From IMG/VR virus record IMGVR_UViG_3300028837_001967, positions 1 to 31,269 of that record: a stretch of 31,269 bases of DNA; one strand, written 5' to 3'. The stretch is from a virus. Below are positions 1 to 31,269 of this stretch, piece after piece. The notes beneath the pieces are model-generated. The model searched no databases. It saw nothing but the letters and a program-made list of their open reading frames with translations, and was not told where the DNA came from. Within the stretch, counting starts at the first letter, position 1. The number at the start of each line of letters is the position of its first letter. Made by a program: the position numbers and the translations under genes.

Positions 1-315
1 GGCGGGAATGTATTTTGTTTGTGACAATATACTACACTGCCTCATATTTATACAATCTTAAGCTGGCACCAACACAATTATTCTTTTGCTTTTAGCTCCC
101 CGACACCCACCTTACACCCCACCCGGGAGGGCGGGTCGCCACACAAAGACGGTCAGCACTACGCTCTCCTTCGCACAAAACATTCCAACGAGCATACTTA
201 TTTGTATTTCCCACTATGTAATAATCGATCTCAGATGCGCTTGCTGACCGGCGTGTGTGGACGACCGACCGACCCCAACCTACAAGAAGGAGAGGATTAG
301 TTTTTCTCCGCGAGC

Positions 316-372
316 GCGCGGCGACCGACGTAGATAATAGGCTCGAATCCAGATGGACGGCGGTCGCCGCGC
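316..372. repeat. Perfect 12-bp GC-rich inverted repeat
   Basis: GCGCGGCGACCG at 316-327 is exactly complementary to CGGTCGCCGCGC at 361-372, around a 33-nt spacer. The arms are far more GC-rich than the rest of the window. No T-run follows, so it does not look like an intrinsic terminator. Function unknown. Confidence 0.6.
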
Positions 373-684
373 CCGGTAGGCTGCGAGCGGAATGTTTTGA
401 GCTTGAAAGCTGTCCGGCTTTAGTGAAAAGTCAATCCCAAATGAGGTATATAAAAAGCGGCATGGTGAATTCGCGGAGCTTTCGCTTTTAATACCACCTT
501 TGCTCAATGCAGATAGGGGGGGGCATGATCCCAGCACCCACCGGAGCGAAGCGCGGACTCGTCGCGAGCGACCCCAGCAAGTCTTTTTACCATCATCCAT
601 TTTCTACTACATATTCATCTTATTCATCAGAACTACACTCGCACCTTTCTTTCAGTGATGTAACAACTTCCATTTATGTAATTC

Positions 685-1016
685 CATTTTACTCATCGGA
701 ACATTCCTTACCACTTCTTGAAATGTTATAGTCCCCACATTCATTTTACTTTTCCTGCATTAATTTCCTACCCTCTAATTGTAATGCGTACAATACCCAA
801 TGGACTATCAATACCCACTATGTGTACTCGTGGCAATATCCCACTGACTTTCAGCGCTGCGGTGTGGGTTGAGTAGGGCAGGGCAGGGGGATGGGTGGGT
901 GCGGTGCGGTGTGTAGGGGTGGGGAAAGAAATGTATAGCCCTCATTGCTCAAGTCATTTTATCTATTGGAATATCCCTACCCACTTTTCATGTGTGCTTG
1001 CGACAATTCCCACTAT
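685..1016 (+). repeat. Degenerate dispersed repeats, two families
   Basis: Family A (about 35 bp) begins CATTTTA, then has a GGAA/ATTCC core and ends CCACTT or similar: copies at 685-720 and 955-988, and a weaker one at 742-776. Family B is about 26 bp of the form TGTGT-CT-G-G-CAAT-CCCACT: copies at 821-846 and 991-1016, with a distant relative at 18-40. The copies differ by substitutions, so they are old or loosely constrained. Noticed by eye only. Confidence 0.4.
876..899 (+). other. G-quadruplex-forming motif
   Basis: Five runs of three or more G (876-878, 881-883, 886-890, 893-895, 897-899) are separated by loops of only 1-2 nt, which satisfies the usual G-quadruplex pattern. More G-rich sequence follows to about 925. 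It lies in the anomalous left region; no gene is attached to it. Confidence 0.6.
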
Positions 1017-1413
1017 TAATTGGGATAGAGTAAATAGTGTGATGATGTGTACATGATGATGCGCTCTCCTCTGAGAAGTGTGCATTGTGCAACGTAAGGT
1101 AGAATGATAATATCTACATGCCTTGCCTCTTGATCTGTCCCGTGATAACTATATGTGTTCAAACTTTTTTCATCATCACATATTCTTATCATCTATGTTC
1201 CTATTATTATATTGCTCTATGTATTCGTTTGTTTGGTATTCTCTTTCTCTGCTTCTCCCTGTCCCACTCACGAAAAATTACATGAAATTCAAATCGCTTT
1301 TTGTACTTTTTATATTGCCGTATTACAATATACAGGCGTAAAATTTACAGTTTTGCGATATAATTTTTTTGTTATTTTTTAAGTAGTTCGCGGAATGTTG
1401 CGGAACAATATAC

Positions 1414-1440
1414 TTGCAATACTATATATAGTGTTATATT
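1414..1440 (+). promoter_or_regulatory. Weak promoter candidate for the late operon
   Basis: TTGCAA at 1414-1419 and TATATT at 1435-1440 with 15-bp spacing resemble a sigma70-type promoter just before the first late gene. The spacing is short and the flanks are AT-rich by chance, so this is only a candidate. If right, transcription would start near 1447, which favours the later start codons of the first gene. Confidence 0.3.
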
Positions 1441-1468
1441 TTTTATGAAAAACAGAGGAAATGGAGAC

Positions 1469-1945
1469 ATGGAAATGATTAAGTTATTAAAGGAACAGTT
1501 AGAAATTATTGGTTCGGTTGTTGCCGGTGGTGCTGATGCTGAGTTGGATTTGGGGGTAATTGAGGAAGTAATGATCGATGCAAAGGCGGAAATTGAGGAG
1601 AAAGATGTTAAGATAAATGAATTGGAAGGTGAAATAAGTAATCTTTCTGAAAAGAGTAATAGATATAAGAAATTATCTGAAACGCTCACTGCCTCGCTAA
1701 GTAATGCGGAAAAAGAAGTCGCTGAACTCAAAGCAGTTATTCAGAAGGATATACAGCAAAAATGTATATGGTTAAGTGATGAATCTATCCTCGAATCTTT
1801 TGATATATTGAGTGTCAAAGAACTCCTTGAACTAAAAAAAAGTGTTGATGAAAAGTTCAATAAAGCTTTCGAAATTAAAGAGCCGGAAAAAACTGAAAAT
1901 GAATTTGCCGATTCTGACCAATTAAATAATTTTAGTAATTTTTAA
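1469..1945 (+). CDS. Coiled-coil protein, possible scaffold
   Basis: First gene of the late operon, about 158 residues. The middle (roughly residues 30-105) is rich in Glu, Lys, Ala and Leu with heptad-like spacing, which predicts a long alpha-helical coiled coil; no Cys or catalytic motif is visible. Small, acidic, helical proteins just upstream of a capsid gene are often scaffolding proteins, so scaffold is the best inference. I recognise no family. The frame is open from an ATG at 1445, but that start has no ribosome binding site. GAGG at 1455 and GGAG at 1463 instead serve ATGs at 1469 or 1475. Confidence 0.6.
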   Translation: MEMIKLLKEQLEIIGSVVAGGADAELDLGVIEEVMIDAKAEIEEKDVKINELEGEISNLSEKSNRYKKLSETLTASLSNAEKEVAELKAVIQKDIQQKCIWLSDESILESFDILSVKELLELKKSVDEKFNKAFEIKEPEKTENEFADSDQLNNFSNF

Positions 1946-1972
1946 TCGAATTTAAACTGAGGAAATAATATT

Positions 1973-2371
1973 ATGAGTAGAGGATATGGATTTGGTGAGG
2001 GCGAAGGCGCTTTAATTCTTCCCTTTGATATACATGAGACAGTCTCCGGGACTCCTGATTTAAACGAAGACGATCATATGGACTATGCTGTGGGTATTAC
2101 CGGGAATAATGAAGCCGGAGACCTTGCCGATGGCAAATGTTTGCTTGGGAAGGTTATGGGGTTTTCTCCTGACGGACTTACGGTAATGGTTCAAGTAAAG
2201 GGTATTGTTAAAGATATTCCTTACGCCGCTGGCACTTTACCTGCGGTTGGCGATATGGTTCAGGGTTCAGCCGAAAATGAGGTTGATATTGCAGTTGAAT
2301 CTACTTTAACTCATCGCGGCTTGGTTCTTAATGTTGATGCAACCGCCGTAACCTGTGATATTCTGTTATAA
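1973..2371 (+). CDS. Capsid decoration-like protein
   Basis: 132 residues, preceded by GAGGAAA, so the start is well supported. The protein is acidic and rich in Gly, Val and Asp, predicts mostly beta-strand, and has no membrane segment. Length, position between a scaffold-like gene and the major capsid gene, and Gly/Val-rich small-barrel character match head decoration or stabilisation proteins (DUF2190-like or gpD-like in role). I assign it by context and composition, not by a diagnostic motif. Confidence 0.5.
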   Translation: MSRGYGFGEGEGALILPFDIHETVSGTPDLNEDDHMDYAVGITGNNEAGDLADGKCLLGKVMGFSPDGLTVMVQVKGIVKDIPYAAGTLPAVGDMVQGSAENEVDIAVESTLTHRGLVLNVDATAVTCDILL

Positions 2372-2383
2372 GGAGAAATGCAA

Positions 2384-2497
2384 ATGGCTAAAGGAACACC
2401 AAAAAGAGATGGCAGCGGTAAAGGAACACGAAGTAATAGAGGACGCGGAGGGTGTTCGCCGACTCGTTCAAAAGGACAAGGTAGTAATAGAAAATAA
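2384..2497 (+). CDS. Tiny basic Gly/Arg-rich protein
   Basis: A 37-residue frame. AGGAG at 2371-2375 sits 8 nt before the ATG at 2384; an ATG at 2378 is too close to it. About 40% of residues are Lys, Arg or Gly, with one Cys in a GRGGC motif and no hydrophobic core, so it is probably disordered and nucleic-acid or capsid binding. It fits exactly between the decoration-like and capsid genes, with translational signals of its own. Small basic GRGGC-type proteins occur in phage head operons, but I cannot name a function. Confidence 0.6.
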   Translation: MAKGTPKRDGSGKGTRSNRGRGGCSPTRSKGQGSNRK

Positions 2498-2512
2498 AAG
2501 GAAAGTGTCATT

Positions 2513-3571
2513 ATGGATTTAACAAAAGCAAAAGATTTAAGAGAAGATGTCATAAAGCTTCAAGGAAAACCCGAAGCTAAAATGTATATTGAGGCGGAAC
2601 AACAGAAAATTACGGTTTCTCAGTTGCTTGAACTTCGCGATCCTTCTGAACCGGATAGTAAACTCGATGCTTTTCAACGCCAGTTTTTCCTTGAGGGAAT
2701 CTCGCTTGGTGATAATCCAATGAAGGTTTCTACCTACGGTGATCTTGCTAATTCGAAAATCTCTCATCTTGCTCCTGAATTTGTGCGCCGCCAGGTTATT
2801 AAAGGTATGCAGATGGTCCGGACCTTTAAAGGTTCTCTTATCGCTGTTGAAACCCGGGTTGAAGGAAATCAGTTTCAACCTATGCACCTGCGAAATAAAA
2901 CTACTAAGGGTGGGAGTATGAAAGTAACTGGTGAAGGTGCAACAATGACCACTCTTGAAATATTCTACGGTGAAAAAACAGTTGATGTTAAGCAATATGG
3001 AAAAGTTCTTAATGTCAGTTATAATGTCGTGAAAAGAAAAACCCTGACCGAGTTTCAGTTAATCCTTTGGCTTGTTGGGAAAAACCTTGAAAATGATCAG
3101 ATTGCGGAAATCGAAGCTGTTGTACGTGCCGGGGATGGAACTGTCGGCGCTGCAGGAAATACAACTGCCGCTAATTCTGACGCTGCCAATATGGTTTACG
3201 GCGATTTTGTTGATGTTCTTATTGATTTCGACCAGCTTTTTGATCCTGATCGCGCTTTTATGACCGATGCTCAGGCAAAACCGTTTCTGAAATTATCTGA
3301 AATTAAAGATCCGCTTGCATTTACGTCTTTTACCCAAAAAGGAATGTTACCAACTCCGTTTGGGTTTACTATTGTACGTAATCCGGGCGGAAGTGATACT
3401 TATACTTCTTTTATCGATCATCAATTTGCAATTATTCGCGGTGTCGAAACCGCATTGATGCTTGAAGCAGATAAAATTATTGCCCGGCGCATGGATGAAG
3501 TATCAATTTATGAAGCGATTGCCTATGCTGTAGCCGTAGATGAAGCACGGCGGACGCTTGATTTCTCGTAA
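2513..3571 (+). CDS. Major capsid protein
   Basis: 352 residues, soluble, no signal peptide. The layout is that of a tailed-phage coat protein: a helical N-terminus, a mixed alpha/beta core with a strand-rich centre (about residues 120-180), a variable Gly/Ala/Asn loop (about 205-220) and a C-terminal helical segment rich in Ala, Glu and Arg (about 300-345). Its place after scaffold- and decoration-like genes, and the terminator straight after it, both suit the most abundant virion protein. No shortening or frameshift is visible. Inferred to have the HK97 fold. The prohead protease that would process the head is 12 kb downstream. Confidence 0.7.
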   Translation: MDLTKAKDLREDVIKLQGKPEAKMYIEAEQQKITVSQLLELRDPSEPDSKLDAFQRQFFLEGISLGDNPMKVSTYGDLANSKISHLAPEFVRRQVIKGMQMVRTFKGSLIAVETRVEGNQFQPMHLRNKTTKGGSMKVTGEGATMTTLEIFYGEKTVDVKQYGKVLNVSYNVVKRKTLTEFQLILWLVGKNLENDQIAEIEAVVRAGDGTVGAAGNTTAANSDAANMVYGDFVDVLIDFDQLFDPDRAFMTDAQAKPFLKLSEIKDPLAFTSFTQKGMLPTPFGFTIVRNPGGSDTYTSFIDHQFAIIRGVETALMLEADKIIARRMDEVSIYEAIAYAVAVDEARRTLDFS

Positions 3572-3594
3572 CGGTCACTGTATATCTCCTGGAT

Positions 3595-3632
3595 AAGCCG
3601 GTTCCGGTGCATTGCCGGTTCCGGCTTTTTTT
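3595..3632 (+). terminator. Intrinsic terminator after capsid gene
   Basis: AAGCCGG (3595-3601) pairs with CCGGCTT at about 3620-3626. Inside, a CCGG/CCGG stem follows a 2x2 internal loop and closes a 7-nt loop. A run of seven T follows at once. It is likely to reduce transcription from the head genes into the fibre genes, so that capsid is made in excess. Confidence 0.85.
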
Positions 3633-3675
3633 ATGAATGTTGCGCATGGCTGATTTAAAAGAAGGAAAAAAGAAA

Positions 3676-4095
3676 ATGAAAAAGCTTATTGTAATATTAA
3701 TAGGGATTTCTTTAGTGCTTGTTTTCTTTCTCGGAGCCGATTTTTATGAATCCTATTATGCAATTAATTTCCCCATGAACCTTCAAACATATATTAATAT
3801 GTCTGAATGGGTTTTTGATGACACTACTGTATTTACTGCCAGTACAACGGCTTTTTATCTGAATAGCGCAGGTACAGGACAAATACTTGCCGTTAATTAC
3901 GATATAGCTGATACTCTGGCAATAAGTCTGAACGATGGCACAAACTGGTTAAAACTTCCGCCTAATATGGGTAATGTGGTTTTGGCTCCGGCAAATTATG
4001 ATAGTATTCATGTTAAATTTCTTGGCGTTTCGGGCGGCGCTGATACTACCGGAATTCCAACAATAGGCTGGACGATTTACGATAGCATTCACTAA
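3676..4095 (+). CDS. Secreted or membrane-anchored small protein
   Basis: 139 residues. Residues 1-22 form a Lys-Lys start and a strongly hydrophobic stretch (LIVILIGISLVLVFFLG), that is, a signal peptide or membrane anchor. The rest is rich in Thr, Asp, Ser and aromatic residues and predicts beta-structure, like the other secreted proteins in this block. The frame is open further upstream (ATG at 3637), but AAGGA about 10 nt before 3676 and the signal peptide favour this start. Unknown function; perhaps a surface or fibre accessory protein. Confidence 0.55.
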   Translation: MKKLIVILIGISLVLVFFLGADFYESYYAINFPMNLQTYINMSEWVFDDTTVFTASTTAFYLNSAGTGQILAVNYDIADTLAISLNDGTNWLKLPPNMGNVVLAPANYDSIHVKFLGVSGGADTTGIPTIGWTIYDSIH

Positions 4096-4111
4096 ATAAG
4101 GAATAGTTATA

Positions 4112-5329
4112 ATGAGACGAATATTGTTTATAGTTTTTATGACTTTAATGTTTACTTCTGGTGTTTCAGCACAATCCGGGATCATGCCTGGAACTAGTCT
4201 TTATATTCCGGCAACTATTCAAAATATTGTTGGACTTCTGGATTCGCTTGCTGCAAAATTGGATAAATCAACTAATCAGACTGTAAGTGGACAAATTGGC
4301 TTTAGCGATACTACTGGATTTGTTGTCATAATTGCATATTCAGGTGATAGAATAGATGTAATTGATAGTGTTTTTGTTGATCCTTATTTAGAAGCTGTAT
4401 ATTTCAAAGTTTCCGGGTATGCCGATATAGATTCACTCTGGGGACTTGATACGCTGTCTACAGCTGTAATTAAAGCATTGATTACATATACTGATGAAAT
4501 AAAGGCTGCTACTAATAATAGGGTTGTAAACTTTCCTGATACGTTTAGAGTTGATGTAATTGATGCCTTGAATTCAGAAGTTGTTGTTGTGGTTGATTCA
4601 ATCGTCGCCCCTTATACAACAGCTTCAAGGGTAGCTTATTTTAATGCTAATAATATACTGGTCGCACATGCGAATGTAAGCGATACTGAACTCGGATATC
4701 TTGATCTTGCAACTTCCAATATTCAAGCACAGCTTGATTCGAAATTATCGCTTGGGGCTATTGAAGATACTCTTGCTAATAAACATACTCATATAGTAGT
4801 TGATAGCATGACATTAAAAGGTCAAACGAAGCCGTTTTTACCCGTCTGGTTCGGAGATTGGGTTTCGTATCCCGATTACGATCCAGCAAATGCAGATAGT
4901 GTTGAAATCTCCGCACCGCTTGATTCTATCGATGGGGGATTATTTGCTTCGGTACACGGCAGTCACCCGGACGATACCAGCAGCGTATTGAATACTATTG
5001 ATATATATGTTCAGAGACAGGTAAAGGAAGGGTATGTCAGCATTGATAGTGTTTCCGGTTATGTCAAGACAGGAAACGCTTCGACGGATACCAATTATGC
5101 GAAAATTGAAATATGGCAATATGAACCAAATGGGGGAGTTCTAACATTAAGAGATAGCACAACGATACTCGCAAATACAAGCTGGACACATTTTGCTTTG
5201 TCAGATGCTGCGTTGAGCAATATAACAAGATGGGAATTCTTCTGGATAAGGGTGAAACTCGCCTCGCGGGCAGTTACACAATATGCTTGGGTAAGCCGAA
5301 TGAAAATTTATTGGAAAGAGGGAAGCTGA
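4112..5329 (+). CDS. Fibre-like protein with signal peptide
   Basis: 405 residues, start supported by AAGGAA. Residues 1-21 are a textbook signal peptide with an Ala-x-Ala-like site before Gln (GVSA/Q). Much of the chain is Ser/Thr/Asp/Val-rich beta-type sequence. Around residues 185-230 is a segment of the form TELGYLD...SNIQAQLDSKL followed by NKHTH, a pattern common in phage tail-fibre shafts. The C-terminal part (about 240-405) looks like a beta-sandwich head. Predicted receptor-binding or fibre protein; the signal peptide is unusual for a virion fibre. Ends two bases before the next gene. Confidence 0.6.
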   Translation: MRRILFIVFMTLMFTSGVSAQSGIMPGTSLYIPATIQNIVGLLDSLAAKLDKSTNQTVSGQIGFSDTTGFVVIIAYSGDRIDVIDSVFVDPYLEAVYFKVSGYADIDSLWGLDTLSTAVIKALITYTDEIKAATNNRVVNFPDTFRVDVIDALNSEVVVVVDSIVAPYTTASRVAYFNANNILVAHANVSDTELGYLDLATSNIQAQLDSKLSLGAIEDTLANKHTHIVVDSMTLKGQTKPFLPVWFGDWVSYPDYDPANADSVEISAPLDSIDGGLFASVHGSHPDDTSSVLNTIDIYVQRQVKEGYVSIDSVSGYVKTGNASTDTNYAKIEIWQYEPNGGVLTLRDSTTILANTSWTHFALSDAALSNITRWEFFWIRVKLASRAVTQYAWVSRMKIYWKEGS

Positions 5330-5331
5330 TA

Positions 5332-7014
5332 ATGCGATACTTCGGTAGGCTCAGTATAATAACATTATTGCTTTTGTTTCCGATTGCGACGTGGGGACAA
5401 GTTGATACGGTTAAATCGACTATAATAAAAGACGGTACTTTGTGGCATACGAATCAACCCGTATTTGCGACTGCAAGGGATAGTACAGATGCAAATGGTT
5501 ATGATTCAAACGATATACTTATTGGTTTAAATACGGGTTATATGATTTATCGAGGTTATTTGTGGTTTGATCTATCTGGACTTTCATTAACAGGAAGAAC
5601 TATCGATAGTGTTGTAGTGAAACTCCACGGTGATGGTGATGACAGTACAGATGATTTTAATATCACAAGCCGTTCCGTATGGTATACAGAAAACCCTTCA
5701 GGTGTAGCCGCTTATCCTGAATGGAATGATTTTGATGGTTGGGCTGCTTCGGGGGCTTATGGAGGAACTGCACTGACGAATGATTTCAACTCAGCCGATT
5801 TTTCCGATGAAACATATAATGCAATTAAATTTACATCGGCGGGGGTTGATTCGGTTGATGCACACAAAGCAGATACTTTAAAAATAATACTTTTGAGCGC
5901 TGAGGATGTTAGTTCCAGTGAACCGGCAAATGCTGAGTATGTAACTTTTGAGGCTGCAGATGTAACGGGCGAAGAACCGAAATTGGTTATATACAGCTCG
6001 GCAGCACCGGCAGGAACACCAACCATAAGTCCGCCCACTTTTCAGAAAATAAGAACCGATAAGGTTACGGTTTTGTGGGATACTACTTTAAACGGCGCAA
6101 CTATTGACAGTTCTGCGGTGTTTATCAGCGATTTGCCAGGAGATACGACAGGGCTTGTGGCTTGGTATCCGATGAATAAAGGTGCTGGCGATTCGAGTTT
6201 GCATTCTAACGACGGGACGGTTGATGGTGCAACATTGGTAATGGGTGATACTTTGTTGGGCGGTGGTGCATACAGTTTTGATGGGGATAATGATTATATT
6301 GATTTGGGTTTCCAACAAAATGGAACAAAAACGATTTTAGTATGGACTGAAGTAAAATTAGATACAGATATGCATATTATTACAACCATGGACGGTGGAA
6401 CTAACGAAGGATGGGGTATTTTATACAAGTCAACTGGAAATGTTATAAGAAGTGATTGGAATGGTCAATATGATGTGAATTCATTAGAATCCAGTGGTAT
6501 TAATTTAAATGAACGGATTAATATTGCTTCTGTATTGGATGGAGCAGATTCAAAATTATATATTAATGGTGTTCTCGAAGATAGTAAAGATTTAGGTTCA
6601 GAGGTTGAAAGTTTAAGTAATATAAGAATATCAGGGAGATGGGATGGTGTAAATACAGGGTCGGCTCTGTTGTTCGATGGCACAATAGACGAACCAAAAT
6701 TTTTCGGCAGAGCATTAACCCAATCAGAAATTTTGGCTTACGTCAATGAGACGAGAAGTGCCCGTCGGTCTGCTGGTACAACGGGATTAACGGTGCAGAC
6801 GGCGGATACATTGAGCGAAGGCACGAAGTATCAGTTTTCCGTATTCGGATTTAATGCTGATTCTTTAATTGCTTTTTCGGATGGCGTATATATGAAAACG
6901 AAGTATATAGTCAATGAATCGCTGGGCAGATTACTATATCGACCCGATGATTATAAGCCGAATGATCCTAAACAATGGAATCAGAAAATGATAAGTTCGG
7001 TTAAGATAAGGTAA
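5332..7014 (+). CDS. LamG-domain adhesin/fibre with signal peptide
   Basis: 560 residues from the ATG at 5332, which has GAGGGAAG upstream; the frame is open earlier but lies within the previous gene. Residues 1-22 are a signal peptide. About 25-223 resemble the DNRLRE/CBM96-like beta-sandwich (WFDLSGL, then LVIYS at the end). About 230-270 start an FN3-like unit. About 274-475 are a laminin-G/concanavalin-like domain (GLVAWYPM, SFDGDNDYI, LYINGVL, DGTIDEPKFF). About 480-545 appear to complete the interrupted FN3 unit. LamG and CBM96-like domains bind glycans, so binding to the cell surface is the likely role. Confidence 0.7.
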   Translation: MRYFGRLSIITLLLLFPIATWGQVDTVKSTIIKDGTLWHTNQPVFATARDSTDANGYDSNDILIGLNTGYMIYRGYLWFDLSGLSLTGRTIDSVVVKLHGDGDDSTDDFNITSRSVWYTENPSGVAAYPEWNDFDGWAASGAYGGTALTNDFNSADFSDETYNAIKFTSAGVDSVDAHKADTLKIILLSAEDVSSSEPANAEYVTFEAADVTGEEPKLVIYSSAAPAGTPTISPPTFQKIRTDKVTVLWDTTLNGATIDSSAVFISDLPGDTTGLVAWYPMNKGAGDSSLHSNDGTVDGATLVMGDTLLGGGAYSFDGDNDYIDLGFQQNGTKTILVWTEVKLDTDMHIITTMDGGTNEGWGILYKSTGNVIRSDWNGQYDVNSLESSGINLNERINIASVLDGADSKLYINGVLEDSKDLGSEVESLSNIRISGRWDGVNTGSALLFDGTIDEPKFFGRALTQSEILAYVNETRSARRSAGTTGLTVQTADTLSEGTKYQFSVFGFNADSLIAFSDGVYMKTKYIVNESLGRLLYRPDDYKPNDPKQWNQKMISSVKIR

Positions 7015-7017
7015 ATT

Positions 7018-7647
7018 ATGGATAAAGAAGTACATGGTTTTTTCAGAGGATGGTTGATTGTAATTCCGATTGCTATTTTGATTGATATAATAATAATTTG
7101 CGTATTGTATAGCAAACTCAATGCTCAATGGTATGACAATCCAGTAAAAGAAGCATTTCTGTGGGCTACGGATACGGAGAAATGGTATGTGCCGGGTCCG
7201 GTGACGGTGTTCTTTGCGGCTTCGATTTGCGGGTTCACGGCGGATGCGCTGCGCGACATGGAAAACTGGCAGGATCCGCAGCCGAAATTACTTGGCAGAC
7301 AGGGACAGTGGCACGGCTGGCGGGATGGTTCTAATATCGGGTATGGCTGGACCGCGATGATCCTGGCACGTCAGATAATCGTTGACGATATGAGTTATAA
7401 GGAAGCGTTTCTGACACTTGTAAAAATGGGCGGAGTGAGATTTCTTACGAGAGCGTTCTACAAGATCAATAAAGGCGGTCTGGGTGCGTATAACGACCCG
7501 CTGTACAATAAACACGCTATAGTGTACCCAAAGGTGTCAATAGACCCCTTGAGCTTCACAGACGGCTATATTTCAACAGGTAAATGGACAACGCCGTTGT
7601 TAGACCTGGCGGTATCCGGTTTGTTAATTATAATTAGAGAGGAATAA
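7018..7647 (+). CDS. Membrane protein of unknown function
   Basis: 209 residues. One strong membrane segment near the N-terminus (about residues 11-33), a possible second hydrophobic stretch at about 58-72, and a hydrophobic tail at about 192-206. Between them is a soluble part rich in Trp, Gly and Tyr (GQWHGWRDGSNIGYGW). I recognise no family. With the next two genes it forms a group of membrane proteins; its middle is clearly GC-richer than neighbouring genes, which suggests a separately acquired cassette. Possible roles: lysis, superinfection exclusion or host-membrane remodelling. Confidence 0.55.
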   Translation: MDKEVHGFFRGWLIVIPIAILIDIIIICVLYSKLNAQWYDNPVKEAFLWATDTEKWYVPGPVTVFFAASICGFTADALRDMENWQDPQPKLLGRQGQWHGWRDGSNIGYGWTAMILARQIIVDDMSYKEAFLTLVKMGGVRFLTRAFYKINKGGLGAYNDPLYNKHAIVYPKVSIDPLSFTDGYISTGKWTTPLLDLAVSGLLIIIREE

Positions 7648-7651
7648 TTCA

Positions 7652-7957
7652 ATGGATGCTTTACTTGGAATTTTCGGAACAGACTCATTTGCTACATTCG
7701 TGGCTTATGCGCTTTCGTTATTGTTTGCTGGATCGCTCGCAATATTTCATAAGGGAATAAGGTATTTGCCGATTATATGCCGGGTTCTGAGTGTCGGAAC
7801 CGTTGCCAGAGACTTTTTCAAGACTCTTGTCAATGCGTATAAGGATAAAACGTGTACACCGGAAGAAGCGAAGCAGATATTGGCAAAGGGTGAAAAATTT
7901 CTTAAGGCGGTCATTAATTTTGGAGCGGCGGGTGTACCTGACGAGGTAACACAATAA
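7652..7957 (+). CDS. Small membrane protein, holin-like candidate
   Basis: 101 residues. A hydrophobic N-terminal half (about residues 10-32, and a second weaker segment at about 38-55) is followed by a charged, helical C-terminal half. Size and topology suit a holin, but no conserved holin motif is visible and the amidase is 9 kb away. Its stop overlaps the start of the next gene (TAATG), so the two are coupled. Confidence 0.5.
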   Translation: MDALLGIFGTDSFATFVAYALSLLFAGSLAIFHKGIRYLPIICRVLSVGTVARDFFKTLVNAYKDKTCTPEEAKQILAKGEKFLKAVINFGAAGVPDEVTQ

Positions 7958-8178
7958 TGAAATTTCCAGACTTTAAAAAACTGTGGAAATACTTCAACTT
8001 GTACCGAATCGTAAGTGATATAATTAAGAATCCAGAGAAGTTGAAGCAGAAAAAGGCTTTGCGAAAACTGGCGCTGGCTCTATTTGCGATTCTGGCGACG
8101 GTCGGATTCATTGAGCCGGAACTGCTTGAGAAGATCAAGGATTTTGCGTTGCTGTTGATCGAGCAGCTCGGAGTCTGA
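7957..8178 (+). CDS. Small amphipathic membrane protein
   Basis: 73 residues: a basic N-terminal half (Lys-rich, about 1-38), one hydrophobic segment (about 39-53, LALALFAILATVGFI) and a short amphipathic tail. Coupled to the preceding gene by a TAATG overlap. Holin, antiholin or membrane adaptor are possible; no family recognised. Part of the GC-richer cassette. Confidence 0.5.
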   Translation: MKFPDFKKLWKYFNLYRIVSDIIKNPEKLKQKKALRKLALALFAILATVGFIEPELLEKIKDFALLLIEQLGV

Positions 8179-8210
8179 ATAATAGTAAACATAAGAAAGA
8201 GGAGTTTGTT

Positions 8211-8717
8211 ATGAAACGCTTTATTTTTGTATTGTTAATAATTGCTCTGTTTATTCCTATTATAGCAGAAGCGCAACTCAAGGACCCTGCTGTTCCGCGT
8301 AGCTGGTGGGATGAACTCAAGACATGGATTGTGCAGTTAACCGATTATCAACCAATGATATTTCTTAGAGATTCACTTATAATTTCTCCTGATGTTGTTG
8401 ATACTTTAGCTGTATGGACATTTCACCGGGCAACTCAAATTCAAGAAGTGGAATTGTCATTAGAATCACTAACAACTTTTGATAGTACAAGAATCTTTAT
8501 TATGCACTCAACCGGGGCTGATACTATAATATCTATTCCAGCAGATACTTCTGCCGGGTATGGCGCTTCTGGCGGTATAAAACACCTTTTAAATTCTACG
8601 GCTGTTAATATCGCTGCGGCTTCATCCTGTACTTTGGTTGTGCAAAGTTTTGTTGGGTCTGATAATACATTTATTGATTTTGCCCTGTCAATATTTTCAA
8701 AAACAAGGACATATTAA
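8211..8717 (+). CDS. Secreted protein of unknown function
   Basis: 168 residues, start supported by a GAGG-type site (AGAGGAG). Residues 1-22 are a signal peptide ending Ala-Glu-Ala before Gln. The mature part is beta-rich with alternating Val/Leu and Ser/Thr/Asp, and its spacing of short strands recalls a single beta-sandwich domain. No catalytic motif. Its stop is directly followed by the ATG of the next gene. Probably a surface or fibre component like its neighbours. Confidence 0.55.
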   Translation: MKRFIFVLLIIALFIPIIAEAQLKDPAVPRSWWDELKTWIVQLTDYQPMIFLRDSLIISPDVVDTLAVWTFHRATQIQEVELSLESLTTFDSTRIFIMHSTGADTIISIPADTSAGYGASGGIKHLLNSTAVNIAAASSCTLVVQSFVGSDNTFIDFALSIFSKTRTY

Positions 8718-9230
8718 ATGGCTGTTCCGACCGTACAATTTCGTCAGTTAGATATAACTGGCACTGAACCGGCAAACCGTACTACAAGCGGCGCAGTCGT
8801 TAGCGCTGCTGTTAATCTTGATCTCGGTGAAGCGAATATTACAAACGGCGTAGCTACTCTTGGACCGTTCTGCGTTATTTATCGGTGTAGTAATTTACAG
8901 GGAAATGCCAAAATTGAGAATATGAAGTTTGCACTTACGGCTAACTCTGCCTTAAATGATAATGCTGTGTTTTACTGTGATATTACAAGTACATGGACTC
9001 AGAATAAATCGGCTGCGCAAGTCGCTGCAGGTACTCCGGGTCCATGTCCATCTGGGTATCCCAGTACGGCTAATCTAACGAAAATTGACGGCGGCGATAT
9101 TGACGGACTTGCTCATGCTCATACTTCGCAATATATCTATTTTACAGTGCAGGTTGCAGCTGATGAATTAGTGGGTGAAGATAAAGGCGGTTCGAGTTTG
9201 TCGTTTGGCGTGCGCGCTGATTATGCTTAA
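8718..9230 (+). CDS. Predicted virion structural protein
   Basis: 170 residues, no signal peptide. AAGGA lies about 9 nt before the ATG. Sequence is Ala/Thr/Asn/Gly-rich, predicts beta-strands and has few charges, as in phage tail or head-surface proteins. Three Cys are present but not in a metal-binding pattern. Unlike its neighbours it is not exported, so it may be the part that stays with the virion. Family not recognised. Confidence 0.5.
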   Translation: MAVPTVQFRQLDITGTEPANRTTSGAVVSAAVNLDLGEANITNGVATLGPFCVIYRCSNLQGNAKIENMKFALTANSALNDNAVFYCDITSTWTQNKSAAQVAAGTPGPCPSGYPSTANLTKIDGGDIDGLAHAHTSQYIYFTVQVAADELVGEDKGGSSLSFGVRADYA

Positions 9231-9251
9231 ATTACAAAAAGGTTGTAATAT

Positions 9252-11417
9252 ATGAAGAATTGGCAGAAAATGCTTGGAATATTAATGTGGATCACTATTG
9301 CCAGTGTAGCTGTTGGTTCATTAGGTATTAATGGAAATAGTTCTGAATACGAAAAAGAATCGGGCTATTTTTTTTGGGCTTTATCAGCAGATAGTATTGA
9401 AGTTGTTTCTACTGTTCAAGGTTATCAATCTAATGATGTTACTTATAATACAGCACGCGATAAAACCACCGCGGATCAAGCTACAAATTCTCTTGGTCAA
9501 AGTGATGGTGAATACGTTAGTAGGTTTTTTGGTTATTGGGATTTAACAGGTTATACATCAGATACTATGACGATTGATTCAACTGCTGTTCTTTATAATA
9601 TTCAAACTGATCTTTCCGACACAGACTTTGATTTTGCCGTATATTCTGCTTATAGTGGAATAACTTTTGAAACAACAGATTTTCCAAAGTTTAGCGGTCG
9701 TGGAACAGGTGGCGCTGCACATACTCCGTTAATTTATACGGAAACACATAATACAGCCGGTAGAGCTACTTCTAAATGGTATCGGCTTGCCGATGTAAAT
9801 GCGTTAAAAGATAGTGTAACTGCAACACTTGGCAGTAACCTTCAATTTGTTTTTCTTAGCAGCCGGGATATATCGGCTACTGCACCGACACAAAATGAAA
9901 TAATAGATATTTATAACAATGGAACTCCAAAGCTTAAAATTTATTACACACCAACAGCGCCTGTAATTCCGACAAGTCTTTCAGCGACAGATAGTACATT
10001 TCGGGATTCGGTTGTCGTTACATGGACAAAGGGCACGAATTGTACAGGTTATATAATTGATACGTGTGCATTGTCTGGGGGGGTTTACGGACAGCTTGAT
10101 TCTGTTGGTGATGTTACTGCTTATATTCATTCTTCTTTAAATCCTGGTGTTAATTGGTGGTATAGATTAGTTGGTGTAAAAGAAGTCGGCAGTACTAATT
10201 ATTATACAGATACTACAGCAGCAGAAGAAGGTTCAACTGATCCATCCGCTTATTTTATAGCATCTATTTTAGATTCTACTCATAATACCGTAATAGTTTC
10301 GATTGATACAGCACTTCTCGGTGAAGCTGAATGGGATAGTTTTAAAATCTTTAGTAGTATAGATAGTTCAACTCAATATTGGAGTTATACTCTCGATACG
10401 TCAATTACTATCGATACATTGAGTTCATTAACTGATTATAGTTTTTTAATGAAAGGTTATAATGCCGATACTGTTCGGACTCTTTCGAATGTTGTAACTG
10501 TTACCACTGATTCTCTCCCAAAACCTTATGAATTTGTGCTTGACGATCTGGATACAAATAAAGTGATGCTATCTTTGATCGATACTTCGGGTTCACTTGA
10601 TTTAACTCTTATTTTTATTGATACTTTTGGGATTCTATCTAATGATACTTTAGAATTTAACGGCACAAATCCCGATACTTTACGCGATACCCTCTCTGCC
10701 GGGGGATTACCGGATTCATTAGTTGCTATTGAAGTTATATTACTTAATGCCAGTGGTGATACAACTGTTACCGCTAATGATACGACTTTGCAATTTTATC
10801 TTATGGCTGCTCCTGTCCCTGCTGTGACTGCTATCGATACGTCCGATACATTAATTCAAATTATGTTTTCAACAACTGATATTAATCCCGATAGCGGCGT
10901 TTATTATCAGTTATTAGATAGCACGCTTTCTATTTTTATTTCTCCGGACGGCGACACTGTTGGAATTGATACGTCGTGGTTCGTAAAAGCAACCTGGGAT
11001 ACAGTTGATTATCATCCGCTTAGTCCTAATACACTACATGAACTTTATGTGAATTCCCGTAATTCCGATGACGTTGAAACTGGATTTTTATATTATGATT
11101 CTCTCTGGACATGGGCGCAAACTGTTAATGTAGATACCAGTATTGCCGATGCTGTTGATTCAGTAACAATTAAAATAGGATTGTCACCGCGAGATAACCC
11201 TTCTTATACCTTTTATGCTCTTGAAGATTCTATAACTGGTTTTGCCTATGATCTTGATAATATGACATTTGGAACTGGTGTTGTTTCTATCGATTCTACC
11301 TGGCAATGGTATACCTATGATGAATGGGGAGATTCAACCGGAGTTGATATTACTGTCGCTGAAAATACTCGGTATGTTTTACGGTTTTATTCAAAAGACG
11401 GAAATATAAGAGAATAA
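9252..11417 (+). CDS. Large FN3-repeat secreted fibre protein
   Basis: 721 residues, start supported by AAGG. A hydrophobic stretch at residues 8-26 acts as signal peptide or anchor. About 48-235 form a DNRLRE/CBM96-like module that mirrors the one in the protein at 5332-7014 (conserved WDL near the start and PKLKIYY at the end). From about 240 onward come several fibronectin type III-like repeats with recurrent W/Y and DT/DS motifs. Asp-Thr and Asp-Ser pairs are very frequent. Likely an elongated adhesin or host-range determinant. No enzyme motif seen. Confidence 0.65.
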   Translation: MKNWQKMLGILMWITIASVAVGSLGINGNSSEYEKESGYFFWALSADSIEVVSTVQGYQSNDVTYNTARDKTTADQATNSLGQSDGEYVSRFFGYWDLTGYTSDTMTIDSTAVLYNIQTDLSDTDFDFAVYSAYSGITFETTDFPKFSGRGTGGAAHTPLIYTETHNTAGRATSKWYRLADVNALKDSVTATLGSNLQFVFLSSRDISATAPTQNEIIDIYNNGTPKLKIYYTPTAPVIPTSLSATDSTFRDSVVVTWTKGTNCTGYIIDTCALSGGVYGQLDSVGDVTAYIHSSLNPGVNWWYRLVGVKEVGSTNYYTDTTAAEEGSTDPSAYFIASILDSTHNTVIVSIDTALLGEAEWDSFKIFSSIDSSTQYWSYTLDTSITIDTLSSLTDYSFLMKGYNADTVRTLSNVVTVTTDSLPKPYEFVLDDLDTNKVMLSLIDTSGSLDLTLIFIDTFGILSNDTLEFNGTNPDTLRDTLSAGGLPDSLVAIEVILLNASGDTTVTANDTTLQFYLMAAPVPAVTAIDTSDTLIQIMFSTTDINPDSGVYYQLLDSTLSIFISPDGDTVGIDTSWFVKATWDTVDYHPLSPNTLHELYVNSRNSDDVETGFLYYDSLWTWAQTVNVDTSIADAVDSVTIKIGLSPRDNPSYTFYALEDSITGFAYDLDNMTFGTGVVSIDSTWQWYTYDEWGDSTGVDITVAENTRYVLRFYSKDGNIRE

Positions 11418-11432
11418 GTAATAGGAAATATT

Positions 11433-12422
11433 ATGCCCAGACGTGGACCCGGAGTATCTTATGACGTAACTACTCCCGAAGGAACTCTTGATACAGAGTT
11501 TTATTCTGTCTGTGATGTTATTAAATGGTTTGCTACAACTGCAGAAGTACGTCAAATGTTCGGACCCGAGGAACTCGTGCTTAATGCTTCTAATGAGCAA
11601 CAAATATTATCTGGCGCAGAAGAAAATTCTCTGAGGTTTACTAATCTTGAAGTTGATAGCGAAGCAGTAAAAAAGATCACTGAATCTGCTCCGCCTGATA
11701 CATTGACAATTACAGATTATACGGCTCAATCATTGACTCATTCAAGACTTGTTAATGGCAAAATCAGAATCTTTGACTCTGTTAGCGAAAGCACACTGCT
11801 TGAAAACGGCGTTGATTATGAAGTAGATTATTATAAAGGAACAGTAACTCTCACTGAACCGGATTTTACAGCCGGAGATGCTTCTGCCGGAGCCGCGGTC
11901 TTGCCTACATTTGATACTGAGTTTTATTGTGAAGTTGATGTACAAATAATTGTTATTGTTCACTATAAATATTATGCTCTTTTCGTTAGAGGAACTGATT
12001 ATACTATTAACTATACATTGGGACGGATAGCTCGGAAGTTTGGCGGTTCTATTGAATCCGGTGAATTGGTTTATATTGATTATAAAATAACCCAATTAGC
12101 CGATAATGCCTTGATTGAGCTTATTATCGACATGACACATGAATGGATATTAGCTCAAATTGGTACAGCTTATAAAGATTCTACTGCTAAAAAACTTCGT
12201 TATGCTGAAATTAACCTTTCTGTATCTAATATAGCACGTTCGATTGTTTCAAAAGTTATAAATGAAGGACTTGCCGGATCGCCAAATGTTCATAGTATTA
12301 CCAGGAATTTAAAACGGATTGAAGAATCTTTCAGAGACTTGGGAATGCAGTTTTTACAATCTTATTTATCTTATGGCATTACTTATGCCGGGAAAGTCAA
12401 ACAAAATGCCGTATTCGATTAG
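11433..12422 (+). CDS. Connector- or neck-like structural protein
   Basis: 329 residues, start supported by AGGAAA. No signal peptide. Residues about 125-210 contain two copies of a strand motif of the form G-x-DY-x-v/i-(D/N)Y-x-x-G-x-(v/i) (VDYEVDYYKGTV and TDYTINYTLGRI). The C-terminal third (about 220-329) is helical. A beta-domain followed by a helical domain just before the packaging genes suits a head-tail connector, adaptor or baseplate-type protein, but no known family is identified. Its 3' end overlaps the next small gene. Confidence 0.5.
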   Translation: MPRRGPGVSYDVTTPEGTLDTEFYSVCDVIKWFATTAEVRQMFGPEELVLNASNEQQILSGAEENSLRFTNLEVDSEAVKKITESAPPDTLTITDYTAQSLTHSRLVNGKIRIFDSVSESTLLENGVDYEVDYYKGTVTLTEPDFTAGDASAGAAVLPTFDTEFYCEVDVQIIVIVHYKYYALFVRGTDYTINYTLGRIARKFGGSIESGELVYIDYKITQLADNALIELIIDMTHEWILAQIGTAYKDSTAKKLRYAEINLSVSNIARSIVSKVINEGLAGSPNVHSITRNLKRIEESFRDLGMQFLQSYLSYGITYAGKVKQNAVFD

Positions 12423-12621
12423 AGAAGCCTTTAAAAATATTGGAGTTAATCCGGTTAAAAAAGTTAATGATGAAATTTATATTTCTGAATTACTTAAATC
12501 CATGCGGCTTTATCTTGCGATTTCCCGGTTTGATAAAGCAGAAGAAATAAGGGAGAAAATATTGGTTGTTTGTGGTGAAAATAGTATGGAAATTCCACAG
12601 GAATGTAGAGTAATAAAATGA
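12406..12621 (+). CDS. Small helical protein before terminase
   Basis: 71 residues from the ATG at 12406, overlapping the end of the previous gene; an in-frame ATG at 12385 is an alternative. Mostly helical with mixed charge, no Cys motif. Its stop overlaps the next ATG (AAAATGA), which shows tight coupling to the small terminase gene. Unknown function; possibly a packaging accessory. Confidence 0.5.
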   Translation: MPYSIREAFKNIGVNPVKKVNDEIYISELLKSMRLYLAISRFDKAEEIREKILVVCGENSMEIPQECRVIK

Positions 12622-13109
12622 GTACAAGCAATATATTAGGCGTTAAAATTAATGATGGTAAAGATGATACGAATGTCTATTTGAATAAAAGAAAAAAACC
12701 GCCAGTAACTAAAATAGAACATTTGAGTTTAAGACAAAAATATTTTGCTGAATTGCTTGCCGATCCTCAGAAATATAAACTTACAAATACAGAATTTGCT
12801 GAAATGCTCGGAGTGTCCCAGAATACTATTACTGCCTGGCGCCGACTTGAGCCTCTTCAATTACTTGCTTTGAAATTGTATAAGAAATATCATCATATTA
12901 AACATGCAAGATATATCCATGAAGCTGTCGCTAAACGTGCGCAAGAAAAAGGTGGGGCTGCCGATGCCCGTTTGTATCTTGAACATTTGGCGCGGACTTT
13001 AGGTGAAGATATAGGACGTTCTGGTGGCAATGGCAATACTTTTAATGTTGATAAAATGATATTGGTTGTTCGAGAAGAAAGCAAAAAGAATAATGGTCAA
13101 AGAAAATGA
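12618..13109 (+). CDS. terS: Terminase small subunit
   Basis: 163 residues. Residues about 36-75 form a helix-turn-helix of the small-terminase type (LTNTEFAEMLGVSQNTITAW, then RR), followed by a helical, basic central part and a short Gly/Asn-rich tail. This protein recognises phage DNA and starts packaging with the large subunit. Position directly before the large terminase, with overlapping frames, supports the call. Confidence 0.75.
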   Translation: MSTSNILGVKINDGKDDTNVYLNKRKKPPVTKIEHLSLRQKYFAELLADPQKYKLTNTEFAEMLGVSQNTITAWRRLEPLQLLALKLYKKYHHIKHARYIHEAVAKRAQEKGGAADARLYLEHLARTLGEDIGRSGGNGNTFNVDKMILVVREESKKNNGQRK

Positions 13110-14520
13110 AATAACAGAAATAACAGAGTCTAAAATTGCGATGGAGTTTCTTACCTGTTCTCGCGATCCATGGCACTTTATTTCTAATTATGTTTATACT
13201 TTGCATAAAACTATGGGGACTCAACCATTTCCAAAATTTGAATATCTTAAGAATCTTGTAAATGATTTTAGTTCCGATAGACTTATTCTTATTCTCAAAT
13301 CCCGGCAAATGTTGGCTACCTGGACCGCTGTTGCTTATGCTATATGGGAAGCAATTTTTAAACCCGGGGATATACTTTTTATTTCTAAACGCGAAACCGA
13401 AGCTATTGAACTTATATCGCGGGCAAAATTCATTTATAGAAATCTTCCTTTCTGGTTACAACCTAAAATGACGTGCGATAATAGAAAGGAAATTAACTTC
13501 GGTAAAATTGATTCCCGGATTTTTAGTGTTCCTAATAGTCCTGATGCGGTCCGGACCTACTCTCCACGAAAAATATATTGGGATGAAATGCCTCATACTG
13601 CATTTGATGTTGAAATATGGGAAAGTATTGCTCCTGTAATTGATAAAGACGGCGCTTTTGTCGGGATCGGTACTCCTAACGATCCTTTTACTGTACATGC
13701 AGTTTTATGGGGGGATAATGCAAATGATATGAGGAAAATTAAAATTCATTGGACGCAACACCCTGAAAAAAATTTAGAGTGGCAAAAAGAGCAGAAAAAA
13801 CTTTATTCAGATGAAGCCTGGCAAAGAGAACAGGAACTTGATATTTCAAGCAGAACTGAATTGATATATACAAATTTCTCCTCTGAAAATGTTAAATCTG
13901 ATATTGGTGATTATAAAGCTTTTCGCCTTTTCCGCGCTCTTGATTTCGGATACCATACTCCTGTTTGTTTATGGGGATATATAACTCCTGAACTTCATTT
14001 GCATATATTCCATGAGTGGTATGGTGAAGATAATACAGTAGAAGAACTGGCACTTGCAATTAAAGATGTTGATGAATCCCTCGGAATTAATGAAAGTATA
14101 ATTGAAATGAGCTATGGAGATCCTCAAGGTGAAGCAGTTACCGATGAAGGTATAAGCGCTATTGATAAAATCAAAAGAGTTATTCCTGATTTCAAGTTTT
14201 CTTCTCGCAAATCCAATATTATGCCCGGTATCGATATGGTAAGGACGAAAGTAAAAGATGCCAGGGGTAGACGCGCTTTTACTGTATATGGAGAAATAGA
14301 TGTCCGAGGTAATATTTTTAAAGGTTGTAAAAGATTAATTCGTGATGTTCAAAGGTATCGGAAATCCAAAAACTCTGAAATGCCAATAAAAGATGGTATT
14401 TGTGATCATGGCAATGATGCTTTACGATATTTAATTATTGGGATATTCGGGCTTTCTGATGAAATTAATCCCTATAGTGTATTGAGTCCAAAAGTTGTAG
14501 GATTAATAAGGGCAAGTTAA
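13093..14520 (+). CDS. terL: Terminase large subunit
   Basis: 475 residues from the ATG at 13093; an earlier in-frame start lies deep in terS. The ATPase half has KSRQMLAT at 69-76 in the place of Walker A, a Walker B-like YWDE at 162-165 and the coupling motif GTPN at 193-196. The nuclease half has the acidic residues expected of an RNase H-like fold: D284 (LDFG), D343 (GDP) and a C-terminal DHGNDALRY. It drives DNA into the prohead and cuts it. The Walker A-like segment lacks the usual Gly-Lys. Stop and next start overlap (TTAATGA). Confidence 0.85.
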   Translation: MVKENEITEITESKIAMEFLTCSRDPWHFISNYVYTLHKTMGTQPFPKFEYLKNLVNDFSSDRLILILKSRQMLATWTAVAYAIWEAIFKPGDILFISKRETEAIELISRAKFIYRNLPFWLQPKMTCDNRKEINFGKIDSRIFSVPNSPDAVRTYSPRKIYWDEMPHTAFDVEIWESIAPVIDKDGAFVGIGTPNDPFTVHAVLWGDNANDMRKIKIHWTQHPEKNLEWQKEQKKLYSDEAWQREQELDISSRTELIYTNFSSENVKSDIGDYKAFRLFRALDFGYHTPVCLWGYITPELHLHIFHEWYGEDNTVEELALAIKDVDESLGINESIIEMSYGDPQGEAVTDEGISAIDKIKRVIPDFKFSSRKSNIMPGIDMVRTKVKDARGRRAFTVYGEIDVRGNIFKGCKRLIRDVQRYRKSKNSEMPIKDGICDHGNDALRYLIIGIFGLSDEINPYSVLSPKVVGLIRAS

Positions 14521-15866
14521 TGAAATTTAATTGGTTTAAAAAGAAAAAGAATAAAGGAACTGTAAATAATAATAGTTCTGTTCAGCTTATGACTTCGGAA
14601 AAACCTTCAAAAGATCGGTATATAGAACGTTCTATATCTGACCTCGATACTTTTTATCGAGATTTAGTAAAAGAAATTGCTATTCTCGGCGCTTGCGTGA
14701 AGAAATGGAAAACATTGTGCTCAACGCCTTCCCGATATGTATTTGAGGGTAAAGATAACGAAATAGCAAAAGCTGAGGAGGTTGTTGCTACACTTGATGA
14801 CCATCTTTATTCTGATCAGGGAACTCGCGAAGGCGGAATTCAAATAGTGACTAATTCATTTTTTACCGAACTCTTTACAGTAGGTCGATTTGCATTTGAA
14901 ATTATTCCTACTAAAACTGGTGATGGGGTTGACCGGATTCATCAATATAATACTTATGAAGAAATTCTTTGGGTAGAAGATCTGAAACGCGGAACAAAAT
15001 ATCCCTGGATTCAAAAGTTTCCGCTTGAGAATGAATATCGTCGACCTTCTCCTTTCTTTTATTATAATGCGCTTAATAAATCATTCCGGGACCCTGCAGG
15101 ACACAGCCTGCTTTATTCTATTGAATGGATCGCTCGTATTGAAGAACAGTTGCTCCTTGATATGGCTTGCGCTTCTCATAATGTCGGATATCCGCGTGCG
15201 CACATGAAAATTAAACCGCCTGAACCTTTCTCTGGTGAATCCAGAAATGATTATATAAAACGTATGGACAATTATTTTGACAATACCGTAAATAACTTTA
15301 AAAAGATTGAAATTGATGATAATATTTTTACATGGGATTCTATAAATATAGAAATTGTTGGTGCTAAGACCGCCAAAACCGGGTATCCCTGGCGTGAAAA
15401 TGTAGAAGTAACCGCAGAAGAAATTCTATCTGCTTATGGATTATATCCTTGGGTACTTGGACTTTCTCATGGCGCTACAAAAAATTGGGTTGAAGTTCAA
15501 TATAATACACTTCTTACCGATATTGCTAATTTACAAACAGAAGCTTCTGCAATCGCTGAATTTATTGTAAATCTTGAGCTTAAGCTCAAAGGAATTAATG
15601 TAATTGCTAAATATATATTTGAAGAAAATGAAAACCCTAATATTGATAAAAGAAGGGATGCTGAAGCTACTCATTTCGGAACAGTTCATAATAAATTTCT
15701 TACCGGATATATAGATAAAAATACCGCGGCGCAAGAATTGGGATATAATAAACCTTTTAATAATGATAGAATAGAATTGAATAAAAAGGAAAAGAGCAAT
15801 GGGAAAGATAACGGAAAAGTTGAAGAAGAAGAAATTTTCGGGCAGAAAAAAATTGAAACTTATTAA
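14520..15866 (+). CDS. Portal protein
   Basis: 448 residues, start overlapping the terL stop. It has the usual portal plan: basic N-terminus, alpha/beta clip and stem region, and a long helical crown (about 330-400). The spacing of aromatic and acidic motifs (SDLDTFYRDLVKEI near 45, later SAYGLYPWVLGLS) is like the DUF935/Mu gp29-type portals. The portal forms the dodecameric channel at the capsid vertex. The last 68 bp also encode the start of the next gene in another frame. Confidence 0.75.
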   Translation: MKFNWFKKKKNKGTVNNNSSVQLMTSEKPSKDRYIERSISDLDTFYRDLVKEIAILGACVKKWKTLCSTPSRYVFEGKDNEIAKAEEVVATLDDHLYSDQGTREGGIQIVTNSFFTELFTVGRFAFEIIPTKTGDGVDRIHQYNTYEEILWVEDLKRGTKYPWIQKFPLENEYRRPSPFFYYNALNKSFRDPAGHSLLYSIEWIARIEEQLLLDMACASHNVGYPRAHMKIKPPEPFSGESRNDYIKRMDNYFDNTVNNFKKIEIDDNIFTWDSINIEIVGAKTAKTGYPWRENVEVTAEEILSAYGLYPWVLGLSHGATKNWVEVQYNTLLTDIANLQTEASAIAEFIVNLELKLKGINVIAKYIFEENENPNIDKRRDAEATHFGTVHNKFLTGYIDKNTAAQELGYNKPFNNDRIELNKKEKSNGKDNGKVEEEEIFGQKKIETY

Positions 15867-16005
15867 AATAAATTGCCCTCGTTGTTCAGGATATTCCGAT
15901 AAGAAAACTATTAATTGGGTTACTAAACGAAAGGGTTTGTGTCCTCATTGTGGCTATGTATTGGATTATGAAAGATTGAAAGGAATTATTCATGGAGAAG
16001 TATAG
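15799..16005 (+). CDS. Zinc-ribbon protein (Com-like)
   Basis: 68 residues, start backed by AGGAAAAGAG and lying inside the portal 3' end. The N-terminal third is very basic; then CPRC and CPHC pairs (about 20 residues apart) form a rubredoxin-type zinc ribbon. Small zinc-ribbon proteins near Mu-like head genes (Com) regulate translation of a DNA modification gene, but no such gene is nearby, so only nucleic-acid binding is inferred. Confidence 0.6.
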   Translation: MGKITEKLKKKKFSGRKKLKLIKINCPRCSGYSDKKTINWVTKRKGLCPHCGYVLDYERLKGIIHGEV

Positions 16006-16732
16006 TAATTATAACTTGTTAGGCTCTATCGGAAAGTCCAATCTCTCAAAAGAAGAAGTTGATACTGATATTGCTTTTATTAACAAAAACTTTGATCTTC
16101 CTACTGAACTTTCTGCTGATGATGTTTATATTCGTGAATGCTGGCTTACTGGTAATGCCATTAATTGTTATTTCGGACGGTTCCGGGATAAAGATTTAAA
16201 GATTTTATTAGAGTTGGTAAACGGTGCTCCTCTTATGGATAGTCATAAGAAAGGGGGATATTTAGGACTTGGACAAATTGAATTACCTCTCGGTAAATTT
16301 TTTGGTGGTTCTGTTAGATCCAGAATGACAAAACTTTTCGATGGTACTGAAAAAAAAGTTAAATATATTGTACCGAAGTTTTATTGGATGCGAAATGTTT
16401 CTGTTGCAAATGATCTTAAAACAAATATTGATGGTGGAATCTGGAATCAGGCAAGTATAAGTTGGACCGCTGAAAAAGTTACCTGCTCGGTTTGTGGTAA
16501 AGATATTCGTTTATGTAATCATGTTCCCGGGGAAAAAGATTCAAAAGGTGAAACTATTTTTTATTATTATGATAATATTCTCGGAGTAAGTGAAGGTTCA
16601 ATCGTTTATGCCGGTGGACATCCCGGAACCGGGTTTGGATTGGCTTATAACTCTGAGAATCCTATAAAGAAACGGATTATTACTCTTAAATATAACGATA
16701 AGATTATTAAATATGGAATGCCGGTTAAATGA
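15992..16732 (+). CDS. Prohead (capsid maturation) protease
   Basis: 246 residues. Key positions of the HK97-type serine protease are visible: H85 in PLMDSHK and Ser in QASISW (S155/S157). Straight after comes a Cys/His cluster CSVCGK...CNH (C165, C168, C175, H177), which is seen in a subset of phage prohead proteases. It would cleave scaffold and capsid N-termini during head maturation. It follows the portal, as usual, but the major capsid gene is not next to it as it would normally be. Confidence 0.7.
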   Translation: MEKYSNYNLLGSIGKSNLSKEEVDTDIAFINKNFDLPTELSADDVYIRECWLTGNAINCYFGRFRDKDLKILLELVNGAPLMDSHKKGGYLGLGQIELPLGKFFGGSVRSRMTKLFDGTEKKVKYIVPKFYWMRNVSVANDLKTNIDGGIWNQASISWTAEKVTCSVCGKDIRLCNHVPGEKDSKGETIFYYYDNILGVSEGSIVYAGGHPGTGFGLAYNSENPIKKRIITLKYNDKIIKYGMPVK

Positions 16733-17151
16733 TAGAAATGGAAATACTTAAGGATTTTTTGTTAATTACAGTATCCTCTGCGACTTTGTTAACAATCTTT
16801 ACAACATTTTTATGGAAATTGGTATTTAAAGAGAAAGTAAAGGAAATTACTGAAAAAGTGCAGGATGATTTAGATACTATAGTTGCTGGAATTGAAGTTA
16901 CTGAATCAAAAAGAGAAAAAGAACGGGACGAAAAGGATGAGAAAATGATAAATGATTTAAGAGATTTCACATCACGGAAAATTGCAAATAATAATGTATT
17001 AATTAGCAAAGATTATTTTCCGTTTAAAGATGGTGTCATTATGCAAACAGAATTTACAGGAGTTAAAAAAACTTTGGCTCAAATAGAAAATAAGATAGAT
17101 AAAATATTTGGAATATTAAGTAAAAATAAAGATAAAAATGCAAAAAGTTAA
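16729..17151 (+). CDS. Membrane-anchored coiled coil, spanin-like
   Basis: 140 residues. One N-terminal membrane segment (about residues 10-31) followed by a long Lys/Glu-rich coiled coil (about 35-85) and a second helical stretch (100-135). This is the architecture of inner-membrane spanins (Rz-type) and of some holin-associated proteins. Directly upstream of the amidase, with overlapping ends, so it most likely belongs to the lysis module. No embedded outer spanin frame was found. Confidence 0.55.
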   Translation: MIEMEILKDFLLITVSSATLLTIFTTFLWKLVFKEKVKEITEKVQDDLDTIVAGIEVTESKREKERDEKDEKMINDLRDFTSRKIANNNVLISKDYFPFKDGVIMQTEFTGVKKTLAQIENKIDKIFGILSKNKDKNAKS

Positions 17152-17641
17152 AAGTATAATTCTCCATAGCTCTGATTCTCCTTTCGGTAATGCTTTAATG
17201 ATTGATAAATGGCATAGGGAACGCTGGAATACTGGAATCGGATATTCTCTTGTAATTCCTAACGGATATCCGACAAAGAAAAATATTGAAGAATTAAATT
17301 ATATTCCTTTTCTTGACGGTTCAGTTGAGGTTGGACGTGTTAATGATTTTAATGAATGGATTGAACAAAATGAAGTTGGCGCTCATGCCCTGGGGTATAA
17401 TCAAGATTCTCTTGGAATTTGTTTTATTCTCAAAAAAGGTGTACGTGAATTAACCAAAAAACAGCTAAGATCAGGAATTGAAGCAGTACAAACATTATTG
17501 ATAAAAAATAGACTTGAACCCACTTCTGTTCTCGGACATTATGAAATTAATCCAAAAAAAACTTGCCCGGATTTCGATGTTGAAAAGTTTAGACAGATGT
17601 TGATCTTAGAAAGAGAAATGCTGGCTAATACTTTTTACTAA
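17138..17641 (+). CDS. N-acetylmuramoyl-L-alanine amidase (endolysin)
   Basis: 167 residues, amidase_2/PGRP fold. Zinc ligands fit the T7-lysozyme pattern: H10 in IILHSS, H134 in LGHY and C143 in KTCPDF; GAHALGYN (H83) is also typical. No signal peptide, so release depends on a holin or spanin-type partner. Cuts the amide bond between muramic acid and the peptide in the cell wall at lysis. It is the last plus-strand gene and overlaps the end of the convergent minus-strand gene by 4 bp. Confidence 0.85.
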   Translation: MQKVKSIILHSSDSPFGNALMIDKWHRERWNTGIGYSLVIPNGYPTKKNIEELNYIPFLDGSVEVGRVNDFNEWIEQNEVGAHALGYNQDSLGICFILKKGVRELTKKQLRSGIEAVQTLLIKNRLEPTSVLGHYEINPKKTCPDFDVEKFRQMLILEREMLANTFY

Positions 17642-17853
17642 CATTCAAGGTATGTCTGAAATTTCCTAATAGCACTTTCATTCATTCTCAAAATTTGTTT
17701 ATAGAAAGATAGAAATATTCTTATGTATTCTTCTGTCGGCTTTTTGGGAGCGGGGAAAATCTTGAGTACAATGTTTCGAGCAAAAATATAACGAGAACAA
17801 TGTGTAAGCTCATTGGCTTCTAATAATGCTCTAAGTTCTTCTTTTGACTTCAT
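17638..17853 (-). CDS. Small hypothetical phage protein
   Basis: 71 residues, helical, basic, with no motif I recognise. Start supported by AGGAG; its ATG overlaps the stop of the upstream gene (ATGA). It is the last gene of the long minus-strand operon and converges with the amidase gene; the two stop codons overlap, and no intrinsic terminator is visible between the operons. Confidence 0.55.
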   Translation of the reverse strand: MKSKEELRALLEANELTHCSRYIFARNIVLKIFPAPKKPTEEYIRIFLSFYKQILRMNESAIRKFQTYLEC

Positions 17854-18035
17854 CTTATTCTCCTCATTAAATTACTACGTGATACAATGACATATTCGCC
17901 ACTGTCAAGTTTGACCTCGATTTGATTTGATTCGTTTCCAACTATCACAATCGTACCAGTCCGCCAGTGCCGTTTGATGTCATTATTGCCGTAGTGCAAC
18001 ATCACCCGCACACCTGGTTTTGGATTAACTATCAT
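17850..18035 (-). CDS. Small SH3/KOW-like beta protein
   Basis: 61 residues from the ATG at 18035, which overlaps the previous stop (AAATGA) and has GAGGGA upstream. Alternating hydrophobic strands with PKPGVRVML and GTIVIVG look like a small SH3-like barrel (KOW or Tudor type), and the basic C-terminus could bind nucleic acid. A longer frame from 18071 is less likely, as it lies inside the preceding gene. Confidence 0.55.
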   Translation of the reverse strand: MIVNPKPGVRVMLHYGNNDIKRHWRTGTIVIVGNESNQIEVKLDSGEYVIVSRSNLMRRIR

Positions 18036-18874
18036 TTCGGATATTCCCTCACTCGTAAACCAGCATCCCAATAATCCATATTTGCACCGTTCGGATCATG
18101 CCTGTACACGCCATTTTCCTTCGCCCAGACTGTGCCAAGCTGTTTAACGAATTTCGGTACTCCCGCTTCAACGCATTGATCCCGCACAGACCGTACCCAA
18201 TCTGGATGTATTGGACGCGCTCCCGGACCCGATTCTCCGCCGACTATTACCCAGTTTATATTTTTTGCAATGTGTGACTCAATATCAATCCTCTCAAGCA
18301 ATGGTTCCATACTCACAAACCGCACGGCTGCCGGAATTTGTGATAATACCGCAATCCGCTCGTCTGCTGTTTTCTGATCTTCACCCGACACGCCGAGCCG
18401 GAGATTTTTTGGTAATTTTTCATCTTTCATTTTTTTAGCAATCGCTAATCCGAATGCGCTTGATCCTGTAGTTGTTTCAGCGGAATCACAAACATAACGC
18501 TTACTATCAATAACTTCGTCGAAATACTTTTTAGCTCTTTTAATTCGTTTTGTTAAAATTTGAAATATGTGATCTTGAAATAGATATATAACCGCCATTA
18601 CATTATCAATAAACCAAAATGGCACATCCTCATGGAAAAAATCACTCATGCTGCACACGAACACCATTCTCGGCTTTTTCCAATGCAGTGGTTCCTGGAG
18701 TCGCTCAGAATGTAACGTAACCCGAAACGGATCGTCTTTCGGATATCCGAATCGTCCCGCTAATCGCTTCGCCATCCGCTCGGCATAACAATTTCGGCAG
18801 CCTTCCGAAACTTTCGTACAGCCGGTTACAGGATTCCAGGACTCATCAGTCCACTCGATTTTTGTCTTTGCCAT
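18032..18874 (-). CDS. DUF5131 (phage Gp37/Gp68) three-Cys protein
   Basis: 280 residues. The N-terminus carries the family's signature GCTKVSEGCRNCYAERM (C19, C26, C29), a three-Cys motif like that of radical-SAM-related proteins, within EWTDESWNPVTGC. Later conserved parts include CSMSDFFHEDVP, QILTKR, VGGESGPGARP and a C-terminal VKQLG. Many phages carry it; the reaction is not settled, though DNA-directed or SAM-dependent chemistry has been suggested. Start has GGAG. The partner protein that sometimes accompanies it (TcmP) is not seen here. Confidence 0.85.
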   Translation of the reverse strand: MAKTKIEWTDESWNPVTGCTKVSEGCRNCYAERMAKRLAGRFGYPKDDPFRVTLHSERLQEPLHWKKPRMVFVCSMSDFFHEDVPFWFIDNVMAVIYLFQDHIFQILTKRIKRAKKYFDEVIDSKRYVCDSAETTTGSSAFGLAIAKKMKDEKLPKNLRLGVSGEDQKTADERIAVLSQIPAAVRFVSMEPLLERIDIESHIAKNINWVIVGGESGPGARPIHPDWVRSVRDQCVEAGVPKFVKQLGTVWAKENGVYRHDPNGANMDYWDAGLRVREYPK

Positions 18875-18885
18875 TATGCTATCTC

Positions 18886-19188
18886 CTATTTGCGCTTAAT
18901 ATATTTTTCAATCACTTCTTTCTGATCTCCGCCAATTTGCTGATTATATAAACCCTTATAAAATGCATGGAATCCCTTCATGTATTTAATTATTTCAGGG
19001 TCGCTAACTTTATCAAGATTGCAACACCATATTCCTTCTTTCCACTTCCAGTTAAAAGGGATTTTTTTACCCGTATACGTTCGCAAATTTGGCTTATGAA
19101 ATAGACGATCAATATACAAATAAACGTATACAGGAGTAGCTAACAGCATTAATAATAAGACGTAAAGAATTATAATCACTCCATTCAT
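18886..19188 (-). CDS. Single-span membrane protein
   Basis: 100 residues. A strong N-terminal membrane helix (about residues 5-27) precedes a soluble, aromatic and Lys-rich domain with two adjacent Cys (WCC). GGAG lies 8 nt before the ATG at 19188; a GTG at 19191 is nearer. No family recognised. Position in the early operon suggests a host-takeover or exclusion role, but that is a guess. Confidence 0.5.
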   Translation of the reverse strand: MNGVIIILYVLLLMLLATPVYVYLYIDRLFHKPNLRTYTGKKIPFNWKWKEGIWCCNLDKVSDPEIIKYMKGFHAFYKGLYNQQIGGDQKEVIEKYIKRK

Positions 19189-19237
19189 CACACTATCTCC
19201 TTTGTGCCGCTATTTCAGTATTCCGCCAATCTCACTT

Positions 19238-19525
19238 TTATCTCCTGTTTTCTCTCGCTTCCTTAAGAATTCTCTTATAATATCCCTTTGACATAGGTTC
19301 AACAACTTCAAATTCCTGCGTGCGCCTTGAAGGATTATAAGGTTTCAACATTGATTCTACTGTGTTATGTCTTTTAATATTATGTTTCTTAATCCACTGA
19401 CCTAAAACACCGGGATGGCACCCTATTATTTCAGCAATTTCCTTAATGTACATTCCACGTTTTAGAAGTTTTTCAATTAACTCTATTCCAAATAAATCAA
19501 TTTTACCGCCTTTTTTTTCCGACAT
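19238..19525 (-). CDS. Helix-turn-helix DNA-binding protein
   Basis: 95 residues. Residues about 14-45 form a resolvase/homeodomain-type helix-turn-helix (LLKRGMYIKEIAEIIGC...LGQWIKKHNI), followed by a basic, probably disordered tail. Likely a small DNA-binding regulator or a replication/packaging accessory. Ribosome site is weak. Confidence 0.6.
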   Translation of the reverse strand: MSEKKGGKIDLFGIELIEKLLKRGMYIKEIAEIIGCHPGVLGQWIKKHNIKRHNTVESMLKPYNPSRRTQEFEVVEPMSKGYYKRILKEARENRR

Positions 19526-19554
19526 TATTTTAGTTTCCCAGCTTTCTTTTATTC

Positions 19555-21147
19555 CTACTGCATACTTTCTCTAATATATTTTGGAATTAACTTTAAATTT
19601 TCAAATATCAACTTTTTAATCTGTTCATCTACTAACCAAATATCACAGTAATCTTTTTTGTTTCTTACTCCTCTATACATACTTTGAATTAAATTTTGAA
19701 TCGCTATTGACCGGTACCATAATTTACCAATAGAACCGGATCCGTATAACCTCTGACTAACTCTTTTATCTGCAAGGGATTCATAAGGACATTTACTGAC
19801 TATCAGGAACCGCGCCTGCTCATTATCTAATGATATTCCTCTCTCCATTGACGGACTAACCATAATTAGCGGCTTAGAGCTTTCTTTAAATATACTTAAT
19901 TTTATTTGCCGATCTTCTGCATCATGAGTAATTAAACGTTTAAATATTCCATCAACTTTATTCTTTTTAATCAATTCTAATATTCTATTTCTTAATTTAT
20001 AAGATGTGCAATGAATTATTCCTTTGCTTGTTGGATATTTTAGTATTATCCATTGAATTTTATCAATCACATTTCCTACATCTCTATCAAAAGTTTTATA
20101 ACTTAGATCACCTGCAGGCTCGATGTAAATTGGTCTGTTTTTAGCTGGAAATGTACTTGGCAATTTTAAGTAATCTATATCATCAAGAGAAATTCCGAGA
20201 AGATAAGCATGTACTTTCATCGGTGGGAATATAGCGCTCATCATAACAATTTTACCCGGGCAATGTTTAAAGAAATATTCTTCTGCTATTTCTGGTGTAA
20301 TCCAAAGGGGTGAAAAATTCCAGCGTTGACCATACTTTGTTTTCTCAACTTTAAATATCCAGGATTCATCGACATGCTCAATAAATAGATTTAATTTGTA
20401 TATTAAAGTTTCAAAACGCTTACGATCCCGGGTAAGCGCTTCATGGTATTCTGAATAAACATTGCTTTCTAATGACTTAATTTTACGATCTAATTCTCTA
20501 AATTCTTTTTTGGCGCAATATAAAGCCTTCTGCGCCCACTTTCGCCAAACAGGTAGTGAATAGTCACTTGCTGTTGTTTTGTACTGTGGCGCCTCAAGCC
20601 CGAGCCTTTTAATGTCTTTTTCAGAGATATTCAATGAAATGAAACTGGATAGAAGATGATCGAGCAAATCGGCTTCATCAAGGACAATGAATTTGCAACC
20701 TGAAAATGCACCTATAAAATTTGTTTCAGTAATGAAGTAAGCATAATTCAATATGCGAAGGGGGTGATTTTTAACTATTTCTTTTTGAAGCCTGTATTCG
20801 CAGGTGGGAACACATTTATCCTTAGGGCAATTATCGGCTTGACGGGAATTGTCTATTCCGCAAGTGTAGTTAGATCGTCCTTTGAGTAATTCGGCTTCTG
20901 GAAAATCTTCAATAATTTGTTCCTGCAAAACCTTAGAATGAACAATATATGTCATATCATCGTAAAGTTTACCTGCGATCATGCCAATTAATGATTTGCC
21001 GGACCCCGGGGGCGACTCAAGAACAACTATTTTTTTCTCTGAATTTACGATGAAATCTATTGCCTGCTCTTGATATTCGCGGAACTCTCGATTTTTAAAA
21101 TTGAAATAAGAATTTTTAGCAGTGTAAATGTCTTTAGAAGTGAACAA
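19555..21147 (-). CDS. XPD/DinG-like Fe-S superfamily 2 helicase
   Basis: 530 residues, starting at TTG 21147 straight after the previous stop, with GGAGAGG upstream. Walker A PPGSGKS (46-52), DEAD box (157-160), and four Cys between them (C96, C107, C112, C116) placed like the 4Fe-4S cluster of XPD/DinG helicases. The C-terminal half has a helicase motif VI-like QSMYRGVR. Predicted 5'-3' DNA helicase for phage replication or recombination. Smaller than DinG (about 700 residues), as usual for phage members. Confidence 0.8.
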   Translation of the reverse strand: MFTSKDIYTAKNSYFNFKNREFREYQEQAIDFIVNSEKKIVVLESPPGSGKSLIGMIAGKLYDDMTYIVHSKVLQEQIIEDFPEAELLKGRSNYTCGIDNSRQADNCPKDKCVPTCEYRLQKEIVKNHPLRILNYAYFITETNFIGAFSGCKFIVLDEADLLDHLLSSFISLNISEKDIKRLGLEAPQYKTTASDYSLPVWRKWAQKALYCAKKEFRELDRKIKSLESNVYSEYHEALTRDRKRFETLIYKLNLFIEHVDESWIFKVEKTKYGQRWNFSPLWITPEIAEEYFFKHCPGKIVMMSAIFPPMKVHAYLLGISLDDIDYLKLPSTFPAKNRPIYIEPAGDLSYKTFDRDVGNVIDKIQWIILKYPTSKGIIHCTSYKLRNRILELIKKNKVDGIFKRLITHDAEDRQIKLSIFKESSKPLIMVSPSMERGISLDNEQARFLIVSKCPYESLADKRVSQRLYGSGSIGKLWYRSIAIQNLIQSMYRGVRNKKDYCDIWLVDEQIKKLIFENLKLIPKYIRESMQ

Positions 21148-21354
21148 TTAACCTCTCCTTTTATTTAAGTAAATATTAGCGCAGGCAATACAACGAATGT
21201 CAAATTTGCGTTTTACTTTGGGATCAAAGTTTCGGTAAATAAATCCCTTTTTAAACCAGACTTTTTCACCACAATCAACACAGTCTCCGGGATACATATT
21301 TACTCCTAAAGGTCGCGCTTTTTCAAGTTCAAGATCACTGAATATTTTAATCAT
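21148..21354 (-). CDS. Zinc-ribbon protein next to helicase
   Basis: 68 residues. CVDC and CIAC pairs, about 30 residues apart, form a zinc ribbon; the rest is basic. GAGGAG precedes the ATG. The stop is directly followed by the TTG start of the helicase, so the two are translationally coupled and may act together on DNA. Its upstream side is the TACAATA repeat tract. Confidence 0.6.
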   Translation of the reverse strand: MIKIFSDLELEKARPLGVNMYPGDCVDCGEKVWFKKGFIYRNFDPKVKRKFDIRCIACANIYLNKRRG

Positions 21355-21360
21355 TTTCTC

Positions 21361-21550
21361 CTCAACATATTGTCATATTGTACTATTGTATACAGTATAT
21401 TGTATTATTGTATTAGTGTATAATGTAATATTGTAATGCAGTATAATGTATTATTGTAGCATTGTAATTGTATACAGTAAATTTTCTTGTATACGTATAT
21501 ATTATATATATTATAGTATAGTATTAGTATATGTATTATTATGTATAGGG
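21361..21550 (-). repeat. TACAATA iterated AT-rich tract (origin/operator candidate)
   Basis: About 190 bp of almost pure A+T with no gene, the largest gap in the early operon apart from the RNA region. On the minus strand TACAATA or GACAATA recurs about seven times, with more TACAAT/TACATTA variants, mostly 9-21 bp apart (one or two helical turns), plus palindromes such as GTATAC (three times). It lies directly upstream of the zinc-ribbon/helicase pair. Iteron-like DNA beside a helicase gene could be a replication origin, a repressor operator or a promoter region. Confidence 0.5.
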
Positions 21551-21555
21551 ACATT

Positions 21556-22050
21556 TTATTTAATCGCTTCTGAAATAGAAAAGCAGAGATCGTTAATTTT
21601 GTCAACCAATTCGCTTTTGTTTGGCAGAGTTGATTTTATAACATCGTCTTGTAAATCTTCTGCCTCTCGTTTTAATTCATTGAGCCTCTGCGCTTTTCTG
21701 ACTTTGTTTAATAATTTTAATTTGGTGTCAAGATCGGTAAATATTTGCCCGGTGTTTTCTTCAATAATTTTGAGTATGGTTTTACAGCCAACAATGGTTA
21801 TTATCCGGTAAAGAGTACTGTGGTTCATGCTTTTACCAGTTTTAGAATCACGCAGCCATCCTTCCGGCATAGCCTGACGAACTTCGCTGATAATGTCAAG
21901 CATGTAAGGCATTACTCGAAACTGTATTGTTTCACTATGTCCCTTTTTGTCTTTTGCCGGAATTCCATGCAATGCGTAATCAATGATTTCTTTTTCAAAG
22001 TCTTGCCATGACTTTAATATAACTTTATCTTGACCTTTGATTTTTACCAT
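21556..22050 (-). CDS. Helical hypothetical protein
   Basis: 164 residues from the ATG at 22050 (GAGG 6 nt upstream; a TTG at 22062 is the longer alternative). Mostly alpha-helix; residues about 105-150 are Lys/Arg/Glu/Leu-rich and predict a coiled coil. No catalytic motif. Next to the repeat tract and the helicase, so an origin-binding or replication accessory role is possible but unproved. Confidence 0.5.
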   Translation of the reverse strand: MVKIKGQDKVILKSWQDFEKEIIDYALHGIPAKDKKGHSETIQFRVMPYMLDIISEVRQAMPEGWLRDSKTGKSMNHSTLYRIITIVGCKTILKIIEENTGQIFTDLDTKLKLLNKVRKAQRLNELKREAEDLQDDVIKSTLPNKSELVDKINDLCFSISEAIK

Positions 22051-22249
22051 TGGATACCTCAAGTTTTAATTTTATTTGGTTGTAACATACTGTGTGAATT
22101 GAAACAAAACCGCGAGAGTTGTTTTTATATTTACAGATATATCCGAAACCAGGGTGAATTTTTAGACTACAAATAGCACAAAAATGAATTTTAGAATTCC
22201 TGCGAATGATCGTAGGCAGCCTATTATTTATTTTATTAACTTTTGGCAT
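22025..22249 (-). CDS. Small zinc-finger-like protein
   Basis: 74 residues from the ATG at 22249; an upstream ATG at 22288 is possible, and neither has a good ribosome site. A CAIC pair and a later HTVC (spacing about 28) could hold one zinc ion. Basic at both ends. Overlaps both neighbours slightly, as in a coupled operon. Nucleic-acid binding inferred. Confidence 0.5.
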   Translation of the reverse strand: MPKVNKINNRLPTIIRRNSKIHFCAICSLKIHPGFGYICKYKNNSRGFVSIHTVCYNQIKLKLEVSNGKNQRSR

Positions 22250-22409
22250 TTTTGAAGTATTTTTCGGGATAATAATATTTAAGTTCATTATTACTAACTA
22301 CTAAGATATTAATGCCATCTTTCTGAAACTTTGTAACAGTAGGACAATGACGGACTCGGTCAGTATCAAGAGTGAAAATTTTTCGGTTGGTATAAATTTC
22401 TAATCTCAT
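22236..22409 (-). CDS. Short hypothetical protein
   Basis: A 57-residue frame in an otherwise empty gap. AGAAAGG lies 7 nt before the ATG and the end overlaps the next gene by 14 bp. Mixed beta/alpha character, one Cys, rich in Tyr and Asn. No family recognised; kept because it fills the gap exactly and has a ribosome site. Confidence 0.5.
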   Translation of the reverse strand: MRLEIYTNRKIFTLDTDRVRHCPTVTKFQKDGINILVVSNNELKYYYPEKYFKNAKS

Positions 22410-22411
22410 AA

Positions 22412-22912
22412 TTAAACCTTTCTCATTTGAATATATGCGTAAGTTAAATGATCTAATATCCAGCGTTCTAATACCGGGCGTTTGTGATTAATAAAAACAT
22501 GAACGTCATATTTAACCCTGACGGACTTTAAGAAACCCCGGATTGCTTCTGGACTAATCCGAGTCCAGTCCGGTAAATTAAATAATTCATTTTCTTTTAC
22601 TTCAATTACTAAAGCTTTAAAATAAAAAGAGCTTAATGATTCTAATTTCCTTTCTGTATTTTTCCTGTCTTTGCCGACATAGCTTAATAAATCGCTTAAT
22701 TGCTTACGCTCTATTGTTACCTTATTTTCCATTCCCCTGATACTGTAATCTCCATGCTTCAAACTGGTATGAATTATCTTTAACTTTCTATTGCCGTTGC
22801 CTTGAAAAAGAGGATTACGTTCACGGGTGTCAATTATTAACTTGAACCCGGGCGGAATAGGCGTTGGCTTGTAACCTACAATTTCTTTATGAAGCTTTTT
22901 TATTTCTAACAT
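22412..22912 (-). CDS. ERCC4-type nuclease
   Basis: 166 residues from the ATG at 22912, inside the 3' end of the upstream gene; a longer frame from 23050 would overlap that gene entirely. It shows the XPF/ERCC4 nuclease core: DTRERN (D28), HGDYSI (D55) and the signature ERKQLSD (E68, R69, K70, D74). A lone nuclease domain without helicase or HhH parts, as in phage members. It would cut branched or flap DNA in replication or recombination. Ends two bases before the next gene. Confidence 0.8.
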   Translation of the reverse strand: MLEIKKLHKEIVGYKPTPIPPGFKLIIDTRERNPLFQGNGNRKLKIIHTSLKHGDYSIRGMENKVTIERKQLSDLLSYVGKDRKNTERKLESLSSFYFKALVIEVKENELFNLPDWTRISPEAIRGFLKSVRVKYDVHVFINHKRPVLERWILDHLTYAYIQMRKV

Positions 22913-23114
22913 ATGCTTTTCTTCTTTCTCTAAGCTGTTCTGCTTCTTTGCGACATTTTTCTTCATCAACACAATCATCGCAGATCTCAGCATGGTATTC
23001 ATCAAATGAAGCATATTCACCACAACATTCACACAATCGGTCTGTATCACGACCGGTACGCCCGTCTATGGCTTCCTGGCGAGCTTCTTCACGGATGCTT
23101 TCGATATCTGACAT
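22887..23114 (-). CDS. Cys-rich small acidic protein
   Basis: 75 residues. CECC and CDDC pairs about 18 residues apart, with a His between, give a treble-clef or zinc-ribbon-like site; the N-terminus is acidic and the C-terminus basic and helical. GGAG precedes the start. It overlaps the ERCC4 gene start by 26 bp. Function unknown, nucleic-acid or protein binding inferred. Confidence 0.6.
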   Translation of the reverse strand: MSDIESIREEARQEAIDGRTGRDTDRLCECCGEYASFDEYHAEICDDCVDEEKCRKEAEQLRERRKAYVRNKKAS

Positions 23115-23326
23115 TATTTAATCTCCTGTTTATAACCGCAATTTACGCAAGTCAAGAATTTAAGATCATTTTTAGATTCAATAATTTTTTCAATTTTATC
23201 CAAATGGACTACTTTTTTGAATTTAATTGTTCCTTCTGTAATCCAATAAAATGTACGCCTGAATCCCGTTATCTTGATATCAGCATACCATCGATTATCA
23301 TTACATTTTGGACATTTAACAACCAT
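23114..23326 (-). CDS. Zinc-ribbon protein
   Basis: 70 residues. CPKC at the N-terminus and CVNC near the C-terminus bracket a Lys/Ile/Phe-rich middle, the pattern of a long zinc ribbon. Stop and next start overlap by one base. Third of four Cys-pair proteins in this 2-kb stretch. Confidence 0.6.
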   Translation of the reverse strand: MVVKCPKCNDNRWYADIKITGFRRTFYWITEGTIKFKKVVHLDKIEKIIESKNDLKFLTCVNCGYKQEIK

Positions 23327-23328
23327 GA

Positions 23329-23553
23329 TTATTCCTTATTGAGTTCGGCAATCTGTGCTTTTGCAACATCTACTGCAAGCACTGTGCGCTCTTTTAATGT
23401 ATAATCATTGTATTTGGGATTTGAAAATATCGCAGCCATTGCAACTTTCGTGAAATCCTCAAGTTTTGTAAGTCCCCATTCATTTAGATGAAGTCCGTTT
23501 TCAGTAGTTTCATAGCATACTGGAAAAGCCGGATCATCTGGATTGATTTTCAT
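23329..23553 (-). CDS. Small conserved phage protein
   Basis: 74 residues. The order of motifs, DPAFPV at the N-terminus, then GLTKLEDF and AMAAI, is like a common family of small prophage proteins that normally read GLTxxxxFA. Their function is unknown. GGAG lies before the start; tight spacing to both neighbours. Confidence 0.6.
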   Translation of the reverse strand: MKINPDDPAFPVCYETTENGLHLNEWGLTKLEDFTKVAMAAIFSNPKYNDYTLKERTVLAVDVAKAQIAELNKE

Positions 23554-23562
23554 AATGTTCTC

Positions 23563-24408
23563 CTATTTTGTCATACTTTTAATATATTCTTTTTCAATAT
23601 TTTCGAGCTTTTTAGAATTTTCCCAACGTTCTTTTATTAGTAATTTAGATATTGTATCAGATATGAGTTGTTCAAGAACTTCTGGATCAAGTGCATCCAA
23701 TTCCCATGAATTTTCTCCATAAATATCAACATAACCAATATATCTTGTATCATCCATTTTTGCAGGGTTCGGCGGTGGATTGTATTTTTCAATCTGTTCC
23801 ATATTTAATGCGATTCTGTTTACTTCTATGCCTTGAAAGGCAAACATTTCAAGCCTTTCTTTAATATCTCTCGACATATCAATTCCACTTGGATCATGGT
23901 CTCCTAAATGAATTACAATAGGTGATTGACCTTTTCGGATATATTTTGATAATCTCAAAGCAGCATTCCACATTTCAGATTGAGATACATATCCCCTGCA
24001 AGAGAAGTAGGGCGTATCAAAAACTTCAAAACCATGTACTATTTCACAATGAGCAGGTTCTTCACCAAAATCCACATTTCCTCTATATCCCTTCGCCTCA
24101 ATCAGATCGAGCATCTGTTTAAGTGAAGGAATCGGGATAAGGGTTTCTAATTTTACAAAAGTACTACATTCGTTGTAAATGCTTATATTATTCTCTTCAT
24201 TTGTACTTGAAATTTGCGCAGCTAAATCATTAACAAAAACCTTCTCAATAAAAATTATATCACCTTTTCTTGCAAATATTTCTACTGGTGTGATTTTAAT
24301 ATCTTCTTGGGTCATTGCGTATTGTCCACGTTTCCACACCCAATTCTTAGTAATATCCGTACCCACTAACGACATTGCTATTTGACGGTCAAGTTGTGAG
24401 TCTGTCAT
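23563..24408 (-). CDS. TOPRIM-domain protein
   Basis: 281 residues. The C-terminal half carries HLGDHDPSGIDM (D170, D172), the DxD motif of a TOPRIM fold, followed by the family's IALNMEQIEKY, PPPNPAKMDD and SWELDAL. TOPRIM domains nick or join DNA in topoisomerases, primases and OLD nucleases; here there is no topoisomerase or primase domain, and residues 1-110 are not recognised. Such proteins recur in phage early operons. A DNA-cleaving or defence-related role is inferred. Overlaps the next start (ATGA). Confidence 0.7.
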   Translation of the reverse strand: MTDSQLDRQIAMSLVGTDITKNWVWKRGQYAMTQEDIKITPVEIFARKGDIIFIEKVFVNDLAAQISSTNEENNISIYNECSTFVKLETLIPIPSLKQMLDLIEAKGYRGNVDFGEEPAHCEIVHGFEVFDTPYFSCRGYVSQSEMWNAALRLSKYIRKGQSPIVIHLGDHDPSGIDMSRDIKERLEMFAFQGIEVNRIALNMEQIEKYNPPPNPAKMDDTRYIGYVDIYGENSWELDALDPEVLEQLISDTISKLLIKERWENSKKLENIEKEYIKSMTK

Positions 24409-24713
24409 TCTTGCCCTTTCATACGTTTTATTTTAAAATAATAATGACCACCTCGTACTGATTTTTGCCAATAGAATAGCCAAAACATAGGAGTATTTCT
24501 TAGTGAGACGATTATGTCCTCATTGCCACTCCAACCTGCTGTATGCAACTCTAAACGTAATACTCGTTTACCCGATAATTTATAATAGTTCTCTGAATAC
24601 CGCCATTCCTGTTCTATAAAATCAAGCAGAGCGAGAACGCTATCCCACTTTAAAATATCCCATTGTTTAATTTTATTTAATGTATTTTCAGAAGGATAAT
24701 AGGGTTCATTCAT
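24405..24713 (-). CDS. Conserved hypothetical phage protein
   Basis: 102 residues. Motifs PSENTLNKI at the N-terminus, HTAGWSGNEDII in the middle and RGGHYYFKI at the end match a small family I have seen in phages and plasmids, of unknown function. Soluble, Trp-rich. Linked to both neighbours by ATGA overlaps. Confidence 0.6.
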   Translation of the reverse strand: MNEPYYPSENTLNKIKQWDILKWDSVLALLDFIEQEWRYSENYYKLSGKRVLRLELHTAGWSGNEDIIVSLRNTPMFWLFYWQKSVRGGHYYFKIKRMKGQE

Positions 24714-25078
24714 TTCTCTTTTACCTCATTATCTATCTCCGGCTTAATGAAATGCCCAGAGAGGATTTTTTTGATTGCTTTGGTATCAAAATCGTGTGCT
24801 TTTTCACCAGTACCAATGTTTTTTACTATGCAAGATGAAAACTCGTGGCATATTTCTATTTCTCGTGCTATTTTATTAAGATCAAGTGCATCAATATCAG
24901 GTATAGTTTTCTGCCGTTGTTTGAACAGGTCGAGAAATCTTTCCAGTGTTTTAATCTCATCCCCGATTGCATGACATACGTCATCGCTATATTTATGGTA
25001 GTCTTTCTCTAACCAGAATTTGTAAGACTCCTCGCATTTTGCAATCCGTTTCTCAGCTTCTTCAATTAAATCTTTCAT
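24710..25078 (-). CDS. Helical hypothetical protein
   Basis: 122 residues from the ATG at 25078, which has GGAGGCGG just upstream; a start at 25117 would read through the hairpin. Helical and acidic with Cys and His scattered, not in a zinc pattern. No family recognised. It is the first gene after the structured RNA region, and a 12-bp hairpin sits 12 nt before its start. Confidence 0.5.
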   Translation of the reverse strand: MKDLIEEAEKRIAKCEESYKFWLEKDYHKYSDDVCHAIGDEIKTLERFLDLFKQRQKTIPDIDALDLNKIAREIEICHEFSSCIVKNIGTGEKAHDFDTKAIKKILSGHFIKPEIDNEVKEK

Positions 25079-25090
25079 TCCGCCTCCATT

Positions 25091-25122
25091 GCGGGATGCC
25101 CGCCCCTCAACGGACATCCCGC
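25091..25122 (-). promoter_or_regulatory. 12-bp hairpin before the ribosome site
   Basis: On the minus strand GCGGGATGTCCG pairs with CGGGCATCCCGC (one G-U) around an 8-nt loop. No T-run follows, so it is not an ordinary intrinsic terminator. Its base is only a few nt from the GGAGGCGG ribosome site of the next gene, so it may shape translation or protect or process the 3' end of the upstream RNA. Confidence 0.6.
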
Positions 25123-25145
25123 TATTTTACGATGTATGTGTTTAG

Positions 25146-25278
25146 TGGCACGGGCAGGATTCGAACCTGCACACTAAACATTTGCTCGATATTTAATAAG
25201 CGTAATGTCAATTACGTCGAGTGGGTCAGTGTTTAATGCACCCTTGTACTGCGTCTACCAAAATTCCGCCACCGTGCC
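25146..25278 (-). tRNA. Aberrant tRNA-like RNA, leucine-type D-arm
   Basis: 133 nt. A perfect 7-bp acceptor (GGCACGG with CCGTGCC), TG at 8-9, a D-arm that reads like tRNA-Leu (GGCGGAATTTTGGTAGACGC) and a perfect T-arm (GCAGG, TTCGAAT, CCTGC), then A73; CCA is not encoded. But about 79 nt lie between D-arm and T-arm, against about 30 in a long-variable-arm tRNA. I find no normal anticodon arm there. Instead CGTAAT/ATTACG, CTCGA/TCGAG and ACACT/AGTGT nest as hairpins. It may contain an intron or be a tRNA mimic rather than a working tRNA. Confidence 0.7.
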
Positions 25279-25282
25279 GTTC

Positions 25283-25348
25283 TGCAGGACACCCAGATAC
25301 ATTCACTTTGAACGTACCCACATTTTACGCTCGCCCGGATGCCCTGCA
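25283..25348 (-). ncRNA. Structured RNA hairpin upstream of tRNA-like element
   Basis: TGCAGGGCATCCGG pairs over 14 bp (some G-U) with CTGGGTGTCCTGCA, enclosing a second hairpin (TACGTTC with GAATGTA, loop of 5). It starts 4 nt from the tRNA-like acceptor. There is no T-run and no gene inside. Mixed Watson-Crick and wobble pairs over this length look like RNA under selection, perhaps part of one transcript with the tRNA-like element. Confidence 0.5.
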
Positions 25349-25380
25349 TTGTTTTCCCACCTACCAAATGAGAAGAATTG

Positions 25381-25911
25381 TTACCGGGTCCTGCGCCGTG
25401 AACCAGTACTCGTGTTACCCGTGGTTTTTCTTTGACTCGATGAAGTACTCCTTGCTGGTTGTGAATTAATAATCTCCATGTGGTCAATTTGTCCGTAAGT
25501 ACGGTCGTTGTGCTTGCGAACTGATGTAATACATTTTACTGCACATCCCGGAAGTTTTAACTGTATCTGCTCAACAACTTCATCTGAAAATACAGTAAAA
25601 TTGTTGTCAGGATATTTGTCATTAATAGTTGTCTCAATATCACTGGCAACACCGGCGCATGTGAGAATATTACAGACACGTTCCTCAATATTTTCCCATT
25701 CTAAAGGAAACGACATTCTGATTTCTGCGCCGTTTTCGTCTTCGGCGGGATCGTCAATAACTTCAAGCTGACAAACAAAACGCTCTTGACTATCATCGTT
25801 TACTTCTATACCGAGCGGTTCTTCGAGGAACATCATTATATGTTCCCCGGGTGTGGGAATTTTAAAACTCCCACCAAAATCAACGCTTGTTTCTCCTTTA
25901 ATCATTACCAT
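25381..25911 (-). CDS. SSB-like (DUF669-type) protein
   Basis: 176 residues. A beta-rich, acidic domain of about 145 residues beginning DFGGSFKIPTPGEHIMMFLEEP, followed by a Ser/Thr/Arg/Gly-rich flexible tail. Size, the PxPGxH-type start and placement among recombination genes are like phage single-strand-binding proteins of the DUF669 sort. It would coat ssDNA for the Sak4-like ATPase. Start has AGGAG. The tail is basic, unlike the acidic tip of bacterial SSB. Confidence 0.55.
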   Translation of the reverse strand: MVMIKGETSVDFGGSFKIPTPGEHIMMFLEEPLGIEVNDDSQERFVCQLEVIDDPAEDENGAEIRMSFPLEWENIEERVCNILTCAGVASDIETTINDKYPDNNFTVFSDEVVEQIQLKLPGCAVKCITSVRKHNDRTYGQIDHMEIINSQPARSTSSSQRKTTGNTSTGSRRRTR

Positions 25912-25949
25912 AGTGCTTTCTCCTTGTTGGTTGAAATATTATTGGTTAA

Positions 25950-26645
25950 TTAATTTCTGCCTATTGCAAGTTCTTCCTTTTGATAGATTTCTATACCGGG
26001 AATGTTTCTTTCTCCATTTGCAATAGCATGTTTAATGAGACCGTGATTTGCAGAAAGAAATTTGCGTGGAATTATTTCATGATCTGTAATTTCATAAGTC
26101 CACTTTTTACGAACCGTACTCGAAACTTCTTTAAAATTCTGCGTCTTTGCCCTGTGTAAACTCTTAATGTTATTTTCACTCCTTTCTCTTTGTTCTGCTA
26201 TGTCTGTCTGAAATTTCTCTGTATTTGTACCAACTTTGCTTAAATTACGTAGTCTTTGAAGATCCCGCGCCTCTTGCTCCCGAACTAACCTCTCAGCTTC
26301 TAATTTTCTCTTTTCACATTCGCGCTCATAACCGAGAACTTTTTTTCTCATGGTATTGTTAATCTCATCAATCGCACTGATATAAGGTTTGACAAATCCA
26401 TTGACCTCTCTGATGAAGTTCTGGGAATTGACAATGGTGCCCTTGCGCCTTGCTTCAAGCTCTCGCTTAAGAGTGCTGATTTCTTGTAATCTTAATAATA
26501 CTGCCTCTTTCCCGGGATCATCAACTATTATCAATCCCTCAACATTTCCCCTGAACTCGCCAAGAATGTCATTTAGAATCTTGGCTGCTGAATCAAAATC
26601 TTGTATTGTAAGTTTCAATTCCTGGATTTTAGTAATTGCTTCCAT
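25950..26645 (-). CDS. Coiled-coil recombination-module protein
   Basis: 231 residues. Long Glu/Arg/Lys coiled coil (about 60-160), then a compact C-terminal domain with KKWTYEI, IPRKFL, IKHAIANGERNIPGIEIY. This C-terminal pattern is common in phage proteins encoded beside SSB and recombinase genes; function unknown. GGAG precedes the start. Confidence 0.6.
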   Translation of the reverse strand: MEAITKIQELKLTIQDFDSAAKILNDILGEFRGNVEGLIIVDDPGKEAVLLRLQEISTLKRELEARRKGTIVNSQNFIREVNGFVKPYISAIDEINNTMRKKVLGYERECEKRKLEAERLVREQEARDLQRLRNLSKVGTNTEKFQTDIAEQRERSENNIKSLHRAKTQNFKEVSSTVRKKWTYEITDHEIIPRKFLSANHGLIKHAIANGERNIPGIEIYQKEELAIGRN

Positions 26646-26660
26646 TTGTGTATCTCCTTT

Positions 26661-26828
26661 TTAGTTAGGTTGTGCTTCTAATATTGCCCTGTAAGCATTA
26701 TAAAGATTTGGGTCCCTTGCTTTTAAAGATTGTTCAGTAGAAAAAGTTTTAATGAAATTGTCATCAGATAAAAACCTTAATAAAGCTCTACGTTCCTCGT
26801 TTGTTAAAATAACCTTGTAAACTATCAT
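26661..26828 (-). CDS. Short hypothetical protein
   Basis: A 55-residue frame filling the gap between the coiled-coil and ATPase genes. GAGG lies 11 nt upstream of the ATG. Helical, mixed charge, no motif. Kept because of fit and ribosome site. Confidence 0.45.
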   Translation of the reverse strand: MIVYKVILTNEERRALLRFLSDDNFIKTFSTEQSLKARDPNLYNAYRAILEAQPN

Positions 26829-26846
26829 AATTTGATTTTCCTCTTT

Positions 26847-27614
26847 TTATAGGTTATTAATCAAGTACTTAAAATCTAAGTCAAGATCGAAAGCGTTACC
26901 CCGCATTTTAGTACCTACATATTTGCACCAAAAACTCCCGTCACCTTCAAATGAGACTAAAGGCGGGTATGTCACAACTTCATCTTCAATGACAGTATCG
27001 GCTTTGCCAATGAGATCACAAAATGCGTCAATGATCTTTGCGAATGCCCGACCACTTAAAGCCGGACCTGCCTTTAGTGCTCTTTTGTAAGTCGGATTAT
27101 TATCAAGCAGAGTTAGAACTATTACATTAATATCATGGAATGTAAGCTTTGCAAGTGCCCGGAATAGACGTTCCATTTGCTTCGCTAAAATGCCATAGCT
27201 TTCTTCTGACATCTTGCTCTGTAATGAATGAACTTTAACAGTATCAACTTTTCCATTTTTGCCTTTTTTACTTTCAAAATGCTCATCCATGATTTCAAAG
27301 CTCAAATCAGTTTCCATAAAGTAACTGACACCATCAAAACATAGGCTTTTGTACTTTCCTATTAAATTGTCCTTAGCATTAAGTATGAACTGGATCAGAT
27401 CATCATAACTTTCAGGAAAAAAGAAATCAATATCTTTAGGGTCTCGCCCACTGGCTTCTAACCATTTTTGAGGATTGCGCGGTTCTAAGCTGATATAAGC
27501 GACACGACCGGGCAGGCTTTGAATGGCGCTGGTGCTCTTGCCTACACCGCCGTATGAATATATAAGCCAGAAATTACTGCTCTTGGGTAAATCATTTGCC
27601 TTAACTAATCTCAT
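26847..27614 (-). CDS. Sak4-like RecA-fold ATPase
   Basis: 255 residues. Walker A GGVGKST (22-28) and a Walker B-like LCFDGVS (D94) mark a single-domain P-loop ATPase of the phage Sak4/AAA_24 type. Such proteins act as single-strand annealing or recombination proteins with an SSB. Neighbouring exonuclease and SSB-like genes support this. ATGA overlap with the nuclease gene upstream. Confidence 0.75.
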   Translation of the reverse strand: MRLVKANDLPKSSNFWLIYSYGGVGKSTSAIQSLPGRVAYISLEPRNPQKWLEASGRDPKDIDFFFPESYDDLIQFILNAKDNLIGKYKSLCFDGVSYFMETDLSFEIMDEHFESKKGKNGKVDTVKVHSLQSKMSEESYGILAKQMERLFRALAKLTFHDINVIVLTLLDNNPTYKRALKAGPALSGRAFAKIIDAFCDLIGKADTVIEDEVVTYPPLVSFEGDGSFWCKYVGTKMRGNAFDLDLDFKYLINNL

Positions 27615-28654
27615 TGTGTAGTCTCCTGTTCTTTTATTCTAAACATATCTTCGCTTATGTAATCGTCATTCTCACAAATAGGCAGAAAATCACAGGCCGT
27701 TCCGTAAGCAAAACAACCGGTTTCCTGTTGATAAAAAGAATCTGCACCAAGCTCTTCAAGGAATTTGATCTCAGTAACGATTATTTTATACCGCTCCTTT
27801 AATCTTTCAATATTGAAATCATCACGTAGAAACACTTTGCCGAATGCTCCTTTGTCCCGGTCTAATCCGATAAAGTAATGTGAAGGACGAGTGCAAATGT
27901 CCTTAAAAACTCTATTTTCAAATTCTTCCGCATTTTCATTTTTCTTTACTTTCAATTTCGGTGTCTGCGCAACTTCCATAATAACATATTCGAGGTTGCT
28001 GTCTAATAAAAAATATGTACCCACCTGCGGGGTTACTCCCCAGACATTAAGGTATGACATGGGACGGCTGGATAATTTGGATTCTACAAAAAAGTTATCA
28101 TCATAAAGACGATCTATAATTCCTTTTACTGTACAATCCTCTGCTATTTGTTTTTGTAATTCCACCTGACAATCGCAGGAATAATCAGGATCAATAAATT
28201 TCTTATGAGACTTAAAAAGCGCAGAGACTTTAGCAACATCGAATTCGTCTATTTCATATTCATTTATTAGTTCATTAATTAACTGGAAATCCATTTCCTG
28301 ATATACATACTGTTGATATAAATCCCAGAGTGCGCCCATTTTTAAGGGCTTACCCAGTTGTTCAGGTCGGCGTTTAATATCCATAATGTGCTTGAGATAA
28401 TATAAACGCCGGCAGATGTTCCAGTCTCTGACCTGACTATTGCTTATGTGTGGTTTCAATTTATCAATCCTTTCGATACACCTGAAATATGATTGTAATT
28501 TGCAAAATCCGATTTTATCATTTTTATCTTTAATATTGCAGATCCAGTGTTGACAGAATTTTCCTGAATATTTCTGATACCTGGGACAATAATAATTACC
28601 TGGTTTTAAGGTTGTTGATTGCTGTTCTGACATGAACTGTCTTGGTTTTTTCAA
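27611..28654 (-). CDS. PD-(D/E)XK nuclease, Cas4/RecB-like
   Basis: 347 residues. CRRLYYLKH (C81), GIIDRL (D181), FVESK (E191, K193) and QVGTYFLL (Q210) are the core of a PDDEXK_1/Cas4-like exonuclease; three Cys near the C-terminus (GCFAYGTACDFLPIC) with C81 could hold an Fe-S cluster. The N-terminal 60 residues contain six more Cys. It would resect DNA ends for annealing by the neighbouring ATPase. There is no CRISPR array or other Cas gene here. An in-frame ATG at residue 8 could be the true start. Confidence 0.75.
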   Translation of the reverse strand: MKKPRQFMSEQQSTTLKPGNYYCPRYQKYSGKFCQHWICNIKDKNDKIGFCKLQSYFRCIERIDKLKPHISNSQVRDWNICRRLYYLKHIMDIKRRPEQLGKPLKMGALWDLYQQYVYQEMDFQLINELINEYEIDEFDVAKVSALFKSHKKFIDPDYSCDCQVELQKQIAEDCTVKGIIDRLYDDNFFVESKLSSRPMSYLNVWGVTPQVGTYFLLDSNLEYVIMEVAQTPKLKVKKNENAEEFENRVFKDICTRPSHYFIGLDRDKGAFGKVFLRDDFNIERLKERYKIIVTEIKFLEELGADSFYQQETGCFAYGTACDFLPICENDDYISEDMFRIKEQETTQ

Positions 28655-28841
28655 CGATATACTGATTAATTTCGTCTTTAGGAAATTGAATGAATTTACC
28701 CAACTTGGTAAACGGAATTTGCTCTTTTGCTGTTAATACGGATAAATAACTGTCAGAAATATTCAGCAGTTTGCAGACTTGATCCCGGGTGTAGAAATTA
28801 TCCGGGTTGTTATAAAAGGCGCTTTCGTCAAGACTTAACAT
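28596..28841 (-). CDS. xis: Excisionase-like HTH protein
   Basis: 81 residues. YTRDQVCKLLNISDSYLSVL, then FTKLGKFIQFPKDEINQYI is the MerR-like winged helix of the HTH_17/AlpA/excisionase type. It begins inside the integrase stop (ATGTTAA) and overlaps the nuclease start. Position beside the integrase suggests recombination directionality factor; a repressor role is also possible. Confidence 0.7.
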   Translation of the reverse strand: MLSLDESAFYNNPDNFYTRDQVCKLLNISDSYLSVLTAKEQIPFTKLGKFIQFPKDEINQYIVEKTKTVHVRTAINNLKTR

Positions 28842-29602
28842 ATATTGTCCTCGAACTTTTTAATTGCGTCAAATTTATGTTTATGAGTAGTATGTATATA
28901 TTTCATTGTTGTTTTAATATCGGAATGGCCCATAAGCTCTTGGACCACTGGCAGGGGAATTTTAAGATCGTTTACGAGGTAACTGCAAAAAGAGTGACGC
29001 AAAAAGTGGACACCCTTTTTGACATTGTTAGGGATTTTATCGTAGATCCCAGTGCGTTTGAATAAATTGTTAATACTTTTGTGAAAATGATAGGCTTTAT
29101 GCCCGTTTGTGCTTGTAAAAATGAACACTTGACCAGAAGTCATATGGTTTATTTTCTTTTTGAGAAGCTTGCGAATTATGTTGTCAATAGGGATAACCCT
29201 GCTTTTGTTGTTCTTAGGTCCCCAGTCCTCGTGGGGCTGAATAAATATCAGGTTCTCTTTTAAATCAATATCTTCGGGACGTAGATTTGAAAGCTCTGCT
29301 TTTCGCATTCCAGTGTGATATAATATCGTGATGATCTCACCTAAATATTCAGAGCAGTTATTAATCAATGTAGCAATATCTGCAGGACGGAGAAAATAAG
29401 ATGAAGTATAGTTAGTCTGGATGACTGGTTTACTTAGCTTGTTAATTTTATTTGAGTTAGCAAATCTGTATTTAATGGCATAATTGTATATCTTGCCGAA
29501 TGCGATGTGTTCATGACGTAAAGTAGAAATGGAAATTCTGTCTTGAACTCGGCGTTTGTAAAAGTAATGTTCCAAAGTCTCAATGGAAATCTGCGATAAC
29601 AT
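28835..29602 (-). CDS. int: Tyrosine integrase, N-terminally truncated frame
   Basis: 255 residues from the first ATG. Catalytic residues are all present: R100 (TGMRKAEL), K133, H199 and R202 (VHFLRHSF), H226 (MGHSDI) and Y235 (MKYIH). So the catalytic domain is intact. The frame stays open for 21 codons upstream of the ATG and reads like the first helix of a core-binding domain (STYAYYG...LGNR) before an in-frame TAA at 29666-29668. Normal integrases are 300-400 residues. It would recombine attP with a host tRNA gene. Confidence 0.85.
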   Translation of the reverse strand: MLSQISIETLEHYFYKRRVQDRISISTLRHEHIAFGKIYNYAIKYRFANSNKINKLSKPVIQTNYTSSYFLRPADIATLINNCSEYLGEIITILYHTGMRKAELSNLRPEDIDLKENLIFIQPHEDWGPKNNKSRVIPIDNIIRKLLKKKINHMTSGQVFIFTSTNGHKAYHFHKSINNLFKRTGIYDKIPNNVKKGVHFLRHSFCSYLVNDLKIPLPVVQELMGHSDIKTTMKYIHTTHKHKFDAIKKFEDNIC

Positions 29603-29665
29603 GCGATTACCTAAATGTTGAGCAATCCGGGCAAGCCGGAAGCCGTAATAGGCGTAGGTGCTTGG

Positions 29666-29809
29666 TTAGATTGCGCCTTGATCTACCTTTCGTTGCAGAT
29701 CAGAAAGCACTCTGTCAATGAGGTCGGATAGTAGAATATCCTCAGTAGCGATTAGTTTTTGTTTCAATTTCTCAAGCACCTTAATAGTATTTAGATTATC
29801 ATCGTTCAT
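29666..29809 (-). pseudogene. Detached N-terminus of integrase
   Basis: 47 codons in the same frame as the integrase, ending at TAA 29666-29668. CGGAGT lies 6 nt before the ATG, better than any site near 29602. Content (LSDLIDRVLSDLQRKVDQ) resembles the N-terminal helix that precedes the core-binding domain. Joined, the parts are about 324 codons. Explanations: a nonsense mutation, readthrough of TAA, or an independent small gene; the phage's other genes end normally at TAA. Confidence 0.6.
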
Positions 29810-29953
29810 AGTAGACTCCGATATAAATAGCAAAAAGGATTATGAGTAGTAGGATAGAAAAATAGGGGTGATAAGCGTATATTAAATATATCGGAGCGTG
29901 TTCTCCAATGTTTATTTTTTTTTTAGTTAAGGGCTGTTGTTTTTGTTGTGCAT
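29799..29953 (-). other. Possible frameshifted small membrane ORF
   Basis: ATG 29951-29953 has AGGAG upstream but stops after eight codons. In the -1 frame the reading stays open to 29799 and encodes an Ile/Leu/Tyr-rich membrane segment (SILLLIILFAIYIGVYYE) ending within the start of the integrase N-terminal frame. A CAAAAAC shift site lies in the short overlap. No ordinary start exists in the long frame, so this is either a frameshift product or chance. Confidence 0.3.
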
Positions 29954-29967
29954 TGAGTCTCCTGAAT

Positions 29968-30000
29968 AAAAAAAGCGAATTAGATTTTAGTCTAACTCGC
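29968..30000 (-). terminator. Intrinsic terminator between attP and integrase
   Basis: On the minus strand GCGAGTTAGA pairs with TCTAATTCGC (10 bp with one G-U) around a 6-nt loop, and seven T follow at once. Its place before the integrase makes it an attenuator of transcription coming through attP. Confidence 0.8.
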
Positions 30001-30110
30001 TCTGAAATAAGCTCTCCTGACTGCTTGACTGGCAGTCAAGAGGTCGTCGGTTCGAACCCGTCCAGCTCCACAATTCAATAGTGGAACGTTAGGGAAACTT
30101 GCGAGTTAGA
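29975..30110. repeat. Three 10-bp GCGARTTAGA copies around attP
   Basis: Copies at 29975-29984 (GCGAATTAGA), 29991-30000 (inverted) and 30101-30110 (GCGAGTTAGA). The first two make the terminator; the third lies across attP and pairs perfectly with the second. They could be antiterminator parts or integrase arm-type sites. Confidence 0.7.
30024..30070 (+). other. attP: attP core: 3' half of tRNA-Ala(GGC)
   Basis: CTTGA-CTGGCAG-TCAAG is an anticodon arm with anticodon GGC. A 5-nt variable loop, a T-arm (GTCGG, TTCGAAC, CCGTC, one mismatch), CAGCTCC with U70 (the partner of alanine's G3) and A73 follow. No 5' acceptor or D-arm precedes it, so it is not a whole tRNA gene. Such 3' halves beside an integrase are typical attachment cores in which the phage restores the disrupted host tRNA. 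Confidence 0.8.
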
Positions 30111-30137
30111 TAGAAAAGAACATTAAGTAACATAAAT

Positions 30138-30166
30138 AAAGTACAAATAATATCGATTAATGTCAA
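30138..30166 (-). promoter_or_regulatory. Promoter reading through attP to integrase
   Basis: On the minus strand TTGACA (30161-30166) is a perfect -35, with TACTTT (30138-30143) after exactly 17 bp; the -10 is only a partial match. It points leftward through attP and the terminator into the integrase and the early operon. Confidence 0.45.
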
Positions 30167-30178
30167 GTATTATTTAGA

Positions 30179-30409
30179 TTATTTTCTGCTTTTTCTTTTT
30201 CGATAAGATTTATTAAAGACGTGTAACCCAAGTTTGTAAAGACGTGCATGTAAAGCGCTTTGTGATCGTTTTATTTCTGATTGCTGATTAAATGGGTCGA
30301 CAATAGATTCGGCGACAATTTTTATACAAGCGTTGCCAAGTATAGTATAGTGTTCAAACAGTGTCACGAGTAAATTGTCATCTGCTTTTGACCATTTTAA
30401 CTTTTTCAT
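30179..30409 (-). CDS. Small SANT/Myb-like protein
   Basis: 76 residues. WSKADDNLLVTLFEHY and SQSALHARLYKLG follow the W-x-x-x-(E/D)-D...L and S-x-x-A-x-x-x-R-L-x-x-L-G spacing of small SANT/Myb-like phage DNA-binding proteins; the tail is strongly basic. AAGGA precedes the start. It lies on the far side of attP from the integrase. Confidence 0.6.
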   Translation of the reverse strand: MKKLKWSKADDNLLVTLFEHYTILGNACIKIVAESIVDPFNQQSEIKRSQSALHARLYKLGLHVFNKSYRKRKSRK

Positions 30410-30426
30410 AAAAGTTTCCTTAGTAA

Positions 30427-30597
30427 ATGAAAAGAAAAATTAAATTATATTTATGTAGTGTATGGAACACTTTTACTGGTAAAAACCATGATCCAGAGTT
30501 TTATTCAGAGTACCCGGTGAGTCCGTTCTTTGCGTTCTGGTTTATGGTAATAGTATGTGTAATTGCTATCGTTATTGAGTTGATTTTGAAAATTTAA
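30427..30597 (+). CDS. Possible small membrane protein
   Basis: A 56-residue frame with a basic N-terminus and a C-terminal membrane segment (about residues 35-54, FFAFWFMVIVCVIAIVIELI). No ribosome site is visible, and it is divergent from its neighbour with only 17 bp between starts. Protein content looks real, the signals do not; kept at low confidence. Confidence 0.4.
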   Translation: MKRKIKLYLCSVWNTFTGKNHDPEFYSEYPVSPFFAFWFMVIVCVIAIVIELILKI

Positions 30598-30645
30598 AAT
30601 TCATTTCCCACCTCACTTTTTTGGGTAGAACTTTTCTGGATTGTT

Positions 30646-30858
30646 TTAGGAATTTTCTTTCATCCGTTTTCGCCATCCGGGTTTTACGATCAGGATATTT
30701 GTGTCATGTTCAATGCAAATTATGTGTTTATTTGCTCGCATTGCTATGCCTGAAAAGGAGAGTGATGTGCCTTTTTCACGCAAGTTTTTTCTTTCAATGC
30801 GTTTTGCGTAATTTTCCCATTGTTGATAGGTGATATATTCGCAGATTTTTTCGTTCAT
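30646..30858 (-). CDS. Small basic hypothetical protein
   Basis: 70 residues from the ATG at 30858 (GAGGCGTGA upstream; a longer frame reaches 30876 inside the preceding gene). Basic, with a helical N-terminus and strand-like middle. It starts one base after the previous stop, so it is coupled. No family recognised. Confidence 0.5.
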   Translation of the reverse strand: MNEKICEYITYQQWENYAKRIERKNLREKGTSLSFSGIAMRANKHIICIEHDTNILIVKPGWRKRMKENS

Positions 30859-30859
30859 T

Positions 30860-31045
30860 TCACGCCTCGCTTTCAATTTCTTCGATCGTCCATATTATAC
30901 GGGGGCAACCGAATGGGTATTGTGGTGATCCATCCCCGTCAATTGACAATCCCCAAATGCGCTTATTGCCGCCAAGAGACTCAACTACCAGCTCGGCTTT
31001 ACCAACATGGGTTTTGCCGCGCTCTTTCAGGAGCTTTTTTGCCAT
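30860..31045 (-). CDS. Small hypothetical protein
   Basis: 61 residues, GAGGC before the ATG. Basic N-terminus (KKLLKERGK), then GKAELVVESLGG and a Pro/Gly/Trp-rich C-terminus. Unknown family. Its stop is followed one base later by the next start. Confidence 0.5.
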   Translation of the reverse strand: MAKKLLKERGKTHVGKAELVVESLGGNKRIWGLSIDGDGSPQYPFGCPRIIWTIEEIESEA

Positions 31046-31076
31046 TTTATTGCCTCTTTTTTAGTCATTTCACGCC

Positions 31077-31269
31077 TCACTTTTTAAAATATATCTTTTC
31101 AGGATAGGTTAATCTGAGAATTAATTTACTGAATGAACTCGGGCATTTCTGGGTTTCGGGAATGTTAGTCCAGATAACGCCGCAATGATTACAAAAAAGT
31201 TCATTCGGTAATATCTTATGAGTCTTATAGTAGCGTTTTCTGCCGCAGTCCGGACAGACTTTATAATAT
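31077..31269 (-). CDS. Zinc-ribbon protein, 5' end outside window
   Basis: Frame open to the right edge; 63 C-terminal codons are visible. CPDC and CNHC pairs about 25 residues apart form a zinc ribbon, with a fifth Cys later (KCPSSF) and a basic Tyr-rich tail. The start lies beyond the window. Its end carries the same 14-nt GAGGCGTGAAATGA motif as the gene two positions downstream. Confidence 0.6.
   Translation of the reverse strand, partial: YYKVCPDCGRKRYYKTHKILPNELFCNHCGVIWTNIPETQKCPSSFSKLILRLTYPEKIYFKK

Follow-up and report, generated by a model that had tools for sequence, protein, structure and literature searches.

Predicted Sec signal peptides on fibre- and adhesin-like proteins encoded beside the terminase genes of a phage genome fragment

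Assembly of tailed-phage virions is assumed to take place in the cytoplasm, where fibres and adhesins are usually synthesised without a signal peptide. The window analysed here, the whole of an IMG/VR virus record (linear, 31,269 bases), raises the question of why five proteins encoded inside its virion gene cluster (3676, 4112, 5332, 8211 and 9252, named after their first positions) should be made, unlike these, as apparent export precursors. An earlier note on this DNA had pointed to their export signals and to the lack of tail genes, and had tied one to the other.

Predicted export signals within the late unit

The plus strand of the window carries a late unit composed of cement, major capsid, the block of exported proteins, TerS, TerL, portal, protease-like and amidase genes, and the minus strand carries helicase, nuclease, integrase and small genes (Table 1). 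Located between the capsid and TerS-TerL-portal genes and co-oriented with them, the block begins 104 nt downstream of the capsid gene, with an intrinsic terminator in between. Its intergenic gaps are mostly 0–32 nt and run on into the terminase-portal genes, with close packing from 3676 to 17641; no clear terminator was found after 11417, and a promoter scan at the block gave matches at chance level only. The strong terminator is likely to set the dosage of the capsid gene versus the downstream genes, and a terminator in this position is already known in phages, e.g., in T7 after gene 10. On the present analysis, it does not by itself set the block apart as a separate unit. The minus-strand unit ends with a gene (18032–18874) whose product by inspection is Gp37/Gp68-like (DUF5131-type).

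Table 1. Annotated features of the window; the sign ^ marks predicted cleavage sites.
Feature	Positions	Strand	Basis
Capsid cement/decoration protein	1973..2371	+	phrog_4588 7e-5; Phage_cement_2 0.015 (below cut-off)
Major capsid protein	2513..3571	+	phrog_3922 3e-30; 80 relatives in IMG/VR
Intrinsic terminator directly 3' of capsid gene	3595..3633	+	stem-loop then seven U, z = -3.2
Small protein, signal peptide or N-terminal anchor (FLGA^DFYE)	3676..4095	+	no family match
Exported fibre-like protein (GVSA^QSGI), motif TELGYLDLATSNIQAQLDSK	4112..5329	+	predicted signal peptide and shared motif
Exported adhesin-like protein (ATWG^QVDT), DNRLRE and LamG	5332..7014	+	PF13385 4e-12; NF033679 (DNRLRE) 1.2e-5, below that model's cut-off
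Membrane protein, function unassigned	7018..7647	+	N-terminal hydrophobic segments; no family above chance; no phage match
Small hydrophobic (holin-sized) protein	7652..7957	+	sequence
Small protein, hydrophobic C-terminal segment	7957..8178	+	sequence
Small exported protein (AEA^QLKD), beta-rich by inspection	8211..8717	+	predicted signal peptide
Non-exported protein	8718..9230	+	no signal; no family above chance
Exported adhesin-like protein (ASVA^VGSL), DNRLRE-type region and FN3-like repeats	9252..11417	+	predicted signal peptide
Non-exported protein, possible neck/tail component	11433..12422	+	NF052337 tail tube 6e-6, residues 184–219 only
Small terminase subunit (likely)	12618..13109	+	phrog_24579 5e-5
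Large terminase subunit	13084..14520	+	phrog_5989 2e-23
Portal protein	14520..15866	+	phrog_3753 3e-28
Prohead-protease-like protein	15992..16732	+	phrog_16951 1e-14; aligns with portal-capsid intervening gene in L003, L004
Amidase endolysin	17138..17641	+	phrog_822 1e-19
Tyrosine integrase	28835..29602	-	PF00589 4e-27
tRNA-Ala(GGC) 3' half, attP-like, beside integrase	30024..30071	+	few differences from tRNA-Ala(GGC) 3' half

Signal peptides were called with our own rule-based predictor rather than SignalP, after a check against five established signal peptides of E. coli, and cleavage sites with a score blind to the +1 residue. In agreement with the earlier note, all five N-termini were predicted to be canonical Sec signal peptides, in which a charged n-region precedes a hydrophobic core and an AXA-like site. 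Longer open reading frames (ORFs) opening upstream at 3637 and 5230 mask the better starts at 3676 and 5332; a Shine-Dalgarno-like motif is clear at four of the five starts and weak at 9252. When applied to the 80 capsid relatives, the same predictor fired on 1 of 555 plus-strand ORFs of at least 100 aa, a strong contrast with five out of five which is nevertheless not a formal probability, the relatives not being independent and many being gut-prophage-like. Gln stands at +1 in three of the five window proteins under this unbiased site score (P about 2e-4 for residue frequency).

We consider it highly unlikely that these hydrophobic N-termini are anchors or packing segments without export, or prediction artefacts. 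The segment in 3676 could be a membrane anchor, and the predictor is rule-based; against this, five such N-termini with n-region charge, h-region and AXA-like sites lie in one block, with four clear ribosome-binding motifs, and Gln at +1 recurs in most of the exported proteins of an unrelated prophage (see below), which argues for selection by signal peptidase and glutaminyl cyclase. Judged from sequence, export of the five proteins is likely.

The earlier note had also ascribed glycan-binding or FN3 domains to several of the five. This held for 5332, with its LamG and DNRLRE matches, whereas the FN3 match in 9252 was sub-threshold (0.0094), and neither 3676 nor 8211 had a family match above chance or any fibre-type module that we could see. 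Homology of 9252 with 5332 extends over 233 aa (2e-10) in the DNRLRE-type region. Fibre-type character is also present in 4112, whose motif is common to annotated phage tail proteins (with weak E-values) and occurs in fibre ORFs of 15 IMG/VR loci. AF2 models made without alignment were unusable for both 8718 (pLDDT 43) and 11433 (pLDDT 32).

Tail genes and capsid relatives

No tail gene was recognisable within the window with PHROGs, Pfam or NCBIfam, the single hint being the tail-tube-like stretch of 36 residues in 11433. To this extent, the lack of tail genes put forward earlier was borne out; it does not establish their absence from the virus as a whole, since the linear record is a fragment, as indicated by a zinc-ribbon-like ORF (31077–31268) that is cut at its right end. 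The head module of the window is homologous to those of three other loci, and from our reading of their sequences L004 has a sheath-like gene after the capsid gene, and L038 and L054 have long tape-measure-like genes. In all three, a tail module holds the slot that the exported block occupies in the window.

This arrangement would fit a virus without a normal tail, in which an appendage is assembled outside the cell from exported proteins. We regard this as very improbable: the record is truncated, with a gene cut at its end, 11433 retains its short tail-tube-like stretch, and in the prophage described below exported fibres and tail genes are kept apart, so that the tail module of the window phage may lie outside the window. 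A tailless virus was therefore set aside, the prophage itself having tail genes.

The search for related genomes with the same block, which the earlier note had proposed, returned little. Searches for close relatives by major capsid protein, TerL, 5332 or 11433 recovered an identical 9.3 kb fragment only (L002), and no homologue of the exported block was present among the 80 capsid relatives.

The left end of the window (1–1440) is long and non-coding, with a GC content of 48% in the first kb and about 33% thereafter, and contains a 16-nt inverted repeat (316–331/357–372). No match to phage records was obtained for positions 1–1450, and this end may be chimeric or a long control region.

Fibres with predicted export signals in unrelated phages

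A second fibre-motif scan yielded 79 loci, 73 of them with a complete 5' end, and a signal peptide was predicted in only one of these 73 ORFs. The phage in question (IMGVR_UViG_2894272399_000002, hereafter G006) is an 81 kb, integrase-bearing, complete Bacteroidota-type prophage unrelated to the window phage. Its minus strand encodes a tape measure (phrog_9959, 2e-166) and a capsid protein (phrog_29), and its plus strand encodes eight proteins with predicted signal peptides (16144, 26314, 26765, 29936, 34495, 36722, 38771 and 39170). The last seven genes lie directly upstream of TerS-TerL-portal, as in the window, and exported fibres and tail genes form separate units on opposite strands. The exported set includes a beta-helix tailspike (PF13229, 4e-11), a fibre with collagen and polysaccharide-lyase regions (phrog_5073, 5e-23; PF14099, 5e-13), and a tail fibre, 39170, that shares its motif with 4112 (1.3e-5); modules are common to 26314, 26765 and 29936. 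A comparison of the exported proteins with annotated phages gave no match. With the score blind to +1, Gln occupied that position in seven of nine signal-peptide ORFs of G006 (the eight above plus 7876 on the other strand); in 26314 and 36722, cleavage at an AXA-like site a few residues downstream would expose Gln.

A second case is L102, a podovirus-like contig of 25 kb: its virion genes end with a single exported fibre, for which the predicted signal peptide is MKRWLLFLLVISIPILVYG^ETNQ. The fibre ORF of L102 spans 3412–6486, and the true start at 3574 gives the signal peptide, which the longest-ORF start hides; automatic annotation may therefore miss such cases.

Most other phages with a 4112-type motif have no signal peptide. 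In phage phi38:1, fibre genes without one lie upstream of TerL-portal, and none of the structural proteins checked had one; fibres are therefore usual at this location, and the signal alone is unusual. The observation that exported proteins sit within a virion gene cluster and call for an explanation was supported, and the arrangement is repeated in at least two phages that are not related. The proposed tie to a missing tail was not sustained: G006 combines tape measure and capsid genes with a larger exported block, L102 is podovirus-like, and the window is a fragment. From these sequences, the phenomenon appears more general than the window alone shows, and Sec-exported phage fibres are best read as a recurrent but rare class.

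Gln at +1 of signal peptidase I substrates, the Q-rule, is a feature of Bacteroidetes (PMC5837995), and its presence in three of the five window proteins points to a Q-rule host. Shine-Dalgarno motifs precede 17 of 26 starts in the window versus 4 of 67 in G006, and no match to a Bacteroidota-type promoter pattern was found in the window. The host is possibly a Q-rule lineage outside classical Bacteroidota, e.g., Ignavibacterium, listed at 77% in the Q-rule paper (PMC5837995). Small ORFs lie beyond the tRNA-Ala(GGC) half. No exact copy of this half was present in the genome and viral collections searched; one deltaproteobacterial MAG with few differences was unconvincing as an indication of the host.

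Possible roles of the putatively exported proteins

The block probably encodes phage proteins of fibre or adhesin type, made as Sec precursors and working outside the cytoplasm. Its genes would be expressed late together with the packaging genes, and the precursors would cross the inner membrane via Sec and be cut by host signal peptidase I, leaving the mature proteins to act outside the cytoplasm. The elements behind this reading are the signal peptides, the gene order, the fibre, lectin and DNRLRE domains, and the recurrence in G006 and L102. Given export, there is a nearly even chance that the fibres, once folded in the periplasm or at the cell surface, are loaded onto tails or particles when lysis breaches the envelope, and so still constitute the receptor-binding outfit. 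Behind the signal peptides of the window proteins, no common virion-anchor domain was demonstrated. More tentative is the general proposal that some tailed phages may build their receptor-binding apparatus across the envelope, the fibres being Sec-exported, processed periplasmically by host signal peptidase and glutaminyl cyclase, and then joined at lysis to particles built in the cytoplasm.

It is also quite possible that the proteins never become virion parts and remain with the infected cell instead, in its periplasm or on its outer surface. Such decoration could block superinfection, keep progeny from being trapped on debris or change adhesion. The signal peptides with Gln at +1 would direct the proteins to the periplasm or beyond, and there are precedents: lambda Lom, encoded between the tail spike and tail fibre genes, is a signal-peptide-bearing protein of the outer membrane (PMC12309495), and Porphyromonas phages carry small Q-rule proteins proposed to modify the host envelope (PMC10367356). 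In addition, G006 has LamG-like and hub-like tail proteins without signal peptides (from our reading of its sequence) for virion use, so the adhesins of its virion may be proteins other than the exported fibres. Against this, the block appears to be embedded in the transcription unit of the packaging genes, unlike a moron that stands alone with a promoter and terminator of its own, and the G006 set includes textbook fibre and tailspike types.

The polysaccharide lyase and the beta-helix protein with a colanic acid degradation match in G006 would suit a further role, that of free enzymes or lectins released before lysis, e.g., stripping capsule or matrix for progeny escape. For the window this is unlikely, as its proteins resemble binding modules (LamG, DNRLRE, FN3) rather than enzymes.

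Among known systems, Caudoviricetes tail fibres and tailspikes (TELGYLDGVTSNIQAQL-type, collagen, beta-helix) share motif and domains with the exported proteins, and fibres such as those of phi38:1 share the slot upstream of TerL-portal, but normally without a signal peptide. Phage DGR target proteins likewise lack signal peptides according to a DGR study (PMC6199706). Lambda Lom resembles the present proteins in its signal peptide and location among tail genes, but it is a single gene for a beta-barrel outer-membrane protein, whereas the window and G006 have fibre arrays. The Porphyromonas gingivalis phage proteins (Nixviridae, e.g., BK068106) are likewise phage-encoded with signal peptides exposing Gln, and one is encoded close to the tape measure within the head-neck-tail module; unlike the window fibres, the one inspected is single, small (about 150 aa) and of unassigned function, and no fibre array was found beside the terminase of BK068106. 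These proteins and Lom were all that our literature search on exported tail fibres returned, and in the literature searched, with partial coverage, no report of multi-gene exported fibre arrays was found. Small Q-rule exported phage proteins had already been reported in Porphyromonas phages.

Fibre and tailspike arrays with secretion signals beside the terminase of unrelated phages would mean either an extracytoplasmic assembly step or host-surface remodelling with virion-type adhesins.

Lastly, 6H gp05 (DUF4468), BT-TP2 gp18 and G006 16144 likewise combine a Sec signal, Q near +1 and a place in the virion gene cluster, but are small single-domain proteins and not fibres. The G006 gene (16144–16527; L191 4144–4527) adjoins the tape-measure gene, and its product is weakly related to the small exported proteins encoded at 25892–26338 of BK068106 (where the annotation reads 'Q-rule protein') and 15543–15929 of PQ571279 (Bacteroides phage BT-TP2).

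Follow-up and report, generated by a model that had tools for sequence, protein, structure and literature searches.

The window, by which we mean the whole 31,269-base IMG/VR virus record analysed here, encodes a real tRNA-like RNA with an enlarged centre and no anticodon arm. Comparison with viral contigs and named phages makes it nearly certain, so far as sequence can tell, that such elements form a class of their own and that this class has lost decoding. Our preferred reading is that the window element belongs to a widespread, phage-borne class of non-decoding RNAs built on a tRNA core, which act in trans as competitors or bait for host proteins; as a whole we hold this tentatively, at slightly less than an even chance. 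If it is right, tRNA finders and Rfam have overlooked a common class of viral RNAs, one that lies unannotated in model phages such as SPP1 and phi3T, for which deletions and RNA sequencing are everyday methods. The class would also offer a tractable entry to the decades-old question of what the stable RNAs other than tRNA in phage tRNA clusters (T4 species 1 and 2) do, and to the ways in which phages may exploit host proteins that read tRNA and yet make no tRNA.

A tRNA core with its anticodon arm replaced

The window carries phage genes for a major head protein, terminase, portal, helicase, topoisomerase-like protein, Sak4-like protein and integrase; the minus strand also encodes a DUF5131 protein (18032-18874) and an ERCC4-domain nuclease (22412-23050). 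The tRNA-like element lies on the same strand (Table 1). As originally predicted, its acceptor stem and T-arm are perfect, its D-arm has a leucine-type loop, and the anticodon and variable arms are replaced, by a centre that we measure at 80 nt. U8 and G9 follow the 5' acceptor strand, the D-loop (GAATTTTGGTAGA) has 2 nt more than usual before its GG, and the elbow bases U48 and A15 are both present; the acceptor, D-arm and T-arm are those of a canonical tRNA (Leu). Beyond the 3' acceptor strand the sequence continues with A73 and then CTAAA. Judged from this anatomy, the predicted RNA cannot read codons.

Table 1. Parts of the tRNA-like element, in window coordinates
Feature	Positions	Strand	Remarks
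Whole tRNA-like RNA, 133 nt	25146..25278	(-)	G1 = 25278, A73 = 25146; from sequence and class comparison
Acceptor stem, 5' strand GGCACGG	25272..25278	(-)	7/7 pairs with 25147-25153
tRNA-Leu-type D-arm GCG-GAATTTTGGTAGA-CGC	25251..25269	(-)	from sequence; 3-bp D-stem GCG/CGC
Centre of 80 nt replacing anticodon and variable arms	25171..25250	(-)	between D-stem and T-stem; ends in U48 (25171)
S1, 5' strand GGGT	25240..25243	(-)	pairs with 25223-25226 ACCC; anchored pseudoknot test p 0.03, weak alone
S2, 5' strand ATTAAACA	25230..25237	(-)	inside S1 loop; 8 bp with 25173-25180, p 0.02
S1, 3' strand ACCC	25223..25226	(-)	anchored pseudoknot test
Inserted hairpin CTCGA[CGTAAT-TGAC-ATTACG]...TCGAG	25185..25221	(-)	fold
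S2, 3' strand TGTTTAGT	25173..25180	(-)	ends 2 nt before U48; class rule z 9.6 and 10.8, window p 0.02
T-arm GCAGG-TTCGAAT-CCTGC	25154..25170	(-)	5/5 pairs, canonical T-loop
Acceptor stem, 3' strand CCGTGCC	25147..25153	(-)	7/7 pairs
A73, then CTAA	25142..25146	(-)	CCA not encoded; A73 74/88, C74 81/88 in subclass

Standard tools pass the element over. ARAGORN called no tRNA at this place, and Rfam gave no match in the window at gathering score, RF00005 included, with just two sub-threshold chance matches at E<=1. A generic scan for acceptor stem, T-arm and D-motif nevertheless returned exactly one match in the window, the element itself, where 0.13 would be expected per dinucleotide shuffle; in 82 kb of related phages the same scan returned none. 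BLAST of the element against phages and E. coli gave no match, and neither a sibling with its acceptor sequence nor any other close relative was found in viral contigs. The phage relatives reached through the topoisomerase-like protein (L002-L005) lack any such element, and a search with the major head protein turned up no relatives. Since the minimum-energy fold is also unremarkable alone (z -1.3, not significant), the case rests on comparison.

A class of related elements in phages

A pattern running from the leucine-type D-arm to the T-arm at a spacing too long for a normal tRNA (GGTAGACGC-N58..88-GGTTCRAWTCC) matched more than 120 viral-contig stretches with 58-88 nt between the arms, which, like all our counts of class members, is a lower bound; a control pattern with the first word reversed had 47 matches in total. 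Part of the conservation seen in the D-arm and T-loop comes from the search patterns themselves, but the acceptor stem was left out of the pattern. It was paired 7/7 at tRNA spacing in 77 of the 123 matches listed, and in 92 of them at any spacing, versus 0/47 controls on either count. Acceptor sequences vary across members, AGTCAGG/CCTGACT being common (51/88), and the persistence of pairing across differing sequences argues against decay or a chance fold. The suggestion in the original prediction that selection acts on the tRNA ends and elbow and not on decoding, as in a tRNA mimic, is thus supported by well over 100 related elements with paired acceptors of different sequence and no anticodon arm. 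A nuclease decoy, another option of the original prediction, would be compatible with these findings.

Members of this first subclass have an acceptor plus T-stem stack of 12 bp in 88/88 cases, A73 in 74/88 and C74 in 81/88, and seldom encode CCA. One acceptor was common to 44 dissimilar centres, the arms staying constant and the centre changing fast, and no convincing recurrent sequence motif emerged among the centres. In several viral elements (L063, L125, L030, L095, L103 and L149) the D-loop holds an extra hairpin, placed between A15 and the GG. Strongly similar GC-rich centres (CGGGC..GTTC..CTCGTTG..ACGTCAC..GAAGGCGAAACACGTAT) occur in contigs assigned to Terriglobia, Chlorobiaceae and Desulfobulbus (L130, L161 and L168, respectively), despite the distance between the assigned phyla.

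A look through annotated phages led to SPP1, where gene 9 and scaffold gene 11 flank an unannotated element whose T-loop is TGCAAAT; U-G-N-R-A is a common T-loop in RNAs other than tRNA. The pattern built on TGCAAAT matched more than 120 viral stretches, again a lower bound, and a scrambled-loop control matched none. The T-stem of this TGC subclass has 6 bp, acceptor and T-stem together come to 13 bp in 104/107 members, and A73 is present in 62/104 (60%). Some centres are homologous between the subclasses (L359 with L085; L353 with L012 and L092), which points to one class with exchangeable arms. Unannotated members lie in SPP1, phi3T, SPbeta-like phages, Listeria B025, Lactobacillus phiJL-1, Leuconostoc Ln-9 and phiLM33_01, Enterococcus EFDG1, a Brochothrix phage, Flavobacterium FL-1 and others, with centres of up to about 140-155 nt in B025, EFDG1 and the Brochothrix phage. 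A short match in Felix O1, lying between tRNA genes, was rejected as a member.

Strict patterns matched 0/399 Bacillota genomes and 4/297 Bacteroidota genomes; the class is viral and phage-borne. Rfam 15 has no family for it: the 40 loci tested gave generic tRNA only, and a minority of members pass the RF00005 gathering score as such. We found no description of the class in the openly licensed literature, a body of work that leaves out most subscription journals and preprints, so that an earlier account may exist.

Structure of the centre

An anticodon arm (5 bp, 7-nt loop) can be drawn in 3 of 166 non-redundant members, against 4.0 by chance; among the normal-length Leu-like tRNAs of the same loci, 19/28 have one. 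U48, though not asked for in the pattern, is present in 162/166. The five bases ending 2 nt before U48 pair upstream in 53% of members of one subclass versus 16% expected (z 9.6), and in 56% versus 16% in the other (z 10.8), and the signal is gone a few bases away. This stem (S2) stands at the place of the tRNA-Leu variable arm. Its 5' strand begins before nt 18 of the centre in 71/118 elements, and thus usually starts too early to leave room for an anticodon arm. Homologues and compensatory changes had been proposed as a check on the original prediction, and both turned up: the class itself, and covariation of S2 in several families (in family A6, two pairs changed on both sides; in A3, one pair occurring as GC, AU and CG). 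The S2 rule extends to phages outside that test, with GTACGGG/CCCGTAC in SPP1, 9 bp in B025 and 6 bp in FL-1 and the Brochothrix phage; phi3T and Gut-P1 fit it poorly.

In several families a further stem (S1) crosses S2 to make an H-type pseudoknot. Across the class as a whole S1 gives a weak signal (mean z 0.42 over 118), and an unanchored pseudoknot score gave a weak excess only; the pseudoknot is supported in some families and is likely in the window. There, S2 is an 8-bp stem, AUUAAACA/UGUUUAGU, ending 2 nt before U48 (p 0.02; 0.009 over offsets 1-3), which crosses GGGU/ACCC (anchored p 0.03). The significance of S2 here is moderate, and in this one sequence a nested ACACU/AGUGU stem is a competing alternative. 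The nested hairpins first proposed for the centre are not significant as a minimum-energy fold; a variable-arm-like stem, often in a pseudoknot, is the better description, with one inserted hairpin besides. With its Leu D-arm, paired acceptor, T-arm, U48, S2 and missing anticodon arm, the window element fits the class plan.

Gene context and possible function

About 23% of the elements have a true tRNA gene no more than 500 nt away. There is no fixed partner gene, since neighbours vary around the loci (ORF calls here were mechanical), and late-transcription activators (PHROG 36, 248 and 2198) are frequent neighbours in the TGC subclass. Gut-P1 has two copies. Directly beside large elements in phiJL-1 (L380:2385-2452), ctfjg026 (L250:630-702) and SPP1 (L244:1308-1370) lie tRNA-like RNAs of 60-70 nt, which have an acceptor-like stem and a T-arm and no anticodon arm. 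In phi3T and SPbetaL4, both SPbeta-like, the gene-poor region that holds the tRNA-like element also has a DUF3800-VIII RNA (RF03075; L375:3863-3928 and L376:3657-3722, respectively), which follows that element at about 1.2-1.4 kb.

In our preferred reading these RNAs would be transcribed within phage operons. Given the kept acceptor, D-arm, T-arm and U48, and in this subclass A73, tRNA-type maturation and an elbow are expected: host RNase P would cut the 5' end, RNase Z the 3' end, the CCA-adding enzyme would complete the RNA and the elbow would form. In place of the anticodon arm, a variable-arm-like S2, its 5' strand in the anticodon region, would close a hypervariable and often pseudoknotted centre. 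With lower confidence, we suggest that the mature RNA may occupy host proteins that read the tRNA elbow and acceptor, whether in processing, modification, charging or tRNA-directed defence, and that the fast-changing centre could tune specificity or escape. Action in trans is probable, and is suggested by indifference to gene order, the lack of a fixed neighbour, two copies in one genome and small companions that are nearly pure core; decoy or competition as the mechanism is a possibility to which we lean less than halfway. Counting against the preferred reading are the lack of a linked gene, the weak class-wide S1, the moderate S2 of the window and its nested competitor, arms partly imposed by the search patterns and the absence of a promoter signal, which might be expected of a stand-alone RNA gene.

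The element could instead punctuate mRNA in cis, being excised by RNase P and RNase Z so as to separate or stabilise cistrons, with the anticodon absent to spare translation. The retained processing determinants and the mid-operon place in SPP1 agree with this, as do an irrelevant centre sequence and the lack of an own promoter, for which there was no enrichment at the elements; terminators behind them are few. However, the elements show no preference for gaps between co-directional genes (74% versus 73% of other intergenic gaps in one comparison, 55% versus 60% in another), 12/70 and 13/69 lie in convergent gaps, some in Ln-9 and phiJL-1 stand behind the last gene, and the conserved, covarying S2 would need another reason, all of which make a role in cis unlikely. 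Downstream of the window element, between it and the start of the ORF at 24710-25117, is a perfect long hairpin (GCGGGATGTCCG...CGGGCATCCCGC; 25080-25125, minus strand), which has no T-run and is thus not an ordinary terminator.

There are two further alternatives. One is a pseudo-tRNA charged by LeuRS, which would withdraw this enzyme or supply leucine for a non-ribosomal reaction. Bacterial LeuRS hardly reads the anticodon, and the Leu-type D-arm, the prevalence of A73 in the first subclass and the rightly placed, variable-arm-like S2 would suit such a substrate; we nonetheless consider it improbable, since A73 is far from general in the TGC subclass, the acceptor/T stack there has 13 bp and acceptor sequences vary widely. 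The other is a natural tRNA scaffold, whose ends only mature and protect the RNA and whose centre is a separate payload (an inhibitor, sponge or guide). It would account for the many dissimilar centres on one acceptor, for homologous centres on different arms and for centres reaching about 155 nt, but the centres have no recurrent motif, S2 is tied to the tRNA core and is not a free payload, and nearly centre-less companions exist, so that we give it a small chance.

A decayed or intron-bearing tRNA-Leu, the latter also raised by the original prediction, is very improbable: the arms are clearly of tRNA-Leu type and Rfam scores a number of members as generic tRNA, but acceptor pairing is kept over many sequences, the spread is wide, anticodon stems are not enriched, the centre has its own class-wide S2 position and covariation and not the halves of an anticodon arm, and a search of viral contigs for close relatives with a normal anticodon arm, of which the window element might be a decayed copy, found none.

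Comparison with known systems

Several known RNAs resemble the present class in idea only. Bacterial Y RNA (YrlA) is a tRNA mimic used outside translation (cited in PMC12282133), but its ends and Ro-binding stem lie elsewhere; neither the window nor 40 other loci gave an Rfam match to it, and no TROVE domain was found in the subset of window ORFs whose proteins were scanned. tmRNA likewise combines tRNA-like ends, pseudoknots and the lack of an anticodon arm, but is far larger, contains a reading frame for its tag and has a conserved D-loop of a different kind; neither ARAGORN nor Rfam called one, apart from one chance match of 10 bits where 84 are needed. The Bacillus cereus pseudo-tRNA tRNA-Other resembles a tRNA and has no working role in translation (PMC3399842), but it is a host gene with a Trp anticodon and no enlarged, pseudoknotted centre. 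The yjdF riboswitch also has a tRNA-like fold (PMC9142559), but is an mRNA leader with an equivalent of the anticodon stem, whereas the present class has no fixed downstream gene.

Listeria phage CKA15, which is P100-like, makes an unexplained and extremely abundant transcript (26,236-26,727) that its authors suggest is an siRNA or Y RNA (PMC12282133). We considered it as an expressed member of the class and rejected it, because the relative A511 has a ROOL RNA at that place; judged from the A511 sequence, the CKA15 transcript is probably ROOL. The A511 match (L385:6197-6748, equivalent to DQ003638.2 26196-26747, minus strand) scores 87.5 bits (E 5e-18), a little below the gathering score of 99.1.

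Nearest in kind is T4 rnaC (species 1 RNA, with rnaD), a stable phage RNA of 139 nt that adjoins tRNA genes and whose function is unknown. It has the T-arm end of a tRNA (CCGGG-TTCGAAT-CCCGG), no anticodon arm and a hairpin just before the T-arm, and is expressed late (PMC9697503). The window element appears from its sequence to be of the same kind, a phage RNA with a tRNA T-arm and without an anticodon arm. rnaC differs in having no Leu-type D-arm, an acceptor of only about 5 bp, no U48 and no evident pseudoknot, and we do not claim it as a class member, since it has neither the Leu D-arm nor the full acceptor. In an evolution experiment with a T4-like phage on a semi-permissive host, all lines changed the same base of rnaD, the neighbour of rnaC (PMC12685909); this is consistent with such RNAs taking part in host interaction, and is silent on the present class directly. 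More speculatively, and with the balance against it, the class may consist of rapidly diversifying counter-defence or host-takeover RNAs that engage tRNA-binding host proteins, with T4 species 1 RNA as a distant functional analogue.

Follow-up and report, generated by a model that had tools for sequence, protein, structure and literature searches.

A tRNA-Ala(GGC) attachment site and integrase control region in a viral genome, with a candidate antiterminator across attP

The largest non-coding gap in a 31,269-base IMG/VR virus record, 369 bp at positions 29810–30178 of the stretch analysed here at its full length (the window), holds an attachment site (attP) that includes the 3′ half of a tRNA-Ala(GGC). 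An intrinsic terminator is predicted between attP and the integrase gene (int), and on the other side of attP lies a 10-nt segment perfectly complementary to the 5′ arm of that terminator. The best explanation at hand, which we put forward tentatively and regard as possible rather than probable, is that a temperate phage which integrates at tRNA-Ala(GGC) has here its attP together with the sequences that control its integrase, such that int would lose both an antiterminator and right-hand transcription upon integration.

The window is linear and carries no end repeats. Structural genes, the terminase among them, occupy about 1.4–17.6 kb and point rightward, and from 17.6 kb to the right end the early genes point leftward; a DUF5131 protein is encoded at 18032–18874 (Pfam, 3.1e-85). 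Positions 1–1440 contain no convincing genes and gave no Rfam match, and their G+C content reaches 55% compared with 37% overall, so that this left end is possibly chimeric or foreign DNA. Searches for relatives returned little. The integrase query yielded distant matches only, none with the attP–int region; the terminase search of IMG/VR recovered a single near-identical fragment of 9.3 kb that ends short of attP; the other early genes found no relatives as queries; and the comparison of 29600–30450 with phages and plasmids revealed similarity essentially to tRNA only. None of these searches found a relative with the attP–int region.

Attachment site, terminator and integrase gene

The attP core occupies 30014–30042 on the plus strand and reads CTCCTGACTGC-TTGACTG-GCAGTCAAGAG, an 11-7-11 layout in which two inverted arms of 11 bp each (30014–30024 and 30032–30042), matching at 10 of 11 positions, surround the 7-bp overlap TTGACTG (30025–30031). 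The tRNA-Ala(GGC) 3′ half, recognized by pattern matches and in-silico joining, spans 30025–30070 on the plus strand. With generic host 5′ halves fused to these 46 nt in silico, ARAGORN reports tRNA-Ala(ggc) with one mismatch in the T-stem, and the same stretch shows 3–9 differences from genomic tRNA stretches that fit a degenerate pattern. Similarity to genomic tRNA begins at, or no more than about 2 bases from, the left edge of the spacer, as expected of an overlap region. Inverted arms, an overlap of 6–8 bp and a restorable tRNA 3′ half, which together characterize the attP of a tRNA-targeting tyrosine recombinase, are thus all present, and the recombinase core and tRNA half bear out the attP that the initial annotation had placed here. 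Tracing the host by the same route was set aside: the exact core, as a query against the genome and viral collections, had no exact match that could serve as attB, and the degenerate pattern matched 112 stretches spread across many phyla. The frequent Shine-Dalgarno sites argue against a Bacteroidota host.

Between attP and int, at 29972–30003 on the minus strand, lies the predicted intrinsic terminator, AGAGCGAGTTAGA-CTAAAA-TCTAATTCGCTTT followed by a U-tract. With 13 pairs, a predicted energy of −15.7 kcal/mol and a folding z of −5.25, equalled by none of 200 shuffles, the hairpin substantiates the terminator proposed earlier. The reading is further supported by a phage contig (L201:4353–4630) that holds two near-identical terminators 240 bp apart, each with a T-tract and a stem nearly the same as that in the window. 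L201 was also considered as a relative of the window and rejected as such: the hairpin pattern matches without protein similarity, marking a recurrent terminator sequence.

The tyrosine integrase frame (28835–29809, minus strand) matches the Phage_integrase domain at 2.6e-27, and inspection finds the catalytic motif residues in place. The intact tyrosine integrase gene that would be expected next to an attP of this class is interrupted by an in-frame TAA at 29668–29670 (codon 48). This codon falls inside the match to a SAM-like core-binding domain, which starts at residue 38 with no arm-binding domain ahead of it, and a restart at 29602 would lose the beginning of the core-binding domain. Full-length integrase is probably not made owing to this stop, and the switch considered below may therefore be decaying in this genome. 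The stop lies within AATCTAA, which belongs to the repeated TTAGATT motifs of the window. Downstream of int, at 28596–28841 on the minus strand, an HTH_17 protein resembles an excisionase or regulator.

The int leader contains two further elements. Within 29953–29799 on the minus strand, a strong Shine-Dalgarno sequence and ATG open an ORF of 8 codons; by inspection, the addition of one base after that ATG would produce a membrane-like frame of 51 aa that overlaps the start of int. The in-frame TAA and this closed upstream frame reflect either a decaying module or consensus errors. A perfect 10-bp inverted repeat, CTCCGATATA/TATATCGGAG, spans 29816–29896 on the minus strand (arms 29896–29887 and 29825–29816), and its 3′ arm includes the int Shine-Dalgarno GGAG. 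Masking of this site is possible in a long transcript and impossible in one that starts near 29878. As a control element the repeat was set aside: the arms pair in the minimum-free-energy fold, but overall folding is no better than that of shuffles.

Transcription across attP and the effect of integration

The initial annotation proposed a TTGACA promoter to the right of attP that reads through it into int. The hexamer is indeed there, at 30166–30161 on the minus strand, although its score lies within chance (p ~0.18). The best-spaced −10 element, 17 nt away, is TACTTT (30143–30138), with 3 of 6 consensus matches, giving a candidate promoter at 30138–30166. A consensus promoter scan does not list the site; a position-weight score, computed with E. 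coli frequencies, ranks it 51 of 62,458 positions. Sites as good are expected 0.22 times per 369 nt, 18% of shuffles contain one, and two leftward sites score higher within the 76-aa ORF that is the final gene before attP on the right (30367–30339 and 30240–30212). On paper, the TTGACA promoter is weak. The right-hand genes lie on the same strand, and a terminator scan found none among them before attP, so transcription could cross attP even without this promoter. On the other side, a weak candidate int promoter, TAAACA-18-TATATT at 29914–29885 on the minus strand (rank 227), is no better than chance either; it would remain with int in the prophage.

Whatever crosses attP from the right meets the terminator at 29972–30003, which is strong enough to bar simple read-through into int, contrary to what had been proposed. 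The initial annotation lists the terminator but leaves the passage of int transcription through it unexplained, and a possible way past it is offered by a segment absent from that account. The sequence TCTAACTCGC, at 30101–30110 on the minus strand, sits to the right of attP, opposite the terminator, and complements the terminator 5′ arm at all 10 positions; its role as an antiterminator across attP remains a prediction. In the folding of lengthening transcripts, the antiterminator pairing keeps a probability of ~0.98 up to the emergence of the final bases of the terminator 3′ arm. The completed terminator is favoured over the antiterminator by ~3 kcal/mol in the folding model, and read-through would thus hinge on kinetics.

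Several statistics in favour of this pairing were computed after the match had been noticed, and are for that reason suggestive only. An exact 10-nt complement occurs in ~0.07% of simulated 200-nt upstream sequences, and 1 of 500 shuffles equals the degree to which the right-hand segment occupies the terminator 5′ arm. Among 88 terminator-like hairpins in the sequences compared, an upstream exact complement of at least 8 nt was found only for the window terminator and the duplicated pair in L201. Against the pairing, among 55 distant int loci a terminator stands upstream of int in 8, and such a complement in none. L201 shows that a duplicated terminator can yield the same complement signature. 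TCTAACTCGC may be a decayed terminator copy; alternatively, the 10-nt match may belong to a repeat that is bound by protein.

The topology of integration follows from the core. Recombination within the overlap at 30025–30031 joins the right side to the host tRNA and places the terminator and int at the opposite prophage end. The initial annotation was correct that integration carries a right-hand promoter to the other prophage end: any such promoter loses int. Its further proposal, that integration would silence int and the downstream nucleases at once, leaves no obvious route to excision if the silencing is complete. If both int and the HTH_17 gene were fully silenced, excision would be blocked, and a left promoter is therefore required in the prophage. 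Furthermore, a right-hand promoter would after integration read antisense into the tRNA gene, and would thus have to be weak or repressed in a lysogen.

Taken together, the favoured mechanism would operate as follows. While the genome is a free circle, transcripts that run leftward from TTGACA or from genes upstream of it would cross attP, and TCTAACTCGC in the nascent RNA would pair with the terminator 5′ arm, such that the polymerase may pass into the int leader. Upon integration, promoter and antiterminator segment would shift together to the restored tRNA, and the terminator, remaining next to int at the opposite end, would shield it from host read-through. Expression of int in the prophage would then require a separate left promoter. 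Of these elements, the attP anatomy, the predicted terminator, its exact complement and the topology can be read from the sequence; promoter activity, antitermination and silencing are inferred.

Alternative readings of the region

The same features accommodate more conventional arrangements. A doubtful but serious contender is an ordinary attP and int region, where int is driven by its own left promoter (e.g., 29914–29885) or by the leftward operon, the terminator merely insulates int against transcription from upstream or from the host, TTGACA is there by chance and the 10-nt match is incidental. A TTGACA-like site is expected 0.22 times by chance, a left promoter candidate exists, the gap at 29810–30178 is no more than the largest non-coding one, and the match may be the decayed half of a duplicated terminator of the kind seen in L201. 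An exact 10-nt complement to a terminator arm is, however, unlikely by chance, and the left promoter invoked in its stead (rank 227) itself does no better than chance. Less probable still, and in our estimation unlikely, is that the GCGARTTAGAT/TTAGATT repeats are DNA-binding sites around attP, either integrase arm-type sites or sites for the HTH_17 protein or a recombination directionality factor (RDF), with the hairpin a secondary consequence. Their distribution is suggestive: GCGARTTAGA occurs in the window only at 29975 and 30101 on the plus strand and 29991 on the minus strand, thereby flanking attP on both sides; 4 of the 9 TTAGATT copies in the window fall within 29666–30180 in one orientation; and the excisionase-like HTH_17 gene downstream of int supplies a candidate binder. 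Yet an integrase without an arm-binding domain, whose core-binding match starts as early as residue 38, weakens the arm-site version, and the left repeat pair is embedded in a hairpin followed by TTTTTTT, a near-identical T-tract hairpin being present twice in L201.

A further reading, which we consider improbable, takes the site for an attR junction: the prophage would be integrated and decaying, and host DNA would lie to the right of the site. The T-stem mismatch and the stop codon in int suggest decay, and the linear contig lacks end repeats. In the right flank, however, small ORFs with Shine-Dalgarno sites follow closely upon one another in leftward orientation, the 76-aa ORF (30179–30409, minus strand) lying nearest to attP; the composition matches phage, and motifs are shared by both sides of the core. 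A 61-aa ORF in this flank (30860–31045, minus strand) has a relative of 60% identity in a 105-kb IMG/VR viral contig (L120:6001–6153), where it lies beside a ligase-like gene; this is a sign that the flank is viral. Both flanks of the site look viral, and the site is read as attP rather than as a prophage–host junction on that account.

Comparison with known systems

Control of an integrase by an RNA element that integration detaches from it is familiar from phage lambda, where int retroregulation depends on sib, an RNA element separated from int by integration at attP. The sib element lies downstream of int and acts via RNase III-mediated decay rather than upstream termination. On the favoured reading, the window would share with lambda an RNA element split from int at attP, and would differ in that its element acts through upstream termination. 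In mycobacteriophage BPs, the coupling reportedly acts on the repressor, with attP inside the repressor gene; the window attP lies instead in the non-coding gap at 29810–30178. In BPs, as proposed here, gene control is tied to integration through the place of attP (PMC4557955). The prophage KplE1 resembles the window in that the int 5′ end lies beside the tRNA att site and control depends on the orientation of int relative to att; it differs in that the intS promoter overlaps attL, that intS is negatively autoregulated and that int is adjacent to the tRNA (PMC2951348); integrases of the KplE1/InTr type are characterized by repression of this promoter by Int and RDF.

The closest parallels come from integrative and conjugative elements (ICEs), and the initial annotation's impression that the arrangement was unfamiliar does not hold: it had been described in ICEclc (Pcirc) and in ICEKp1/ICEEc1 (P3′end). 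Pcirc of ICEclc is a constitutive, outward-facing promoter that circularization brings to int across att (PMC2892462 and PMC9286271, via PMC13023037), and that element targets tRNA-Gly with int adjoining the tRNA, whereas the window targets tRNA-Ala(GGC) with int at the opposite end. In ICEKp1 and ICEEc1, the 3′-end promoter (P3′end) crosses attP into int only in the circle, and terminator-like stem-loops stand in the int leader; ICEKp1 further has, across att, a 15-bp element that relieves the terminator, pairing with the stem-loop having been proposed as the means (PMC13023037). The ICEKp1 order of promoter, attP, leader terminator and int is that of the parts predicted in the window, and the terminator-like stem-loop in the int leader that attends switching of the ICEclc/ICEKp1 type is found here as well.

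The differences are equally instructive. ICEKp1 and ICEEc1 are ICEs and the window is a phage; promoter and terminator relief have been measured in the former and are only predicted in the latter. Upon integration, ICEKp1/ICEEc1 int adjoins the tRNA and is transcribed from the promoter of the tRNA, whereas the window int would come to rest at the prophage end that lacks the tRNA 5′ half; the window does not share the position of int next to the tRNA seen in integrated ICEclc and ICEKp1. In its strictest form, the proposal is that of a phage RNA switch split by attP, in which only the circle makes an int read-through RNA and int lies at the prophage end opposite that of ICEKp1; in this form it is rather unlikely. 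Were it true, the way in which RNA folds across the recombination site would tell the phage whether it is circle or prophage, without any need for a regulator protein; what has hitherto been proposed for ICEs would then also operate in phages, albeit in another geometry. By analogy, the predicted arrangement closely matches the known idea of state-dependent int control in ICEKp1 and ICEclc, of which it would be a phage variant.
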